A model generated the notes under the pieces. It made no database searches, had not been told where the DNA came from, and worked only from the letters and a program-made list of their open reading frames with translations. From NCBI RefSeq assembly GCF_024339125.1, contig NZ_CP101417.1, positions 4,103,001-4,167,000 on the forward strand: 64,000 nucleotides of DNA, written 5' to 3'. The DNA is from Xanthomonas hortorum (lineage in GTDB: Bacteria; Pseudomonadota; Gammaproteobacteria; Xanthomonadales; Xanthomonadaceae). Of this stretch, positions 1 through 64,000 are shown in pieces (positions within the stretch are counted from its first letter, which is position 1; every line of letters starts with the position of its first letter). Position numbers and translations under genes: made by a program.

Positions 1-2772
1 TTTCTTAGCCTTCTTCTTTGGCTTGCCTTGGCCCGCCGTCATCTTAGTGTAGAGGTCGAACAGCTTTTCCAAGCGTTCGGTGTCATTGCGGAAGCGCCGA
101 CCGATGTAGATCCGCTCCAGGACTTCGTCATTGCGCTCGTGGGCACGGAGAAGGTCATCCGGCATATTATCAGGGCCGTAAAGATCGGCAATTGTGGCCG
201 GATAGTGCGACTCTCGTGCAAGCAGAATGTCTTCCGCGCATCGAGTTAGATCCGCTTTGTTTTGTTCAGTGAGAGTCGGCACCGGAAAGGTGTTCCAACC
301 CAAAGTATTTGAGTAGGAATAACGCATCTCTAAGCGCACACAGACAGCCGCCACCCAGACAAGATGCATCTTTGACACAATCAGCGCAAAGTTCCAAAGA
401 GGCGCGTCATACAGCGCAAACGCCTTGTTATGGACTATCGCCTCTTTCGACAGCAGAACAACTGGCAGATACGGCCTGTTCTCCGAGCTTACAATCGGAA
501 CGACCAGCAAACTGCTTTCCGCTTCATATTGATCTCGGAAGCGCCACGGCGTCTCAACTAGCTTTTTTGCCTGAACATCCTTTGTCTTAGTTTTACGATC
601 CTTGCGGACTTTTTCAACACGAGCCCATACAGCAGGGATTTCTTGCGCTAGCGCAAGGTTTTCGTCTGTAATCCACAAACACGTGCGGGGCGTGCCACTG
701 ATGCTCTCACGTGAGCCATACAAGGGACGTATAAATTCAGCAACCCGCGCATCTTCTCCTACCATCCCGGACGCTTCATCCAGCGAAAGCATTAGCTCAT
801 TCGCGTAGTAAGGATGATTGCCAAATTGCATAGGTGCGCGCTCGTCTGGAACTTTGGATCGAGGTGAAACCAGAACATTGTCTCCTGGAACAAGATAAGG
901 GCTTATATTAGAGACAGTGCGAACGGTAACTACCCCATCCTCATTGGCGATAAAAATCTGCTTAGTGCCGCCATTCCTACGTGTTAAACCAATAATGGCA
1001 ACCGAAACCCCCGCATTCTTTGCTGCAAGGTTCGCCCATTTAAAGGATTGATAAGCAAATCTAATTTCTGCACCTTCACCAAACAACGTGGGCCAAAGAG
1101 CTGAGACTTGGATACCTTGGCAGATGGAATTCGTCGAAACAAACGCAACGTCTGCCAGCGTTTCCGCCATGTAATCGGTGGCCTTCATGAACCAGCCAGA
1201 TACATAGTCCAACGACAAAGTGTCGTTGGATCGACCACGAAAAACGGCCTTTAATTCCGCCTTTTGTGCATCTGTCTGATATTTACGCCCCACATAGGGG
1301 GGATTACCGCAAATATATGTTTCACCACCTTCGTTCTCAAAGTCGATCTCTGCCTGGTCAATAGAAGTGTCAAAAAGATCGTCTCCGATCAGCTTTACCG
1401 TTGTGCCAGTGGGCGGGCAGATCGCCAACCAATCCAGACGCAGCGCGTTATCACATGTAATCCAGTTCTGGGAATCCAAAGGCAACACATCTGCCAACGC
1501 TTCCTTTTGGCCGCGGTAGAGTTGATCGCACTGAAACTCAGCGATTATGAGAGCCAGCCGCGCAATCTCAGCCGGGAACTCGCGTAGCTCGATGCCTCGG
1601 AAATTGGTCAGCGGGATCTCAGTGCGCAGTTCCGCTTCCCCTCGCCGCATGTTGATCTCAGCCTCGATTTCTCGCATCTGCTTGTAGGCGATGACTAGGA
1701 AGTTGCCGGAACCGCAGGCTGGGTCGAACACGCGAATGCGTGCCATGCGCTTTCGCAAGTTCAGCAGCTTCACCTTGTTCTCGCCGGCAGCTTCCAACTG
1801 TGCGCGCAGGTCATCCAGAAAAAGTGGGTTCAGCACTTTGAGGATGTTGGGCACACTGGTGTAGTGCATGCCCAGTGAGCCGCGCTCCTCCTCATCGGCC
1901 ACGGCTTGGATCATCGACCCGAAGATGTCGGGATTAATTTCCTGCCATTTCAGCTCGCCAGTGCGGATCAAGTAGGAGCGCGCCGTGCGAGTAAACACCG
2001 GAACATCGGTGCTACCAGAGAACAGGCCTCCGTTGACATAAGGAAAATGCTCAGCCCAACCCGGCAGCTTGGCCGTTGCCCGCTCTTCGGTAGCAAGGTT
2101 CATGGCACGGAAGATGGTTTCCAACACTTGGTGGGTGTTGGAGCCATCAGACTCGGTCATCGTTTGCAGAGTCTTGGTAAACAGACTCGTGCCGTGGAAG
2201 ATATCTGTGTCTTCCGCGAAGAAGCAGAACACTAAGCGCGCCATGAAGTGGTTCATGTCCGCTCGGCGCTCGTCCGACGCCCAGGTCTTGTTGTTCTGCA
2301 AAAGCTCGATGTAGAGCTTAGTCAGTCGGCCAGTGGCTCGAACGTCAAACGGGTTCTCCTTGATCTCCTTGATCGTGGAGATGCCTGCCAGTGGAAGGAA
2401 GAAGCCGAAGTGGTCAGCAAAGTTCACGAATTCGCAGGCTAGCACTTCTCCGCTGATCAGGTCCTCAGCTTCCAAGATTTGGCCATCGGTCGCTAGGACG
2501 AACTTGGCTTTGGCTGGCAGAGTCCGCGGACTGTCGCGCAACGCCTGCAAGGTCTCTTGGACCTTTCCCAGGGCACAGGTGGCCAGATGGATGTTGCTTC
2601 GTTGCAGGACGGCGCCCGGAACGTCGGACGCGTTGCTATCGCCCTTCCGCAGGCGCTTGATAGTAGTGTCTTTGTTCCCAAACGCTGTCAGGAACTGATA
2701 TGGGAATTCTGCCGGCTCAAACTGGGCCTCAGCCAGAGCTGATAGTGCCTCTTCAATCTCAACTGCGTTCAT
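1..2772 (-). CDS. MmeI-type N6-adenine DNA methyltransferase, partial (3' end beyond window)
   Basis: Translated on the minus strand from the ATG at 2772 there is one open frame of 924 codons that reaches base 1 without a stop, so the gene is cut by the window edge, probably close to its end because the last residues are lysine-rich. Motif I (DPACGSGNF, about residue 347) and motif IV (GNPPYVG) mark an N6-adenine methyltransferase. The N-terminal region (LPGAV-like, HFGFFLPLAGIS) and the overall length near 920 residues match the MmeI/type IIG-like family, in which a nuclease, helical, methylase and target-recognition part are fused. I do not see the D-X9-EXK nuclease motif of MmeI in the first 130 residues, so it may only methylate. 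It is the last visible gene of a three-gene operon, 24 bases after an XRE-ImmA gene. Family is clear; restriction activity is not. Confidence 0.85.
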   Translation of the reverse strand, partial: MNAVEIEEALSALAEAQFEPAEFPYQFLTAFGNKDTTIKRLRKGDSNASDVPGAVLQRSNIHLATCALGKVQETLQALRDSPRTLPAKAKFVLATDGQILEAEDLISGEVLACEFVNFADHFGFFLPLAGISTIKEIKENPFDVRATGRLTKLYIELLQNNKTWASDERRADMNHFMARLVFCFFAEDTDIFHGTSLFTKTLQTMTESDGSNTHQVLETIFRAMNLATEERATAKLPGWAEHFPYVNGGLFSGSTDVPVFTRTARSYLIRTGELKWQEINPDIFGSMIQAVADEEERGSLGMHYTSVPNILKVLNPLFLDDLRAQLEAAGENKVKLLNLRKRMARIRVFDPACGSGNFLVIAYKQMREIEAEINMRRGEAELRTEIPLTNFRGIELREFPAEIARLALIIAEFQCDQLYRGQKEALADVLPLDSQNWITCDNALRLDWLAICPPTGTTVKLIGDDLFDTSIDQAEIDFENEGGETYICGNPPYVGRKYQTDAQKAELKAVFRGRSNDTLSLDYVSGWFMKATDYMAETLADVAFVSTNSICQGIQVSALWPTLFGEGAEIRFAYQSFKWANLAAKNAGVSVAIIGLTRRNGGTKQIFIANEDGVVTVRTVSNISPYLVPGDNVLVSPRSKVPDERAPMQFGNHPYYANELMLSLDEASGMVGEDARVAEFIRPLYGSRESISGTPRTCLWITDENLALAQEIPAVWARVEKVRKDRKTKTKDVQAKKLVETPWRFRDQYEAESSLLVVPIVSSENRPYLPVVLLSKEAIVHNKAFALYDAPLWNFALIVSKMHLVWVAAVCVRLEMRYSYSNTLGWNTFPVPTLTEQNKADLTRCAEDILLARESHYPATIADLYGPDNMPDDLLRAHERNDEVLERIYIGRRFRNDTERLEKLFDLYTKMTAGQGKPKKKAKK

Positions 2773-2796
2773 GCGCTTGCCGCTCTCTTAATCATT

Positions 2797-3966
2797 TCAG
2801 CCCTTGACCAAGCGCAGTTTTGCACGACTGGCTTTTGGAACAGCATCATCGCTGCGACCACCTTTGAGTGCATTGAGCATCAGCCCAAAGGTCAGATCAT
2901 TGATTTCTTCTGGCGGGATGGCCAATTGTCTCGCTACATCTGCTTTGCCTAGACCCTCATTTCGAAGTGCTGTGAACACCTTTTCCAGAACGAGAGACTT
3001 CTCATGATTGATGCTCTCGGGCTCCTTTCCTCGATACCCAGCTTGTGCAATCTGGATGCAAAGCGTTCGATAGGTCCAATCGGTCGTAAGACTTAGCGCA
3101 TGCAGCCGATAGTTCAATGCAGCGACGGAAACCAGCCAGTGTTTTTTGTGTCGAATAAGGCTGGGAATGGTGGCTGACTTGGGAGCGAGTGCCAGCACGC
3201 TGGCCTTTGGCATCAGGAAGGCAGAAGCGAAAGCATTAGCCTCCCTTTCAAGATCAGGGCCTTGCGGCTGCGCATGCTGGTGCATTACCAGATGACCCAA
3301 TTCATGGGCCGCATCAAAGCGACAGTGCTCAGCCGATTTAAAGGTATTAAGGAATACAAACGGCCGCCCACCCTTCCACATCGAAAAAGCGTCTACTTCC
3401 TTGGCGTCAATAGCCAGAGAATAGACACGCACCCCCTTGGATTCAAGCAAGGCGATCATGTTTTTGACGGGCTGCTCACCCATGCCCCAATGAGCGCGCA
3501 GCATTCCAGCTGCGGCCTCAGGATCCTGAGCGGAGGCACGCGTTGGATAAGGTTCGGCTTCCTTCGATGACTGATCACCCCGCACACCACGGGAGGATCC
3601 CCCCTCCCTGCCCAGATCGGGAACATCTGGGTCAGGCAACTGGAAGCGAGACTCGATCCAGTCGTTTAGCAACAGGGCAACAGCGCCCGCTCCCAACGCG
3701 GAGTCGCGCTGAGGAGCAGACATTTTTGAGAGGGAACGGAAGCTAGCGACGTCAGGAGTTGGAACTTCTGGGTCATCACCAAAGAAGAACGCTTCGGGAA
3801 ACCGAAGCGCTTCTGATAGCTTGCTCAGCGTCGTGCTCTCTGGCTCTTGGGATCCGGCTTCGTAATTTGAAACCGACTTCTCCGTTAAACCAATCTTTTC
3901 AGCTAGCTCACGTTTCTTCATTCCCCGGCGCTTTCTTGCCAGGGTCAATCGCAACGGGTTGAACAT
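2797..3966 (-). CDS. XRE-family regulator fused to ImmA/IrrE-type metallopeptidase
   Basis: About 389 residues. The N-terminus is a lambda-repressor-like helix-turn-helix (LAEKIGLTEKSVSNYEAG, about residues 18-35) and the middle carries the zinc-peptidase motif HELGH (in AAHELGHLVMHQ). Proteins of this build are typically sensors or anti-repressors that cleave a partner, or regulators of mobile and defence genes. An in-frame ATG at 4035 would add 23 residues, but that start would lie inside the upstream gene; the ATG at 3966 sits 10 bases after the upstream stop at 3977 and begins directly before the HTH, so I prefer it. It probably controls or activates the downstream methyltransferase; the substrate is unknown. 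Confidence 0.85.
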   Translation of the reverse strand: MFNPLRLTLARKRRGMKKRELAEKIGLTEKSVSNYEAGSQEPESTTLSKLSEALRFPEAFFFGDDPEVPTPDVASFRSLSKMSAPQRDSALGAGAVALLLNDWIESRFQLPDPDVPDLGREGGSSRGVRGDQSSKEAEPYPTRASAQDPEAAAGMLRAHWGMGEQPVKNMIALLESKGVRVYSLAIDAKEVDAFSMWKGGRPFVFLNTFKSAEHCRFDAAHELGHLVMHQHAQPQGPDLEREANAFASAFLMPKASVLALAPKSATIPSLIRHKKHWLVSVAALNYRLHALSLTTDWTYRTLCIQIAQAGYRGKEPESINHEKSLVLEKVFTALRNEGLGKADVARQLAIPPEEINDLTFGLMLNALKGGRSDDAVPKASRAKLRLVKG

Positions 3967-3976
3967 AACAATCCCG

Positions 3977-4606
3977 TTATGCTTTTCGCTGGATGTCGAA
4001 ATCGATGTCCGGTCCGCTAGGCGGATAGATTTCAATCAGTTGATCGTCAAACGGAATGCCAGCCAAGATGATGCGCTCGGCCCACTGGTTAATCTTGCCG
4101 TCGCTCCCAATACTCAATGGGCGGGACAACTCCACACGAATTTCGCCACGGGCAATGTCGGTGTGATGCATCAGCACCCATGTCTGCTTACCCTCATCTT
4201 CATCAGTCGTCGCAGGCGGCATCTGTTCGAATAGTTCGAACTGACGATTAGCCTCGATCGCGTCCACGGTGTTGCGCCCCTTGCGGGAGCGATTAGTGGG
4301 ATGTGCATCCGGATTGCCAGTAGCTTCATCACCTGATGCCACGGTGATCGCCAGCTTGAGCTCTTCATTGACGGTCAGAGCATAGCTGCCGATATCCTCT
4401 CTGACCCAATCCAACGACCGGAGCTGGTCACGCAACGCAGCGACAATTTCCCCCCACATGTTCAAGCCGTGGTAGATGATGGGGTGGTTGGCGGTCAGGC
4501 GAGTCCGCTGCAAATAACCCTGATTGACGGCCTCCCGCAGCGCAGCCTCATTCAGGCCCATCGCCTCCAAACGGTTGGCAACGTCAACAGGATTGGTGGC
4601 GGTCAT
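3977..4606 (-). CDS. hypothetical protein, first gene of the methyltransferase operon
   Basis: About 209 residues from the ATG at 4606 (an upstream in-frame ATG at 4666 would add 20 residues; the later one starts a cleaner helical N-terminus MTATNPVDVANRLEAMGLNE). I do not recognise a domain. The protein is acidic and soluble, with no membrane segment or signal peptide. It is followed after 10 bases by the XRE-ImmA gene and then the MmeI-like methyltransferase, so all three are probably one transcript. In such an arrangement it could be a specificity or immunity partner or the peptidase substrate, but nothing in the sequence proves this. Confidence 0.7.
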   Translation of the reverse strand: MTATNPVDVANRLEAMGLNEAALREAVNQGYLQRTRLTANHPIIYHGLNMWGEIVAALRDQLRSLDWVREDIGSYALTVNEELKLAITVASGDEATGNPDAHPTNRSRKGRNTVDAIEANRQFELFEQMPPATTDEDEGKQTWVLMHHTDIARGEIRVELSRPLSIGSDGKINQWAERIILAGIPFDDQLIEIYPPSGPDIDFDIQRKA

Positions 4607-4981
4607 GGGAACTCCAAGGCGGGACAGGCTTCCGGTAATTCTCCCACATTTGAGGAAGGGAAACAAGAAGTCTATGTAGACTGCTGTGCGGCTCCGCCAA
4701 GGAAAGACGGTAGAACGCCGATCACAAAGCTTCTAGAGGCCCGGTCGGCTTAGCTCAGCTAACCAATCCTGCTGTACCGAAGGCCAACGCCCCTGTTACT
4801 CGTCCGTTGGAAACGATCCGGCTATCCCCTTGGCCGTAGTCAAAGAGTGCCTGGTCAAGGTGGGCAACTCAACGTCCTTCCAACTAATCTCCTGATTAGC
4901 CCTGACTTTCAGCTACCAGTCGCAGGATCTGCGCCGCGCTTTGTGGATGCTGCTGTCACCTGAAGCCGACGAGGTGGCGTG
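4607..4981. other. intergenic region upstream of the methyltransferase operon
   Basis: No convincing gene on either strand. The minus-strand promoter of the three-gene operon should lie at its left end (just above 4606). The remainder resembles degraded DNA leading into the transposase remnant at 4982. A single half of the GCTATCCCC palindrome seen elsewhere occurs near 4819 but without its partner arm. Confidence 0.5.
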
Positions 4982-5190
4982 ATGAGCATCAATGCCGTGC
5001 AGTTCCAAGCGGGATTGTCGATGCCCGAGTTCTTTGCGTCCTACGGCACCGAAGCCAAATGCTACCGCGCGCTTTACAAGTGGCGCTGGCCGCAAGGCTT
5101 TCGTTGCCCAGTCTGTGCCGGGCGCGTGCGTTCGCGTTTCAAGCGGGGTGCTGCGATCTACTCCCAATGCAGCGCGTGTCGGCATCAGAC
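4982..5190 (+). pseudogene. IS1595-family transposase, N-terminal remnant
   Basis: The translation from 4982 gives the N-terminal start of an IS1595/ISXO2-like transposase: a phrase of the type FQAGLSMPEFFASYGTEAKC followed by a zinc ribbon (CPVCAG then CSACRHQTQL). In intact members this zinc ribbon is followed by a roughly 200-residue DDE catalytic domain; here the match stops at HQTQL and the sequence changes to unrelated DNA that matches a conjugation gene in the other strand. It cannot make a working transposase. Confidence 0.75.
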
Positions 5191-5310
5191 ACAGCTCGGC
5201 GCCGACGCCCAGCAAGGTGGTCAGCACCACACCGGCGAAGATGCGATCCCAATGCCTATCGACGCCATCCTCCAGGCCGGCGTAGCCGGCCAGATCGGTG
5301 AGCGACACAG
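5190..5310 (-). pseudogene. trbI/virB10-like fragment
   Basis: On the minus strand about 40 codons read LTDLAGYAGLEDGVDRHWDR and then a hydrophobic run ending LLGVGAEL. This pattern, an AGxxGLxDxVDxHW stretch followed by a small-residue membrane-like run, is typical of the C-terminal part of TrbI/VirB10 proteins of Tn4371-type or IncP-type transfer systems. It is directly fused to the IS1595 remnant and has no start or end, so it is a relic of a different conjugative element. Confidence 0.6.
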
Positions 5311-5837
5311 AGCAGCTTCAAACAATCCATAGCGCATCACCACCGGATGCTATGTCGATATATCAAGATGCCGAATCAAGCATGACATGCTTGAATTTCT
5401 CTAAGTTTAACTAGGCCTTGAGCAAGCCAGCGCGCCCTGTAAAACCGTGGCGATATCAGACCATATCGAAACGGTCTTGATGGACTTGCTGCCCCCCATA
5501 ACGCTGGCACCGTGAGCGCCGATATCGAGCGGGCTTTTCCTCATTGGGCGACGGGCCTACAGCTGTTCAAGTCTCGCACACCGAATAACAGAGGACTACC
5601 CGTTGCAAGATGCTAGGTCTTGTCCGTCCACGTTCTAGGCATGAGCCGTTGGCATAACGACATGACAGCCCTTAGTAGGAGCCAATGTCTAGAAGGATGT
5701 CCGTAGCGCAGCCGCGTGACGGTTTCCAGCACGTATGCGGAATCGCGGAGATTGCATTTGCAATGTCTTTCCGCAGCCATGTCTATTGAATGGAGCTCAC
5801 GCCAACAAACGCCACTGAGCGTTCAGGAGTGACCGCC
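5311..5837. other. intergenic region before the ICE core, with an inverted repeat at 5745-5774
   Basis: No gene seen. At 5745-5774 nested inverted repeats occur: an inner ATTGCA-TT-TGCAAT (5751-5764) and outer GCGGA (5745-5749) with TCCGC (5770-5774). The position, about 65 bases before the alpA-like start, suits an operator or a leader hairpin for the alpA-parA operon; this is inference. Confidence 0.45.
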
Positions 5838-6050
5838 ATGTCGCAAGCACCTGTATTGCCACCGCAAGAGCGCCGCATCCTGCGGCTTGACGAAGTCGAA
5901 GCGAAGTCTGGCTTCAAGCGCGCCCACATCTACAACCTGATGAAGAAGCGCCAGTTCCCGCAAGCGCTGCGCCTGGGCGTGCGTGCGGTGGGTTGGGATT
6001 CGGTCGAGATCGATCAATGGATCGCCGAACGCCTCAACAACCGGACCTGA
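5838..6050 (+). CDS. AlpA-family MerR-like regulator
   Basis: A 70-residue protein with the AlpA/excisionase winged-helix pattern: ILRLDEVEAKSGFKRAHIYN, then a basic KKRQFP and an acid/aromatic end (VGWDSVEIDQWIAER). AlpA-type proteins act as transcription factors or excision factors on phages and ICEs. An upstream in-frame ATG at 5790 exists; the ATG at 5838 follows AGGAGTGACCGCC with good spacing and is preferred. It is the first gene of the ICE maintenance operon, 46 bases before parA, where it would be expected to regulate the module or excision. Confidence 0.85.
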   Translation: MSQAPVLPPQERRILRLDEVEAKSGFKRAHIYNLMKKRQFPQALRLGVRAVGWDSVEIDQWIAERLNNRT

Positions 6051-6096
6051 TCCGCTCCCCTCCTCGGATTTCCCCATCCTTCAGACGGAGAGCGCC

Positions 6097-6972
6097 ATGC
6101 AGGTTGTATCCATCATCTCGACCAAGGGCGGCGTTGGCAAAACGACCACAGCCGCCAACCTCGGCGGGCTCGCCGCGGACGCGGGGCTGCGCGTCCTGCT
6201 GCTCGACCTCGACGTGCAGCCAACGCTGTCCTCTTACTACGAATTGGCCCACCGCGCTCCCAGCGGCATCTACGAGTTGTTGGCATTCAACGAGCGCGAC
6301 TTGGGCAGGCTCATTTCGCGCACGATCATCGCAGGCCTCGATCTGGTGCTCTCTAACGACCATCGGGGCGAGTTGAGCACCTTGCTTTTGCATGCACCGG
6401 ATGGGCGCCTGCGTCTGCGACACCTGCTGCCGATGCTGGCGCCGCTCTACGACCTAGTGTTGATCGACACCCAGGGCGCGCGCTCCGTTTTGCTCGAGAT
6501 GGCGGTGCTTGCCTCCAATCTGGCCCTGTCTCCGGTCACGCCCGAAATACTTGCAGCCCGCGAGCTACGGCGCGGCACCATGCAATTGCTGGAGGACATC
6601 GCGCCGTACCGACACCTCGGCATCGAACCACCGTCGCTGAACCTGCTGATCAACCGCGTCCACACCGTGTCCGCTAACGCGCGGCTGATCCAGCAGGCCT
6701 TGCGTGATCTGTTCCAAGACCATGCGGACATCCGCGTGCTTGACACCGACGTACCGGCCATCGAAGCCTATCCGCGTGCCGCGACCCGTGGCCTGCCGGT
6801 GCATCGTGTCGAGCATCGCCAGCCACCGGGCAGAGTTGCGCCCTCCTCGCTCGACACCATGCGCGCGCTCGCCGGCGAATTGTTCCCTGAGTGGCAAGAC
6901 AGATTTGTCCATGTATCCGGCCGTCCATCGCGTCCTATTGAAACCGGGAGGCCTCATGGCGAACGCACATGA
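6097..6972 (+). CDS. parA: ParA/Soj-family partition ATPase (ICE type)
   Basis: About 291 residues. The N-terminus MQVVSIISTKGGVGKTTTAA holds the deviant Walker A box KGGVGKTT at residues about 10-17, and LLLDLDVQP and LVLIDTQG follow as the second and third ATPase motifs. It is the ICE-type ParA that in PFGI-1/PAPI-1-like elements (Soj) stabilises the excised circle. It overlaps the following small ORF by 17 bases and is cotranscribed with parB. The longer frame starting at 5983 is discounted because it would overlap alpA and lacks homology before MQVV. Confidence 0.92.
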   Translation: MQVVSIISTKGGVGKTTTAANLGGLAADAGLRVLLLDLDVQPTLSSYYELAHRAPSGIYELLAFNERDLGRLISRTIIAGLDLVLSNDHRGELSTLLLHAPDGRLRLRHLLPMLAPLYDLVLIDTQGARSVLLEMAVLASNLALSPVTPEILAARELRRGTMQLLEDIAPYRHLGIEPPSLNLLINRVHTVSANARLIQQALRDLFQDHADIRVLDTDVPAIEAYPRAATRGLPVHRVEHRQPPGRVAPSSLDTMRALAGELFPEWQDRFVHVSGRPSRPIETGRPHGERT

Positions 6973-7216
6973 ACTGGCCCGTGGCCACAAGCGGCTGCGC
7001 GCTCTGATCGAGTTTGCTGTGAGCGAAGGCTGGCACGTCAAGCGCACACCCGGCGGACACCTCAAGTTCACCAAGGCCGGCTGCGCCGCTATCTACACCA
7101 GTTCAACCGCAAGCGACCACCGGGCAACTCTTAACGCCCGCGCGCAGATACGCCGTGCAGAGCGCGAGGCTCGCATGGCACGGGCTGCTAACGCCGAGGG
7201 ACGAGGCCATGGCTGA
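6956..7216 (+). CDS. small HicA-like protein between parA and parB
   Basis: An 86-residue ORF that overlaps parA by 17 bases and parB by 8, so it is translationally coupled to both. The core GWHVKRTPGGHLKFTKAG resembles the HicA/YcfA mRNA-interferase fold, where a GSH or GGH histidine is catalytic. No HicB-like partner lies beside it, so it may be a domesticated double-stranded-RNA-binding or regulatory protein rather than a toxin. The tail is basic and rich in Arg/Ala. Reality of the gene is supported by the tight coupling; function is a guess from one motif. Confidence 0.65.
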   Translation: MANAHELARGHKRLRALIEFAVSEGWHVKRTPGGHLKFTKAGCAAIYTSSTASDHRATLNARAQIRRAEREARMARAANAEGRGHG

Positions 7217-8852
7217 GATGACGTCCCAAGACATGGCCGGCAAGCTGCTTGCAGCTGGGTTCGAGCGCAGCGGCCCATCGGCCACGGCATTGAGCGACCC
7301 AATCGCCGACACCCCGATGGTTGTGACGTTGGACCAGTTGCGGCCTTACGACCACGATCCCCGCAAAAAGCGCAACTCGGCCTACGATGAAATCAAGGCC
7401 TCCATACGAGAGCGCGGCCTGGATGCGGCACCAGCCATCACACGCCGTCCTGGCGACACGCACTACATCATCCGCAACGGTGGCAATACAAGGCTGGCGA
7501 TCCTGCGTGAACTCTGGGCAGAGACGAAGGACGAGCGCTTCTTCCGCATATCGTGCCTGTTCCGGCCCTGGCCTGCGCGCGGAGAAATCGTTGCGCTGAC
7601 CGGACACCTCGCCGAGAACGAGCTGCGCGGCGGCCTCACGTTCATCGAGCGCGCCTTGGGCGTCGAAAAAGCCCGCGAGTTCTATGAAGAGGAAAGCGGC
7701 GCCACACTGAGCCAGTCCGAACTGGCCCGCCGCCTGGTCGCCGACGGCTACCCCGTACAGCAGTCGCACATCAGCCGCATGGCCGATGCGGTGCGTTACC
7801 TGCTGCCCGCGATTCCGACCGTGCTCTATGGCGGTCTGGGCCGCCACCAGGTCGAGCGACTGTCGGTCATGCGCAAGGCCTGCGAGCGCACCTGGGAGTA
7901 CTATGCCAAAGGCCGCTCCCTTCAATTGGACTTCGACAACTTCTTTCAAGAGGTGCTGTCGCAGTTCGACACTCAGGCTGACGAATTCGCACCTCAGCGG
8001 GTGCAGGACGAGCTGATCGGTCAAATGTCCGAACTGCTGGGCGTCAATTACGACGTGCTGGCCTTGGACCTGACCGAATCCGAGAACCGCTACCGTGTGC
8101 TGGTCAGCGACCCGACTCCGCCGTCGGCACCAACTGCGTTGCCTGACCCAGGAGCCATCGCACGGTCGCCCGCCGGACCGGCGCCGTCCACCGATACGCC
8201 TTCGCCAACTAAAGCGCGGTCAGCGAGCGGCCCGCTCACGGGCGAGAATGATGCGACCGCTGGCAATGCATCCGCAGGAAGCCCAGCGGCAGCGGCTGGA
8301 GAGCTGCTGCAGGAGCATATCGTCTCGCCGGCACCGACGACAGAGCGGCTCCAGTCCATCCAGCGGATGATCGCGGACCAGTTGGGTGATGCGCTACCGC
8401 CCGACTTCTCAGCCCGCGTATTGCAGTCGATCCCGGTGCAAGCCGGTGGCCTCTATCCCATCTCCGACGTCTGGTACATCGACCCCGGCCTGGAAGCGCC
8501 CGACCGGCTGCGCATCCATATCGCGCAATTCGCGCGCGAGATCGCCGGCGAGGCGGATTTGGACGAGTTCATCGAGGACCGTCCCGACGGCATCGGGTTC
8601 GCATGTAGCGCCCAGGCCCCTTTGCCGCGTGGACACGCCGTGCTGGCGCTGCTGGGGTCTCTGTCCGGTCAGCAGCCGACCGATACCAGCCCCTACGGGC
8701 AATTCGTCACCGATCTGCCGGCACTGCTACACGGTCAAGGCGATGTCACCAAGCGATTGAGCGATACCGCGCTGGTCAAGTTGTTCCGGTTGCTGCGGCT
8801 TGCCCGACGCCTGCTGGATTTGGGAGCCGGTGCCAGGGCTCCCGATTCTTGA
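7209..8852 (+). CDS. parB: ParB-family protein, PFGI-1 type
   Basis: About 547 residues from ATG 7209. The N-terminal ParB/sulfiredoxin-like fold is visible (VTLDQLRPYDHDPRKKRNSA, then HYIIRNGGNTRLAIL), with an HTH-like region near AEEESGATLSQSELARRLVADG-type sequence around residues 165-190. A low-complexity Pro/Ala/Ser linker (about 300-390) leads to a second C-terminal domain. This long form is typical of ICE parB genes of the PFGI-1 class. It would bind a parS-like site or act as a CTP-dependent clamp with ParA. The in-frame ATG at 7155 is rejected because it lies deep inside the preceding gene. Confidence 0.9.
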   Translation: MAEMTSQDMAGKLLAAGFERSGPSATALSDPIADTPMVVTLDQLRPYDHDPRKKRNSAYDEIKASIRERGLDAAPAITRRPGDTHYIIRNGGNTRLAILRELWAETKDERFFRISCLFRPWPARGEIVALTGHLAENELRGGLTFIERALGVEKAREFYEEESGATLSQSELARRLVADGYPVQQSHISRMADAVRYLLPAIPTVLYGGLGRHQVERLSVMRKACERTWEYYAKGRSLQLDFDNFFQEVLSQFDTQADEFAPQRVQDELIGQMSELLGVNYDVLALDLTESENRYRVLVSDPTPPSAPTALPDPGAIARSPAGPAPSTDTPSPTKARSASGPLTGENDATAGNASAGSPAAAAGELLQEHIVSPAPTTERLQSIQRMIADQLGDALPPDFSARVLQSIPVQAGGLYPISDVWYIDPGLEAPDRLRIHIAQFAREIAGEADLDEFIEDRPDGIGFACSAQAPLPRGHAVLALLGSLSGQQPTDTSPYGQFVTDLPALLHGQGDVTKRLSDTALVKLFRLLRLARRLLDLGAGARAPDS

Positions 8853-8867
8853 ACGAGGAAGGCGAGC

Positions 8868-9428
8868 ATGTCTGCACCACACCCCCTCAACCAAGCTGTC
8901 ATCGCCCAAGCACTCTACGACCTGCGCAATGGGCAATTGCGTCGTTGCAAATCGATGGGATTCGGTGAGGAAGAGCTTGATGCGCTCAAGCACCCAGTGC
9001 TGATCAGCGTGCTGGCAAACGCCAGCGTCTCGTGGTGCTCCGTAACGGTCAACCGCGAAGTGCTCCTTCGGCTACTAAAGCAGGCTCAGGACGTGGAGAA
9101 GGAAATCGCCACGGTTGATCGCATGCTGAGGTTGGCAGCAAGTACGGAAATGGTGAGCCGCTTCTACGGGCTGACCCATCAGGAGGTCGCCCTTCGCCGC
9201 GAAGTCCTTGGTCTGCCCAAGCGCAAGGGGCGCCATGCCGTTTTAGACGAAGCCCAGGACACGGAGTTGTGGCGGCAATGGAAGGCCGTGACCAGCAGCA
9301 GAAACGTCGATCTGGAGGACGACACCTCGATTCTCGATGCGGCCATGGACCTGGCAGAAGGCATGTCATTGCCGCTGTCGGTGGTCTGGGCGGCGATCAA
9401 GAAATGGATCGACCAAGGATTGGGATGA
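8868..9428 (+). CDS. DUF2857 (STY4526-like) ICE protein
   Basis: 186 residues, all soluble and mostly helical, with the phrase LRNGQLRRCKSMGFGEEELD near the N-terminus typical of DUF2857 proteins that always sit between parB and the STY4528-type gene in this ICE family. Start at 8868 follows a GGAAGG-like Shine-Dalgarno sequence 15 bases after parB; it ends three bases before the next gene. Role unknown, presumed part of the replication/maintenance module. Confidence 0.85.
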   Translation: MSAPHPLNQAVIAQALYDLRNGQLRRCKSMGFGEEELDALKHPVLISVLANASVSWCSVTVNREVLLRLLKQAQDVEKEIATVDRMLRLAASTEMVSRFYGLTHQEVALRREVLGLPKRKGRHAVLDEAQDTELWRQWKAVTSSRNVDLEDDTSILDAAMDLAEGMSLPLSVVWAAIKKWIDQGLG

Positions 9429-9431
9429 CCC

Positions 9432-10658
9432 ATGGCCGTGGATGAAACAGCACCGCGAACACCACGCCAAGGCCCAGTAGCCCTCGCCGATTTGTTCGAT
9501 AGTGCGCTGAAAGACCTTGAGCCTAAACCTAGTGTGCCTGCGCCTGCTCCTATCCCTACATGCGGGGACGGTTTCCTTTTCAGCGGTAACCGGCACGAGA
9601 GCGTGCCGCGGCGCCTGTTCCTGGATCGTCGGTTGACGCCACTGGAACGTAATGCCTGGCAAGTCTTCCGGCTGATGCTCAACAACGACGGCGTGACGGC
9701 GTTCCCCACCTATGAGCAATTGCGCCCCTGGCTGGCATCGATGCCCAACGCAGGAAAGGCTTCGCATGAAACCGTAGCACGTGCCTTGACGCTGTTGCGC
9801 CTGACACGCTGGTTGAGCCTCGTGCGCAGGCGCCGCGATCCCAAGACCGGACGCATCCTCGGCAACCTCTATGTGCTGCACGATGAGCCCTTGACCCCAT
9901 TCGAGGCTATGCAGCTTGACACCGACTATCTGGAGCTGGTCAGCCAGTCACTGGGCCATTCTGCGAAGGCCGTGCAGATGGTGGGGCTCAACACCCTCAA
10001 GGAAATCGAGGAAGACCCGCTGCTGTCCGGCCGCACGTTGCCGTCGCGGTTGCAGGTGCTTGCCGAACGCCTTGCCCAACAGGGCATCGCTGCCCCCGAG
10101 AGTTATCCACAAGAAGACGCCACCCACGATTCCGAAGAAAGGGTTTCGAACCTTCTTCGGAATGGCGAACAGCATTCTTCGGAATCCGAAGCAGGGCTGG
10201 AACCCACGCCGGACGGTGCCCTTCGGAATCCGAAGCAGGACCGTACTGTACGTAGTAAAAGTAATAAAGAAATACGTACTACCGCGCGTGAACATGGGCA
10301 TGTGCGCGCGATGCCAGGTGTTCGCATGCCTGATCGCTTCCTGAGCCTGAAGGAAGAGCAGCAGGCCGGCGCACTGGTGGCGTTACAGCAGGTCGATGCG
10401 CCATTGAGGCAAGCCGTACTGGATGAATGGGCGGATCGCTGTCGAGGCTCGACCATTCGCAATCCCGCAGGGTATTTGTTCGGCATCATCCAGCGCGCTA
10501 TCCGGGGCGAGTTCAATGCATGGGCCAAGCAAGTCGGGACGGCACCACCGGTACCTGCTGCGTATGATCGGCCACCGGAAGCACCACGTAACGTGGTTCC
10601 GACCGAAGTGGCTCTGCAGCACATCGAACGGCTGCGCGAGCTTCTGCGTAAGGCCTGA
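9432..10658 (+). CDS. STY4528-family ICE replication/maintenance protein
   Basis: 408 residues. The segment LTPLERNAWQVFRLMLNNDG to LTLLRLTRWLSLVRRRRDP (about residues 65-135) is a winged-helix type DNA-binding region as in replication initiators and primase-helper proteins; the C-terminal end HIERLRELLRK is helical. The family is known as STY4528 from the Salmonella SPI-7-type island. The coding sequence contains a perfect DnaA-box sequence and a run of CTTCGGAAT repeats (10103-10239), encoding a low-complexity linker rather than a domain, which suggests that this linker doubles as a cis-acting DNA site. Function of the protein is inferred from context. Confidence 0.82.
   Translation: MAVDETAPRTPRQGPVALADLFDSALKDLEPKPSVPAPAPIPTCGDGFLFSGNRHESVPRRLFLDRRLTPLERNAWQVFRLMLNNDGVTAFPTYEQLRPWLASMPNAGKASHETVARALTLLRLTRWLSLVRRRRDPKTGRILGNLYVLHDEPLTPFEAMQLDTDYLELVSQSLGHSAKAVQMVGLNTLKEIEEDPLLSGRTLPSRLQVLAERLAQQGIAAPESYPQEDATHDSEERVSNLLRNGEQHSSESEAGLEPTPDGALRNPKQDRTVRSKSNKEIRTTAREHGHVRAMPGVRMPDRFLSLKEEQQAGALVALQQVDAPLRQAVLDEWADRCRGSTIRNPAGYLFGIIQRAIRGEFNAWAKQVGTAPPVPAAYDRPPEAPRNVVPTEVALQHIERLRELLRKA
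10103..10111 (+). other. DnaA-box sequence TTATCCACA inside the STY4528 gene
   Basis: Nine bases identical to the consensus DnaA-binding site, 18 bases before a cluster of repeated CTTCGGAAT sequences. One such box can occur by chance in 64 kb; the adjacency to repeats is what makes it notable. A role in ICE replication is inference. Confidence 0.4.
10129..10239. repeat. CTTCGGAAT repeat cluster (iteron-like)
   Basis: Four sites: ATTCCGAAG at 10129-10137, CTTCGGAAT at 10155-10163, and the 15-bp palindrome CTTCGGAATCCGAAG at 10177-10191 and again at 10221-10235. The last two are part of a 19-bp direct repeat 44 bases apart. The first two form a near-perfect 35-base inverted repeat (10129-10163) that could extrude a hairpin. 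Located inside the STY4528 coding sequence in its low-complexity linker. Confidence 0.75.
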
Positions 10659-10708
10659 CTTTTCGGGGCCGCAAGGTCATGAAGAAGATGCCCATAGCCG
10701 TCAGTAGC

Positions 10709-10727
10709 GCTATCCCCTGGGGATAGC
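10709..10727. repeat. palindrome GCTATCCCCTGGGGATAGC, copy 1
   Basis: A perfect 19-bp palindrome 51 bases after the STY4528 stop. The same sequence recurs at 10841-10859, and with an A at the centre at 12833-12851. Copies flank the PFL_4669-DUF3158-ssb operon. Confidence 0.8.
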
Positions 10728-10839
10728 CGCGCGGAGGTTCAGGACGGCAAACAGGTGTGGGCAGGCATCGGGATGCCATGCACTGGATCATATGTGTGCG
10801 ATCTGTCCTTGGCGAACAGCGTTCCTTGGCGCGCCATGG

Positions 10840-10860
10840 AGCTATCCCCTGGGGATAGCT
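10840..10860. repeat. palindrome, copy 2 (extended to 21 bp)
   Basis: Identical to copy 1 and extended by one matching base on each side; the centre is 132 bases from copy 1 (near 12.6 helical turns). Lies 120 bases before the PFL_4669-type start codon. Confidence 0.8.
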
Positions 10861-10979
10861 CGTGCCGCTCGCAGCGGCCACAACTTAAACCAGGGCTTGG
10901 CCAATTTCGGTTTGTTGACTGACTGCCTTCCGCTGCATGCCGATGCTGACCGCTCCTTTTCCAAAAGCGAACGGACACC

Positions 10980-11735
10980 ATGGCAACCAATGAACCTTTG
11001 CAATTGAATCTCGGCTCACTGCGCAGCGCGATGTCGCTGACGCTGCATACCCATCACGCTTCCCGCATCTGGCATGGCCGCGCTGCCGCCGAGGGGCGAC
11101 CGGGCATCGTAGGCCTGAACGGCTACATCGCCGTGATGAACAAGATGAAACGCGGCTCAGAGCAGGACGACCCGTACAGCGACTGGTGGATGCTACGCAT
11201 CGAGGAAAAACTCGACCAGACCAAGGCCACGCTGCAATCGCTACGCGAACAGGTGGACCAGGCACTGGCAGACGTCCCCGCCGCGTTGAGCCTGGGCGAA
11301 AACCTAAACGTGCAGCCGGTTAAGTTGCCTCTCTTCGTTAACGCCCAGCTCGGCTTTGCCGCAGTCTATCTCCTGGCCGATTACGACGACATCGCCCGCA
11401 AGCTGATCCTCGCCCATCACACCGCACTCATCGACCGCAGCACACTGGAGCGCTGGCTCAACGAGGGCGCACATGCGCTGCGTAGCCTTTTCAGCCTGGC
11501 ACAGCAATACCGTTACTCGGGCTGCACCCGCGATGATTTCGCGGCGAAGAATGCGGCGGCGCGGGTCGCGATGGACAAGTTTGGCGAGCTGCCGCAGGAC
11601 GTACTCGAAGGCACGCGACGTTCGAAGTTTTCGCCGCCCATCGCGCGCCAGGGTCTGCAACAGCGCAGTGTGATTTCTGCCGCAGCCGTCCTCCCTGGCG
11701 AAGAGGCCAACACCGACGGGGACCAGTCGGCATGA
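10980..11735 (+). CDS. integrating conjugative element protein, PFL_4669 family (TIGR03761)
   Basis: 251 residues. The sequence LHTHHASRIWHGRAAAEGRP followed by GIVGLNGYIAVMNKMKRGSE is the hallmark opening of the PFL_4669/TIGR03761 family found in every PFGI-1-class ICE. No membrane segment. The C-terminus overlaps the next start by four bases (ATGA). It forms an operon with DUF3158 and ssb and probably acts in element replication or single-stranded DNA handling; biochemical role is not established. Confidence 0.88.
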   Translation: MATNEPLQLNLGSLRSAMSLTLHTHHASRIWHGRAAAEGRPGIVGLNGYIAVMNKMKRGSEQDDPYSDWWMLRIEEKLDQTKATLQSLREQVDQALADVPAALSLGENLNVQPVKLPLFVNAQLGFAAVYLLADYDDIARKLILAHHTALIDRSTLERWLNEGAHALRSLFSLAQQYRYSGCTRDDFAAKNAAARVAMDKFGELPQDVLEGTRRSKFSPPIARQGLQQRSVISAAAVLPGEEANTDGDQSA

Positions 11736-12265
11736 GCGATCAGGATCAGGACCGGCCCACCCTCTACTTCCAAAGTCTGCAACAGACGGCCTTCATGAGG
11801 CTGGAACACGCAGCCTCTCTAAAAGGCCTTTTAAAGCCTTTTAAAGGTAAGGGGACATTGGACACATGGGCCAGCCAGTGCTTTGCCATGCGCGACGAGT
11901 TGATGGCCCTGGCGCAGCGGCAGGTGCTGCCACAGGCGTGTGGGCATCCCTTCCACCTGCTGTCCATTGAGCTGGCCCAGCAGTCCACTGGCGCAGGCAC
12001 GGCCTTTCTGCGCTGGCGCAGGCACGACAGGTCGGCCATGGGCGTAGCGCTGTGGCAGGAACTGATCGCCAGCACCAACACGCCGGTCAACCTGCTGGCC
12101 GATCTGCACGCGATCGAGCTTCAGCGCATCACGTTGAACATGCAGATCAGCGTGCTTCACACCCTGGGCAGGCAGGCGCAGGAATGCGCAAGCAAGGCCG
12201 GCGAAGCGGATGCCGTCTATCTGCACCGGCTCACATCCCTCCCCGCTGCAGTGCGCAATCAGTGA
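11732..12265 (+). CDS. DUF3158-family ICE protein
   Basis: 177 residues, soluble. Overlaps the PFL_4669-type gene by ATGA and precedes ssb by 73 bases; DUF3158 proteins hold this place in related ICEs. The stretch around residues 30-38 is encoded by the unusually AT-rich repeated sequence CCTTTTAAAG (twice, 11826-11846), which looks like drift rather than a regulatory site. Function unknown. Confidence 0.8.
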   Translation: MSDQDQDRPTLYFQSLQQTAFMRLEHAASLKGLLKPFKGKGTLDTWASQCFAMRDELMALAQRQVLPQACGHPFHLLSIELAQQSTGAGTAFLRWRRHDRSAMGVALWQELIASTNTPVNLLADLHAIELQRITLNMQISVLHTLGRQAQECASKAGEADAVYLHRLTSLPAAVRNQ

Positions 12266-12338
12266 TTGCGCCGGGCATCCCCACACGCGCCCGGGGCCGA
12301 TGAGGCACGAGTATTTCAACCACCACGGAGATTGCATC

Positions 12339-12779
12339 ATGAGCACGCATTTTTGGGGCGAAGGCAACGTCGGCTCGCCACCCGAGTACCGCGAATTTCC
12401 CAACGGAAACGATGAACCGCGCCGGCTGCTGCGCCTGAACGTTTACTTCGACAACCCCATTCCAAGAAAAGATGGCGAGTTCGAGGATCGCGGAGGCTTC
12501 TGGGCGCCCGTCGAACTCTGGCACCGCGATGCCGAGCACTGGAAGGATCTTTACCAGAAAGGCATGCGCGTGCTCGTCATCGGCCGCATGGAGCGTGAAC
12601 CGTGGACGGACAACGAGGATCAGCCACGCGAGACCTGGCAGATCAACGCACGCAGCGTCGGCATCCTGCCCTACCGCATCGAATCCGTGGCCCTCAGTCC
12701 GAAACCGCAGGATGCAGAGCCGAAGCCCCAAGCCGCCCAGGAATCGACTCCGCCGAAAGACGCGAAGCGCAGGAAGTGA
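12339..12779 (+). CDS. ssb: single-stranded DNA-binding protein (ICE type)
   Basis: 146 residues. The opening MSTHFWGEGNVGSPPEYREF and the OB-fold strand pattern (LLRLNVYFDNPIPRK, then GFWAPVELWHRDAEHWKDL and GMRVLVIGRMER) identify an ICE-class SSB that coats single strands during conjugation and rolling-circle or theta replication. The tail is basic (KDAKRRK) instead of the acidic DDxxF tip of chromosomal SSB, so it may not recruit the usual host partners. The upstream in-frame ATG at 12210 is rejected; the start at 12339 follows GGAGATTGCATC. Confidence 0.9.
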   Translation: MSTHFWGEGNVGSPPEYREFPNGNDEPRRLLRLNVYFDNPIPRKDGEFEDRGGFWAPVELWHRDAEHWKDLYQKGMRVLVIGRMEREPWTDNEDQPRETWQINARSVGILPYRIESVALSPKPQDAEPKPQAAQESTPPKDAKRRK

Positions 12780-12831
12780 ACCAGCATGGAGGGCGGCGGT
12801 GCAGTTTTTCGCCGCCTTCCATTCACCCCCA

Positions 12832-12852
12832 AGCTATCCCCAGGGGATAGCT
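12832..12852. repeat. palindrome, copy 3 (central A)
   Basis: AGCTATCCCC-A-GGGGATAGCT, the same palindrome as at 10709 and 10840 with T changed to A at the centre. It sits 53 bases after the ssb stop and 207 bases before topB. Confidence 0.8.
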
Positions 12853-13058
12853 CCATCGAAGTCCACCGACTTCCACGCGCTCTCGCCAATCGCAGCTTCC
12901 GGCCGGCACATCTGCACCCACGCTCGATCCCCACCCAAGCCATTCCATCCCGTGAAAGTGGTCGCCACCGCATGCGGCTTGTTTGCTGCTGCTCTTGGTA
13001 GCGCTCGGCATCCTCGATTCCAGCAACTCAATGAACCACGGAAATCGGGTGGACGGAC

Positions 13059-15071
13059 ATGCGGCTGTTCTTGTGCGAGAAGCCTTCCCAGGGCAAAGAC
13101 ATTGGCCGGATTCTCGGCGCCACGCAACGCGGTGAAGGCTGCCTCAACGGTTCCGGCGTCACCGTCACCTGGTGCATCGGCCATCTCGTAGAGGCGGCGG
13201 CACCCGAAGCCTACGACGAACAGCTAAAGCGCTGGTCCATCGAGCAGTTGCCCATCATTCCCCAGCGTTGGCAGGTCGAGGTCAAACCGAAAACCGCCAC
13301 GCAATTCAAGGTCGTCAAGGCGCTACTGGCGAAGGCAACACAGCTTGTCATCGCCACCGATGCCGACCGCGAAGGCGAACTGATCGCCCGCGAGATCATT
13401 GACCTGTGCGGCTACCGCGGCCCCATCGAGCGGCTGTGGTTGTCGGCACTCAACGATGCGTCCATTCGCGCCGCGCTAGGCAAACTCCGGCCATCGGCCG
13501 AGACGCTGCCGATGTACTACTCGGCACTAGCGCGCTCGCGTGCGGACTGGCTTGTGGGCATGAACCTCAGTCGGTTGTTCACGGTGCTGGGTCGGCAAGC
13601 CGGCTACGACGGAGTGCTGTCGGTCGGTCGCGTCCAGACCCCGACGCTCAAGCTGGTCGTGGACCGCGACCGCGAGATCGCGGCCTTCGTGTCCGTGCCG
13701 TACTGGGCCATCGACGTGTACCTGACCACAAGCGGCCAAGCCTTCACCGCGCAGTGGGTTTCGCCCGACACCTGCACCGACGACTCGGGCCGCTGCCTGC
13801 AGCAGCCGGTGGCACAGCAGGCGGCGCAGCAGATCCGCGCCACCGGCAGTGCCCAGGTTGTCTCGGTCGAAACCGAGCGCGTGCGTGAAGGCCCGCCGCT
13901 GCCGTTCGACCTGGGCACCTTGCAGGAGTTGTGTTCCAAGCAGCTTGGGCTGGATGTGCAGGAAACCTTGGACATCGCTCAGGCCCTGTACGAAACGCAC
14001 AAGGCCACGACCTATCCGCGTTCGGATTCCGGCTACCTGCCGGAGAGCATGTTTGCCGAAGTCCCCATAGTCCTCGACAGCCTGCTCAAGACCGATTTCT
14101 CGCTGCGCCCGATCATTGACCAACTCGACCGCACACAACGCTCACGCGCTTGGAACGACGCGAAGGTGTCCGCGCACCACGGCATCATCCCGACGCTCGA
14201 ACCGGCGAACCTCTCGGCCATGAGCGAGAAGGAACTGGCGGTGTACAAGCTCATCCGGGCGCACTACCTCGCGCAGTTCCTTCCTCACCACGAGTTCGAT
14301 CGCACAGTGGCGAACCTCTCTTGCGGCCAGCAGACGCTGACGGCCACAGGAAAGCAGGTGGTCGTCAAGGGCTGGCGCCTGGTGTTGGCCGAACCGCAAC
14401 CCGAGGAGGATAGCGACACCGCGGCGCGCAGCCAGGTGCTGCCCGCGCTACGCGAGGGCGTGTCATGCCAGGTAGCAGATGTCGATCTGAAGGCGCTCAA
14501 GACACAGCCATCTCGACCCTACACGCAGGGCGAATTGGTCAAGTCCATGAAAGGCGTCGCCAAGCTGGTCTCGGATCCGCGCTTGAAACAGAAACTCAAG
14601 GATACGGTCGGCATCGGCACCGAAGCGACACGGGCTAACATCATCAGCGGCCTGATCGCACGCGGCTATCTCATGAAGAAGGGGCGCGCGATTCGCGCCT
14701 CGGATGCGGCATTCACCCTCATCGACGCCGTGCCCGCAGCGATTGCCGACCCCGGGACCACCGCCGTATGGGAACAAGCGCTAGACATGATCGAAGCGGG
14801 ACAACTCACGCTGGACGTGTTCATCGGCAAGCAGGCCGCATGGATTTCGCAGTTGATCACGCAGTACGCCAGCGCGTCCCTGTCAATCAAGGTTCCCCAT
14901 GGGCCGGCTTGCCCGCAGTGCGGCGCACCCACGCGCCAGCGCAGTGGCAAGAGCGGCCCGTTCTGGTCGTGCAGTCGCTATCCAGACTGCAAAGGCACGC
15001 TGCCGGTCGAGTCCGGCACGTCCAAGCGCGTAGCCTCACGCTCGCGCCGTGGCTGCCGAAAAGACTCCTGA
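13059..15071 (+). CDS. topB: DNA topoisomerase III (ICE TopB/TraE type)
   Basis: 670 residues. The TOPRIM start MRLFLCEKPSQGKDIGRILG and DADREGE identify a type IA topoisomerase; the active-site tyrosine is Y319 in TTYPRSDSGYLPE. The C-terminus has a four-cysteine zinc ribbon (CPQCG ... CSRYPDCKGT). It relaxes and decatenates single-stranded substrates, and ICE copies are thought to help replication and strand transfer. Length is normal for the family. Start ATG 13059 follows GGGTGGACGGAC, 279 bases after ssb. Confidence 0.95.
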   Translation: MRLFLCEKPSQGKDIGRILGATQRGEGCLNGSGVTVTWCIGHLVEAAAPEAYDEQLKRWSIEQLPIIPQRWQVEVKPKTATQFKVVKALLAKATQLVIATDADREGELIAREIIDLCGYRGPIERLWLSALNDASIRAALGKLRPSAETLPMYYSALARSRADWLVGMNLSRLFTVLGRQAGYDGVLSVGRVQTPTLKLVVDRDREIAAFVSVPYWAIDVYLTTSGQAFTAQWVSPDTCTDDSGRCLQQPVAQQAAQQIRATGSAQVVSVETERVREGPPLPFDLGTLQELCSKQLGLDVQETLDIAQALYETHKATTYPRSDSGYLPESMFAEVPIVLDSLLKTDFSLRPIIDQLDRTQRSRAWNDAKVSAHHGIIPTLEPANLSAMSEKELAVYKLIRAHYLAQFLPHHEFDRTVANLSCGQQTLTATGKQVVVKGWRLVLAEPQPEEDSDTAARSQVLPALREGVSCQVADVDLKALKTQPSRPYTQGELVKSMKGVAKLVSDPRLKQKLKDTVGIGTEATRANIISGLIARGYLMKKGRAIRASDAAFTLIDAVPAAIADPGTTAVWEQALDMIEAGQLTLDVFIGKQAAWISQLITQYASASLSIKVPHGPACPQCGAPTRQRSGKSGPFWSCSRYPDCKGTLPVESGTSKRVASRSRRGCRKDS

Positions 15072-15605
15072 TCGACCCCGCCCCCCCGTGAGCCGTGCTC
15101 GCCTTCGGCGGCGCGACTCGTGTCCCGCATGCCCTGCTGGACGCCCAGCGCACAACACCTTCTTGATCCGTGTGCGCGTCCCGCTCAGCCGTCCCCGGCC
15201 GCGGGACCTGAAGGTGACTTCTCCACGAATCGCGTCACTTGCATTCTGCTGATCTGCTTTTCTTCCGCCTATCGCGAAGGGTCCCCCGATGGCTTGCTCG
15301 CCCACGCAAGCCATCGGGAGACCCCTTTCGGTCAGCGGTATTCAGTGCCGGTGCCCGCCGGCGCAAAAACGGGCTCCCTTTGTGCGCGGATGTGCGCCAG
15401 ACGATGCCGGCCCCAGCCACGACATGGGCCGGGTGTGCTTGCTGACAGCAGACGGTTCTTCCGACGACCGGGACTGCCAATCAGCCCACGGGTGGCTTCT
15501 TCTTTCCTCCCGAGCCGAAGGCCTTGCGGCCTTCGGCGCCTTTCTCCTGCCCATCAACGTCCCGGCCCGGCCATTGGCCTGGGTCATACGAACAGGAGAG
15601 CTGAT
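15072..15605. other. 534-base region between topB and the C5 methyltransferase, with a strong hairpin
   Basis: No supported gene. It contains an 18-bp near-perfect inverted repeat (15279-15324) and a second hairpin, CCGAAGGCC-TTGC-GGCCTTCGG type, near 15517-15538. The long frame that runs through it into the methyltransferase from 15120 has no recognisable protein before residue 163, so it is treated as an accident of high GC. Confidence 0.6.
15279..15324. repeat. 18-bp inverted repeat
   Basis: Arms GGGTCCCCCGATGGCTTG (15279-15296) and CAAGCCATCGGGAGACCC (15307-15324) pair at 17 of 18 positions with a 10-base loop. There is no U-run immediately after, only CCTTTCGG, so it is a weak candidate for a terminator and better as a structured leader or a relic of a small mobile element. 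Confidence 0.75.
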
Positions 15606-17144
15606 ATGCACCCTCAGCCTTGCGCGCCGCTGCTTTACGGCAGCGTGTGCAGCGGCATCGAGGCCGTGAGCCTCGCGTGGCAACCGCTCGGCCTCGAAGC
15701 CGCGTGGTTCGCCGAGATCGAACCGTTCCCGAGCGCCGTGCTCGCCCACCACTACCCGCACGTGCCCAACCTGGGCGACATGACCATGATCGCCCGCCAG
15801 GTTCACGCCGGCACCGTGCCGGCCCCCGACATCCTGGTCGGCGGCACGCCATGCCAGTCGTTCAGCGTGGCCGGCGCGCGCCGGGGACTGGATGACCCAC
15901 GCGGAGCCTTGACCCTTGCCTATGTGGAGTTAGCCAATGCCATCGACCAAGCCCGTCACCAAAATGACCGCTCGCCGGCCACCCTTGTCTGGGAAAACGT
16001 CCCGGGCGTCCTCAGCGACCGCAGCAACGCCTTCGGGAATTTCCTGGGCGCATTGGCCGGAGAAAGCCGTGCGCTCCAACCGCCAGGGGAAAAATGGGCG
16101 CACGCAGGTTACGTGTCTGGCCCCAGGCGCCGCATCGCCTGGCGCGTGCTCGACGCTCAATATTTCGGCGTCGCCCAACGCCGCAAGCGTGTGTTTCTTG
16201 TGGCAAGTGGTGGAGATGGTTTCGATCCCGCCGAAGTACTTTTTGAGCGCACGGGCCTGCGCGGGGATTCTTCTGCGGGCAGCGCGCCGTGGCAAGAAGC
16301 TGCCCGTGCTGCTGGACCAAGCGCTGAAGCATCAGGCGGCTACGCAGGACTGAAACCGTCCTACGGTGAGGTCAAGACGACGTTCGGATTCAGTGGAGGC
16401 ATCGGCCCTGTCGATGTGGCCGCATGCCTAATGGCGGCTGGCCCCAAGCATGACATCCGCACGGAGACGTTCATGGTGCAGTCGGTCGCCGGCAGCATCA
16501 CCCACACCCTCGACACCGCCAACGGCGGCAAGGGCAGCAGCGAGGACGGTACGGGCAAAGGTGTGCCGATCATCGCTTTCACCGCCCAGGGCAGCGGCGC
16601 GGATGCCACGATGGATCTGACGCCGACGCTGCGTGCAGGCGGGCATCGCAGCAGCCATGCGAACGCAGGTGTCGTGCCTGCTATCGCCTTCGCGCAGAAC
16701 CACCGCTGCGAGGTGCGCTTCGAGTCGGGCCACGGACAGGTGGCTTGCACCGTGCTGTCCAACGGCAAGCCGGGGTATGGCGTGCCAATGATCGCCTGCG
16801 TTGCCCTGCATGATCGTCAGAACGGTCTGGCTGCTGAACTGGGCAGCGGGGCCAATGGGCATGTGCTGGCGCCTGACCACGAGGCGCATTTCCGCTATGA
16901 CTGGAATGACCCCATTCCAAGGGGCTGGTCGCAGTGGCGGGTACGGCGGTTGATGCCCGTGGAATGCGAACGTCTGCAAGGCATGCCCGACGACTACACG
17001 CTGGTTCCGTATCGCGGTAAGCCGGCTGCGGACGCGCCGCGCTACAAGGCAATCGGCAACTCCATGGCCATGCCGTGCGTCGCCTGGCTAGGCCAGCGGC
17101 TGGTGCAGTGCTTGCACAAGATGGGATCGATCGCTTCGGATTGA
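15606..17144 (+). CDS. C5-cytosine DNA methyltransferase
   Basis: 512 residues. Motif I (YGSVCSGIEAVSLAWQPLG), catalytic PCQS in motif IV (about residue 82), ENV in motif VI, the GPRRR-to-QRRKRVFLV motif VIII, and the final motif IX/X (RLMPVECERLQGMPDDYT then AIGNSMAMPCVAWLG) are all present. A long target-recognition region lies between motifs VIII and IX and is rich in Gly/Ser/Thr. No cognate endonuclease is adjacent, so it is probably an orphan protecting the incoming element from restriction. ATG 15606 follows AGGAGAGCTGAT. Confidence 0.93.
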   Translation: MHPQPCAPLLYGSVCSGIEAVSLAWQPLGLEAAWFAEIEPFPSAVLAHHYPHVPNLGDMTMIARQVHAGTVPAPDILVGGTPCQSFSVAGARRGLDDPRGALTLAYVELANAIDQARHQNDRSPATLVWENVPGVLSDRSNAFGNFLGALAGESRALQPPGEKWAHAGYVSGPRRRIAWRVLDAQYFGVAQRRKRVFLVASGGDGFDPAEVLFERTGLRGDSSAGSAPWQEAARAAGPSAEASGGYAGLKPSYGEVKTTFGFSGGIGPVDVAACLMAAGPKHDIRTETFMVQSVAGSITHTLDTANGGKGSSEDGTGKGVPIIAFTAQGSGADATMDLTPTLRAGGHRSSHANAGVVPAIAFAQNHRCEVRFESGHGQVACTVLSNGKPGYGVPMIACVALHDRQNGLAAELGSGANGHVLAPDHEAHFRYDWNDPIPRGWSQWRVRRLMPVECERLQGMPDDYTLVPYRGKPAADAPRYKAIGNSMAMPCVAWLGQRLVQCLHKMGSIASD

Positions 17145-17187
17145 TGCACGACGCCGCCAACGGGCCGCGCCATTCTCGTTCCTGTAT

Positions 17188-17260
17188 TGCCGACATGTCG
17201 GCAGCCGCCAGGGTGTCGAGGCTGCCGTGGGTTGCACCCATGCCACCCGCCAGTTCGCAT
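17188..17260 (+). ncRNA. structured leader element, copy A
   Basis: Shares helix P2 (GCAGCC 17201-17206 with GGCTGC 17219-17224), a distinct P3 hairpin (TGGGT 17228-17232 with ACCCA 17236-17240) and the downstream ACCCGCCAGTTCGC stretch with the copies at 17425, 25267 and 47455. Its P1 arm is degenerate. It follows the methyltransferase stop by 43 bases and is followed by a strong terminator at 17308. Confidence 0.55.
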
Positions 17261-17307
17261 CTGCATCCGCATCCCTCCGGCGATCCAGCATCACGCACCG
17301 TCCTGAC

Positions 17308-17340
17308 AGCCCCGCACGTGTTGCGGGGCTTTCTTTTTTT
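17308..17340 (+). terminator. intrinsic terminator
   Basis: AGCCCCGC / GCGGGGCT stem (17308-17315 with 17323-17330), 7-base loop, then TTCTTTTTTT. Ends the methyltransferase transcript or the copy-A leader RNA. Confidence 0.85.
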
Positions 17341-17424
17341 CCACTTTCGCCAATCGGGGCTGTGCCGGGTTCCGATTCTCGGCTGACGTGGCTCGCCTCG
17401 CACATCAAGCTGCCCGCATGTGTC

Positions 17425-17553
17425 GCTGATCCGTCAGCACCATGCCAGCAGCCAGGGTTTCCAGGCTGCCGCGGAGTTTCTCCGCGCTACCCGCCAGTCC
17501 GCCATCGCATCGAGTCTGCGGACGCGCGTCCTCGTGATGCCGGTGCTTTTTTT
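17425..17553 (+). ncRNA. structured leader element, copy B, with terminal terminator-like helix
   Basis: P1 GCTGA/TCAGC (17425-17438), linker containing CATGCCAG, P2 GCAGCC/GGCTGC (17448-17469), P3 GCGGAG/CTCCGC (17471-17485), conserved ACCCGCCAGTCCGC, then P4 GCATCGAG ... CTCGTGATGC (17507-17540) followed by seven T at 17547-17553. The last helix plus U-run could act as a terminator or attenuator for the small gene at 17617. Confidence 0.6.
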
Positions 17554-17616
17554 AACCGCTAGCGGGAGCTGCCATCCCGTTAGGGACAGGGCCCCGCTTT
17601 TCCTAGGAGCCTATCC

Positions 17617-17829
17617 ATGTCCCAGCAAGCCTCTTTCAGCCAATTGGCTTTGATCTATTGCGGCAAGTTACTGCCGCTCGAAGTCCTGCAGAGCGCCGCA
17701 GGCCACTACATCGGCACACGCAATAGCGAGGGACCCGTTTCGCGGGAATCTCGCGAGTACTTCCGCAGCTACGCCGCGGCTCAACGTGTCCTCGAAAGTG
17801 GCGGCTGGTCCCAGCTGGCCAATCCCTGA
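17617..17829 (+). CDS. small hypothetical ICE protein
   Basis: 70 residues, start follows CCTAGGAGCCTATCC. The pattern LALIYCGKLLPLEVLQSAAGHYIGT is a compact hydrophobic core and the tail GGWSQLANP is short. I do not recognise the family. Located 63 bases after the terminator-like end of element copy B and 21 bases before the next small gene, so it is likely the first gene of a two-gene unit closed by the terminator at 18282. Confidence 0.7.
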   Translation: MSQQASFSQLALIYCGKLLPLEVLQSAAGHYIGTRNSEGPVSRESREYFRSYAAAQRVLESGGWSQLANP

Positions 17830-17850
17830 TCCAACTAGAGGAGCCACATC

Positions 17851-18243
17851 ATGAACCCACATCTGCCTCTGGAAATCGTCGGTCAGATCATGCAGGAAGT
17901 GCAGCATTTCGCTGATGCGCCCCAAGCCTTCTTCGAGGCGTGGAAGCGTGGCGTCGAGATCGCTGGCGCCGAGTGGTTCGGCGAGGGCACCCCTGAAGGC
18001 CTGAACCAGGCCAAGAGCAAATGGGATTTGCGTCCCAACGTGCTGCGGATCAACGACGCCCTCGGCGTCCTGAGCAGCGGGGAACGCATGTTCCTGTCCG
18101 CCATGGTCAGCTTCTACAACGCGCGCGATGGCGGTGCCATGCTCAAGCGCTGCCAGTTCCACGGGCTGTCGGATTTCGACGGTCTCGACCTGGAACGCCG
18201 CAAGGTCATCGCCGATCTGCTGGTGAACTACAGCGGCTGGTGA
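17851..18243 (+). CDS. hypothetical ICE protein
   Basis: 130 residues, soluble, alpha-helical (MNPHLPLEIVGQIMQEVQHF). No recognised motif. AGAGGAGCCACATC precedes the start. It lies 21 bases after the preceding small gene and is followed by a strong terminator. Genes of this size between the methyltransferase and DUF3085 are usual in this ICE class; the function is unknown. Confidence 0.75.
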   Translation: MNPHLPLEIVGQIMQEVQHFADAPQAFFEAWKRGVEIAGAEWFGEGTPEGLNQAKSKWDLRPNVLRINDALGVLSSGERMFLSAMVSFYNARDGGAMLKRCQFHGLSDFDGLDLERRKVIADLLVNYSGW

Positions 18244-18281
18244 GCATCTCTCCGGCATACCACTACTTTCTCGTCCCCCCA

Positions 18282-18326
18282 ATGAGGAACATGCGCCCGC
18301 AAGGCCCTGTTCCTCATATTTTTTTC
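18282..18326 (+). terminator. intrinsic terminator
   Basis: 10-bp stem ATGAGGAACA / TGTTCCTCAT (18282-18291 with 18308-18317), 16-base loop, followed by ATTTTTTTTC. It separates ICE core genes from the effector cassette that follows. Confidence 0.85.
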
Positions 18327-18484
18327 CCCATCACCCAGCGCCACTAGCCTTGGGCTATTAGCAGGATATTGACTGTCTTGATCTGCTGCTTGGGTCAGAC
18401 GCTACAGTGGAACTTGCAGGGCTGGCCCCGCCGCGCTAAAACCGTGGCCGAAGGAGCACAGCTCACACGCTTGGAGACAGCCAC

Positions 18485-20605
18485 ATGGCCAGCACCACCG
18501 AAATCGCTGCCCTGTTGGCTGCGACCGACGCGCAGGGCCGCGTCGATCCGCTGGCCTACGAAGCGCAGCGCCTAATCCTGCAGCATCAAGGTCTGGGTAG
18601 CGTAGATGCGGCCGCACTGGTGCGCGCCCTGCCGGCCTCGCCGGGTTTTACCGCCTTCGACCGCACCACGCTCTTTTCCGCCATCGACCAGCGCCTGGAT
18701 ACGCCGCAGGAACGGCAGCGTTTCGCCGACGCGCTGGACCAGGCCAACCTCAGCGACGGATGGCTCGAACGGCTGGGCGAGCAGGCGGCCGAGGTCGGCG
18801 GCCAGGCCTATGACAGTACCCGCACCGCAGTGCGCTGGGCCGATACCCAGGTCAGTGACGGCTTGGCCGCCGCGCAACGCAGCACCCGCGACACTGCGGC
18901 CGCTCCTGGCGTGTTGCCCGGCCTGCGCGCCGAAGCGCAGGCCGGCAACAATCTGGTCGGCAATGTGCAGCAAGGCTATGGCTTCGTCACTGGCGGGGCG
19001 GGACATGCCGTGTCCACGCTCGGCGATACCGTCGACCTGGTGCGCATGGGCACGCGCTTGGTCACCGACCCGAACTATCGCGATGTGGTGGTCGGCATGG
19101 TCCGTATTTATGCGGCCGAGGTCGTCGCCGACCCGCACAAGCCGATCGACCAGGCCCGCAGCGCCGCCACCCAGGCGCTGCAGCAGTGGCAGCAGGGGCT
19201 GGCGCAGGCGCAACGCGAAGGCCGCGAGCACGAATATGTCGGCAGCGCAGCCGGCGCGGCTGGGGTGGAGATCCTGGCCACGTTGGTCCCGGCCAGTAAA
19301 CTGGGCAAGCTCGGCAAGGCCGCGCGAATCATGGAGGACATCGCCCCGCGCGCAGCCGGCGAAGCCAGCGAGGGTCTGGCCGATGCCGCCCGTGCCGAGC
19401 GCGTCGGCACCGGCGCGCGCGACGCGGGCGAACTCGCACCCGAGCGGGGCGCGGCATTGCCCGGCCGCGCCGGCGCCTACGCCGAAGCGCTGGAAGAAGT
19501 CGGCCAGGCCGCGCAGCGCGGCGGTGCGGCGGGCGAAGGCGCGCAGCAATTGCTGCGCGGGCTGGTCGGCCAGGCGCGCCAGGACGGCCACCTGGACGAC
19601 TTGGTCCGCGCCGCCCGCGCCACTGATAATGTCGAAGGCCTGCTACGCAGCGGCGAACTGGCACCGCGCGAACTCACCGCCATCCTCAAGCGCAACCCGG
19701 ATGTCTTCGATGGCAGGATCGACTTCCCGACTGCGCTAGACCACAGCACGCAGGGCGTGGACCTGACCCGGCTCACCACGCGCCAGCTCGGCGACATCGG
19801 CGAAGCCATCCAGACCCACGAACTGGTAAAGCAAGGCTATAGCGACATCGTCGCGATCAAAAACCGCTCCGGCCACGGCATCGACCTGGTCGGCCGCAAC
19901 CCCGACGGTGATCTGGAGTTCTTCGAGATCAAGACCTCGGCCAAGGGGATCGCGCCGGCGCAACATGGGGATCCGGAAGAATTCGTGGCCAAGCGAATTG
20001 ACCTGGCGATCCGTGCGGAAAAGCACTGGGATCCGAAAAACACGATTCCCGGATTGAATGACATAGCCGATGGCATAAGAAGAGAGATCGGCCCCGAGGC
20101 CGAGAACATCAACGTCACGTGGGTGCGGCTCAATCTGAGTCGCAGCCCAGACTCGCCGCACCTGCAGATCGAACGCAAGGTTGACCCATGGGTCAAGCCC
20201 ACAGCACCGAAACAGACCATGCTGACCCCTGGCGATGCCGGCCACCCGGACCATGCGGTGTTCGACAAGATGCTACGCACGGTGCAGCGCGACGGCCGCT
20301 GGAACGAGGGGCAGAGCCACAACATTGCCGCAAGCCTGCTGCAGGAGTATAAAGCCGACGCGCTGTGCAAGACCCTGGATTCGGTGCGCATTGGCGGCAG
20401 CGCCGATGCGCCACGCGTTTTCGCGGTCAGTTCGCCGCACGGCGAGAAAGGCCCGGATTTCCATGTCCACGTCGAAGCGGAGCATGCCGCACAGCGCCCG
20501 GTGTCCGAGAGCTTCGCTCAGGTCCAGCAGCTCAATCAGCAACAGGCGCTGGCCCAGGAAACAGAACAGCAGAACCAAGCCCAGCGCGGCCCGAGGATGA
20601 GTTAA
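18485..20605 (+). CDS. putative Xanthomonadales T4SS effector: PD-(D/E)XK-like nuclease with C-terminal XVIPCD-like domain
   Basis: 706 residues in three parts. About 1-430 is Ala/Gly-rich and helical with weakly hydrophobic stretches. About 440-500 holds QTHELVKQGYSDIVAIKNRS then GHGIDLVG and DLEFFEIKTS, giving D467 ... E481-x-K483, as in restriction-endonuclease-fold DNases. About 590-680 matches the XVIPCD pattern (GHPDHAVFDKMLRTVQRDGR, then SLLQEYKADALCKTLDSVRI and a FAVSS strand), followed by a Gln-rich tail, as in effectors of the Xanthomonas and Stenotrophomonas bacteria-killing T4SS. The X-T4SS apparatus itself is not in this window. The next gene overlaps by one base and is the candidate immunity gene. 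Domain calls are by eye; confidence in XVIPCD is fair to good, in nuclease activity fair. Confidence 0.7.
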   Translation: MASTTEIAALLAATDAQGRVDPLAYEAQRLILQHQGLGSVDAAALVRALPASPGFTAFDRTTLFSAIDQRLDTPQERQRFADALDQANLSDGWLERLGEQAAEVGGQAYDSTRTAVRWADTQVSDGLAAAQRSTRDTAAAPGVLPGLRAEAQAGNNLVGNVQQGYGFVTGGAGHAVSTLGDTVDLVRMGTRLVTDPNYRDVVVGMVRIYAAEVVADPHKPIDQARSAATQALQQWQQGLAQAQREGREHEYVGSAAGAAGVEILATLVPASKLGKLGKAARIMEDIAPRAAGEASEGLADAARAERVGTGARDAGELAPERGAALPGRAGAYAEALEEVGQAAQRGGAAGEGAQQLLRGLVGQARQDGHLDDLVRAARATDNVEGLLRSGELAPRELTAILKRNPDVFDGRIDFPTALDHSTQGVDLTRLTTRQLGDIGEAIQTHELVKQGYSDIVAIKNRSGHGIDLVGRNPDGDLEFFEIKTSAKGIAPAQHGDPEEFVAKRIDLAIRAEKHWDPKNTIPGLNDIADGIRREIGPEAENINVTWVRLNLSRSPDSPHLQIERKVDPWVKPTAPKQTMLTPGDAGHPDHAVFDKMLRTVQRDGRWNEGQSHNIAASLLQEYKADALCKTLDSVRIGGSADAPRVFAVSSPHGEKGPDFHVHVEAEHAAQRPVSESFAQVQQLNQQQALAQETEQQNQAQRGPRMS

Positions 20606-21531
20606 TGGCGGCAGGCAAGAGCGACAAACAGTTGCCAGTATGGCATCCCTCGCTGAAGAAGCTATTCAAGTCCTGTGACAGATGGATTGAGTGGGCGCTC
20701 ACCACGGATCGCAGGCCGACGAAATATCTGGAACGCATCGAAGGGTGCCTGGCGCAAACTGGTATCCTGAAAGGCGAGGTCTGGCTGGATTTAGGCCAAG
20801 CCGGTCACACCTACGCCATGCAAACCTGCGCCCTCAGCGGCCAGGGCCGACTGGACGAACTCGCCCAGCCGCTGCGCTGGGCAGTGGCAATGCGCTCCAT
20901 CGCATTTCGTTTCGAAGCCGCCGTAACCCTGGCCTGGACCACCGAGCGGCAACCGTTGCTGTCGTTCGGGACAAGCATGAAAGTGGCAGCGACCGCGATG
21001 CTCTCGCAATGGGACGCCACCGAGGCCGGCGCCCGCTTCCTGATCCAGGTCGCGCACAAGGACCAGGCCCTGAAGCCGGACGAGTGGCGTCGCGAGGGTT
21101 GGGGCAAAGGCACCAACGACGCCTTCCTGATTTTCCTGTTCGCGCAGGCCTTCGGCATCCCCACCCATTACCAACCGGTGCATCCGCTGATCCCCGAGTA
21201 TCAGGCGGTGCTCGACCAGTGGCGCAGCACCGACGCAGCGGTGTTCCAGACCGCGATGCAGGCCGCGGCCGACTGGCATATCACCCGCAGCAAAGACAGT
21301 ACCGAGCGCAATACCTATGAGTTCGATGAAAGCTTCAATGGCGTTTACCCCGCCGAATTGCTTGCCGTGCAGGCCCTGCGCCAGCGCGACGGCCTGCCAC
21401 ATTTCGATACTGGCCATCTGCTGATCGACACGCCGTGGGCCATCCTGAGCAAGCTGCCCGAGTGCCCGCCGCATCCGCTCGCTATGGCGGTGGAAGAGCG
21501 GGTGCGCCGGGACTATCCGGATTACAACTGA
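20605..21531 (+). CDS. candidate immunity protein for the XVIPCD effector
   Basis: 308 residues from the ATG at 20605, which overlaps the effector stop (TAATG), so the two are translationally coupled. The ORF could be extended upstream to 20365 but only inside the effector gene. No signal peptide or membrane span, so it would act in the cytoplasm, as expected if the effector is a DNase. I see loose resemblance to polymorphic-toxin immunity proteins (a YPAELLAVQALRQRDG segment near residue 247), but no family is assigned. Codon use and GC match the effector. Confidence 0.75.
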   Translation: MAAGKSDKQLPVWHPSLKKLFKSCDRWIEWALTTDRRPTKYLERIEGCLAQTGILKGEVWLDLGQAGHTYAMQTCALSGQGRLDELAQPLRWAVAMRSIAFRFEAAVTLAWTTERQPLLSFGTSMKVAATAMLSQWDATEAGARFLIQVAHKDQALKPDEWRREGWGKGTNDAFLIFLFAQAFGIPTHYQPVHPLIPEYQAVLDQWRSTDAAVFQTAMQAAADWHITRSKDSTERNTYEFDESFNGVYPAELLAVQALRQRDGLPHFDTGHLLIDTPWAILSKLPECPPHPLAMAVEERVRRDYPDYN

Positions 21532-21622
21532 AGCGAATACCCCAGACACAATGGGGCGATGAGCCAGTACAGATTTCCCATGGCCGCCGGAGTGGGCTGG
21601 TGCGACGCTGCCGCCATGTTCC

Positions 21623-21715
21623 GCTGAACTCGGTCAGCAACATGCCCAGAGCGCTACGCGCCCGCCGGCACTAAGGAAGACGGTCGAGACGAACACGCCC
21701 GTGAGCGACCGCATC
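21623..21715 (+). ncRNA. structured leader element, degenerate copy F
   Basis: P1 GCTGA/TCAGC (21623-21638) and the linker AACATGCCCAG (21639-21649) match copies D and E, but P2 is missing and only a distant CGCATCC remains at about 21709-21715. Precedes the small ORF at 21753. Confidence 0.4.
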
Positions 21716-21752
21716 CGACTTCGAGCACCAGCTTGGAGCCTGCGTCAACGCC

Positions 21753-21959
21753 ATGAACCAGCACGACTCCATCGGCCAGATCCTGGTGTTCGCGCGCATG
21801 AGCGGCACGCTGCACATGCGCCAAATCGCCAGCGCCGACCTAGTGGACGCCGACATTGATGACTACGAAATGGTCGTGTTCGACGGTGGCAACACAAGCG
21901 GCGACACGTGGAAGCACGTGTTCTTCCCGCGTCAACGCGAACACTACTTCGTGTACTAG
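21753..21959 (+). CDS. small hypothetical protein
   Basis: 68 residues, acidic, beginning MNQHDSIGQILVFARMSGTL. Not recognised. Support comes from position: it follows a degenerate copy of the leader element, as other ICE genes here do, and ends just before an intrinsic terminator (21974). There is no strong Shine-Dalgarno sequence. Could be a spurious ORF. Confidence 0.45.
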   Translation: MNQHDSIGQILVFARMSGTLHMRQIASADLVDADIDDYEMVVFDGGNTSGDTWKHVFFPRQREHYFVY

Positions 21960-21973
21960 GCCTGCCCACCACC

Positions 21974-21998
21974 AGCCCCTTTCGAGGGGCTTTTTTCT
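21974..21998 (+). terminator. intrinsic terminator
   Basis: GCCCCT-TTCG-AGGGGC stem followed by TTTTTTCTT, 15 bases after the small ORF stop. It closes the cassette that begins at 18485. Confidence 0.8.
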
Positions 21999-22084
21999 TG
22001 CCGTCGCGCAGGAATATGGGTGCGGCAACGTGCCGTTTCCTGCGAGCAGGTAGCCCACTCCAGGGCCATCCTTTCCCCATGTTC

Positions 22085-22150
22085 GTCGGCGTTGCCGACA
22101 CATGCCCAGGCAGCCGAGACCTTCAAGGCTGCAAGTGCGGGAAACCGCAC
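22085..22150 (+). ncRNA. structured leader element, copy C
   Basis: P1 GTCGGC/GCCGAC (22085-22099), linker ACATGCCCAG, P2 GCAGCC/GGCTGC (22110-22132), P3 GTGCGG/CCGCAC (22135-22150). The 3' part differs from other copies: a GGACGC/GCGTCC hairpin near 22176-22191, then CAAGGG at about 22199 that can pair with either of two downstream CCCTTG blocks, a possible switch just before the start of the gene at 22257. Confidence 0.6.
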
Positions 22151-22256
22151 AGGTCGTTTCATTCCAAGGACGCGTCCGCGTCCATCAACGCCACCCACAA
22201 GGGACCTCTCCCTTGCGGGCGGGGAATCCCTTGTTTGTTCCTCAAGGAGATTTCCC

Positions 22257-23069
22257 ATGGACCGTTCCCTCGTCAAATCCATGATGCCTTCGCTTGTCGC
22301 AGGCCATGTCCCTCGCAACGTGCGGTCGTTCAAGTACCGCGTGTTCGATGATCAGCCGCAGTCTTCGACATTGGGCTTCGCCATCGATCCCCTACCCTTC
22401 GATGGGCGCGTGGTCGTGGTGACGGACGACACCATCGTCGTCAAGCTCAAGCCCAGCGAGTTCGCTGTGCTCGATCCCAAACTGGTGACCGTCGTTCCCA
22501 CCGAAGGCGCCAATGTGCATGTCCAACCCTACGCGCGGCGCCGTTTCGACGGACTGCGCGCGGACACTCCGGAAGTACGCACCGAGATGACGTCGGACGG
22601 CGTCCCCTACACCGTCAAGACGCACCTTCTTGGATCCGCGCAGGCCAAGCTTCCCATCCCCACGCCGCAGTGCATGGAGCTGGGCCAGCTCATCGAGCAA
22701 CTGGAGGAAATGCCGGCGCCCGATGGCTTCCGACGCATTACCCATATGCTGGTCGATGCGGGCGCTCGCGATTTCTCCTGGGTCGATCCGAAGCCGTCCA
22801 AGATCATCGAGACGCCTCCGGCGATCACCTTCACGGTCTCGACCGCGAAGTTCGAGGGTCAGGTGAAGGTGCTGTACGACCGCGCGGGGGATACCTACGT
22901 GGTGGAGCTGCACCGAGACGGCGAATTGGTCGATCGGCATGACGAAGTGCATTTCGACATGCTCGGCGAAGTGCTAGAGCAACTCATCGACGACGGGCGT
23001 TGGCGCCTGATCGACGTGAGTGTCATCAAAGCGAAGGCGGCTCGACCACGCCAGGCGCTGCCGGCATGA
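22257..23069 (+). CDS. hypothetical ICE protein
   Basis: 270 residues, start after CTCAAGGAGATTTCCC, which is preferred over the longer frame from 22020 because the leader element C occupies that stretch. Mixed alpha/beta, soluble (GFAIDPLPFDGRVVVVTDDT, FDGLRADTPEVRTEMTSDGV). Not recognised beyond being a conserved type of gene in this region of PFGI-1-like ICEs. The next gene, DUF3085, follows after 143 bases with its own leader hairpin. Confidence 0.8.
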   Translation: MDRSLVKSMMPSLVAGHVPRNVRSFKYRVFDDQPQSSTLGFAIDPLPFDGRVVVVTDDTIVVKLKPSEFAVLDPKLVTVVPTEGANVHVQPYARRRFDGLRADTPEVRTEMTSDGVPYTVKTHLLGSAQAKLPIPTPQCMELGQLIEQLEEMPAPDGFRRITHMLVDAGARDFSWVDPKPSKIIETPPAITFTVSTAKFEGQVKVLYDRAGDTYVVELHRDGELVDRHDEVHFDMLGEVLEQLIDDGRWRLIDVSVIKAKAARPRQALPA

Positions 23070-23212
23070 CGCCCCGCACCGAAGCCAGACGGTTCTTCGG
23101 CTGATCCGAGCCGCCGTCACGGCGTTACAGCCCTTCTGTCCATGTGCCCCACAGGCTCTCCATCCATTCGGGTGGAGGGCCTTTTATCTATCCGACACAG
23201 GAGATTTCAACC

Positions 23213-23566
23213 ATGTCACTGCGATTCAAAGGCTCCGACCTGCGCCCCGTGTTGACGGAGGCGATCGCCAACCAATGCCGCGTCATCCTAGTCAAGGACC
23301 AAGGCGTGTACTTCCTTGCCGAGCACGGGGAGCGTCGCCCGGGTGGACGCGTGAAGCTGCTGGCCTATGCCGTCGGCTGCAACCCGGACACCGATCCGTT
23401 TGACAACTGGTGGGAACTGGCGCGCGACGAACTAGGCGGCGACGACTTCGCGGAGTACTTCGATCCGAAGGATGGCGTATTCAATCGCATGCTGCACTCC
23501 GCAGACGATCTGATACTGTCCGCCACCGCCACGCATCTGTCGCTGGAGGTAGTGCCTTCCGCATAG
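23213..23566 (+). CDS. DUF3085-family protein
   Basis: 117 residues. LRPVLTEAIANQCRVILVKD and GVYFLAEHG, followed by CNPDTDPFDNWWELARDELG, are typical of DUF3085, a small protein restricted to ICEs and plasmids, function unknown. ACAGGAGATTTCAACC precedes the start. A hairpin CTCCATCC/GGGTGGAG (about 23158-23176) and a short T-run precede the Shine-Dalgarno sequence. Confidence 0.88.
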   Translation: MSLRFKGSDLRPVLTEAIANQCRVILVKDQGVYFLAEHGERRPGGRVKLLAYAVGCNPDTDPFDNWWELARDELGGDDFAEYFDPKDGVFNRMLHSADDLILSATATHLSLEVVPSA

Positions 23567-23663
23567 CGCGGCTTGCTGAGTCAGATTTGCGATCGAGCGG
23601 TCGGCAATGTCCCGAGTGAGCGAATATCCGGACCGGCCCAGGCATTAATGCAGTATTCCAGAA

Positions 23664-23705
23664 GAAAAAAGGCCCTTCACTCATTGAGTAAGGACTTTTC
23701 TTTTC
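23664..23705. terminator. bidirectional terminator
   Basis: Imperfect stem around CCCTTCACTCA-TTGAGTAAGG with A-run on the left and T-run on the right. It would end both the DUF3085 transcript and the oppositely directed lipoprotein gene. Confidence 0.65.
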
Positions 23706-23724
23706 TGAATGGATTCAGAGCTAT

Positions 23725-24351
23725 TTATCCACGCTTGAACAGGCGTTCGTGCATCCACCCATCGTTGGTCAGGATGACTGCCGCCTTGGCCTGTACATCT
23801 CCCTGAGTCTGCTCCGCAAAATTCTTATAATTGGCACGCATGACTTCCGATTTGGCCCAGTCATCTGCACCGTCCACCTTGTAGCGGTAGTTCACCTGCG
23901 ACAGCTTTACGCCCATCATGTCGCTGGGTTCGGTGAAGTTGTCCACTTCCACGACGGTGTACTTGCCGGTGCAGAAGGCATCTTGTGCAGCCAGCGTGTT
24001 TGCACCGTTGGCGACGAGAAATTTCTTGCCGGTATCAGTAATTTGGTATTCGGTGGCCGGCTCCATCTTGTTGCCGAACATGGCTTTGACTTCGGTGTCT
24101 CGCTTAGTCAGCAGCCCCGCATCGACCAGCGCATCGGCGCGCTTCTTGTTCTGGCCGCCCATCATATCTTGGTTCGCCAGGGTGAACGGCAAGCCCTTTG
24201 CAGGAATCGCAGCGCACAGACCCTTCTGAGTGTCCAGGTACGCCTGGATGGCCTTGCTAAAGTTGCTCTTGTTAGCGTCTTTGGCGCTGCCGCACGCGGC
24301 AAGCGTAAGGGCAAGACTGCTAATGGCGACGATTTTGATGGCGGTATGCAA
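23725..24351 (-). CDS. putative lipoprotein of unknown function
   Basis: 208 residues with a clear lipoprotein signal: MHTAIKIVAISSLALTLAAC with the lipobox LAAC at residues 17-20, so it should be anchored in the outer membrane or periplasm. The mature part has DTQKGLCAAIPAKGLPFTLA and two more cysteines in total (ALCTG-type), but no domain that I know. It is opposite to the ICE genes and bounded by a terminator and by IS30 debris, so it is probably cargo. Confidence 0.75.
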   Translation of the reverse strand: MHTAIKIVAISSLALTLAACGSAKDANKSNFSKAIQAYLDTQKGLCAAIPAKGLPFTLANQDMMGGQNKKRADALVDAGLLTKRDTEVKAMFGNKMEPATEYQITDTGKKFLVANGANTLAAQDAFCTGKYTVVEVDNFTEPSDMMGVKLSQVNYRYKVDGADDWAKSEVMRANYKNFAEQTQGDVQAKAAVILTNDGWMHERLFKRG

Positions 24352-24654
24352 AACGAGCTTCCTCTGTAGGTTAAGACAAGCGGTTATTCATTTTGGCAAC
24401 GCGATTAGGCGATGCGCGGTTCTCGGCATGGCGGGTAGCTTATAGTCGGTTTGTAGAAGCGGACGGAGCGGTCCGAGGGTGCGGTGAAGCGTCTGTACCA
24501 ACTGTTCCGCTCGAACGTGGGTGTTGCGCTTGAGCATCTGCATAGTAGCCATGAGTACTCAAGAATGAGGCTCACGCCGCATCACTTTACCGAAAATGTA
24601 ACTGACCACAACTTTAGAAAATCCCCCAACGATGCGGGACCACACCACGTTCCA
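24352..24654. other. non-coding region between the lipoprotein gene and IS30 debris
   Basis: No supported gene. The promoter of the leftward lipoprotein gene must lie at its left end. The rest is lower in GC than the ICE and is probably part of the IS-associated insertion. Confidence 0.45.
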
Positions 24655-25031
24655 ACTATTCAAGGAGCGTTTTGAATCCGAGCATCTTGCGCGGACGATT
24701 GTAGAGCCGCTGCTCAATCGACCGCAGGTGCGCATTGGTGATGGTGCTGAAATCGGTCTGTCGTGGCAAGTACTGGCGGGTCAACCCGTTGGCATTTTCG
24801 TTGCTTCCTCGCTGCTATGCGCAGCACGGATCTGCAAAATAGAAATCGCTCTGCAAGCAGGCAGCAATGAGCCGATGATCAGCGAAGCGTGCTGGTTGCG
24901 GCGCAGTTCGCGGTTGATCGTGCTGGGCGCACGCGGCACTGCGCCGGCGATGGCCCGCATCGACATACAAATTTCATATAACGCATGCAGACGGTATCGT
25001 TCTGCCAGATCCAGGCGGCGGGATGACATGG
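24655..25031 (-). pseudogene. IS30-family transposase remnant, internally deleted
   Basis: On the minus strand the N-terminal HTH is readable from about 25031 (LAERYRLHALYEICMSMRAI, then STINRELRRNQHA) and the C-terminal end is readable at about 24655-24806 in another frame (ENANGLTRQYLPRQTDFS, then RLYNRPRKMLG). Intact IS30 transposases are over 300 residues; most of the DDE core is missing here. Non-functional. Confidence 0.8.
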
Positions 25032-25266
25032 GCAACTCCACTTGGCGGTGAAGTCGTCCAGGTCTGGTCGCCTGCACCACTTCACAACCGTTGGTGTTGC
25101 GATCCACAGTTGGAGCCGCCAATTTTATTAATATTTTTCTGATTATGTCATCTCTACCGCTGTAACTGATGTGGCAGACGTTGGTCGCCGTGGACAAAGG
25201 GAGGCGCTCGGTTACCGATTCATTGCTGCTCCACACATGAGGCCCGGCCATGCTGCCCCCATGCCT
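25032..25266. other. non-coding region left of element copy D
   Basis: Probably contains the outer end of the IS30 remnant. AT-rich at 25119-25150, then GC-rich ICE sequence resumes. No gene supported. Confidence 0.4.
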
Positions 25267-25397
25267 GCTGACGTTGTCAGCAACATGCCAGGCAACCATC
25301 GGTCTTCGAGGTTGCGGCGCAGTTCCCACTGCGTGACCGAGCCAGCTCGCACCGCATCCATCTGCGAGCGACCACCGGCCTGTCCGGTGGCGGATGC
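25267..25397 (+). ncRNA. structured leader element, copy D
   Basis: P1 GCTGAC/GTCAGC (25267-25281), linker AACATGCCAG, P2 GCAACC/GGTTGC (25292-25315), P3 CGCAGT/ACTGCG (25318-25333), then P4 GCATCC/GGATGC (25354-25359 with 25392-25397) that encloses a CCACCGG/CCGGTGG hairpin (25372-25390). P2 here has A-U pairs where copies B and C have G-C, keeping the helix. Lies about 90 bases upstream of the DUF3577 gene. Confidence 0.65.
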
Positions 25398-25485
25398 TTT
25401 CGCCTTATCAACCCATCGCGGGGTTACGCACCCTTCCCCGCTTGCGTGGCTTGGTGTGCCTCCGCTTTTCCCAATGGAGATCACC

Positions 25486-26415
25486 ATGAACACCACGTCC
25501 AACGAGAAATCGTATTTCGATCTGCACACCTCGGGCATCGGCTATCTGCAACGTGCTCGTGAAGTACCCGTCAGGGGCGGCCGCCGTGCGCAGCCTTTCC
25601 TGGCATGCACCATCGCCGCGCTGGTCGGCCCCGCCAGGGACCCAAGCTACCGCTACTTCGATGTCAAGGTCTCGGGTGCCGAGGCCAAGAAGCTCGTTCA
25701 GCGCTACATCGGCGTTGACGATCCCAAGCAGCGCCCGCTGGTGCGCTTCCGCCTCGGCGACCTATGGGGCGATGCGTACATCCGCGACAAGGGCGAGCAC
25801 CAGGGCAAGGCCGCAGCGTCCCTCAAGGCGCGACTGCTCAAGGCCGAGCTGATTGAACGGGACGAATTGGCTTCGATCAAACAGCACGAGCTGATCACCC
25901 GCGGCATCGGCTACCTCAACCGTCCGAAGGACGTCACCCCCAAGGATGGCGATCCGTTCCTGTCGTGCTCCATCGCCGCGCTGGCCGGACCTGTCGATGA
26001 ACCGGAGTATCGGTACTTCGACACGATCGTCTCCACCCCTGAAGCCGAGCATCTGGTTCGCCGATGCGTGCAGGCCATCGAAGGGGATCGCAAGGTGCTG
26101 ATCGCCTTCCGTCTCAACGACATGAAGATCGATCCGTACATCCGCACCAAGGGCGAGCACGCTGGGGAACCTGCCGCGAGCCTTGAATCGACGTTGGTTC
26201 ACATCGGTCTGATCAAGATCGACGGCACCCAGGTCTATCCGACGAGCCAGACGCAAGCCAAGGCGCCGCCGGCGGAGGACGCATCCGCGCCCAAAGCCGA
26301 CAACGTCATCGACACGGCCGCCGACACCGTTTCCGACCAGCCTATCGAGTCCGCCGAGCGCGAGTCCGAAGGTGCAGTCGAGGAGCAGGAGCCTGCATTG
26401 GTTGCTTCGTTCTGA
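25486..26415 (+). CDS. DUF3577 (STY4534-family ICE replication protein), internally duplicated
   Basis: 309 residues made of two copies of the DUF3577 unit: residues about 6-125 (GIGYLQRAREVPVRGGRRAQ, then YRYFDVKVSG and GEHQGKAAASLKARL) and about 135-250 (GIGYLNRPKDVTPKDGDPF, then YRYFDTIVST and GEHAGEPAASLESTL). A usual DUF3577 protein has one unit of about 165 residues. The C-terminus is an acidic low-complexity tail. The fold is expected to be OB-like and nucleic-acid related; the family name comes from the Salmonella STY4534 protein. Start 25486 follows AATGGAGATCACC. Confidence 0.85.
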   Translation: MNTTSNEKSYFDLHTSGIGYLQRAREVPVRGGRRAQPFLACTIAALVGPARDPSYRYFDVKVSGAEAKKLVQRYIGVDDPKQRPLVRFRLGDLWGDAYIRDKGEHQGKAAASLKARLLKAELIERDELASIKQHELITRGIGYLNRPKDVTPKDGDPFLSCSIAALAGPVDEPEYRYFDTIVSTPEAEHLVRRCVQAIEGDRKVLIAFRLNDMKIDPYIRTKGEHAGEPAASLESTLVHIGLIKIDGTQVYPTSQTQAKAPPAEDASAPKADNVIDTAADTVSDQPIESAERESEGAVEEQEPALVASF

Positions 26416-26423
26416 TCCGGCTT

Positions 26424-26451
26424 GGCCCCTCACGGGGCCTTGCCGCTTTTT
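26424..26451 (+). terminator. terminator-like hairpin
   Basis: GGCCCC-TCAC-GGGGCC (26424-26439) and TTGCCGCTTTTT. It sits between DUF3577 and the next start, so it may attenuate rather than end the transcript. Confidence 0.55.
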
Positions 26452-26476
26452 CCTAGTTTCTCAAAGGAGAGCCATC

Positions 26477-27157
26477 ATGGCAGTCACATCGGTGCCCGAT
26501 AGATCGGTATCGCCCATCGTCGTCCCAGGCCAGCTCACACTGCGCATCATCCGCGGTAAAAACGGCCCGTTCCCGGTCGGTCGCCTCTCCACACATCTTG
26601 GTGTGTTCGAGGTCAAGGACCCTGAACTAGAGCAGTACCCCGAAGGCAAATACGACGGGGAGTTCGTCATCAGGTACATTTTCCCGAAGTCCTACCCGGT
26701 CGGCGGCGGCATGCGATTTGAGATCCGCGCCAGCCTCGACGGAATGACGCTCAACGGCATCGATAAACTGAGCTGTGACGAAGCACGCAGCTTCGCCACC
26801 CATGACGTCGATCCCCTCGATGAGGAACTGGGCACGCAGCCGGTGGCAACCCCGGCCAGAGCATCCCGGCCCGCCAAACCTGCCCCCGTGCAGGCATCGG
26901 CAGACCCGCTGGTCGATACCACGCCGTTCGGTGTGGATGCGCAGCCGCTCGATACGTCTGCCGCCCCCGGCAGCACCGAAGATCCGGACGCCACGCTTTT
27001 CGGCGGGCTGTGGCCGCTGGGCGAATCTGTGAAGCTTGATTCGACCATCGACCGCCGCGCCCTGCGCGCGCAGATCGCCCGCCTTGGCGAGCTGGGTTTC
27101 GCGCTGGACTTCAAGACGCAAGAGTGGAGCCGACAGGCCGAGCTGCAACCTGCGTGA
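26477..27157 (+). CDS. DUF3275-family ICE protein
   Basis: 226 residues. LTLRIIRGKNGPFPVGRLST and YDGEFVIRYIFPKSYPVGGG are typical of DUF3275, a small beta-rich protein that follows DUF3577 in related ICEs. The middle is a low-complexity linker and the C-terminus DRRALRAQIARLGELGFALD is helical. ATG 26477 follows AAAGGAGAGCCATC. Function unknown. Confidence 0.88.
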   Translation: MAVTSVPDRSVSPIVVPGQLTLRIIRGKNGPFPVGRLSTHLGVFEVKDPELEQYPEGKYDGEFVIRYIFPKSYPVGGGMRFEIRASLDGMTLNGIDKLSCDEARSFATHDVDPLDEELGTQPVATPARASRPAKPAPVQASADPLVDTTPFGVDAQPLDTSAAPGSTEDPDATLFGGLWPLGESVKLDSTIDRRALRAQIARLGELGFALDFKTQEWSRQAELQPA

Positions 27158-27249
27158 TCACAAGCACCGCATCCGTGGTGTCCTTCATCCACCCGTCGGG
27201 GGTTACTTCCCCATGCGGGGAGGCTCCCGGTTTTTTTCCTGGAGGTCTC

Positions 27250-27573
27250 ATGTCCATTATCACTTGCGATACACCCCGTTGCGCGCTGGATGAATCCGCG
27301 TGGCGGGCTCTCTGCGAGACGGCAGCCGCACAAGCCATGAAAGGTTGCGGTCTGTCTCACGACTACTACGTTGAACGCTTCAGTTCGGCAATCGACACGC
27401 AAGTTGGTCGATTGCCCGAATCACAGCGCGCACAGGCCTTGCAGATTGCTCAGAAATGGGACTACGCAACACCTGCCGCTCGGCAGGAAGCCCAGGACTG
27501 GAATGCTGAAAACGGCTACTGCTCGCATGGCATCGAACTGGGTTACTGCCCGGCCGGTTGCGATTCGTACTGA
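27250..27573 (+). CDS. small cysteine-containing hypothetical ICE protein
   Basis: 107 residues, start after CTGGAGGTCTC. It has several cysteines, including CDTPRC and the end NGYCSHGIELGYCPAGCDSY, where a CxxGC-like cluster might bind metal. Not recognised. The leader (27191-27240) holds overlapping hairpins, GGGGTTACTTCCCC or CCCCATGCGGGG, followed by seven T just before the Shine-Dalgarno sequence. Confidence 0.72.
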   Translation: MSIITCDTPRCALDESAWRALCETAAAQAMKGCGLSHDYYVERFSSAIDTQVGRLPESQRAQALQIAQKWDYATPAARQEAQDWNAENGYCSHGIELGYCPAGCDSY

Positions 27574-27640
27574 GAACTAGCAGTGAGTTTCATAGCCGCA
27601 CACTCGGCAGTTCGAGCCGGACTGAGCGACTTTCTTCCAC

Positions 27641-27667
27641 CCCGTGGGGCAGTACCTGCCCCACGGG
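27641..27667. repeat. 12-bp perfect hairpin in leader
   Basis: CCCGTGGGGCAG-TAC-CTGCCCCACGGG, no U-run, 34 bases before the next start codon. Probably a leader structure of the gene at 27701. Confidence 0.75.
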
Positions 27668-27700
27668 CGGTGCTGTCCCCGCTCATCCGAGGACACCACC

Positions 27701-28351
27701 ATGTTTATAAACACTTCTTCCACCACGCTGTACCGCATTGACGAATGCCCGGACGTGATGGCCGACGCTTGCGTCGGCGATGACCAGGGCAACCTGATCT
27801 TCCTGTCGATATGGGCGCGAGACACCGCCGTCCAGCAGTTCCTCGCTCGCCTGACCCTCGGGCGCGATGAGCAGGGACTAGACCAGTTCCACGTCATCAC
27901 TGACCAGGGCGGCAGCGTCCCGATGTTCATCGGCAACGTCGATCGCCTGGAAAAACGCGTCACGCGCGCCTATCGGCGAACGCGGTTCGGCTCTCTCTCC
28001 AACGTGTGGCTGTTCGACCGGCGCTGCGTCAAGCCCGACAAAGCCAACGCCAGCGCGCTGGCATTGCTGCCACGCGACAGCGCCCACCGGCTCGACCGCC
28101 TGTGGATGCTAGTGCGGGACACCTGCCCGTTGCCGCTGCTCGATCACTGGCGCGAGACCGTGCTGGAACTGCTGCAAACCCGCGAGATGCTGGCCCGCCT
28201 TCCGTTCGCCCTCGGGCCGCTGGAAGGCCATCGGCTCGCCATCGACGTGCCGACGCTGACTCTGGCGCTGGGCTCCCTGATCCGCAGTGATGTGCTCACC
28301 GCCTATGCCCATCCGGCCAAGATTTCTACGCCGGAAGCGGTAGCGGCTTGA
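27701..28351 (+). CDS. hypothetical ICE protein
   Basis: 216 residues, start after CGAGGACACCACC. No signal peptide or clear membrane span, mixed alpha/beta (TLYRIDECPDVMADACVGDD, LWMLVRDTCPLPLLDHWRET). Not recognised as a named domain. It lies between DUF3275-type genes and the DUF6094-like methyltransferase, as is typical of this ICE region. Confidence 0.78.
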   Translation: MFINTSSTTLYRIDECPDVMADACVGDDQGNLIFLSIWARDTAVQQFLARLTLGRDEQGLDQFHVITDQGGSVPMFIGNVDRLEKRVTRAYRRTRFGSLSNVWLFDRRCVKPDKANASALALLPRDSAHRLDRLWMLVRDTCPLPLLDHWRETVLELLQTREMLARLPFALGPLEGHRLAIDVPTLTLALGSLIRSDVLTAYAHPAKISTPEAVAA

Positions 28352-28414
28352 CCCACCCGTGGAGCACGCCTTGGCGTGGTTCCGTCATTCATCCCCGCCA
28401 ACCAGGAGATTTCC

Positions 28415-29524
28415 ATGGCCCTCATGTTCCCGCGGCTAGCCCGCAATTTCGTGAAAACCGGGTACTTCCCCACGGATGAACCCACGCTCGAAAGAGCCCT
28501 CAACGCACTGATGCCCAGCGATGGTCCGATGTGCATCCTCGATCCCTGCGCAGGCGAAGGCGTGGCGATCGCCGAAGCCGCCCATGCTCTCGGGCGCGAG
28601 CAGGCCAAGGCATTCGCTGTCGAGTTCGACGCGGAGCGGGCGCACCATGCCCGCGGCCTGGTCGATCACTGCCTGCACGCGGACCTGATGGACACGATGA
28701 TTTCCAAGCAGTCCTTCGGGCTGCTCTGGCTCAACCCTCCATATGGCGACCTGTCCAAGGACGTCAACGGCAACATCGGTTACCAGGGCCAGGGCCGCGC
28801 CCGTCTCGAAAAGCTGTTCTATCAGCGAACCTTGTCGCTGGTGCAGTACGGCGGTGTGCTGGTCTTCATCGTTCCGAGCTATGTGCTCGACGCGGAGCTG
28901 GTCGGCTGGCTGACGCGTCACTACACGGACCTTCGGATCTACCGAGCAGTGGAGACGCAGTTCAAGCAGGTGGTGATCTTCGGCCGCAGGATGCGCCAGC
29001 GCGAGCAGGCGCCGGATGGCGTCAAGGCCATGCGTAATCTGCTGCTGCAGGTTGGGCTTGGCGAAGTCGAAGCCGAGGAGCTGCCAAGCGAATGGCCGTT
29101 TCTGCCTTACATCGTCCCCGCCAGTCCGGCCGAGCCGGAGCATTTTTTCCGCGTGACGATGGAGCCGGAGCAGTTCGCCGATGAGGTTGGTCGGCTCCAA
29201 GGCCTCTGGCCGTCGCTGGACACGCACCTGGGGGCCGCGCAGCAGTTGCTGCGTCCACCGGCGCGTGCTCTTTCCCACTGGCATCTCGCTCTGGCCCTGG
29301 CCGCGGGCGCGATATCCGGTGTGGTGCGTTCCAAGAAAGGGCGCCTGCTCGTCGTCAAAGGTGACACCCACAAGGAAAAGACGCTCCAGAGGGAATTCAC
29401 CGAACGCGACGACGGCTCCATCGCCGAAACCCGGATCCTCACCGACAAGTTCGTCCCCGTCATCCGAGCATGGGATATGACGCCTGGCTCCCCGACACGG
29501 GGCGAGGTGTTGACCATTCGCTAA
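28415..29524 (+). CDS. DUF6094-like SAM-dependent DNA methyltransferase
   Basis: 369 residues. A class I methyltransferase core is visible: motif I CILDPCAGEGVAIAEAA (about residue 40) and motif IV NPPYGDLS (about residue 110), the NPPY form used by N6-adenine methyltransferases. The rest, including VETQFKQVVIFGRRMRQREQ, fits the DUF6094 class of ICE proteins. It might modify the element's DNA during transfer; specificity is not visible. The start at 28415 follows CCAGGAGATTTCC. Confidence 0.85.
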   Translation: MALMFPRLARNFVKTGYFPTDEPTLERALNALMPSDGPMCILDPCAGEGVAIAEAAHALGREQAKAFAVEFDAERAHHARGLVDHCLHADLMDTMISKQSFGLLWLNPPYGDLSKDVNGNIGYQGQGRARLEKLFYQRTLSLVQYGGVLVFIVPSYVLDAELVGWLTRHYTDLRIYRAVETQFKQVVIFGRRMRQREQAPDGVKAMRNLLLQVGLGEVEAEELPSEWPFLPYIVPASPAEPEHFFRVTMEPEQFADEVGRLQGLWPSLDTHLGAAQQLLRPPARALSHWHLALALAAGAISGVVRSKKGRLLVVKGDTHKEKTLQREFTERDDGSIAETRILTDKFVPVIRAWDMTPGSPTRGEVLTIR

Positions 29525-29572
29525 TCCCCGGACGCCTGACGTCCCGCTGCACTTCATCAAAGGAGAAACACC

Positions 29573-29888
29573 ATGCTCTCACGTCTGTTCCAGCGGCGTG
29601 CGCCGCAAAAGCAACCGTTGTTCGCACCGGCCTCCTTGCAGCTGAGCGAGAAGGTGCATTGGCTGGCCCGCAGAGGCCTCATCGATCCCTTGGCTGCAGC
29701 GCCATGTGCGCGGCGATTGGGGAGAGATCGACGAGGCGACCGGCCAAGCCAACGATGTCGCACTCCAACAGGACAACCTGATGATCTCCTCCTACCGGAT
29801 CACGTCGGAACTGGTGCTGATCGTCAAGACCAGCGAAGACCACCAGACCACGGTTGTCCAGCTTTCCGAAGAGCGCGACATGATCTGA
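29573..29888 (+). pseudogene. frameshifted paralogue of the next gene
   Basis: The first frame reads QLSEKVHWLARRGLIDPLAA and then goes wrong near 29690; the frame one step over continues LQRHVRGDWGEIDEATGQAN to a stop at 29888. The combined product matches the downstream 101-residue protein in the same order (LVRAGCLDPLPYFRRHVRGD, then WGDVTEEQWHANGIALQSGA). One base in the TTGG run around 29691-29694 would account for the shift. Either a real loss of function or a sequencing error. Confidence 0.7.
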
Positions 29889-29976
29889 AGGCAGTCCATC
29901 GTCATCCCATCCACCTGACGGAGCCACTTCACTCCGCCAGGGGGTCGTGGCTCAAAGTTTCTTCAAGGAGGAGCCC

Positions 29977-30282
29977 ATGGCATCACATCGAATCGAAACG
30001 TACTGCCGGGAGCTGCTGTTTACCCCCGGCGCACTCGTCCTCAGCGCAGACATCGACCGCTTGGTTCGCGCCGGCTGCCTGGATCCGCTTCCGTACTTTC
30101 GTCGCCACGTCCGTGGCGACTGGGGTGATGTTACCGAGGAGCAATGGCACGCCAACGGCATCGCACTGCAATCGGGTGCCTTGCTGGAATCGCGCTACTT
30201 GGTCAGCCCTGATCTGAGCCTTCGCATCGTCACCGATGAGAAACGCCATTTCACCCTCATCGTGCTGCCGTCCGAGGACTGA
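29977..30282 (+). CDS. small hypothetical ICE protein (intact paralogue)
   Basis: 101 residues, start after AAGGAGGAGCCC. RHVRGDWGDVTEEQWHANGI identifies it as the intact member of the pair with 29573-29888. It is soluble and unassigned. The leader has a 7-bp hairpin GAGCCAC/GTGGCTC (29921-29953) 24 bases before the start. Confidence 0.78.
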   Translation: MASHRIETYCRELLFTPGALVLSADIDRLVRAGCLDPLPYFRRHVRGDWGDVTEEQWHANGIALQSGALLESRYLVSPDLSLRIVTDEKRHFTLIVLPSED

Positions 30283-30392
30283 GCACGTTTCCCCCGCAGG
30301 CCGCCAGCGCCTGCGTTTTCCATCCACAGTCGGCCGTGTGCCGATTGAGATTGATCTTCCCACCCGGGGCATGCCATTGCCCCGCTGGGGAT

Positions 30393-30423
30393 GGTGATGC
30401 CCCATTTTTTATGGAGCATCACC
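30393..30423 (+). promoter_or_regulatory. hairpin that encloses the Shine-Dalgarno sequence of the helicase gene
   Basis: GGTGATGC (30393-30400) pairs with GCATCACC (30416-30423) and an inner CCAT/ATGG pair closes a T-rich loop. The 3' arm ends exactly at the base before the ATG at 30424, and the Shine-Dalgarno GGAG is inside it. Upstream another hairpin CGGGGC/GCCCCG (30365-30384) follows. Folding would block ribosome entry. Confidence 0.7.
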
Positions 30424-32703
30424 ATGTCCCTCGATCTTGAATCTACTGCTGCACAAGCCACGCCCGTGCAGAGCGAACTGCTCGACGCGGAATCTTCCCC
30501 TTTAACCCTGAGCCTTCAGGATTTCGTTGGTGAGTTCGGCGACGAACTGCTCGACTCCCTCAATCGCGCCAACCCGCCGGTCTATACGGGTCAGCCGCAA
30601 ACGCGCCGTCAGCTCATCGTCGCCAGCCTCAAGCGCAAACTGTTTGAGGCCCAGGCGGAAGTCGTCCATGCCGCCGCCGAGTTGCTGATCGACCGTGGCG
30701 AACGCGCCGCGATCGTCAACGGCGAGATGGGTTGCGGCAAGACGACCGTCGGCATCGCCACGGCCGCCGTTCTCAACGCCGAGGGCTACCGCCGCACCCT
30801 GGTTCTTTCGCCACCGCATCTGGTTTACAAGTGGCGGCGCGAGATCCAGGAGACAGTGGCCGGCGCCAGGGTCTGGGTACTCAACGGCCCCGACACGCTG
30901 GTCAAACTTATCAAACTGCGCGAGCAGTTGGGTGTGCAGCCCACGGGCCAGGAGTTCTTCGTCCTGGGGCGTGTGCGGATGCGGATGGGCTTCCACTGGC
31001 GGCCCGTCTTCACCCGGCGGCGCACCCGCCACGGCGACGTGGCAGCCTGCCCGGACTGCGGCCATGTCATCACAGACCTCGACGGCGAGCCGGTCAATCC
31101 GATCGAACTCGACGCCGAGGAGTACCGCAGGAAGTGCAGCCATTGCGCCGCACCCCTGTGGACGCTGATCCGCCCGAGAAGCCTGTCCGGTAGCGACCAG
31201 TCTTCGGCCGTCCTCAAAGCCTTGAAACGGATTCCCACGATCGGGGAAGTCACCGCGCAGAAGCTCATGAAACGCTTCGGTGACGGCTTCCTCGCCTCGA
31301 TGTTGGGAGACAACGTGCATGAGTTCATCAACCTCATGGACGGCAACGGTGAGCTGGTGTTTTCCGACCGCCAAGCCACCCGCATGGAACGGGCGATGGC
31401 GAACATGGAGTTCGGGTTTGGCGAGGGTGGCTACCAACCGTCCGAGTTCATCAAACGCTACCTGCCGCAAGGCACGTTCGACCTGCTCATCGCTGATGAA
31501 GCGCACGAGTACAAGAACGGCGGCAGTGCCCAGGGCCAGGCCATGGGCGTGCTGGCGGCGAAGGCGCGCAAGACGCTGCTCCTCACCGGCACCTTGATGG
31601 GCGGCTACGGCGACGACCTGTTCTACCTGCTGTTCCGCGCCCTGCCTGGGCGGATGATCGAAGACGGTTACCGCCCGTCCACGAGCGGCAGCATGGCCTC
31701 GGCCGCGATGGCGTTCATGAGGGACCACGGAGTCCTCAAGGATATTTATTCGGAAAGCACAGGTACGGCGCACAAGACCGCGAAAGGCTCGAAAGTCAGT
31801 GTCAGAACGGTCAAGGCCCCAGGTTTCGGCCCCAAGGGCGTGCTGCGCTGCATCCTGCCGTTCACGGTCTTCCTCAAGCTCAAGGACATCGGTGGCAACG
31901 TCCTGCCTCCGTATGACGAGGAGTTCCGTGAAGTCGCGATGGACACGGCACAAGTCGCGGCCTACCGCGACCTGGCGGGTCGGCTGACCGCAGAGCTGAA
32001 GCAGGCTCTGGCGCGACGCGATACGACTTTATTGGGGGTGGTCCTCAACGTACTGCTGGCCTGGCCGGATTGCTGCTTCCGGTCGGAGACCGTCTTACAT
32101 CCGCGCACGCGCGACACCTTGGCGTTCGTCCCGGCTCAGTTCCACGAGTTCGAGATCAGCCCCAAGGAGCGTGAGCTGATCGACATCTGCAAGCAGGAGA
32201 AGGCGCAGGGGCGCAATGTCCTGACCTACACGGTCTATACCGGCAAGCGCGACACCACGTCACGCCTGAAGGTGCTGCTGGAGCAGGAAGGCTTCAAGGT
32301 GGCGGTGCTGCGCGCGAGCGTAGATGCCAGCCGCCGTGAAGACTGGATCGCCGAGCAGTTGGACCGCGGCATCGATGTGCTCATCACCAACCCCGAACTC
32401 GTCAAGACGGGATTGGACCTGTTGGACTTCCCGACGATCGTGTTCATGCAGTCGGGCTACAACGTGTACTCGCTCCAGCAAGCGGCACGCCGCTCCTGGC
32501 GCATCGGGCAGAAAGAACCCGTGCGAGTGATCTATCTCGGCTACGCCGGCTCATCGCAGATGACCTGCTTGGAGTTAATGGCCAAGAAGATCATGGTATC
32601 GCAGTCCACCTCGGGCGACGTGCCCGAATCGGGGCTGGATGTCCTGAACCAGGACGGTGATTCTGTCGAGGTCGCGTTGGCCCGACAGCTTGTCGCCGCC
32701 TGA
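30424..32703 (+). CDS. SNF2-like DEAH helicase/ATPase
   Basis: 759 residues. Walker A GEMGCGKTT (about 101-109), DEAH in LLIADEAHEYKNGG (about 357), and a motif VI like QQAARRSWRIGQKEPVR, the Q-R-x-x-R-I-G-Q form of SNF2 proteins. A zinc ribbon (CPDCGH ... CSHCAAP, about 213-245) is inserted after the first RecA part. Likely a DNA translocase or helicase used in ICE processing; it is a regular member of this ICE region. The start at 30391 is possible but 30424 has the better Shine-Dalgarno and is preferred. Confidence 0.88.
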   Translation: MSLDLESTAAQATPVQSELLDAESSPLTLSLQDFVGEFGDELLDSLNRANPPVYTGQPQTRRQLIVASLKRKLFEAQAEVVHAAAELLIDRGERAAIVNGEMGCGKTTVGIATAAVLNAEGYRRTLVLSPPHLVYKWRREIQETVAGARVWVLNGPDTLVKLIKLREQLGVQPTGQEFFVLGRVRMRMGFHWRPVFTRRRTRHGDVAACPDCGHVITDLDGEPVNPIELDAEEYRRKCSHCAAPLWTLIRPRSLSGSDQSSAVLKALKRIPTIGEVTAQKLMKRFGDGFLASMLGDNVHEFINLMDGNGELVFSDRQATRMERAMANMEFGFGEGGYQPSEFIKRYLPQGTFDLLIADEAHEYKNGGSAQGQAMGVLAAKARKTLLLTGTLMGGYGDDLFYLLFRALPGRMIEDGYRPSTSGSMASAAMAFMRDHGVLKDIYSESTGTAHKTAKGSKVSVRTVKAPGFGPKGVLRCILPFTVFLKLKDIGGNVLPPYDEEFREVAMDTAQVAAYRDLAGRLTAELKQALARRDTTLLGVVLNVLLAWPDCCFRSETVLHPRTRDTLAFVPAQFHEFEISPKERELIDICKQEKAQGRNVLTYTVYTGKRDTTSRLKVLLEQEGFKVAVLRASVDASRREDWIAEQLDRGIDVLITNPELVKTGLDLLDFPTIVFMQSGYNVYSLQQAARRSWRIGQKEPVRVIYLGYAGSSQMTCLELMAKKIMVSQSTSGDVPESGLDVLNQDGDSVEVALARQLVAA

Positions 32704-32715
32704 CTATCTCCACTT

Positions 32716-32740
32716 ACGGCCCTTCGGGGCCGTTTTTTTT
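32716..32740 (+). terminator. intrinsic terminator
   Basis: ACGGCCC-TTCG-GGGCCGT followed by eight T; ends the helicase transcript and separates the regulatory block from the conjugation operon. Confidence 0.9.
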
Positions 32741-32842
32741 AACCGTTACCGGCAAATCAGACGCGGCGTGATTCGCATTGTTTGCTGTTGCACACGTCGT
32801 TAGCGGTGATGGTGAGGGCTCGATGTTTCAGGACGCCGAGCT

Positions 32843-33427
32843 ATGTGCCCTTTTCCACTCTGGTTTCATCATCCCGAACGCCGCCTGCTGGCGGGAACCC
32901 TCGGCCTGCTCTGTTCGGTGCTGGCTGGCGGCTGCGCGACGACTGCGGCGCCGCACGCGCCCGATGCCATCAAGGAAGCCTCGCCCGCACCGGAACTCGA
33001 GGCACCGCAGTTCATTCCGGTCGTGCGCTATGGACGCTACACCTTGGTGGAACTGGCCCCGATGGCGGCGCAGCGCGACCTGCTGCTGCAGACCGTCGAT
33101 GTATCCATGCCCGCAGATGCACGCGCCACGGTCGGCGACGGACTCCGGCACGTGCTCAAGCGCAGCGGCTACCAGCTTTGCGAGACGGCGCACGCCGTGA
33201 TCGAGCTATACCCGCTGCCGCTGCCGGTGGCGCACCTGAATCTGGGCCCCATGACCTTGCGCAATGCGCTGCTCACTCTGGCCGGCCCGTCCTGGGAGCT
33301 GCACGTGGATGACCGCACGCGCCAAGTCTGCTTCGAGCAGGTCCACGGCGACGCTACCGCGCCGATGCCCGAACCGCCTGCCACCGACGCGATGCAGACG
33401 TTTCCCCTCGCGGGAGGCCAACCATGA
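32843..33427 (+). CDS. pilL: PilL-type lipoprotein (PFGI-1 class, TIGR03748)
   Basis: 194 residues with a lipoprotein signal (LLCSVLAGGC, cysteine near residue 30), followed by the PilL_N core VVRYGRYTLVELAPMAAQRD and SGYQLCETAHAVIELYPLPL. In this ICE family it opens the conjugation operon and is thought to sit at the outer membrane near the pilus. It overlaps the next start by ATGA. Confidence 0.88.
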   Translation: MCPFPLWFHHPERRLLAGTLGLLCSVLAGGCATTAAPHAPDAIKEASPAPELEAPQFIPVVRYGRYTLVELAPMAAQRDLLLQTVDVSMPADARATVGDGLRHVLKRSGYQLCETAHAVIELYPLPLPVAHLNLGPMTLRNALLTLAGPSWELHVDDRTRQVCFEQVHGDATAPMPEPPATDAMQTFPLAGGQP

Positions 33428-34071
33428 ACAACGCCTCGCAGCCTTCCCGGCGAGCGACTGCCGCCGTAGTCGTGCAAAGCCTGCTCTGGCTTGGGCTGAT
33501 CAGCCTGAGCGTCTTCACTGCCGTGAACTATCAAGCGATGAACGACCTGACCGACCTCAAGCAGGTCGATTCCGGTCTGCAGCGCCTCCAAGCGCAGGTC
33601 GCCGGGCTCACCGAAACCACCCAAGCCTTGCAGCAGCGGCCGGCAGCGGCAACGGCGGCAGGACTGCAAGACACCCGCCAGGCCCTGGACGCCCGCATCG
33701 CACATATCGAGCAGACGCTGTTCGGTCTTGCCTCCATGGACGACCTTCAGGCGCTGCGCGTCGAGGTCGAGCAGATCAAGACACGACAGGCGACGACACG
33801 TTCGGCTACGCCTGTGAAGCCGCGCCCACAGAGCAAGCCCACTGCCGCCAAGTCTGAGCTGGCCCCGCTGCCATTCCGCATCGTAGGCGCTGAACTGCGT
33901 GCCGGCCAGCGAAGCGTATCCGTCGCCCCGGCCGAGGGGAATTTCACCGCCGACCAGGTGCAGGTACTGCTGCCCGGCGACGCGGCCGGTCTGTGGCGCT
34001 TGCAGGGCATCGAAGGAAATACCGCCGTGTTCCAGGCGGGCGAGCAGACCCGCCGCCTAGCGATTCCCTGA
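33424..34071 (+). CDS. membrane-anchored coiled-coil protein of the conjugation operon
   Basis: 215 residues: one N-terminal membrane span (VVVQSLLWLGLISLSVFTAV, about 15-35), a long Gln/Ala/Leu coiled coil (45-130), a Lys/Pro linker and a small C-terminal beta domain. Topology suggests a bitopic inner-membrane protein with a periplasmic domain. It is coupled to pilL by ATGA. Family name not certain; conserved in this position in MPF-G ICEs. Confidence 0.78.
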   Translation: MNNASQPSRRATAAVVVQSLLWLGLISLSVFTAVNYQAMNDLTDLKQVDSGLQRLQAQVAGLTETTQALQQRPAAATAAGLQDTRQALDARIAHIEQTLFGLASMDDLQALRVEVEQIKTRQATTRSATPVKPRPQSKPTAAKSELAPLPFRIVGAELRAGQRSVSVAPAEGNFTADQVQVLLPGDAAGLWRLQGIEGNTAVFQAGEQTRRLAIP

Positions 34072-34086
34072 CGCAGAGACCATGCG

Positions 34087-34809
34087 ATGAAACACTGTCC
34101 CGTTCTCATTCTATCGCTGCTGGCAGCGCTGCACCTGCCGGCTTCGGCCCAGCAGCCTGCCACCGCTCAGTCCCGTAATATGCCCAACCAGGAGCGGCCC
34201 CTGGCAGGCCGCATCCTGGACGACCGCGTGGCGCGCGACTGGGGCCTGCAACCGCAGGATTGGGCGCGCTACCGCGAGCTGATGGAGGGACCACTCGGCA
34301 TCTACTCACCGAACCTGGACCCGCTATCGGCCTTGGGAATCGAGGCCCGCACCGACGAAGAGCGGCGGCGCTACGCAGAGTTGCAGGTGCAGGTCGAAGC
34401 GCGTCGCGTGGAGAAGCTGCTGGCGTACCAGCGCGCCTACGACGAAGCCTGGCAGCGGCTGAACCCTGGCATGCAGCGCGTGAACCTGCCCGATGACAAA
34501 CCAGGCGCCGCCGTGCGCAGCAGCGGCCGCATGGCAGTATTCATTAAGGACGGCTGCGCCGCATGCGGGCAGCTCGTGCAACGCCTGCAAACTTCGGGCA
34601 CCGAGTTCGATCTGTACATGGTCGGCAGCCGACAGGAAGACGCGCGTATCCGCGACTGGGCCAAGCGCGCGCAGATCGATCCAGCACGAGTGCGCAGCGG
34701 CAGCATCACGCTCAACCACGACGGCGGCCGCTGGCTGTCACTCGGCCTAACCGGTGATCTGCCGGCCGCCGTGCGCGAGGTGAACGGTCAATGGCAGCGT
34801 CAGCCGTAG
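34087..34809 (+). CDS. ICE protein, PFL_4693 family (TIGR03759), periplasmic thioredoxin-like
   Basis: 240 residues with a cleavable signal peptide (LILSLLAALHLPASAQQ). The N-terminal part has the family phrase DWGLQPQDWARYRELMEGPL and the C-terminal part a CxxC (DGCAACGQLVQRL, about residue 156), as in TIGR03759 proteins. Probably a periplasmic factor that helps assemble cysteine-rich transfer proteins. The 3' end overlaps the next gene by 19 bases. Confidence 0.88.
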   Translation: MKHCPVLILSLLAALHLPASAQQPATAQSRNMPNQERPLAGRILDDRVARDWGLQPQDWARYRELMEGPLGIYSPNLDPLSALGIEARTDEERRRYAELQVQVEARRVEKLLAYQRAYDEAWQRLNPGMQRVNLPDDKPGAAVRSSGRMAVFIKDGCAACGQLVQRLQTSGTEFDLYMVGSRQEDARIRDWAKRAQIDPARVRSGSITLNHDGGRWLSLGLTGDLPAAVREVNGQWQRQP

Positions 34810-35396
34810 CCGCTATGCCCGTCTTGCCGCACCTGCGTGCAGTGGTGCTAGCTGCGGGCCTGTACGCCTGCGCCGCCCAGGCCCAGGAGATGCCGCCGCC
34901 GGCCTACCAGCTTGCCGCGCAGAGCGCCGGCATTCCTTCGCCGGTGCTCTACGCCGTGGCCTTGCAGGAGAGCGGCATCCGGCGCCACGGGCGCGTCGTC
35001 CCATGGCCGTGGTCCCTCAACATCGCCGGCCAATCGCGCCGCTATGCGACCCGCGCCGACGCCTGCGCCGGTTTGCAGCAAGCCATCCGCTCCACGCCGC
35101 ACACGCGCATCGACGCTGGCCTGGGCCAGATTAACCTCGGCTACCACCAGCAGCGCTACGCCAGCGCGTGCGACTTGCTCGACCCGTACCGCAATCTCGC
35201 CATCGCCGCCGAGATCCTGCAAGAGCAGCACACCCCCGGCGAAAACTGGCTGGTGGCGATCGGCCGCTACCACCGCCCCGCCGGTGGCGAGCCCGCAGCC
35301 CGCTATCGGCGCAGCGTGTCCCGCCACCTCGCGCGCGTGCAGGGCACGCGCCCAACCACCGCAGTCCTCGCCGCGCGGCAGGAGACCTCCCCATGA
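34791..35396 (+). CDS. periplasmic lytic transglycosylase of the transfer system
   Basis: 201 residues. A signal peptide (VVLAAGLYACAAQAQ) precedes a single SLT-type lysozyme-like domain with catalytic-Glu phrase VALQESGIRRHGR and the AGLGQINLGYH motif typical of conjugative transglycosylases, which open the peptidoglycan for the pilus. An internal ATG at 34815 is also possible; the first ATG has GAGGTGAACGGTCA before it. It overlaps the next gene by four bases. Confidence 0.88.
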   Translation: MAASAVAAMPVLPHLRAVVLAAGLYACAAQAQEMPPPAYQLAAQSAGIPSPVLYAVALQESGIRRHGRVVPWPWSLNIAGQSRRYATRADACAGLQQAIRSTPHTRIDAGLGQINLGYHQQRYASACDLLDPYRNLAIAAEILQEQHTPGENWLVAIGRYHRPAGGEPAARYRRSVSRHLARVQGTRPTTAVLAARQETSP

Positions 35397-35941
35397 CGAA
35401 ATCCCATCTGGCCCATCTCGCGGCGAAGGGCCTGCTCGTGCTGTTGGCGGGTCTGCCGCTGACCTCGCGTGCCGGTGAGTCGCTGATCGTGGTCGAAGAC
35501 CGTGGCGGCACGTCCGCGCTACCGTACTACGAAGCCCTGAACCTCCAACCGCGTGTCAACTCCCCTGCCCGGCCGCAGATCCCGACGCCCCAGGTTCCCG
35601 CCACCCCCGCAGACGAGGCCGCGATGCTGCCGGTGCGCAGCACCAAGCTCACGCCCGGCACCGTCGCGCGGCGAGTGATCGAGGCCCCTGGCCTTCGGCC
35701 TTTCGTGGTCGCCGGCGACGACAAGGCTTCCCAAGACTGGCTGCGGCGCAATGCGGCCTCGTTGCACGAGCGCGGCGCGGTCGGCCTGGTGGTCAATGTC
35801 GAGACCGTGCAGGCATTGGCGCGGCTACGCGCATTAGCGCCCGGCGTTCAAATGGCCCCCGTGGCCGGCGACGACCTGGCAGAGCGCTTGGGCCTGCGGC
35901 ACTACCCGGCGCTGATCACCGCCACCAGCATCGAGCAATGA
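35393..35941 (+). CDS. ICE protein, PFL_4695 family (TIGR03765)
   Basis: 182 residues, start at 35393 in an ATGA overlap with the transglycosylase gene; the longer frame from 35168 is inside that gene. A signal peptide (LLVLLAGLPLTSRAG) precedes a mature domain with NLQPRVNSPARPQIPTPQVP and RPFVVAGDDKASQDWLRRNA. Matches TIGR03765, a periplasmic protein always next to traD in this ICE class, role unknown. The end LGLRHYPALITATSIEQ is the standard ending. Confidence 0.88.
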   Translation: MTKSHLAHLAAKGLLVLLAGLPLTSRAGESLIVVEDRGGTSALPYYEALNLQPRVNSPARPQIPTPQVPATPADEAAMLPVRSTKLTPGTVARRVIEAPGLRPFVVAGDDKASQDWLRRNAASLHERGAVGLVVNVETVQALARLRALAPGVQMAPVAGDDLAERLGLRHYPALITATSIEQ

Positions 35942-35945
35942 ACCC

Positions 35946-38135
35946 ATGTCGGGCAAACAGCCGGTTGAAGTTCTACTTCGCCCAGCAGTGGAGCTATACA
36001 CCGTCGCAGCGTGTGCAGGCGCCGCGTTTCTGTCCTTGGTGGCCCCGTGGTCGCTTGCGCTGAGTCCGGGCATGGGCGTCGGCAGCGCGCTGGCATTCAG
36101 TGCCTACGGCGCGATTCGATACCGCGATGCCCGCATCATACTGCGCTACCGGCGCAACATCCGCCGCCTGCCGCGCTATGTGATGACGAGCAAGGACGTG
36201 CCGGTCAGCCAGCAGCGGCTCTTCATCGGCAAGGGCTTTCTGTGGGAGCAGAAACACACTCATCGGCTGATGCAGACGTACCGGCCGGAGTTCCGCCGCT
36301 ACGTTGAACCGACTCCTGCATATCGGCTGGCAAGGCGGCTGGAAGAAAGATTGGAGTTCGCGCCGTTTCCGCTTTCGCGCTTGCCTGGGCTCACGGGCTG
36401 GGATGTGCCTTTCAATCCGGTGCGGCCGCTGCCGCCCGTGGGTGGCCTCCCGCGACTGCATGGCATCGAACCGGAGGAAGTGGACGTCAGCCTGCCGCTG
36501 GGCGAGCGCGTCGGGCATTCGCTGGTATTGGGTACAACGCGCGTGGGCAAGACACGGCTCGCTGAATTGTTCGTTACCCAGGACATCCGCCGCAAAAACG
36601 CCGCAGGCGAGCATGAAGTCGTCATCGTCATCGACCCCAAGGGCGATGCTGATCTCCTGAAGCGCATGTACGTCGAGGCCAAACGCGCGGGCCGCGAAGG
36701 CGAGTTCTACATCTTTCACCTTGGATGGCCGGAGATTTCCGCGCGCTACAACGCCGTGGGGCGCTTCGGGCGCATCTCGGAAGTCGCCACCCGCATTGCC
36801 GGTCAGCTCTCTGGTGAAGGCAACAGCGCAGCTTTCCGCGAGTTCGCTTGGCGCTTCGTGAACATCATCGCGCGGGCATTGGTGGAGCTGGGACAGCGCC
36901 CGGACTATATGCTGATCCAGCGGCACGTCATCAACATCGACGCGCTGTTTATCGAGTACGCCCAGCATTACTTCGCAAAGACCGAGCCCAAGGCCTGGGA
37001 GGTGATCGTCCAGATTGAGGCCAAGCTCAACGAGAAGAACATCCCGAGGAACATGATCGGACGCGAGAAGCGCGTCGTGGCGCTTGAGCAATACCTCTCC
37101 CAGGCGCGCAACTACGATCCAGTGCTCGACGGCCTGCGCTCGGCGGTCCGGTACGACAAGACGTATTTCGACAAGATCGTCGCATCGCTTCTGCCTCTGC
37201 TGGAGAAGCTCACCAGCGGCAAGATCGCGCAGCTCCTGGCGCCGAACTACTCAGACCTGGCGGACCCGCGGCCAATCTTCGATTGGATGCAGGTGATCAG
37301 GAAGCGTGCCGTGGTCTATGTGGGCCTGGATGCGTTGTCCGACGCCGAGGTCGCCGCAGCGGTCGGAAACTCCATGTTCTCCGACTTGGTATCGGTTGCT
37401 GGGCACATCTACAAGCATGGGATCAACGATGGCCTGCCGGATGCATCGGCGAGCGCGCTGGTGCCGATCAATATCCATGCCGACGAGTTCAACGAGCTGA
37501 TGGGCGATGAGTTCATACCGCTCATCAACAAGGGCGGCGGCGCCGGGCTGCAAGTCACCGCCTACACGCAGACGCTCTCCGACATTGAAGCCCGAATTGG
37601 CAACCGCGCGAAGGCCGGTCAGGTTATCGGCAACTTCAACAACCTGTTCATGCTGCGGGTCCGGGAGACGGCCACTGCTGAATTGCTGACCCGGCAATTG
37701 CCCAAAGTCGAGGTCTATAGCACCACCATCGTCTCGGGCGCCACCGACAGTTCGGACATTCGCGGCGCGACAGACTTCACGTCCAACACCCAGGACCGTA
37801 TCAGTATGTCCAGCGTGCCTATGATCGAGCCATCGCACGTGGTCGGCCTGCCCAAAGGACAGTGCTTCGCGCTGCTGCAGGGCGGTCAGCTCTGGAAGAT
37901 CAGAATGCCGCTGCCTGCCCCTGCCCCCGATGAGGTCATGCCGCAGGATCTGCAACAGCTCGCGGGCTACATGCGTCAGACCTACACCGACGCCACGCAG
38001 TGGTGGGAGTACACCAGCTCTTCGGTTATGCAGGACGCGGCCTTGCCTGGCGACCTGCTTGATGAGGTGGTCACCGCTGTGCCCATCGCCGACGCCGGCG
38101 CGATAGATGACAGCGGCAACGAGGCCTCGCCATGA
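35946..38135 (+). CDS. traD: TraD coupling protein, SXT/TOL subfamily (TIGR03743)
   Basis: 729 residues. Two N-terminal hydrophobic segments (about 16-60) anchor it in the inner membrane; Walker A is GTTRVGKTRL (about 194-203) and Walker B VIVIDPKGDAD. The phrase INIHADEFNELMGDEFIPLI is typical of TraD/VirD4-like ATPases. It brings the relaxase-bound DNA to the channel. The start codon ATG at 35946 is four bases after the preceding stop; the stop overlaps the next start. Confidence 0.93.
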   Translation: MSGKQPVEVLLRPAVELYTVAACAGAAFLSLVAPWSLALSPGMGVGSALAFSAYGAIRYRDARIILRYRRNIRRLPRYVMTSKDVPVSQQRLFIGKGFLWEQKHTHRLMQTYRPEFRRYVEPTPAYRLARRLEERLEFAPFPLSRLPGLTGWDVPFNPVRPLPPVGGLPRLHGIEPEEVDVSLPLGERVGHSLVLGTTRVGKTRLAELFVTQDIRRKNAAGEHEVVIVIDPKGDADLLKRMYVEAKRAGREGEFYIFHLGWPEISARYNAVGRFGRISEVATRIAGQLSGEGNSAAFREFAWRFVNIIARALVELGQRPDYMLIQRHVINIDALFIEYAQHYFAKTEPKAWEVIVQIEAKLNEKNIPRNMIGREKRVVALEQYLSQARNYDPVLDGLRSAVRYDKTYFDKIVASLLPLLEKLTSGKIAQLLAPNYSDLADPRPIFDWMQVIRKRAVVYVGLDALSDAEVAAAVGNSMFSDLVSVAGHIYKHGINDGLPDASASALVPINIHADEFNELMGDEFIPLINKGGGAGLQVTAYTQTLSDIEARIGNRAKAGQVIGNFNNLFMLRVRETATAELLTRQLPKVEVYSTTIVSGATDSSDIRGATDFTSNTQDRISMSSVPMIEPSHVVGLPKGQCFALLQGGQLWKIRMPLPAPAPDEVMPQDLQQLAGYMRQTYTDATQWWEYTSSSVMQDAALPGDLLDEVVTAVPIADAGAIDDSGNEASP

Positions 38136-38881
38136 GAGACGTCGCCTCAACCGCGCAACGAGAGCAGAACCAGAGCCAAGGCCTGATCGTCGGCACCCTT
38201 ACGCTACCGTTTCGGCTGCTCGCGGTGTTGATCGGCTCGCTGCTGTTTTCGATCGTCGTGGAGTGTGTCGGCATGCACCTGTTCTGGAAGGACCAGGGAT
38301 GGCGCCACTCCCAGCAGATGTTGCAGTCCGAACTGGGGCACCTCTCCAGTCACTTCACGCGCAGCATGGTCGTGCAGGAGCCGGGGCGCACGGCGCACGA
38401 GCTGGTGGATACCGGCTACGAATGGGTGTTCGTGCGCTCAGGCTTGTTGGAACGGATGAGCCAGACCGCCGAGCGCGCCCACGCGCCAAGCAACGGACAG
38501 ACGCGCAACTTTCGCTACTACATTAGCCAAGTCTACGTCTTGACCGAGAGCTATCTGATCGCTGCTGCCTTCACGATGCTGACCTTCATCGTGCGTCTGC
38601 TGGTCCTGGTTCTCACGCTGCCACTGATCTTCACGGCAGCATTCGTTGGTTTGATCGACGGCCTGGTGCGGCGCGACGTGCGTCGATTCGGTGCGGGTCG
38701 GGAATCTGGCTTTATTTATCACCGGGCAAAAGCGAGCCTGATGCCGCTGGTCGTGCTGCCTTGGGTGACCTACCTCGCGCTGCCGATCTCAGTGCACCCG
38801 TTGCTGATCCTCTTGCCCAGCGCAGCCTTGCTGGGCTGGGCTGTGAGTCTGACCGCCGGGAGCTTCAAAAAGTACCTCTAG
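38132..38881 (+). CDS. ICE membrane protein, PFL_4697 family (TIGR03747)
   Basis: 249 residues with about four membrane spans (LLAVLIGSLLFSIVVECVG; AAAFTMLTFIVRLLVLVLTL; MPLVVLPWVTYLALPI; the C-terminal LLILLPSAALLGWAVSLTAG). Matches TIGR03747, directly after traD in this family. Its role is likely with the coupling protein. It overlaps traD by ATGA. Confidence 0.87.
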   Translation: MRDVASTAQREQNQSQGLIVGTLTLPFRLLAVLIGSLLFSIVVECVGMHLFWKDQGWRHSQQMLQSELGHLSSHFTRSMVVQEPGRTAHELVDTGYEWVFVRSGLLERMSQTAERAHAPSNGQTRNFRYYISQVYVLTESYLIAAAFTMLTFIVRLLVLVLTLPLIFTAAFVGLIDGLVRRDVRRFGAGRESGFIYHRAKASLMPLVVLPWVTYLALPISVHPLLILLPSAALLGWAVSLTAGSFKKYL

Positions 38882-38979
38882 ACCATCAATCCGGTCGCCC
38901 ACGAGTTCCGATTGTTTGCGGCCTGAAGTCGCCTTGATCTCCACGATCAAGCCATTGCTGAACACACAGGAATGGCGCG

Positions 38980-39360
38980 ATGGTGGCTTCAACTTGGCTA
39001 CGCGCCGCGCATCGCGGCGTGCCCACTTTTCTCTTGACGGCCCTCTTGATGGGGCAGTCCCCAATGGCGTTGGCCGAATCTCCGGCACAGCGCCAGGAAC
39101 TGGTCGCCGCGCTGCGCCAGCTTGATGCCCTGGAGCGCACCGTCGCGAACAGCGCCGCGCATACCCCCATCACACCGGGCGAACGCTACCACTTCGACTA
39201 CCCGCGTCTCCTGGCTGATCTGGCGCGCGTGCGCGTCGGCATCCAGGACCACCTCACGCCATCGCGTGCCCAGCCGCGTGATTCCTCCGAACTGGCCGGT
39301 GACTACCGCACCGAGCAGCGCACCGAGCTGCCGCGGACGACCGCGGAGGGCGAGCCATGA
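38980..39360 (+). CDS. ICE protein, RAQPRD family (TIGR01690)
   Basis: 126 residues. The family-naming hexapeptide RAQPRD is present (in SRAQPRDSSELAGDYR). A signal-like hydrophobic segment (LLTALLMGQSPMALAESP) suggests a periplasmic protein. It overlaps the next gene by ATGA and begins the block of small pilus/core genes. Conserved across MPF-G ICEs, function unknown. Confidence 0.92.
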   Translation: MVASTWLRAAHRGVPTFLLTALLMGQSPMALAESPAQRQELVAALRQLDALERTVANSAAHTPITPGERYHFDYPRLLADLARVRVGIQDHLTPSRAQPRDSSELAGDYRTEQRTELPRTTAEGEP

Positions 39361-39590
39361 ACGGTGCCCAGATCTCGGCATTTCAAGCCAACAGCGGCAT
39401 CGCGCCTTCAGCGATGGCGACCGTGCTGGTCGGCGTCGTGTTTGCGGTCCTGCTCGTCTGGGGCGTCTGGGCCATCCGAACCGCCTACGTGGGGTGGTCG
39501 GAGAGCCGCCTCAACCAGCGCCAGTTCCTCGGCGTCTGCATCCGCTTTGTCGCGATGTACCTCGTCCTGAGTTTCCTCCTCCTCTCCTGA
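39357..39590 (+). CDS. ICE small membrane protein, PFL_4701 family (TIGR03758)
   Basis: 77 residues with two membrane segments (ATVLVGVVFAVLLVWGVWAI and FVAMYLVLSFLLLS). Matches TIGR03758. Coupled to the preceding gene by ATGA; likely a pilin-like or inner-membrane channel part. Confidence 0.9.
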   Translation: MNGAQISAFQANSGIAPSAMATVLVGVVFAVLLVWGVWAIRTAYVGWSESRLNQRQFLGVCIRFVAMYLVLSFLLLS

Positions 39591-39606
39591 CCTGAAAGGA
39601 CTGACC

Positions 39607-39966
39607 ATGCAAAGCCGTATCCTCACGACTCGTCTTGCCCAACGCGCCATGGTGGCCCTTGGCACCGCAGCGCTGCCCGCGCTGTCGTTCGCGCAGGGCC
39701 TGCCTCAGTTGGAGAACCCGACCAGGGGTACCGGCAACGGCATTATGGAGACCATCCGCAATTACGGTTACGACATCATCATGCTCGTGGCCTTGCTGGT
39801 GGTGGCGTCGATGTTCATCGGCGTCTGCTACCACGCATACGGCACCTACGCGGAAATCCACACCGGTCGCAAGACCTGGGGCCAGTTCGGCCTCACGGTC
39901 GCCATCGGTGCCGTACTGCTCGTGATCGGCATCTGGCTGCTCACCGAAGCCACCGGCATCCTGTAA
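39607..39966 (+). CDS. ICE membrane protein, TIGR03745 family (pilin-like)
   Basis: 119 residues with a signal/membrane segment and two further spans (IIMLVALLVVASMFIGVCYH; LTVAIGAVLLVIGIWLL). The family phrase QGLPQLENPTRGTGNGIMET is present. Place and topology resemble a VirB2-like major pilin, which is inference. Start at 39607 follows GAAAGGACTGACC. Confidence 0.9.
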   Translation: MQSRILTTRLAQRAMVALGTAALPALSFAQGLPQLENPTRGTGNGIMETIRNYGYDIIMLVALLVVASMFIGVCYHAYGTYAEIHTGRKTWGQFGLTVAIGAVLLVIGIWLLTEATGIL

Positions 39967-39976
39967 GGGGCTGGCC

Positions 39977-40387
39977 ATGTCCGAACACCAGCACGTCCGT
40001 GCCGACGGGACGGTGACGTTCCTTCCGCACCGGCTCAACCGCCATCCCGTTGTTGTGCGTGGACTCACCGCCGACGAGCTGTGGATTTGCTGCGGTCTGT
40101 CCGGCGGCGCCGGCCTGCTGGTCGGCGCGCCGCTGTCCTGGGTGTTCCGCACGATCGCACTCGCGCCCACGTTCGTCGTCCTGGGCGTGGCCCTCGGCGT
40201 GTTCATCGGCGGCGGCATCCTCCGTCGACTCAAGCGTGGGCGGCCAGATACCTGGCTATACCGGCAGTTGCAGTGGCGGATCACCATGCGCCATCCGCTC
40301 GCAGCCAACTGGGTGGGCGGCCGTACGCTGATCTCGCACTCGGGTTTCTGGTCCACCCGCAGGTCCATGCCAAGGGGGGCGCGATGA
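39977..40387 (+). CDS. ICE protein, TIGR03750 family (VirB3/TraL-like)
   Basis: 136 residues with two adjacent membrane segments in the middle (CGLSGGAGLLVGAPLSWVF; LAPTFVVLGVALGVFIGGGI) and the family opening FLPHRLNRHPVVVRGLTADE. Matches TIGR03750; the shape is similar to TraL/VirB3 of other T4SSs. It overlaps the next gene by ATGA. Confidence 0.88.
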   Translation: MSEHQHVRADGTVTFLPHRLNRHPVVVRGLTADELWICCGLSGGAGLLVGAPLSWVFRTIALAPTFVVLGVALGVFIGGGILRRLKRGRPDTWLYRQLQWRITMRHPLAANWVGGRTLISHSGFWSTRRSMPRGAR

Positions 40388-41073
40388 GCCGCTTCAAGAA
40401 CGAGATCACCCACCTGCAGGCGCACATCAAGACGCTGCGACTGGGCGCCGGCGCGCTGGTGATCCTCGCCCTCGTGATGGGCGGCGGCTGGTGGAGCGCA
40501 CCGCGCGACCTGACGATCCACGTCCCACCGGATTTGCGCTCGGGGAGCACCCGCAAGTGGTGGGAGGTCCCGCCCGAATCGGTCTACTCCTTCACGTTCT
40601 ACGTGTTCCAGCAATTGAATCGCTGGCCGACCAATGGCGAGGAAGACTACCCGCGCAACCTGCACGCACTTTCGCCGTACCTCACACCGTCCTGCCACGC
40701 CTTTCTGCGTGCCGACTTCGATTACCGGCGCAGCACGGGCGAACTGCGGCACCGCGTGCGCGGCATCTATGAAATCCCTGGCCGCGGCTATGGCGATGAT
40801 CCCAACGCCCGCGTGCGCGTGGTCTCCGACCGCGACTGGGTGGTGACGCTGGACATCAGCGCCGACGAGTACTACGGCGCCGAGCAGGTCAAGCGCGCCC
40901 TGGTGCGCTACCCCATCAAAGTCACGCGGGTGGACGTCGACCCCTCGCACAACCCGTTCGGCTTGGCACTGGACTGCTACGACGGCACGCCCCAGCGCAT
41001 CAGCGCACCGGAAGCCTCCCGCCCAGCGGCTGGCGGCCTGTCTCCGCAAGCGCCCCAAGGAGAAACACCATGA
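40384..41073 (+). CDS. ICE protein, PFL_4703 family (TIGR03746), VirB8/TraE-like
   Basis: 229 residues from the ATG at 40384 (the frame upstream is inside TIGR03750). One membrane span (AGALVILALVMGGGWWSA, about 22-40), then a periplasmic domain with PPESVYSFTFYVFQQLNRWP. Matches TIGR03746; by topology a VirB8/TraE-like core subunit. Coupled with both neighbours by ATGA overlaps. Confidence 0.88.
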   Translation: MSRFKNEITHLQAHIKTLRLGAGALVILALVMGGGWWSAPRDLTIHVPPDLRSGSTRKWWEVPPESVYSFTFYVFQQLNRWPTNGEEDYPRNLHALSPYLTPSCHAFLRADFDYRRSTGELRHRVRGIYEIPGRGYGDDPNARVRVVSDRDWVVTLDISADEYYGAEQVKRALVRYPIKVTRVDVDPSHNPFGLALDCYDGTPQRISAPEASRPAAGGLSPQAPQGETP

Positions 41074-41996
41074 AGCACCCTGTACTCGCGCTGCTGGGAC
41101 TGCTGGCCGTGGCCTCGGCTCCCGTCGCCCAGGCCTTGGAGGTTATGCGCTGGGAACGCATGCCGCTTGCGGTGGCGCTGAAGGTCGGCCAGGAACGCAT
41201 CGTGTTTATCGACCGGAACGTCCGCGTGGGCGTGCCTGCGGGTGTGGGCGAGCGCCTGCGCGTGCAGAGCGCGGGCGGCGCGGTGTATCTGCGCGCGAAC
41301 GAGCCGATCGAACCCACGCGGCTGCAACTGCAAGACACCGACACCGGGGCATTGATCCTGCTGGACATTGCTGCCGAGCCGGCCAAGGGTGGCGAGCCTG
41401 CGCTGGAGCCGGTGCGCATCGTCGAGGGCGATGTGCCCTCCGCGCGCTCCGGCGATCAGCCGACCGATGCCGACGAAGTGCCAGCACCCGCCAATCGCCA
41501 GGCGGCCGCGCAGTCAGCCCGGCGCGAAACGCCAATCTCGGTAGTCCTTACACGCTTTGCCGCGCAGAACCTATACGCACCGCTGCGCACGGTCGAGCCG
41601 CTGCCGGGCGTCATGCGGGTCAACCTGCGCCGTGACCTGGACCTCGGCACCTTGATTCCGACACTGCCGGTGCGCGCCACCGCACTCGCCTCGTGGCGGC
41701 TGGAAGACCAATGGGTGACGGCCGTGCGCCTCACCAACACCGACGCCGGCTGGATCACGCTAGACCCGCGCGTGCTGCAAGGCGATTTCCTCACTGCCAC
41801 CTTCCAGCATGAGGCACTCGGCCCGCGCGGCACGCCCGAGGACACCACCGTCCTGTACCTGATGACGCGCGGGCGAGGCATCACGCAGTCGCTTTTGCCC
41901 GCCCTCCACCGCTTCGACCCGGCCACGCATTTGCCGCAGCCGGAAGCCAGCGTCGAGGATCCGAAGGACGGCAAGGAGGCTCCCCATGCGCAGTAA
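41070..41996 (+). CDS. ICE protein, PFL_4704 family (TIGR03749), VirB9/TraK-like
   Basis: 308 residues with a cleavable signal peptide (LALLGLLAVASAPVAQALE) and beta-rich mature part starting MRWERMPLAVALKVGQERIV. Matches TIGR03749. Position between the VirB8- and VirB10-like genes suggests an outer-membrane core subunit comparable to TraK/VirB9, by inference. It overlaps the next gene by 11 bases. Confidence 0.88.
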   Translation: MKHPVLALLGLLAVASAPVAQALEVMRWERMPLAVALKVGQERIVFIDRNVRVGVPAGVGERLRVQSAGGAVYLRANEPIEPTRLQLQDTDTGALILLDIAAEPAKGGEPALEPVRIVEGDVPSARSGDQPTDADEVPAPANRQAAAQSARRETPISVVLTRFAAQNLYAPLRTVEPLPGVMRVNLRRDLDLGTLIPTLPVRATALASWRLEDQWVTAVRLTNTDAGWITLDPRVLQGDFLTATFQHEALGPRGTPEDTTVLYLMTRGRGITQSLLPALHRFDPATHLPQPEASVEDPKDGKEAPHAQ

Positions 41997-43416
41997 CGGA
42001 CTCCTGAAGTGGCTGATGATTCCTGTGGCCCTGCTGGTGCTGTTCTTCGGCATTCGGCTGTTCTCGGGCGGAGGGTCGTCGGCACCCTCGCAAGCCGAGA
42101 CGGGTAGCCAACTCACGCCCGAAGAAATGAAGGCATTGGGCATTGCAGGCGATACCCCGCGCGACACCGTGGCAACGCTCGTCGCCCAGGTAAAGCAACT
42201 GCGCACCGAGCTTCAGACCGCGCTGTCTGATAACAAGTCCCAGCGCGAGGAGAACCAGCGGCTGCGCCAGCGCGAGAACTCGATCGACCAGCGCATCAAC
42301 TCGGCGCTGGAGACCGAGCGCTCCAACCTGCGCCGCGACCAGCAACAGGCGGCCAGTGAACGCCAGCAGACCGAGGGCCTGCTCGCCGACTTGCAGCAGC
42401 GTCTGGACAGCATCGGCGGACGCGGGGGCGGCCATACAGATATGCCTGTGGGCCTGGGGCTGCGCGACGGCGACGAGGCCGGAATGGAAGGCGGCATGCG
42501 CTGGGTGGATCCAGACGATAAGAAGCCCGTCGATGGACGCAATGGCAACCGTGGCACGGGTGGCGGCAACAACTTCCCGACGAGCTTCGGCCCGGCGCAG
42601 AGCACGCTGGACACCACGGCGGAAACCGTGCCGAAGGCGAGTGAGGGCTCCGCCCGGGCCAAAAGCACCAAACCCGTCTATACCGTGCCGACGAACTCGA
42701 CGCTCATGGGGTCGGTGGCGATGACGGCGCTGATTGGCCGCGTCCCGATCGACGGAACCGTGAACGATCCGTACCCCTTCAAAGTCCTCGTCGGCCCCGA
42801 CAATCTCACCGCCAACGGCATCGACATTCCTGACGTGGCCGGTGCGGTCTTCAGCGGCACGGCTTCGGGGGACTGGACGCTGTCATGCGTGCGCGGCCAG
42901 GTGCGCAGCATCACCTTCGTCTTTCATGATGGAACGATCCGCACGATCCCCGAGGACCGCGAGGGCAATCAGCAGAACAACCAGCAGCAGAACGCTCAAA
43001 GTGGGGGCCTGGGCTGGATCAGTGATCCCTACGGCATCCCGTGCGTCGGCGGAGAGCGGCGCAGCAATGCGCAGCAGTACATCGGCTCGCAAGCCCTCAT
43101 CACGGCGGCCGGCGCCGGCGTGGCCTCGCTCATCCAAAGCGACAGCGGCCAGATGTCCTACGTGGGCTCGGACGGCTCTATTGGCACCGTGGGCATCAGC
43201 GGTCAGGAAGCGGTCGGCCGGATTCTCGCAGGCGGTGTCAAGGAGATGTCGAACTGGGTCAACAAGCTGTACGGCCAGGCATTCGCCGCAGTGTATGTCC
43301 AGCCCGGCGCCAAAGTCGCCGTCCACCTCGACAAGCCGCTCGCCATCGACTTCGATCCCGAAGGTCGCAAGGTTGATCACCGCGCAGGAGAAAACCATGC
43401 TCTCGAACTTGACTAA
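41986..43416 (+). CDS. ICE protein, PFL_4705 family (TIGR03752), VirB10/TraB-like
   Basis: 476 residues. One N-terminal membrane span (MIPVALLVLFFGIRLFSGG), a coiled coil (about 60-140), a Gly-rich linker, then a C-terminal beta-barrel-like domain with VYTVPTNSTLMGSVAMTALI and GISGQEAVGRILAGG. Matches TIGR03752, the TraB/VirB10-like scaffold spanning both membranes. It overlaps the lipoprotein gene by 20 bases. Confidence 0.9.
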   Translation: MRSNGLLKWLMIPVALLVLFFGIRLFSGGGSSAPSQAETGSQLTPEEMKALGIAGDTPRDTVATLVAQVKQLRTELQTALSDNKSQREENQRLRQRENSIDQRINSALETERSNLRRDQQQAASERQQTEGLLADLQQRLDSIGGRGGGHTDMPVGLGLRDGDEAGMEGGMRWVDPDDKKPVDGRNGNRGTGGGNNFPTSFGPAQSTLDTTAETVPKASEGSARAKSTKPVYTVPTNSTLMGSVAMTALIGRVPIDGTVNDPYPFKVLVGPDNLTANGIDIPDVAGAVFSGTASGDWTLSCVRGQVRSITFVFHDGTIRTIPEDREGNQQNNQQQNAQSGGLGWISDPYGIPCVGGERRSNAQQYIGSQALITAAGAGVASLIQSDSGQMSYVGSDGSIGTVGISGQEAVGRILAGGVKEMSNWVNKLYGQAFAAVYVQPGAKVAVHLDKPLAIDFDPEGRKVDHRAGENHALELD

Positions 43417-43840
43417 GGGCCTTGCGTCGGCCCTCCTCCTCGCGCTGCTGGGCGGCTGCGCCACCAGCAAGGAGGATCTGCTGACCCACGGCGACCGCTC
43501 GATGATGGATATCTGGCAGCAGGAAACCGGCGACGGCGCGGTGGGTGGTGCCGGCCAGGTGGCTCACCGCCTGCTGCTCGACGCGCGCCAGAGCCTGCGT
43601 CGGCCGCTGACCGACGCCGACGTGCAGGCCGCACCCGCCGAGCAGATGCGCTACACGCGCACGGCGCGCAACGAGGTCTATCGCCAGTTCCAGCGCCTGC
43701 CCAATCCCGACCTGGTGATGTACGTATTCCCCCATTTGGCCGGCACGGACCCCGTGCCGGTTCCGGGCTACAGCACCGTGTTTCCGCTGTACCAACGCAT
43801 CCAATACGCCATGCCGGGCGAGCGCGTGGAGGACTACTGA
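43397..43840 (+). CDS. conjugative transfer lipoprotein (TIGR03751)
   Basis: 147 residues from the ATG at 43397 after GCAGGAGAAAACC. A lipobox LLGGC (cysteine near residue 21) and the family text DLLTHGDRSMMDIWQQETGD are present. This is the TraV/VirB7-like lipoprotein of the core complex. The stop overlaps the VirB4-type start (TGATG). Confidence 0.9.
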   Translation: MLSNLTKGLASALLLALLGGCATSKEDLLTHGDRSMMDIWQQETGDGAVGGAGQVAHRLLLDARQSLRRPLTDADVQAAPAEQMRYTRTARNEVYRQFQRLPNPDLVMYVFPHLAGTDPVPVPGYSTVFPLYQRIQYAMPGERVEDY

Positions 43841-46704
43841 TGCGGTGGAAACTCCCTTGGCCCAAGCTGGCCGCCGCAGCAAACGGAAACGACGAGCCGT
43901 CTGACGGATGGCTGCGCCATGTCGAGGCCTTGCGCCAAGCTGGCCTGCCCGAACCCGGTGCTGCGGTCCAGGGCCACAGGCCGGCGACCGTGGCCGACGA
44001 GCAGGCGCTGTACGACGTTGCGCCGTCCTTTGTGGAACTGCTGCCCTGGGTGGAGTTCCTGCCCGAGTCGAAGTCGATGCTGCTGGAGGACGGGCAATCG
44101 GTGGCAGCCTTCTATGAGCTGGTGCCGTTGGGCACCGAGGGCCGGGAACCCGGCTGGCTCGCGCATGCCCGCGACGCGTTGGAGAATGCGCTCCAGGACA
44201 GCTTCGATGAACTGGATGAGAACCCTTGGGTGCTCCAGCTCTACGCCCAGGACGAGCCCAGCTTCGACCAGTACATGCAGACCCTGCGCGACTACGTGCG
44301 GCCGAGTGCCCGCGATACGGCATTCACCGAGTTCTACCTACGCTTCTTCAGCCATCACCTGCGCGCGGTGGCCAAGCCGGGCGGCCTGTTCGAGGACACC
44401 GTGGTCACGCGGCTGCGCTGGCGCGGCCAGACTCGGCGTGTACGGATGGTGGTCTATCGCCGTTCCATCGGACAGACGAGCCGCCGTGGTCAGACCCCGG
44501 AGCAGATGCTCAACATCGTCTGCGACCGCCTGTGCGGAGGACTGGCGAACGCTGGCATCGAGGCCCGGCGCATGGTCGCCGCAGACATTCACGACTGGCT
44601 ACTGCGGTGGTTCAACCCGAATCCCAAGTTGCTTGGTCCTGGTGCCGAGGACCGCGAGCGCTTCTTCGCGCTGGCGCGCTACCCCGACAAAGCTGAGGAC
44701 GGCGAGATCGAACTGGCGAGCGGGCGGGATTTCAGCCAGCGGATGTTCTTTGGGCAACCACGTTCCGACGTCGCGCAAGGCGCTTGGTATTTCGACGGGA
44801 TGCCGCACCGCGTGCTCGTCACTGACCGGCTTCGCATGCCACCGGGCACGGGGCACTTGACCGGCGAAACCCGCAAGGGCGATGCGATCAACACGCTGTT
44901 CGACCAGATGCCCGAAGACACGTTGATGTGCCTGACGATGGTCGCCACGCCGCAGGACGTCCTCGAATCAGACCTGAACCACTTGGCGAGAAAGGCTGTG
45001 GGCGAGACGCTTGCGTCCGAGCAGACGCTCAAGGATGTGCATGAGGCGCGCTCGATGATCGGCAGCGCGCATAAGCTCTACAGAGGCAGCTTGGCGTTCT
45101 ATCTGCGTGGGCACGATGAAGCAGAACTGGACCGGCGCGGCCTCGATCTCGCGAACGTGATGCTCAACGCCGGCTTGCAGCCGGTGCGCGAGGAAGACGA
45201 GGTGGCGCCGCTCAACAGCTATCTGCGCTGGCTGCCGTGTTGCTACAACCCTGGCCTGGATCGGAAGAAGTGGTACACGCAACTGATGTTCGCGCAGCAT
45301 GCCGCGAACCTATCGCCGGTGTGGGGGCGCAGCCAGGGCACAGGGCATCCCGGCATCACGATGTTCAATCGCGGCGGCGGGCCGATCACCTTCGATCCCC
45401 TCAACAGGTTTGACAGGCAGATGAATGCCCACCTCTTCCTGTTCGGACCGACGGGTTCGGGCAAGTCAGCCACGCTCAACAACCTGCTGAACCAGGTCAC
45501 GGCGATCTACCGGCCGCGCCTGTTCATCGTGGAGGCTGGCAACAGCTTCGGGCTGTTCGCCGAGTTCGCGCGCAAGCTCGGACTGACTGTCCACCGCGTG
45601 AAGCTCGCACCCGGGGTGGACGTGAGCCTAGCTCCCTTTGCTGACGCACGTCGCCTGATCGAGACGCCGAGCGACGTGCAGACGCTCGATGCCGATGCGC
45701 TGGACGAGGACCGGCCACCCGACGCCACAGAGGCGGACGAGCAGCGCGACGTGCTAGGCGAACTGGAAATCACCGCACGCCTCATGATCACCGGCGGCGA
45801 GGACAAAGAGGAGGCGCGCATGACGCGCGCGGATCGCTCGCTGATCCGTCAGTGCATCCTCGATGCGGCCGAGCACTGCGTGGCCGATGGGCGCACGGTA
45901 CTCACGCGCGACGTGCGCAACGCGCTTCGCACCCGCGGCCAGGACCCGACGTTGCCGGAAACGCGGCGCGTGCGCCTACTGGAAATGGCCGACGCAATGG
46001 ACATGTTCTGCCAGGGCAACGATGGCGAGATGTTCGACCGGCCCGGCACGCCGTGGCCCGAGGCCGACATCACGCTGGTTGATCTCGCCACCTATGCCCG
46101 CGAAGGCTACAACGCGCAGCTCTCCATCGCCTACATCAGTCTGATCAGCACCGTCAACAACATCGCCGAGCGCGACCAATACCTCGGGCGGCCGATCGTC
46201 AACGTGACCGATGAAGGGCACATCATCACCAAAAATCCGCTGCTTGCCCCTTACGTCGTGAAGATCACGAAGATGTGGCGCAAGTTGGGCGCTTGGTTCT
46301 GGTTGGCGACACAGAACATCGACGACTTGCCGCGTGCCGCGGAGCCCATGCTCAACATGATCGAATGGTGGATCTGCCTGTCGATGCCACCGGACGAGGT
46401 GGAGAAGATTGCGCGCTTCCGCGAACTCTCGCCCGCGCAGAAGGCATTGATGTTGTCAGCCCGCAAGGAAGCCGGCAAGTTCACCGAGGGCGTCATCCTG
46501 TCCAAGAACATGGAAGTGCTCTTCCGGGCCGTGCCACCGAGCCTTTACCTCGCCCTCGCGCAAACCGAACCCGAGGAAAAAGCCGAGCGCTACCAGCTCA
46601 TGCAGCAGTTCGGCATCAGCGAGTTGGACGCCGCCTTCAAGGTGGCCGAGAAGATTGACCAGGCGCGCGGCATTGAGTCGCCGGCCCTGGACCAGCCCCA
46701 ATAG
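43840..46704 (+). CDS. traC: conjugative transfer ATPase, PFL_4706 family (TIGR03744), VirB4/TraC-like
   Basis: 954 residues. Walker A GPTGSGKSATLNN (about 535-547), Walker B-like IVNVTDEGHIITKNP (about 786) and a late KMWRKLGAWFWLATQNIDDL are as in the VirB4/TraC ATPases that drive pilus assembly. The family text ETRKGDAINTLFDQMPEDTL supports TIGR03744. Full length, no frameshift. Confidence 0.95.
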   Translation: MRWKLPWPKLAAAANGNDEPSDGWLRHVEALRQAGLPEPGAAVQGHRPATVADEQALYDVAPSFVELLPWVEFLPESKSMLLEDGQSVAAFYELVPLGTEGREPGWLAHARDALENALQDSFDELDENPWVLQLYAQDEPSFDQYMQTLRDYVRPSARDTAFTEFYLRFFSHHLRAVAKPGGLFEDTVVTRLRWRGQTRRVRMVVYRRSIGQTSRRGQTPEQMLNIVCDRLCGGLANAGIEARRMVAADIHDWLLRWFNPNPKLLGPGAEDRERFFALARYPDKAEDGEIELASGRDFSQRMFFGQPRSDVAQGAWYFDGMPHRVLVTDRLRMPPGTGHLTGETRKGDAINTLFDQMPEDTLMCLTMVATPQDVLESDLNHLARKAVGETLASEQTLKDVHEARSMIGSAHKLYRGSLAFYLRGHDEAELDRRGLDLANVMLNAGLQPVREEDEVAPLNSYLRWLPCCYNPGLDRKKWYTQLMFAQHAANLSPVWGRSQGTGHPGITMFNRGGGPITFDPLNRFDRQMNAHLFLFGPTGSGKSATLNNLLNQVTAIYRPRLFIVEAGNSFGLFAEFARKLGLTVHRVKLAPGVDVSLAPFADARRLIETPSDVQTLDADALDEDRPPDATEADEQRDVLGELEITARLMITGGEDKEEARMTRADRSLIRQCILDAAEHCVADGRTVLTRDVRNALRTRGQDPTLPETRRVRLLEMADAMDMFCQGNDGEMFDRPGTPWPEADITLVDLATYAREGYNAQLSIAYISLISTVNNIAERDQYLGRPIVNVTDEGHIITKNPLLAPYVVKITKMWRKLGAWFWLATQNIDDLPRAAEPMLNMIEWWICLSMPPDEVEKIARFRELSPAQKALMLSARKEAGKFTEGVILSKNMEVLFRAVPPSLYLALAQTEPEEKAERYQLMQQFGISELDAAFKVAEKIDQARGIESPALDQPQ

Positions 46705-46719
46705 CCGCCGGAGAGAACC

Positions 46720-47484
46720 ATGACGCCCAGACGTCCTTCCATCCCGATACAGGTGCTGGCATTCCGCCACAGGCGCTGGCGGCCTCGCTGGCTCTGGGGC
46801 TTGGCCGCCGCGCTGGTCGCGCTATTGCTGATTTGGCTTTCGTCCAGGTGGTCCGGCGATTCCACGACGCGGTCTCCCGTGGCGGTCAACACCGCACAGG
46901 TGGCTGGGCCTCCCTGGCAGTTGGGCAACCCCGAGGGCCGTTTCACCATGACGCTCTATGGGGACCTCGAATGCCCATTCTGCCGCTCCTACTTCCCGCT
47001 GCTCAAGCGCTGGGTGGGCGTCAACGCGGACGTGGCCCTGCAATGGCAGCACATGCCGCTGGCCGCGCATGAGCCGGCTGCGTCAGCCGAAGCACGTTTA
47101 GCCGAATGCGCCGCTGAGGTGGGTGGGCATGCTGCCTTTTGGCAGACCATCGAATGGGTCTATGCCCATACGCGCAGCGACGGCCAGGGCTTGCCCGTTG
47201 GCCTGCGCTATCCCGACCTCACGCCCGCTATCGATCAGTGCCTGGCGAGCGAGCGGCCGGACTTGGCGATCCGTACCCAGGCCGCGGAAGCGACGAAGAG
47301 CGGCGTGACCGCCACGCCATCGGTCAGACTGCACGATCGCCAGACCGGTCAGACCATCCTGCTGCAGGGGCCGATCGAGGGCGACGCCCTGCTGTCGGCC
47401 ATGGACATTTTGTCGGCTGACGACCCGGCCGACACACCCACCACCGAAATGCCTGCCGACGTTGTCGGCGACATGCCCAGGTAG
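46720..47484 (+). CDS. DsbA-like thiol oxidoreductase of the transfer operon
   Basis: 254 residues: one N-terminal membrane span (LWGLAAALVALLLIWL, about 26-42) then a thioredoxin/DsbA fold with the active site ECPFCRSYFP (about residue 83) and cis-Pro region VTATPSVRLHDRQTG. Likely makes disulfides in transfer proteins. Its last ten codons overlap element copy E (from 47455), so the 3' end of the gene is also part of an RNA-like structure. Confidence 0.87.
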   Translation: MTPRRPSIPIQVLAFRHRRWRPRWLWGLAAALVALLLIWLSSRWSGDSTTRSPVAVNTAQVAGPPWQLGNPEGRFTMTLYGDLECPFCRSYFPLLKRWVGVNADVALQWQHMPLAAHEPAASAEARLAECAAEVGGHAAFWQTIEWVYAHTRSDGQGLPVGLRYPDLTPAIDQCLASERPDLAIRTQAAEATKSGVTATPSVRLHDRQTGQTILLQGPIEGDALLSAMDILSADDPADTPTTEMPADVVGDMPR

Positions 47485-47586
47485 CCTGCGGTCCTTGAGG
47501 CTACGGCGCAGCCCGCTGCGCTGACCGCTACCCGTTCGCCTCGCATCCTGGCCGCGAACGATCACCGCAGCCGCGGTGGTGGATGC
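47455..47586 (+). ncRNA. structured leader element, copy E
   Basis: P1 GCCGAC/GTCGGC (47455-47469), linker GACATGCCCAG, P2 GTAGCC/GGCTAC (47481-47504), P3 GCGCAGC/GCTGCGC (47506-47521), then P4 GCATCC (47543-47548) with GGATGC (47581-47586). Lies upstream of radC and matches copy D closely even before P1 (ATGCCTGC-GACGTTGTC type). I recall a published bacterial RNA motif named after radC from comparative genomics; whether this is it needs a covariance search. Confidence 0.65.
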
Positions 47587-47668
47587 ATCCTGTTCCGTTA
47601 TTCCTATCCCCCGGAGGGCTTGCCCTTCAGGGGCGTGCGCCCTCCTATCTCACATCTGGAGGTTCGTC

Positions 47669-48163
47669 ATGCCTTTCGCCGTTAATAACTCCTGCGTGGA
47701 GTCACTTCCTTTCGTCGCTGCGCAGCACGAGGACCGGATCATCCAGCAAGCCATCGCGCTGCTGGAACAGCGTGTTTTCAAAGCCGGCCCGCGTCTCGAC
47801 TGGCCAGCAGACGTTCGGGACTACCTGCGTCTGAAGCTGGTCGACGAGCCCAACGAAGTATTCGTCGTTGTGTTCATGGACAATCTGCACCAAGTGCTGG
47901 CCTGTGAACCGATGTTCAGAGGCACGATCAATTCGGCCACGGTTCACGCGCGTGTCATCGTGCAGCGTGCATTGGCGCTGAACGCTGCCGCCGTCATTCT
48001 TTCGCACCAGCATCCCTCGGGGGCCACTGAACCGTCGAACGCTGATCGCACGCTAACCCACCAACTGGAAGCTGCGCTGGCGCTCATCGATGTTCGGGTA
48101 CTGGACCACATCATCATCGGCAAGGGAACTCCATTTTCCTTCGCTGAGCGCGGCCTGCTGTAG
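47669..48163 (+). CDS. radC: RadC-family JAB-domain protein
   Basis: 164 residues. The JAMM-like metalloprotease motif is visible: HARVIVQRALALNAAAVILS then HQHPSG and a later D (NADRTLTHQL). ICE-borne RadC proteins of this length lack the N-terminal HhH part of chromosomal RadC. Role unknown despite the name; proposed in anti-restriction or recombination. ATG 47669 follows CTGGAGGTTCGTC; the earlier ATG at 47576 is rejected. Confidence 0.92.
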   Translation: MPFAVNNSCVESLPFVAAQHEDRIIQQAIALLEQRVFKAGPRLDWPADVRDYLRLKLVDEPNEVFVVVFMDNLHQVLACEPMFRGTINSATVHARVIVQRALALNAAAVILSHQHPSGATEPSNADRTLTHQLEAALALIDVRVLDHIIIGKGTPFSFAERGLL

Positions 48164-48186
48164 CCCATCTTTTTCATTGATCATTG

Positions 48187-48210
48187 CGGGGGCTTCGGCC
48201 CCCGTTTTTT
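48187..48210 (+). terminator. intrinsic terminator
   Basis: CGGGGGC-TTCG-GCCCCCG followed by six T, 24 bases after radC. Confidence 0.9.
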
Positions 48211-48323
48211 CTTTGCAGCGAGATAATCTGGTATGTGGGGTGCCCGCGATGCGCTTTGTTTGTGCGTGTCGCATCGGGTTCGGCGTTTGACTATCGCCCT
48301 GATCAACTTCCGGGGCACGCGAC

Positions 48324-48770
48324 ATGCCAGCATCTTTTCTCAGGTTCGCGCCAGGCTTGCGAGCCCTTGGATTAGCCGTCGTGCTGCCTGCGTCCTTGGT
48401 GGCATTCAGCCCGGCCACACTGGCTACCGATGTGCTGGTCATCACCGACAGCCGTCATCCGGTCAGGACCATGCGCGGCGAGCGGCTGATCGAGCTGGAC
48501 GAAGCGCCGCGGATCGAAGCTGAGCTTTCTGCGGCACTGCCCGCCGATCCCGATCAGGCAACAGCCATCGCCAGGCGCCGGTTGAACCAAGGCGGTGCCG
48601 ACCTTCAGCACCGCATCGCTTCCGCATACCAAGGCGTCACCGACGCATGGAGCTTGGGCATCACCAGCATCCCGGCCGTCGTGGTGGACCGGCGCTATGT
48701 GGTCTATGGCGAGCCTGACGTGGCGCGTGCCATCGCGCGAATCGAACAGCATCGGAGGACACAGCCGTGA
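48324..48770 (+). CDS. ICE protein, PFL_4709 family (TIGR03757)
   Basis: 148 residues with a signal peptide (LGLAVVLPASLVAFSPATLA) and mature domain VLVITDSRHPVRTMRGERLI, then GITSIPAVVVDRRYVVYGEP. Matches TIGR03757; thioredoxin-like fold without CxxC, related to TrbC/TraW-type periplasmic proteins by position. It overlaps the next gene by ATGA type spacing. Confidence 0.88.
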   Translation: MPASFLRFAPGLRALGLAVVLPASLVAFSPATLATDVLVITDSRHPVRTMRGERLIELDEAPRIEAELSAALPADPDQATAIARRRLNQGGADLQHRIASAYQGVTDAWSLGITSIPAVVVDRRYVVYGEPDVARAIARIEQHRRTQP

Positions 48771-49732
48771 TCCGCCTATTCGACCCGTTGCGCCGCCTGC
48801 GTGTCGCGGTGGCCTCGCTGCTGCTGGTCAGCGCCACAGCGAGCTACGCATTGAATACCGCAACCATCGTCGGTTCAGTGGCATCGCCAGATTGCCTGGA
48901 GTACCGGGTGGTGGGCATCTGCTACTGGCTCTACTGCACTGTAAGCGGCTGCACGGTGCGCACGTCCGTCAAAGTGCGCCACTACATTCCCGATGCGGTC
49001 GTCTCCAGCTACAACAACACTGGCGAAAATCCTTGGACCGATGTGCGTGCGATGAGCGCCTCCAACGCGACAGCTCGCGCGGGTGGTGACGGCATCACTA
49101 ACGACGACCACGAGAACAATCTCGCACGATTCAAGAACGCCGATGTCATCGGCCATCCCGGCGGCGAGGTGTTCAACCAGTTCGCGTCGTCTTCGGGCTA
49201 TTTCTGCGAGGGCGCTGGCATGGCGTTCATGCCGTATCTGCTCAGCACCCTGGACACACTGGCCTGGCGCTACAACGTGCCCGAGATGGCTTACCCGGAG
49301 GCGCTGACCCCGGGCATTCGCGAGATCGGCGCGCGCTCGACGTCGAACCTCTGGGGCAACGTCTATCCGCGCGGCGGCTTCCTGCACCAGACGGACGACC
49401 ACAAGGCTGGTGCCGTGGTGGCCCAACGCGCGGGGGATGTGGTCACGCGCCGCGGGCAGGTCCATGTCTATCAGCCGCTGCTGGCAAACTCGCGGCCCGG
49501 CTACTGGCCTGCCGGCGCGCTGATGGAGGGTAATGCCTCGACCGGCAAGTGGCAGGAACTCACGCCCGCGCTGTCCTCGTCCTGCACGGTCTTCCCGCGC
49601 GGCGGCTCCCTGATTCAAGCCACTCAAACCACTCAAGCCCAGCAAGGCGACTACGCCTGGGCGCTGTGGCGGCCCTATGTGTGCTGCGAACGCCGGGGCC
49701 AGGTGTTCCTCGGCAGCGTCGATTTCGATTGA
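48767..49732 (+). CDS. ICE protein, PFL_4710 family (TIGR03756), TraU-like
   Basis: 321 residues with a signal peptide (VAVASLLLVSATASYA) and a cysteine-rich mature part (VVGICYWLYCTVSGCTVRTS). Matches TIGR03756, the TraU-like periplasmic protein needed for DNA transfer. Its stop lies ten bases before the next gene. Confidence 0.9.
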   Translation: MIRLFDPLRRLRVAVASLLLVSATASYALNTATIVGSVASPDCLEYRVVGICYWLYCTVSGCTVRTSVKVRHYIPDAVVSSYNNTGENPWTDVRAMSASNATARAGGDGITNDDHENNLARFKNADVIGHPGGEVFNQFASSSGYFCEGAGMAFMPYLLSTLDTLAWRYNVPEMAYPEALTPGIREIGARSTSNLWGNVYPRGGFLHQTDDHKAGAVVAQRAGDVVTRRGQVHVYQPLLANSRPGYWPAGALMEGNASTGKWQELTPALSSSCTVFPRGGSLIQATQTTQAQQGDYAWALWRPYVCCERRGQVFLGSVDFD

Positions 49733-49742
49733 GGATACGGCG

Positions 49743-51137
49743 ATGAAGCGTCCTGAACTGATGAATCTCTCTACCAAGGCACGCCGCCTGCTGCGCACCA
49801 CGGCGCTGGCCGGCGCGCTTGCCCTGGGCTGCGGCCTCGCATGGGCGCAGAACGGCTTCCAGGCCAGCGGCCCCGTCATCGGCGATGAGGTCATGTATTC
49901 GATTGGTGGTGGCAGCGCGGTGTCCATGGGCCGCGCGGCAGGCATGCGTTCGATCGGAGTCGGTGCGGGCTGGAACAGCAACCTGATCTGCGGCGACATG
50001 AACATCCAGACCACGCTGAAGAACCAGCTCAACGGTGTCACGAACGGCTTTCAGCAGATCATGAGCAACGTGATCCAGAGTGCTACCAGCGCCGTGGCAT
50101 CCCTGCCTGCGCTGATCATCCAGCGCGCCGATCCAGGCTTGTACAACCTGCTCACAAATGGCGTGCTGCAGGCGCGGCTGGACTTCGACCGCTCGAAGCT
50201 GACGTGCCGCGCCATGGCCGAGAAGATGGCCGAGACGGCCGGCGGCCAGCTTGGCTGGAGCCAGATGGCACAAGGCATGGCGCTGCGCGATGCGGTGTCT
50301 AGCACGGATGCCGTGTCGGCGATCGAGCAAGCGGAAACCAAGCGCGGCAATGACGGCGTGCCCTGGGTGGGCGGCAGCAATGCCGGTGGCGCGGGCCAGC
50401 CGGCCATCCGAGTGGTCGGCGATGTCACTCGGGCGGGCTACAACCTGGTCAATGGCCGCAGCGTGACCGACACGTCATCCATCGCCCAAGCGAGTTGCGC
50501 AAGCCTGTCCTGCCAGACCTGGACCTCGCCGCAACAGGCGGTCGAATGGGCGACGCGGGTCCTGGGCGAGAAAGAGCAGCGCATCTGCGATGCCTGCACC
50601 AAGACCGAGACAGTGCCCGGTGTGGGGCTCACGCCGCTGATCCAGGAGGAGTACGAGGCGAAGTTGGAAGCCTTGCAGGAGCTGATCTCGGGGACGCGCA
50701 ACACGACGTTCGAGAACCTGCGCGTGGCTGGCAGCACCTCGCTGCCCATCACGCGCGGCGTCATCGAGGCGCTACGCGACGAGCCCGATCAAGACCTGCT
50801 GGCGCGGCGGCTGGCGTCCGAGGTGGCGCTGTCGTCCGTGCTGGAGAAAGCTCTGCTGCTCCAGCGGACCCTGCTGACGGGCAAGAAGGAGCCCAACGTC
50901 GCCGCCAATGAACTCGCGGTGGAGGCCGTGAACCACGAGAGCGACACGCTCGACCGCGAGATCCAGAACCTGAAGACCGAGCTGGAACTGCGCCGCGAGC
51001 TGGCCAACAACTCGCCGATGGCCATCATCCAGCGCCACGGCACGCGTGCGGCGGGTTCGCGTGGCATCTACGAGGGTGATCCGGTGCCTGACCGTCTCGA
51101 CCAGTTGCAGAAGGGCAATCCGGGAGTCCGGCCATGA
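49743..51137 (+). CDS. ICE protein, PFL_4711 family (TIGR03755), TraH-like
   Basis: 464 residues from ATG 49743; the earlier frame start at 49677 is inside the TraU-like gene. A signal peptide (TALAGALALGCGLAWAQ) precedes NGFQASGPVIGDEVMYSIGG. Late coiled-coil segments. Matches TIGR03755, a TraH-like part of pilus extrusion. Overlaps the next gene by ATGA. Confidence 0.9.
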   Translation: MKRPELMNLSTKARRLLRTTALAGALALGCGLAWAQNGFQASGPVIGDEVMYSIGGGSAVSMGRAAGMRSIGVGAGWNSNLICGDMNIQTTLKNQLNGVTNGFQQIMSNVIQSATSAVASLPALIIQRADPGLYNLLTNGVLQARLDFDRSKLTCRAMAEKMAETAGGQLGWSQMAQGMALRDAVSSTDAVSAIEQAETKRGNDGVPWVGGSNAGGAGQPAIRVVGDVTRAGYNLVNGRSVTDTSSIAQASCASLSCQTWTSPQQAVEWATRVLGEKEQRICDACTKTETVPGVGLTPLIQEEYEAKLEALQELISGTRNTTFENLRVAGSTSLPITRGVIEALRDEPDQDLLARRLASEVALSSVLEKALLLQRTLLTGKKEPNVAANELAVEAVNHESDTLDREIQNLKTELELRRELANNSPMAIIQRHGTRAAGSRGIYEGDPVPDRLDQLQKGNPGVRP

Positions 51138-51481
51138 GCATGACTGGGCTGCGGCCGCGCTGGCTGTTCAGCAGGCGCGCGGCGAAGGCGCTGATGTGGA
51201 CGGTGGTGATCATTGCCGCTGCCGTGGGCACCAACATTGCTGGCATCTACATGGTCGGCAGCGTTACCGGTTGGGAGCGCTGGCTGGCGGCCGCGGAAGG
51301 CTATTTCCTGGTGTGGAGGCTCTGCCTGTACGGGACGACGGCCTATGGATGGATCTGGATGCGCCGCCGGCTGCTGGCGCGCGAGGCCGATGCGCAGGCG
51401 CGACGCCGCTTGGGGCGCAGTGAGATCGCCGGCGTCCTCGCCATCGTGGCGCTGGAAACCAGTCTGCTGATACAGGGCTAA
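51134..51481 (+). CDS. small membrane protein of the conjugation operon
   Basis: 115 residues with three membrane spans (ALMWTVVIIAAAVGTNIAGI; a middle EGYFLVWRLCLYGTTAYGWI; a final AGVLAIVALETSLLI) and a basic N-terminus. Between TraH- and TraG-like genes in MPF-G ICEs; no functional assignment. Confidence 0.8.
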   Translation: MSMTGLRPRWLFSRRAAKALMWTVVIIAAAVGTNIAGIYMVGSVTGWERWLAAAEGYFLVWRLCLYGTTAYGWIWMRRRLLAREADAQARRRLGRSEIAGVLAIVALETSLLIQG

Positions 51482-51496
51482 GGGGAGAGTCAGGCA

Positions 51497-53014
51497 ATGA
51501 CGCTTTTCACCACCGACTACCTGGAGTACTACCTCACCCTTGTCTCCTGGATCGTCAATAACGGCATCTGGGCCGTGTTGGTATCCAGCGGGGTATTTGC
51601 GCTGCCCTTTGTGGCGATCATCGTGCAGGAATGGCTCAAGGCCCGCACGGAAGGTGCCGACGAAGGCAACAAGGGCGTGCTCTCGGCTGCGCGCATCGAG
51701 AACCGAGTGTTCGTCGCCATCGTGGTAGTGATGTTTGCTGGCATCCCTTTCATCGACGTCGACCTCAACACCATCCAGTACGACAGCTCACGCTCCGCGC
51801 AGTGCCAGGTCAGCGTGCCGCAGCCGGCCGACACAGGTTGGTCGCAGTCCTTCTCGACCCTCAACAATCAAAGCGCAAAGTTGCCGGTGTGGTGGGCCTT
51901 CATCCACGCGCTCTCGCGCGCTGTCACGGGCGCTTCTGTCGCGGCAATCCCCTGCGGCACCGACCTGCGGCAGATGCGGATGGAGATTGACGCCACGCGC
52001 ATCGACGATCCAATGCTGGCCCAGGAAGTGGCGGATTTCAGCCACGATTGCTACGGGCCGGCCCGTGCCAAGCTGTTCATGCAGCGCCCGCAACTTGATG
52101 AAGACCAGATGCACGATGTCACCTGGATCGGCTCGCGCTTCTTGACGGACACGGCCGGCTACTACGACAGCTATCGCTCCAGCACGCCGCGCGAGGACTG
52201 GCCCTACGACAGCAACCGAGATGCAGGGCTTGCGCAGGTGTCCAGCGGCGGCGGATACCCGAACTGTCGGCAATGGTGGGCCGATGGCAGCAACGGCCTG
52301 CGGGCACGGCTGCTGGGCCAGGTGGACCCAAACCTGCTCACGCGGCTGGCGGGCTGGGCTGGGTTCCTGAGCCGCGCCGACGTGGATGATTCGGTGATTC
52401 GCGCGATCGCCTCGCCGCGTCAGCAGAAACTCAACCAAGGCTCGGTCTATACAGACTACGGTGGCCAGATCGACAAAACCTTGCCGAACATCGTGACGCG
52501 CGCGGCAGGTGACGTGGGAATGGCCGTTGGGGGACTGGCAGCATTCCCCGCAATGGACGTGGTGCGCCAGGCCCTGCCCATGGTGCTCGCGCTCCTCAAG
52601 ATGGCGTTGGTGATTTGCATTCCTCTGGTATTGGTCGTGGGCACCTACGACCTCAAGATGGTCGTCACGGTCAGCGTCGTGCAGTTCGCGCTGTTCTTCG
52701 TCGATTTTTGGCTCCAGTTGGCCCGCTGGATCGACAGCACCATCCTTGATGCGCTCTATGGATGGGGCTGGGGATGGAACCGGCCGCACAATAACTTCGA
52801 TCCGATGGTCGGATTGAACAATGCCTTCGGCGACATGCTTCTGAACTTCGTCACCGGGACGATGTTCTTGGTCCTGCCGACTTTTTGGGTCGCAGCGTTG
52901 GGGTGGGTCGGGATCAAGGCCGGGGTGATCGCTCAGAACCTTGCCGTAGGCTCCAAGGAAGCTCGTGATAGCGCAGGGGTGGGTGTAAACAAGGTAGCTG
53001 GCAAAGTGCTGTGA
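51497..53014 (+). CDS. traG: TraG N-terminal-domain conjugation protein (VirB6-like)
   Basis: 505 residues with several membrane spans at both ends (WAVLVSSGVFALPFVAIIVQ; LPMVLALLKMALVICIPLVL; VVTVSVVQFALFFVDFWLQL; MLLNFVTGTMFLVLPTFWV). This matches the MPF-G TraG-type protein that forms the inner-membrane channel. Start follows AAGGGGAGAGTCAGGCA. In related ICEs DUF3742 and the relaxase follow; here the next DNA is unrelated cargo. Confidence 0.88.
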   Translation: MTLFTTDYLEYYLTLVSWIVNNGIWAVLVSSGVFALPFVAIIVQEWLKARTEGADEGNKGVLSAARIENRVFVAIVVVMFAGIPFIDVDLNTIQYDSSRSAQCQVSVPQPADTGWSQSFSTLNNQSAKLPVWWAFIHALSRAVTGASVAAIPCGTDLRQMRMEIDATRIDDPMLAQEVADFSHDCYGPARAKLFMQRPQLDEDQMHDVTWIGSRFLTDTAGYYDSYRSSTPREDWPYDSNRDAGLAQVSSGGGYPNCRQWWADGSNGLRARLLGQVDPNLLTRLAGWAGFLSRADVDDSVIRAIASPRQQKLNQGSVYTDYGGQIDKTLPNIVTRAAGDVGMAVGGLAAFPAMDVVRQALPMVLALLKMALVICIPLVLVVGTYDLKMVVTVSVVQFALFFVDFWLQLARWIDSTILDALYGWGWGWNRPHNNFDPMVGLNNAFGDMLLNFVTGTMFLVLPTFWVAALGWVGIKAGVIAQNLAVGSKEARDSAGVGVNKVAGKVL

Positions 53015-53280
53015 CTGATAGGCCAAACCTCAGTCATCGAGGCGTCATCCCAACACATCCCTGATCGACATGCGTCGTGAGGGCAAGCTTTTGCCCATTG
53101 CATTGAGTAATGGGCGCAAAATGGAAGACCTGATAAAGGGAGAGCCAATGGGACATTTACAGCCTAGCTGTGCTTAGCATTGGCAAGCACATCTTCATAG
53201 AGGAATTCAAGGCCGATTTGTTCTTCGGTGTGTAAGCGTCGTCTCAGCACCCTCTGTTTTTATTGATGGCTTTGTGATCA

Positions 53281-54183
53281 TCAGGCCCGTTCCTGGGGCT
53301 GCACATCCGTTGGCTTAGTGCACAGCCGCACGCCAGCCGCTGCTAGCACCACGCCGGCCCAAGCCAGCGCTGGCATCGGTTCATTCAGCAGTACGAGAGC
53401 GAAAAGCGCGGCGCAGGGAGGCACCAAAAAAAACACCGCTGATACTTTAGCCGCCTCGTTGCGCCGGATCATCAACATCAGCAGCGCCACAGCCAGCAGC
53501 GAGTTGCATAACGCCAGATAACCGAGCGCCCCGAGCAGCGGCCAAGTCCAAACGAGGTGCGTGGTTTCCAGGCTCAGCACCAATGGCACTACCACCACAA
53601 GGCCAAACACATACTGAACGGTCAACGACACCAGCACCGGCTGCGGCTCCAGGGTTTTCTCCAGGAGCACGGCGCCACAAAGACCCAGCAACGACAGCCA
53701 CGCCAAGCCCATGCCCAACGCGGTGAAGCGCTCCACTTGCGACTTGCTCAGGATGACCACCGCTGCGCCAGCGAACCCCAACAACATGCCCATCCATTGA
53801 GGACGAGCCAGCGGTGTACGCAGCAGCGGCGAGGCCACACCGACCAGCACCGGCTGCATCGATACGATCAGCGCCAAAAGGCCTGCGGAAATTCCCGCAC
53901 TTATCGCCAGGTAAGTCCCGGCAAAGTAAACGCACTGCATGAGCATGCCGATGGCGATAAGGCCAAGCCATTGCCGGCCTTTAGGCAAGGGGGGCTTTTG
54001 CAGGAACACCAGCGGCAACAGCACCAGTACCACCAGCACATAGCGCAACCATAGAAACAATAATGGACTGCTGTAGTTCAGTCCCACTTTGACAATGGAA
54101 AACCCGGACGACCACAGCAGCAAGAACACTAAGCAGATCAGCAGATCCGCACGCTTGCGTAACGCCTTCAGGCATTTCCTCAC
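53281..54183 (-). CDS. EamA-family (DMT) exporter
   Basis: 300 residues with ten predicted membrane spans in two EamA repeats (LICLVFLLLWSSGFSIVKVG at the start; GALGYLALCNSLLAVALLML and ALFALVLLNEPMPALAWAGV later). GTG start at 54183 overlaps the SerB stop (GTGA). EamA proteins export amino acids or small metabolites. As the last gene of the NRPS operon it is the candidate product exporter or resistance gene. Confidence 0.88.
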   Translation of the reverse strand: MRKCLKALRKRADLLICLVFLLLWSSGFSIVKVGLNYSSPLLFLWLRYVLVVLVLLPLVFLQKPPLPKGRQWLGLIAIGMLMQCVYFAGTYLAISAGISAGLLALIVSMQPVLVGVASPLLRTPLARPQWMGMLLGFAGAAVVILSKSQVERFTALGMGLAWLSLLGLCGAVLLEKTLEPQPVLVSLTVQYVFGLVVVVPLVLSLETTHLVWTWPLLGALGYLALCNSLLAVALLMLMIRRNEAAKVSAVFFLVPPCAALFALVLLNEPMPALAWAGVVLAAAGVRLCTKPTDVQPQERA

Positions 54184-55091
54184 TCAACACCCTCATTATG
54201 CAGGCTGTGAGGGAACGCCTCACTGCCAATCTGCTCGCTACACGCCAAGGCATGGATTATGCCGTCGAGCCCAGTGTGGTCCAGCACGATATCGCACGCC
54301 GGCAGCAGCGCTGCCTGTGGCCGAAAACCTACAAACAGGCCGCAGAACCTGGCCATTTCCAGATCGTTGGCACCATCCCCCACGGCAATTACCTGCTGCG
54401 GCGAAAAGCCGTTGCGCTTGCAAAGACTGGCCAGGATGTCAGCTTTGCCCTGGGCGTCGATCACCTCGCCGAGTAGCGTGCCGGTAAGGGTCTCATGGGC
54501 GATCTCCAACTCATGTGCAAACGCCTCGTCAATTCCCAGTGCCTGGCGAAGCGGCTGCGCAACCAACTGAAAGCCGCCGCTGACGATAGCGCTGCGAAGG
54601 CCGGCCGCTGCCGCTGCGTGGATCAACTCGCGTGCACCAGGAGCGAGCGGGCAGGAATGTTCTATCAATTCGTGTACATCGCTTAACGCCGTTCCGCGCA
54701 GCAGGCCGATTCGATAGCGCATGCTGGCGGCGTAGTCGTGCCCAGGATCCGTAATCGCCTGGAGGGTGAGTGCGCTGACTTGCTGCCCTACCCCGGCAAG
54801 GTTGGCCAGTTCCACCATGGTTTCGCTCTCGATGAGGGTGGAATCCATGTCGCAAGCTAACAGGCGAAAGCGCCTCAAGGTCAGGCCCCCCGGTACCACC
54901 GCAAAGTCGATTTCGTGCTGGCGCAACGCGAAGAAAAGATCCCCGCGTCCCCCCTCATGGCGGTCAAGCCAAGGAGTGAACAGAAACCCGGGGCCAACAC
55001 GTGGCCCCGCGAAACCGACCTCTTTCATCCATCGCACAAGGCCACTACGTGATTGCAGATCTGAGCCAAACAAGATCAGGTATCGTTTCAT
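54180..55091 (-). CDS. SerB-like phosphoserine phosphatase (HAD family)
   Basis: 303 residues. HAD motif I DMDSTLIESE (D81), motif II SAIVSGGF, motif III GKADILASLCKRNG and motif IV VGDGANDLEMA are all as in SerB. The N-terminal part has a weak ACT-like region. In an operon with an NRPS it may supply serine-type precursor or remove a phosphate from an intermediate. A housekeeping serB would be expected elsewhere, so this is probably a pathway-specific copy. It overlaps the EamA gene and starts 55 bases after the oxygenase stop. Confidence 0.85.
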   Translation of the reverse strand: MKRYLILFGSDLQSRSGLVRWMKEVGFAGPRVGPGFLFTPWLDRHEGGRGDLFFALRQHEIDFAVVPGGLTLRRFRLLACDMDSTLIESETMVELANLAGVGQQVSALTLQAITDPGHDYAASMRYRIGLLRGTALSDVHELIEHSCPLAPGARELIHAAAAAGLRSAIVSGGFQLVAQPLRQALGIDEAFAHELEIAHETLTGTLLGEVIDAQGKADILASLCKRNGFSPQQVIAVGDGANDLEMARFCGLFVGFRPQAALLPACDIVLDHTGLDGIIHALACSEQIGSEAFPHSLHNEGVE

Positions 55092-55146
55092 AAGTGTCGC
55101 CGAGGTGACGCGCGCGGTGTAGCGGCGCCCTGCCGTTGCTGAAAAC

Positions 55147-55962
55147 TCAGCTCCAATAAGTCAACGGTCGATCACTGCCATAGCAACCGATAAACGCTGC
55201 CATGCCAATACGATAACTCTCATCGCTGGGCGTAACGGCGTGCAGCATGCGCGAGCTAAAAATGATCAAATCGCCAGCATCGGGATGGATCACCAGCGGA
55301 GCTTGCTCGACCTCATCTGGCAGCAGGCCTTCAACGTCGCGGATTTTAACCATTTCCTCGGGGGTCGGGTCGCGCAACCAGAGTTGCAGGTCGCCGCCCT
55401 GCTTGGGGGTGCGTAAGTACATATTAGCGACCATCTGCTCTTCAATACCGGCCAGTTCAGGCGCATCCGACTCTTCGATGATGGTGTCGTTATGCGGATA
55501 AAAGCGCGATGAGGAAGGCCTGAATACCCGGATGGCTCCCACAAAGCAGCTATGTCCGTGCAAGCGCTGAATGTTTGCACCGCCCGGCCAGAACTCCTGC
55601 AATTGCAGGCGAATTTTGTCGGCCGGCGTCAGATGCGGAGCAAACAGCGTGCGTAGGTCCTGAATGTTTTCCACTGCTTCATCGTGATACTTGCGCGCTG
55701 CCAACGGATCCCATTCCGAGTCGATATGAGGTGTACAGATGCGTCCCACGCTGCTGGTGTACTTTTTGTTGTAGTGGCCCAGTTTCGGGTGGTCGATACA
55801 CCGGGACGCTGCCCGATCAGCAACGTCTACCGGGTAATAGCCCTTGACATGAATGGCACCGATCTCGCGCATCGACAGTTCGAGAAGCGTGTCGGTCGTT
55901 AATTCCGTGGCGACGATGGCCGGAGCGATTTCTCTTCTTGCCGGTTTTACTTGTACGTTCAT
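55147..55962 (-). CDS. 2-oxoglutarate/Fe(II)-dependent oxygenase
   Basis: About 271 residues from 55962, where the ATG follows ATGAGGACTAAAGGC; an ATG at 56001 overlapping the SDR stop (ATGA) is an alternative. The iron site is readable as H-x-D in RFYPHNDTI, a distal histidine in SSRMLHAVTPSDES, and the 2-oxoglutarate arginine in YRIGMAAF. HxD, not HxG/A, predicts hydroxylation or another oxidation, not halogenation. Likely tailors the amino acid or the NRPS product. Confidence 0.82.
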   Translation of the reverse strand: MNVQVKPARREIAPAIVATELTTDTLLELSMREIGAIHVKGYYPVDVADRAASRCIDHPKLGHYNKKYTSSVGRICTPHIDSEWDPLAARKYHDEAVENIQDLRTLFAPHLTPADKIRLQLQEFWPGGANIQRLHGHSCFVGAIRVFRPSSSRFYPHNDTIIEESDAPELAGIEEQMVANMYLRTPKQGGDLQLWLRDPTPEEMVKIRDVEGLLPDEVEQAPLVIHPDAGDLIIFSSRMLHAVTPSDESYRIGMAAFIGCYGSDRPLTYWS

Positions 55963-55997
55963 GCCTTTAGTCCTCATTGGGAAAAAAATACGTAGGA

Positions 55998-56750
55998 TCA
56001 AACCCGCTGGCGGGTGGGACGCAGACGGATGTCATCGATATGCACGTGGGGCGGCTGATCAAGCACGAAACGGATGGAGCGGGCTACATCCTCAGCGCTC
56101 AGGAACGGGCCGAGGTCACGTTCCAGCGTGTCGAAGGCGTTCATGTCGTAACCTGCGGACTGCTGGAACCCGCTGCGCACGAAACCAGGCTCAATCAGAG
56201 TGACGCGGATCAGGCTGCTGGCCAGTTCCTGGCGCAGCGACTCCACCAGAGAATGCAGGGCGAACTTGGTGGCCCCATAGACGGGGTTGCCCGCGGACAA
56301 CGTGCGGCCAACGGTGGAGCCGATCACGACGATGTCCTGCACCGTATCGCTGCTGCGCTCGCGCTCGCTGAACGCTTTGGCCACGGCGCGTAATTGCTGC
56401 ATCGCGCCAAGCACATTGATAGCAATCAGCTCCTCCCATTGCGCCTGGTCCGAGGTGAGCAGCGAGCCGGGCAAGCCCCTACCTGCGCAGAGCACAAAGG
56501 CACTCGGCGGCTCGCCGAAGTTGTGTTCACTCGCGCGCCACAGTTGCTCCACGTGGGTGACATCGCGTACGTCTGCCGCTACGCCGATGATGCCTCCGGG
56601 CTGCTGGGAAGCCGCGCAGATCTGCTCCAGGCTGTCCTGATTACGCCCGCTGATGGCCACCTGAATACCTGATTGCGCGAGGTTTTGCGCTATCGCTCGG
56701 CCGATGCCAGAGGTGCCGCCTGATACCGCGACTGTCATGTGGTTAGTCAT
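55998..56750 (-). CDS. short-chain dehydrogenase/reductase
   Basis: 250 residues. The NAD(P) motif TVAVSGGTSGIGRAIAQ, the IVVIGSTVG serine and the YGATK (Y-x-x-x-K) are present in the Rossmann order. Start overlaps the NRPS stop (ATGA), so it is translated after the NRPS. It could reduce the aldehyde that an NRPS reductase domain would release. Confidence 0.88.
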   Translation of the reverse strand: MTNHMTVAVSGGTSGIGRAIAQNLAQSGIQVAISGRNQDSLEQICAASQQPGGIIGVAADVRDVTHVEQLWRASEHNFGEPPSAFVLCAGRGLPGSLLTSDQAQWEELIAINVLGAMQQLRAVAKAFSERERSSDTVQDIVVIGSTVGRTLSAGNPVYGATKFALHSLVESLRQELASSLIRVTLIEPGFVRSGFQQSAGYDMNAFDTLERDLGPFLSAEDVARSIRFVLDQPPHVHIDDIRLRPTRQRV

Positions 56751-57319
56751 GTCCTGCTGTACTCCTTGCGTTGAACACTTGCATTAAATGCTGCCGGCTG
56801 CGCCTGACGGAATAGGCCCAGATCGCTCAGGCGCTTCACGAACCTCAATACCCAGTCGTGCGACAGCTCAGTGAATTCCACTCCGTGGGCTGACAGCCGT
56901 GACAGCGTTCGGGAATGGTCGTAGATAATGTTGCGGGGCTCTCGCGATGCCCAAAACAAGCCGAGCGCGACCGGCGCCAAAGCGGTTTTCCCGGACCGTT
57001 CCAGCGCCTCCTTGAGGCTGCCTGCAACGGTGCGTGCCACGGGAATACCCAGCTTTTGAAGCGCGTCTACGAATAGGCCGGGCGATATCGATAAGGGTGA
57101 CTCGACGTGATAGGTGCCGCTGGGAAGGCTGCTGTCCAGCGAGAGCACCACGATGCCACGGGCAACGGTATCGACCGGACTAAGCACTAAAGGCTCGTTG
57201 TAGTTGACCGGTACCATTCCCGCATGGGCGATCGCATTCACGCACTGCACCCAGCGGTTGGCATCGGCATTGCGCTGGAACAGAGCAGTTTGTGAATGCC
57301 CTGTCACATTCCCGGAGCG
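56747..57319 (-). pseudogene. NRPS thioester-reductase domain, C-terminal piece after the IS insertion
   Basis: Continues the NRPS frame directly left of the IS (reading PYRSGNVTGHSQTALF, then LSPVDTVARGIVVLSLD and the end SVQRKEYSRT). It lacks a ribosome start of its own; the ATG at 57346 lies in the IS end. With the right-hand part it rebuilds one frame; on its own it is the substrate-side half of the reductase domain and not functional. Confidence 0.9.
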
Positions 57320-57323
57320 ATAG
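57320..57323. repeat. target-site duplication, left copy (ATAG)
   Basis: ATAG at 57320-57323 directly before the IS end GGAACC; the same four bases follow the right end at 58483-58486. Removing one copy with the IS restores HSAFIYRSGNVTG in the NRPS. Confidence 0.9.
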
Positions 57324-58482
57324 GGAACCTCTGAACAACGCACCACAGATACGCGACACTACCCGCCTGATGTTGAGGAGTGATCCATGCAACTGACGTT
57401 CGGTGACGCTGAGGGCCTGGGCAAGCGCAAGCAGACCCGGCGCGAGATCTTTCTGGCCGAGATGGAGCAGGTGGTTCCGTGGCAGCAACTGCTCGGTCTG
57501 ATCGCGCCGCACTATCCGGTATCGGGCCGGCCAGGTCGGCAGCCGTACGCACTGGCGACGATGTTGCGGATTCATCTGCTGCAGCAGTGGTATGCGCTGA
57601 GCGATCCGGCGATGGAAGAAGCACTGCACGAGATCCCGACCTTGCGGCGGTTTGCCCAGCTCGGTGGCTTGGACAACGTTCCGGACGAGACCACGATTCT
57701 CAACTTTCGGCGCCTGCTGGAGACCCATGGCCTTGCCGCGCGGATGCTGGAAGCGGTCAACGCGCATCTGGCGCGCAAGGGCCAGAGCCTGCGGTCGGGC
57801 ACGATCGTCGATGCGACGCTGATCGCGGCGCCCAGTTCGACCAAGAATGCCGACAACGCGCGCGACCCTGAGATGCATCAGACCAAGAAGGGCAATCAGT
57901 GGTATTTCGGGATGAAGGCGCACATCGGCGTGGATGAATTTTCCGGGTTGGTGCACCACGTCCATTGCACAGCCGCCAACGTCGCCGATGTCACGGTGAT
58001 GCACACGTTGCTGCATGGCAAAGAAGACAGCGTGTTCGGCGATAGCGGCTACACCGGTGCGGACAAACGCGAAGAACTGCAGGCCTGCAAGGCTGCATTC
58101 TTCATCGCCGCCAGGCCCTCGACGATGCAAGCCCTCGGCAACAAACGCGAGCGTGCTCGGGAAAGACGTTGGGAACACTTCAAGGCCAGCGTGCGCGCGA
58201 AGGTGGAGCATCCATTCCGGGTGATCAAGCGCCAGTTCGGCTACACCAAGGTCCGCTATCGCGGCCTGGCCAAGAACACCGCGCAGGTGCTGACCTTGTT
58301 TGCGCTATCGAACCTGTGGATGAAGCGAAAGCAGTTACTGCCGACGATGGGGAACGTGCGCCTGTAACCCGGGCAACACCCTGCAAACGCGCCGGAAACG
58401 GCAAAAAAATCGAGGATCTGAGCGCCGTCAGCCTGGTCGATGTGGTTAGGCTCATCCTCCGATGCCGTTGATCAGACCATCC
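57324..58482 (+). mobile_element. IS5-family insertion sequence, complete, 1,159 bp
   Basis: The ends are imperfect 16-bp inverted repeats, GGAACCTCTGAACAAC at the left and, reading inward from the right end, GGATGGTCTGATCAAC (12 of 16 match). It holds one complete transposase gene and is flanked by ATAG duplications, so it looks like a recent insertion. It lies in the thioester-reductase domain of the NRPS. Confidence 0.9.
57387..58367 (+). CDS. IS5-family transposase
   Basis: 326 residues, complete. DDE-fold pattern: GTIVDATLIAAPSSTK (first Asp), VFGDSGYTGADKRE (second Asp), and the late FRVIKRQFGYTKVRYRGLAKN typical of IS5-type E-region. No frameshift, so it may still be active. Starts after GAGGAGTGATCC. 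It is oriented against the NRPS operon. Confidence 0.93.
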   Translation: MQLTFGDAEGLGKRKQTRREIFLAEMEQVVPWQQLLGLIAPHYPVSGRPGRQPYALATMLRIHLLQQWYALSDPAMEEALHEIPTLRRFAQLGGLDNVPDETTILNFRRLLETHGLAARMLEAVNAHLARKGQSLRSGTIVDATLIAAPSSTKNADNARDPEMHQTKKGNQWYFGMKAHIGVDEFSGLVHHVHCTAANVADVTVMHTLLHGKEDSVFGDSGYTGADKREELQACKAAFFIAARPSTMQALGNKRERARERRWEHFKASVRAKVEHPFRVIKRQFGYTKVRYRGLAKNTAQVLTLFALSNLWMKRKQLLPTMGNVRL

Positions 58483-61400
58483 ATAGATGAACGCGCTGTG
58501 CCCGCGATAGGCCAGTTCCCGAACAATGCCTTCGGTCAAGAATTTGCTGCGCTCGTACTCATTCAGAAAGTCTTGACCGACATCGAGGGCATCTTCATCG
58601 AATCGCGCCGCCAGCTTGCCTCGGTAACAACCGCCCACGGCCAACGTAGACATAAAATGTAGCACCTTGCTCTTGCCGGCCTCCACAAAGCGGATGAGCT
58701 CATAGGCGGGTGCAACGATGCTGCGTTGCATGTCCACGCGGCTGCCCACCAGGCGCGTGTCGGCTGCAAAGTGATAGACCGCGTCCACAGTGGAGGCCAA
58801 ATGGTCCCAATCGATCTGCGCCAAACCGAGACGAGGCTGACGCATGTCACCAACAATCACTCGCACGCGCTCGATAGCAGAGAGCGGCTGGCTGTGACCG
58901 AAGAAGTGTGCCCAGACTTCCGTAAGCCGCTGCTGGGCATCCGCTTGCGAAGGAGCCCGCACCAGACAGTGCACGGTCGCGCAACTCTGCTCGAGCAGCT
59001 CGCGCAGTATGTGCACCCCAATGAAGCCGGTGGCGCCGGTCAACAAAATAGTGCCGGGCGCATTGACGGGCGTATCGGTCGCAAAGCCTGTGGTTGCTGG
59101 CAACGCCTGCGCGGGAATGTTCCATAAAGCGCCGCTGGAGCTGCTTGAACTCAGATAAATGCCGGCTGGCTGGGCGTCCGCCCCGAGCAGCGCATGCCGC
59201 AACCCCTGCGCGAACGCCTGCATTTGGGCGGGACTGCTCATCCGTGCATTGAAGTTCAAGTCCAGGATCAACTGTTCTTCCAGCAGCCTGCCGGTCAGCT
59301 TGAACTGATTCACGCGATGGTTATCGCGCCCGCGCACCCCTTGGTAGGCCACGGCAGCAGGACGCAGTTGCAGATCGTCGCGCAGGCCCAACCGGGCTCT
59401 GCCCAGATAGTTGAAGCAATGACGGGTGGCGGTGGACGGCAACCCGGACAAGGCATAGGAATGACCTAGGTTGGGAACCTGTGCCAAGGCTCGACCGACC
59501 ACCAGCGCCGGTGCGTGTAGCAGATCGCTTGCTGGCACCGCGACTGGAAAGGCTGCAGTAAACCAGCCAACCGTGCGTGATACATCCACCTCGTCGCTCA
59601 GGCTGAGCCGCCCATGGCTTTCCACTGTGACGTTGAGAACCGGCTCCGGCCAATGAAGGCTGGCCAATTGCAGGTAGGTGCCCAGTAAGTATTGGTCGAT
59701 CGAAATGCCCGCTGCGGCTGCACGTTCAATAATGTGTGCGGTTTCGCTACGGCTGAACGAAACCCAAGCGGTGTGTGCATCCGCTTCTGTACCCGCCTCG
59801 AAGGCTTGCGGCTGCGTGACGGACAGGCGCTGATGCCACCAGCCTGCATCTGCGGCCCACTGAGCCTGGTGCTCGTGCAAATGCCGTGTCCAATTGGCGT
59901 AGCTCAACGAGCGAAGCGGACACGCCTGGCCATCGTTGACATAACGCACCGTCAGCTCATCCAGGATCAAACTCCAGGACACTACATCGACCGCCAAGTG
60001 ATGTGCCACAAGTAGCAGGTACTGCTTACCCCCTGCACGAATCAGTTCTACAAAAAACAGCGTACCTGCGCTGACATTCAACTTCTGTTCGAGGGCGGCA
60101 TAGCGCTGATTCAGCAGTGCAGCGAGGTCGTCCACGGCTGCATCTGCTTCCCAGCAGGAAAACACATGTTCGTAAGCCGGCACAGCCTCGAACACCCAGG
60201 CGTGTTCAATGCTGTCATAGCAAAAGCGAGATCGCAGCAGTTCATGTGCTTGAAGCGTTTGCAGGCAGGCACGCTGCAGCCGGTCTGCATAGAGCCGCAC
60301 GCCGGCTTCGACCAGCATGGACTGGCTCCACCGATTCGGTTCGCGAAAGTCCTGCTGCAGGAACCATTCTTGTGCCGGGCCGGCCTTGCAGGGGTTGGTC
60401 TCACGCTCGCTCCCAGTGTCGTCGGTCGTTTGCTGCGTGGCGCAGCGTAATTGGTCCAACAGCCCGTTGAGGGTCGGGTTGCCCAGAAACGCGCGGGCGG
60501 TGACATCGAACCCCTCGAGTTGTAACTCAGAGATCAGCCGCACGGCATCCAGAGAGTCACCGCCTAAATCGAAGAAATCGCTCGTAGCATCCACGGTCAT
60601 CGCCCGGCAGTGGCGCTGAAAAATCCCCCTCACCTTGTCAGACGGGTTATCGCCAACGGGCTGGGCTTGGGCTGCGTCCGCCAGCGCCGCCGTGAAGCTG
60701 GCGAGTAACTGGTGTTCTACCGCGACGATGTCGAGTTTACCGTTGGCGTTCATCGGCAACTTTGCCAAGTGATCGAAGCGAAACGGCACCATATATCCGG
60801 GCAGGGTCTTGGAAAGTTCGCTACGCAATTGCGCGGCACTTTGGTGCACGCCTTCGTAGGCACACAGCAGGTAATCGCGCTCATCGTAGCGGTGATGAAC
60901 CACCACAGCGCGCGCGTCCAGAATGCGTTGCAGGACCACTTCGACATGGCCCAGCTCGACCCGATAACCATTGACCTTGACTTGCCGATCTGCCCGGCCA
61001 ACAAATTGCAACTGGCCCTGGGCGTCCAATCGCACTTGGTCTCCGGAGCGGTAGAATCGGCGACCGTCAAGCTCGACGAAGCGTCCGGCATCCAAGTCTG
61101 AGCGCTTCCAGTAACCAAGTGCCACCTGCGGCCCACCGATAAATAGTTCGCCAACTTCCCCAGGCGCACAGTGAACGCCTTCACGGTTGTAAATGCGGAT
61201 CTCTGTTTCACCCAGAGGCCGCCCCATGGGCACACTGCCCTTGAGACTATCGAGCCAGGCACCCGGCTCCACGGCTTGAACACTGATACCGATGGTGGCC
61301 TCAGTCGGGCCATAGTGATTAAAAAGTTGGGTTACCGCGCCACTGGCCAACGTGGCCCGCGCAAGCGCCGCGCTCAGCGGTTCTCCCCCGAGCAACAACC

Positions 61401-62178
61401 AGCCCAATTCCGGGCGCCGGGTTGTACCGCCCCCGGCTTGCTCAAGCACTGTGCGCCAATGGGTAGGCGTGATTTTCAGCATATCGATGTTGCGCTCGCT
61501 CAATAGCCGGCACAACGCTTGCGGGTCTTTGCGTTCGGCGTCGTCTGCCACATAGAGGCTGCCACCGGTCCACAGCGCCAAAAACAGCCCGGTATTGCCC
61601 AAGTCCGCCGCCAGCGTGCTCACGTGGGCATAACGCAGCCCATCGCGGATTCCCAACACCTGAGTAATACCGCGGCAATAATGCGCAATGTTGTCATGGG
61701 ATACCGCGACGCCCTTAGGGGTACCGGTGGAACCCGAGGTGTACAGCACGTAGGCGGCAGCGTCTGCGGTACAAGGCAGCGTGATGGAGGGTACAGGGGC
61801 CTGGCTTGCGCTAAAGTGATAACGCACAACGTTGTCACACTCCAGGCCATAGCCTCCGGTCGCAATAACGAGGTCGGCTCCAATCTGCGCCAGCCGGGCG
61901 GTGGCCTCCTCCTGCTGGTCAGCCACCTCGATTATCGTGTAGGTCGCGCCGCTGAACATGACAGCCACCAACCCAATCACGATCTCCAGGTTTCTGGGCC
62001 CGACCACGGCCACCAGTTTGCCGTGCCCTGCCCCGCACTCGACCAGTCTATGGGCCAATGCCCTAGCCTCAAGGCCCAGTACTTCCCAACTAATCTGCCG
62101 GTAAGCATCACACAAGGCGACTTGCTCAGGCGTGCGGTTTATCCAATTGGCTAACTTAGTAATTAGTAGTCCCGACAT
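58225..62178 (-). pseudogene. NRPS module adenylation-carrier-epimerization-reductase, interrupted by the IS
   Basis: From ATG 62178: adenylation domain 1-490 (A3 YTSGSTGTPKG, A10 K481), carrier 510-580 (FFDLGGDSLD, Ser542), then motifs of an epimerization domain, PAQEWF, HHLAVDVVSW (726-735), VESHGR, SRTVGWFTAAFP and FNYLGR, and a reductase Rossmann start GTILLTGATGFIG with YERSK. The native frame ends at about codon 1231; past 58483 the frame continues 86 codons into the IS as unrelated tail, stopping at 58225. By anchored alignment the specificity residues read D192 L193 T196 K235 L262 G264 H288 I296 G297 K481, one off the published Asp code. Uninterrupted it would be 1,422 residues, a complete one-module enzyme. 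Confidence 0.88.
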
Positions 62179-62406
62179 ATTTATTCCCTGTAATAATACT
62201 TCCCCATTGATCTAATAACGGGGCGCGGAAGCAACTACGCAACGAACTGGCAACAAAGGCTAGGCAGGGCCGAGGCGATCGTCCAATACTGATGAAGTAT
62301 GTTTTTATAGAACCGGCATATACTGTATGCGACCTATTGACAGCCAGAACAAATCGCTTATATATGTGGAAGTTAATTAACTTACCTACAGTAGAAGAGG
62401 TCTTTT
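62179..62406. promoter_or_regulatory. divergent promoter region between NRPS and SDR
   Basis: AT-rich and the likely control point for both directions. TTGACA at 62337-62342, 16-base spacer, then TATATA at 62359-62364 is a good sigma-70 promoter for the SDR. I could not place a strong promoter for the NRPS strand. A LysR-type site is expected here but none is clear by eye. Confidence 0.55.
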
Positions 62407-63153
62407 ATGGCAGAACTTGCAGTGGTGACTGGTGGCAGTCGCGGTATCGGCGCTGCCATTGCCTTGAAGCTTGGGGGGCTCGGTTATCACGTGGTCCTGA
62501 CATACACCCGGGACGCCACCGCCGCCGAGCGAGTCATCCAAACCATCGTTGCGGCAGGCGGTAAGGCGCAGGCAATGCAACTGGACATCGCCTGCGAACA
62601 ACAGGTACTTACCCTGTTCAATATGCTGGATCAACAGGGCGAGCAGTTGACGCTGCTGGTCAACAACGCTGGAATCACTGAAGGCTTTTGCCGGCTCGAA
62701 GCGCTGACCTTCGAACAGTTGCAGCGGGTTTTCCAGGTGAATGTGTTTGGCGCGTTCCTGTGTGCACGTGAAGCCGTCCGGCGCATGGGCTATTCCCGAG
62801 GCGGGCATGGGGGGTCAATCATCAACGTTTCTTCGCGTGCTGCACAGTTGGGTGGCGGCGGCGAGTGGATCCATTACGCCGCCACCAAGGGCGCGATCGA
62901 TAGCCTCACCCATGGCTTGGCTAAAGAAGTAGCCGGCGATGGTATTCGAGTCAACGCCGTGGCGCCGGGGCTCATTGAGACAGACCTGCACGCCGCCGCC
63001 GGCAAGCCCGACCGGGCGGCCACCCTGGCGACGGCGGTGCCCATGGAGAGGGCCGGTCAACCCGAAGAGGTTGCAGACTGCGTTGCCTGGCTTGCCTCAT
63101 CTGCAGCAACTTACGTAACCGGCGCTATTGTTCCCGTTGCTGGGGGGCGTTGA
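62407..63153 (+). CDS. FabG-like short-chain dehydrogenase/reductase
   Basis: 248 residues. AVVTGGSRGIGAAIALKLGG (NADPH), a NNAG motif, IINVSSRAAQLGG and YAATK are present, with the end YVTGAIVPVAGGR typical of FabG-like enzymes. Start at 62407 follows AGAAGAGGTCTTTT. It lies divergent to the NRPS and could share its regulation. Its 3' end overlaps convergently with the LysR gene by 43 bases. Confidence 0.88.
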   Translation: MAELAVVTGGSRGIGAAIALKLGGLGYHVVLTYTRDATAAERVIQTIVAAGGKAQAMQLDIACEQQVLTLFNMLDQQGEQLTLLVNNAGITEGFCRLEALTFEQLQRVFQVNVFGAFLCAREAVRRMGYSRGGHGGSIINVSSRAAQLGGGGEWIHYAATKGAIDSLTHGLAKEVAGDGIRVNAVAPGLIETDLHAAAGKPDRAATLATAVPMERAGQPEEVADCVAWLASSAATYVTGAIVPVAGGR

Positions 63154-64000
63154 GCCTGCAGCCATGTACCGGCCAGGTCGAGCATCGGTAACAAATTGTG
63201 TACCGCAGCCGTGCAGTTTTCGGTTAGCCAGGCGGCGCTCATTGGCGAGCGCAGTAGATCCCCCTCAATGGGCAAGAACACAATGCCTTGGCGCTGCTCG
63301 GCGCCCACACTCTGAGGCACGAATGTCAACCCCACTCCGGCTCGCGTAAGCCCCAGGGCCGCTTGCAGGTTCTCGATCGGCTGCACGATGTGCACCCTGA
63401 CCGACGCTGCGTCGAGCGTGTTCAGGATCAGATCGGTCAGGCTGGGAAGAGGATAACGGGGGTAGAGCACGACTTTTTCGCCGTGCAGGTCCGTCACGCT
63501 GATGCGCTCGCGCCCGGCCAGTCGGTGCCATGCCGGGACGGCCGCGACCAAAGGTTCGTTCAACAGCAGTTTTTGATGGATCGCCGGGTTCTCGTTAATA
63601 GGGGGGCGGGCGAAGCCTATGTCGATGCTGCGCGTCAGGAGCGCAGGGGATATCTCGGCGGCAAGCATTTCTTTGAATGCCAACTCCACCCCCGGACAGC
63701 ATTGCTGAAACAGACCCAGCACTTCGGGTAAACCGTTGTACATGGCCGAGCCCGCGAACCCTATCACCAGACGCCCACTGCGCCCTTCGGCGATGCCCTT
63801 TACGTCGCGAATGCTGTTATGGATATCCGCCAGAATGGAATTGACCCTGAGCAGAAACTGCTCCCCCGCTTCGGTCAGACGGATGGGCCGAGTGTCGCGC
63901 TCAAGCAGTTTCACATTCAGCTCATCTTCGAGTTGTTTGATCTGCTGACTCAACGGTGGCTGGGCCATATGCAGCTTTTCGGCTGCACGGGTAAAACTCA
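63111..64000 (-). CDS. LysR-family regulator, partial (5' end beyond window)
   Basis: The first visible part is the end of the winged HTH (SFTRAAEKLHMAQPPLSQQI, reading in from 64000) and the rest is the substrate-binding domain to a stop at 63111. The N-terminal dozen or so residues are cut off. The ATG at 63968 is internal to the HTH and not the real start. Probably controls the NRPS cluster. Confidence 0.88.
   Translation of the reverse strand, partial: SFTRAAEKLHMAQPPLSQQIKQLEDELNVKLLERDTRPIRLTEAGEQFLLRVNSILADIHNSIRDVKGIAEGRSGRLVIGFAGSAMYNGLPEVLGLFQQCCPGVELAFKEMLAAEISPALLTRSIDIGFARPPINENPAIHQKLLLNEPLVAAVPAWHRLAGRERISVTDLHGEKVVLYPRYPLPSLTDLILNTLDAASVRVHIVQPIENLQAALGLTRAGVGLTFVPQSVGAEQRQGIVFLPIEGDLLRSPMSAAWLTENCTAAVHNLLPMLDLAGTWLQAQRPPATGTIAPVT

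What the first reader, a model, noticed from the sequence alone, without database searches (positions are those of the whole stretch)
56747..62178. One-module NRPS of the form A-T-E-R with an aspartate-like code
Motifs of the adenylation, carrier, epimerization (all seven E motifs can be named) and terminal reductase domains occur in order in one 1,422-codon frame. This single-module arrangement has no condensation domain. The anchored specificity code DLT-K-LG-HI-G-K differs at one place from the published Asp code. Inference: L-Asp is loaded, epimerized and released reductively from the alpha-thioester, giving D-3-amino-4-oxobutanoate or the alcohol. With the SDRs and 2OG oxygenase this could be a small Asp-derived signal or toxin. 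I know of no characterised product for this gene set.
Basis: partly seen in the sequence, partly recalled or inferred. Interest (0 to 1): 0.82.

Follow-up and report, generated by a model that had tools for sequence, protein, structure and literature searches.

The report
D-aspartate aldehyde synthetase on mobile DNA
A bacterial gene, cut in two here by a jumping DNA element, encodes a one-module enzyme that is predicted to load aspartate, flip it to its mirror form and release it as an aldehyde; relatives of the gene and of its oxygenase neighbour occur in several bacterial phyla, where they would make a small aspartate-derived compound that this work could not identify.

Summary
Adenylation, carrier, epimerization and thioester-reductase domains lie in order on the minus strand, with no condensation domain; an IS5-family element (57324-58482) splits the reductase. 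The middle domain is an E domain by sequence and by fold (top 13 structural matches). The code is DLTKLGHIGK; 118 of 118 aligned rows read DLTK[LVI]GH[IV]GK. Of six such forms searched in print only DLTKVGHVGK was found, assigned to Asp (in one survey also Asn). LysR, SDR, NRPS, SDR, 2OG oxygenase and exporter keep this order in two Pseudomonas genomes with an intact NRPS. The oxygenase has the WelO5 fold but an HxD...H site, so it is a predicted hydroxylase or cyclase, not a halogenase; 20 of 97 oxygenase hits share a contig length with an NRPS hit, but most listed NRPS hits do not. The cluster lies inside a PFGI-1-class conjugative element. Predicted: L-Asp to D-Asp alpha-semialdehyde, then (R)-3-amino-4-hydroxybutanoate, then beta-carbon oxygenation. 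Boldest reading: an oxetin-type pathway, since oxetin's 3S centre is what D-Asp would give. In this strain the pathway is probably broken; intact copies exist. Nothing was assayed.

The parts
63111..63998 (-). LysR-family regulator (open at the window's end)
   Evidence: Pfam LysR_substrate and HTH_1; 67% and 76% identity in L005 and L018
62407..63153 (+). SDR2, FabG-like short-chain dehydrogenase, divergent from the NRPS
   Evidence: Pfam adh_short_C2 2e-54; 72% and 71% identity in L005 and L018
58487..62178 (-). NRPS first piece: A, T, E domains and N-terminal half of the reductase (R)
60411..62178 (-). adenylation and carrier domains, code DLTKLGHIGK, carrier Ser in FFDLGGDSL
59074..60411 (-). 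epimerization domain (HHLAVDVVSW, ESHGRL, RTVGWFT, FNYLG)
57324..58482 (+). IS5-family (IS1646-like) element interrupting the R domain; transposase 57387-58367
   Evidence: Pfam DDE_Tnp_1; about 95% identical elements on Xanthomonas plasmids; ends and ATAG on both sides; 82 of the 98 rows of the own-genome search match the IS-encoded tail of the query
56747..57323 (-). C-terminal half of the thioester reductase domain
   Evidence: TIGR01746 positions 190-303; 74%, 70% and 51% identity in L005, L018, L014
55998..56750 (-). SDR1, NF038213 SDR_TniO_fam; predicted to reduce the aldehyde; overlaps the NRPS stop by 4 bases
   Evidence: 340 bits against a cut-off of 300; clavaldehyde dehydrogenase and sulfoacetaldehyde reductase are among 13 PDB relatives, ranks 4 and 6; coordinates
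55147..56001 (-). 2OG-Fe(II) oxygenase with WelO5 fold and HxD...H...R site; predicted hydroxylase or oxidative cyclase (start codon uncertain: relatives begin 13 residues later)
54180..55091 (-). HAD phosphatase, SerB family; accessory (not found in the L018 cluster)
   Evidence: TIGR00338 173 bits against 144
53281..54183 (-). EamA-type exporter
   Evidence: Pfam EamA; 68% and 79% identity in L005 and L018
7155..51137 (+). conjugative-element genes on the left of the cluster: ParB 7155-8852, topoisomerase III 13059-15071, TraD 35946-38135, TraC 43840-46704, TIGR03755 protein 49677-51137
   Evidence: all five over their NCBIfam cut-offs; a ParA-like frame at 5983-6972 is under its cut-off and 51497-53014 matched nothing at 1e-20; a MobH / PFGI-1 relaxase over cut-off lies 2,983 bp right of the window (L021 3384-5312)

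Best explanation
This is a seven-gene cluster, lying between conjugation genes of an integrative conjugative element, whose core enzyme has adenylation, carrier, epimerization and reductase domains (the reductase split by an IS element) and is predicted to turn L-aspartate into D-aspartate alpha-semialdehyde, which the neighbouring SDR would likely reduce and the 2-oxoglutarate oxygenase would likely oxygenate at the beta-carbon. Steps, all inferred: (1) A activates L-Asp and loads it on T; (2) E inverts the alpha-carbon of the bound residue; with no condensation domain no peptide is made; (3) R uses NAD(P)H to release (R)-3-amino-4-oxobutanoate; (4) SDR1 reduces it to (R)-3-amino-4-hydroxybutanoate (D-beta-homoserine); (5) the HxD-type 2OG oxygenase attacks the former Asp beta-carbon, giving a 2-hydroxylated or ring-closed product; (6) EamA exports it; SDR2 and the phosphatase are accessory, and LysR would control the divergent SDR2/NRPS promoters. 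Shown here: domain order, E identity, code, gene order, conservation of catalytic residues, mobile setting and IS interruption. In this strain the reductase is split, so the pathway is probably dead; no second close copy was found in the genome.
Against: Nothing was assayed. Asn is not excluded. 100 of the 120 listed NRPS hits have no length match among the oxygenase hits; some are on chromosome-sized contigs (Xenorhabdus hominickii, Dickeya chrysanthemi, Streptomyces decoyicus), so either those genomes lack the oxygenase or the one-contig-per-cluster listing hides it. The Paraburkholderia phymatum plasmid copy has NRPS and SDR1 but no match to the oxygenase in the 29,938 bases read, and has a D-Ala-D-Ala-ligase-like gene and a MATE gene beside it, so the end product need not be the same everywhere. 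Contig length is a proxy for linkage; only the window, L005 and L018 were read with both genes. Nearest neighbours agreed in only 11 of 20 pairs. The best PDB match of SDR1 is an enzyme of unstated function (3p19). Sequence cannot tell a two- from a four-electron reductase. The rows are the nearest relatives, so conservation is partly expected.
Confidence: 0.62

Rival explanations
1. The enzyme loads L-Asn and releases D-asparaginal; the rest of the route is similar.
For: A survey reports DLTKVGHVGK for both Asp and Asn modules.
Against: The same survey says most such sequences favour Asp. The code position that is His in 118 of 118 rows is Glu in the Asn module of tistrellabactin, DATKIGEVGK; that module, however, also takes Asp, so the contrast is not sharp.
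Confidence: 0.15
2. The aldehyde is not reduced first but condenses into an imine, dihydropyrazine or other ring, and the SDRs act later; the final compound is a dimer or a heterocycle.
For: Free alpha-amino aldehydes dimerise readily (recalled chemistry); two SDRs are kept with the NRPS in L005 and L018.
Against: SDR1 is the one cluster gene besides the NRPS found in L014, directly after it, and two of its 13 PDB relatives are aldehyde reductases, which fits reduction first.
Confidence: 0.15
3. The 2OG enzyme is a halogenase and the product is chlorinated.
For: Best fold is WelO5; several relatives are named 'halogenase WelO5 family'.
Against: Asp stands two residues after the first His in 98 of 98 rows; in halogenases this position is left free for halide (recalled; the solved WelO5 set includes a G166D variant).
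Confidence: 0.04
4. In this strain the cluster is a decayed remnant that makes nothing (a statement about the strain; it does not compete with the predicted chemistry of intact copies).
For: The R domain is split by an IS and no second close copy is in the genome.
Against: The other cluster frames are open; a close uninterrupted copy with 77 member sequences exists, so the loss may be recent.
Confidence: 0.6

Closest known systems
Lys2 / alpha-aminoadipate reductase and carboxylic acid reductases (A-T-R)
   Same: free-standing logic of activating a carboxylate, binding it to a carrier and releasing an aldehyde; TIGR03443 at 215 bits and NF041592 at 120 bits for the first piece
   Different: far under both cut-offs (1030 and 1300 bits; the query lacked the C-terminal half of R); an E domain lies between T and R here, which those families lack (recalled)
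HamD / PvfC / MgoA single-module reductive NRPSs (recalled, not compared here)
   Same: recalled as single-module NRPSs with a terminal reductase that give small diffusible compounds
   Different: recalled to act on aliphatic amino acids with N-oxygenase partners; no such partner was identified in this cluster
NRPS epimerization domains (TycA, GrsA, TycB3, PvdL E2)
   Same: fold, E motifs, His and Glu
   Different: the residue here goes to a reductase, not to a condensation domain
WelO5-type 2OG enzymes and the N-substituted amino-acid dioxygenase 3w20
   Different: 15-17% identity in those rows; metal site HxD as in hydroxylases
Oxetin, (2R,3S)-3-amino-2-oxetanecarboxylic acid, of Streptomyces sp. 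OM-2317
   Same: C4 beta-amino acid skeleton; 3S is the descriptor that D-Asp configuration takes in it (my derivation)
   Different: no gene cluster for oxetin turned up in two searches or in the passages read; the ring closure is a guess

Membership tests
NRPS single module of A-T-E-R type | A, T, E and R domains in this order in one gene, no C domain | tested here: met
   the gene is interrupted by an IS in this strain
NRPS epimerization domain | HHxxxDxxSW, the Glu of the EGHGRE-type motif, RTVGWFT, FNYLG; E-type fold | tested here: met
   the EGHGRE-type motif reads ESHGRL here; motif names are recalled
Asp-activating A domain | ten-residue code as in known Asp modules | tested here: met
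   DLTKLGHIGK; family DLTK[LVI]GH[IV]GK; DLTKVGHVGK printed as Asp, also Asn; activity itself not testable here
Thioester reductase (R) domain | catalytic Thr, Tyr and Lys and a glycine-rich cofactor motif | tested here: met
   Ser-Thr, Tyr, Lys in 118 of 118 rows; GxxGxxG seen in the listing, not counted; split between two pieces in the window
Lys2 / CAR carboxylate reductases | family profile at its curated cut-off | tested here: not met
   215 bits against 1030, 120 against 1300, first piece only
WelO5 halogenases | metal site with the carboxylate position left free (recalled) | tested here: not met
   HxD in 98 of 98 rows, although fold and Pfam PF22814 match
NF038213 SDR_TniO_fam | score over curated cut-off | tested here: met
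   340 against 300 bits; what TniO does was not found
PFGI-1-class integrative conjugative element | class-specific ParB, TraC, TraD and relaxase | tested here: met
   TIGR03764, TIGR03744, TIGR03754, TIGR03760 over cut-off; attachment sites and integrase were not sought
Oxetin biosynthesis | production of oxetin by the cluster | not testable with these tools
   only skeleton and stereochemistry agree

The most novel reading that the evidence does not exclude
The cluster makes an oxetin-type oxetane amino acid with three enzymes: the A-T-E-R synthetase and its SDR turn L-Asp into (R)-3-amino-4-hydroxybutanoate, and the HxD-type WelO5-fold oxygenase closes the oxetane by joining the C4 oxygen to the former Asp beta-carbon. 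The 3S centre of natural oxetin is what built-in epimerization to D-Asp would give, and many listed NRPS relatives are from Streptomyces, the genus in which oxetin was found. It would be, as far as my searches went, the first genetic basis for oxetin and a new way to make an oxetane.
Probability: 0.14. Interest if true: 0.86.

Novelty: new variant of a known kind. Interest (0 to 1): 0.62.

Why it matters
A free-standing enzyme that epimerises and reduces one proteinogenic amino acid would be a single-protein source of a chiral D-alpha-amino aldehyde. Its association with one 2OG oxygenase in part of the family, from Pseudomonas to Streptomyces and Leptospira, would mark a small natural product family, and the D-Asp step makes a definite, testable prediction about stereochemistry. 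As cargo of a conjugative element it also shows how such a pathway can reach a new host and then be interrupted by an IS.

Tried and rejected
Halogenation was considered because of the WelO5 fold and put aside on the HxD site. A condensation role for the middle domain was tested and rejected. A diazeniumdiolate (fragin-like) route was put aside because the Pfam and NCBIfam scans of the cluster genes name no N-oxygenase. The meaning of 'TniO' was not found: 0 papers with 'gene cluster'; 11 papers hold the word alone and none of the titles and abstract starts listed is about a gene. Literature on A-T-E-R enzymes: searches gave 0 papers; some searches gave one paper each, seen as listings and not opened; one search gave 4 unrelated listings. 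The phosphatase was first thought central but was not found in the L018 cluster. Genome searches: 1 of 35 genomes of the window's genus (itself; NRPS piece, 1e-150), 1 of 398 of its phylum (itself; oxygenase, 1e-50), 2 of 398 of the genus of L005 (oxygenase, 1e-50). In plasmids the oxygenase gave 10 records, all under 36% identity; the E-R part of the NRPS gave 190 records, of which 4 cover 80% of the query and only P. phymatum is above 30% among those 4 (44.5%). The PDB has no sequence match to the oxygenase. Comparison of the three divergent intergenic regions gave scattered conserved blocks and was not pursued. One search read two code positions wrongly; one search corrected this. The host genus is inferred to be Xanthomonas from the IS and not proved. 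L018's species (P. silvicola) is inferred from a contig length equal to that of P0004; its genus follows from the search group.
Full report
What was claimed.

Check of the observation. The frame 58225-62178 (-) has AMP-binding, PP-binding, condensation-superfamily and NAD_binding_4 matches in that order. The frame beyond the IS, 56747-57346 (-), matches TIGR01746 from position 190 on, and the first piece matches positions 1-184. The inserted element spans 57324-58482, with 10 of 14 matching end bases and ATAG on both sides, and carries an IS5-family transposase. Elements about 95% identical lie on Xanthomonas plasmids; 82 of the 98 rows of the own-genome search match the IS-encoded tail of the query. 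A protein cluster of 77 member sequences, represented by an uninterrupted 1,422-residue protein, is in the database, so intact copies exist. I searched the two pieces apart.

Middle domain. Against solved structures by sequence, the piece 59074-60411 (-) matches ten chains that hold E domains (PvdL, bacitracin synthase 3, GrsA, TycA, TycB) at 77-101 bits and five C-domain chains at 22.4 bits or less. An AlphaFold model (mean pLDDT 90.6, 28 rows) finds entries with E domains at ranks 1-13 and C domains from rank 14, with a step in E-value from 1.7e-29 to 6.8e-24; some of the PvdL, tyrocidine and bacitracin entries hold C domains too.

Specificity. The code, read by motif anchoring (positions recalled), is DLTKLGHIGK. 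Of the 120 listed homologues (577 pass 1e-100), 117 were aligned with the window piece and three were dropped for length. All 118 rows read DLTK[LVI]GH[IV]GK: DLTKLGHVGK 39, DLTKVGHVGK 31, DLTKIGHIGK 22, DLTKIGHVGK 12, DLTKLGHIGK 7, DLTKVGHIGK 7. The P. phymatum plasmid copy, not among them, reads DLTKFGHIGK, so F also occurs. Three other A-domain places of the same genome read DILQLGLIWK, DILHMGCTFK and DIWHLSLIEK. A search of papers for the six code forms found only DLTKVGHVGK, in two papers. In the passages read, PMC10391617 lists it as Asp for the module that gives beta-hydroxy-Asp, and PMC12283262 reports it for both Asp and Asn and says most sequences favoured Asp. That DLTKVGHIGK is the classical Asp code is recalled and was not found in print here. 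Carrier Ser, the second His and the Glu of E, and the R-domain Ser-Thr, Tyr and Lys are in 118 of 118 rows; the first His of E is in 117. These are the nearest relatives, so conservation is partly expected.

Neighbourhood. NRPS, SDR1, 2OG oxygenase, HAD phosphatase and EamA exporter run in one direction; SDR2 is divergent and LysR converges on it. In L005 (Pseudomonas piscis MC042) all seven are present in the same order; in L018 (same genus, inferred P. silvicola) six are, with no match to the phosphatase. Identities in L005 and L018: NRPS first piece 64 and 62%, second piece 74 and 70%, SDR1 74 and 75%, 2OG 85 and 90%, SDR2 72 and 71%, LysR 67 and 76%, EamA 68 and 79%; phosphatase 61% in L005. 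In L014 (Paraburkholderia phymatum plasmid pBPHY02) only NRPS (45%) and SDR1 (58%) match, beside a D-Ala-D-Ala-ligase-like gene and a MATE gene, with mobile elements around.

Pairing of NRPS and oxygenase. The oxygenase search gave 97 proteins at 1e-10 or better. Comparing by eye the longest-contig lengths printed, 20 of these 97 have exactly the length printed for one of the 120 listed NRPS hits; 57 of the 97 are on contigs of at least 6 kb. Named sources among the pairs are Actinoplanes oblitus, Streptomyces noursei, S. hundungensis, Streptomyces sp. DT24 and Leptospira perolatii. The other 100 listed NRPS hits have no length match, among them some on chromosome-sized contigs (Xenorhabdus hominickii, Dickeya chrysanthemi, Streptomyces decoyicus); whether they lack the oxygenase was not tested. 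Over the 20 pairs the two distance matrices correlate at r = 0.86; 0 of 2000 permutations reach it; nearest neighbours agree in 11 of 20. The genes are rare: 1 of 35 genomes of the window's genus (itself), 1 of 398 of the phylum (itself), 2 of 398 of the genus of L005.

Other genes. SDR1 scores 340 bits against a cut-off of 300 for NF038213; of 13 PDB relatives the best is 3p19 of unstated function, and clavaldehyde dehydrogenase (1.3e-20) and sulfoacetaldehyde reductase (1.7e-19) rank 4 and 6. The phosphatase is over the SerB cut-off and has no second match in the genome at 0.001.

Mobile setting. ParB, TraD, TraC and a further element protein on the left, and a MobH / PFGI-1 relaxase 2,983 bp to the right of the window, are over their cut-offs, so the cluster lies inside a PFGI-1-class element. 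Its ends were not sought.

Mechanism. L-Asp is loaded, epimerised on the carrier and released by reduction as (R)-3-amino-4-oxobutanoate (inferred from domain identity). SDR1 would give (R)-3-amino-4-hydroxybutanoate. The oxygenase would act on the former beta-carbon. Oxetin, (2R,3S)-3-amino-2-oxetanecarboxylic acid (configuration in a passage of PMC12207814; name in PMC9921373; herbicidal and a glutamine synthetase inhibitor in passages of PMC8147305, and PMC7829935; called a very weak inhibitor in PMC3202864), has this skeleton. If its C4 comes from the Asp alpha-carboxyl and its C2 from the Asp beta-carbon, the ranks of the two carbon substituents at C3 swap and D-Asp (R) becomes 3S, as in the natural product; L-Asp would give 3R. 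This is my derivation, not a published route. 15 papers hold the word oxetin, 14 were listed, and passages of five were read; none of these passages gives genes for it.

Verdict. In this strain the gene is interrupted.

Noticed in passing
L019 6768-8298 (P. piscis): A second WelO5-like 2OG oxygenase (32% identical) sits next to a cyclodipeptide-synthase-like protein and an MFS gene; a separate small pathway.
   Followed up: partly
L014 8683-9756: A D-Ala-D-Ala-ligase-like gene upstream of the P. phymatum plasmid copy; it could be a resistance gene or a ligase that uses the D-amino product.
   Followed up: partly
G000:C1 4193153-4218137: NRPS matches in open frames of 3147 and 5505 codons about 26-51 kb to the right of the window.
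   Followed up: no
55147-56001: Several public relatives of this oxygenase are named 'halogenase WelO5 family' although the metal site is HxD, a probable misnaming.
   Followed up: yes
54180-55091: This SerB-family phosphatase has no second match in the whole genome at E 0.001.
   Followed up: partly
55998-56750: The NCBIfam name TniO for this SDR family points to a named gene whose pathway I could not find.
   Followed up: partly
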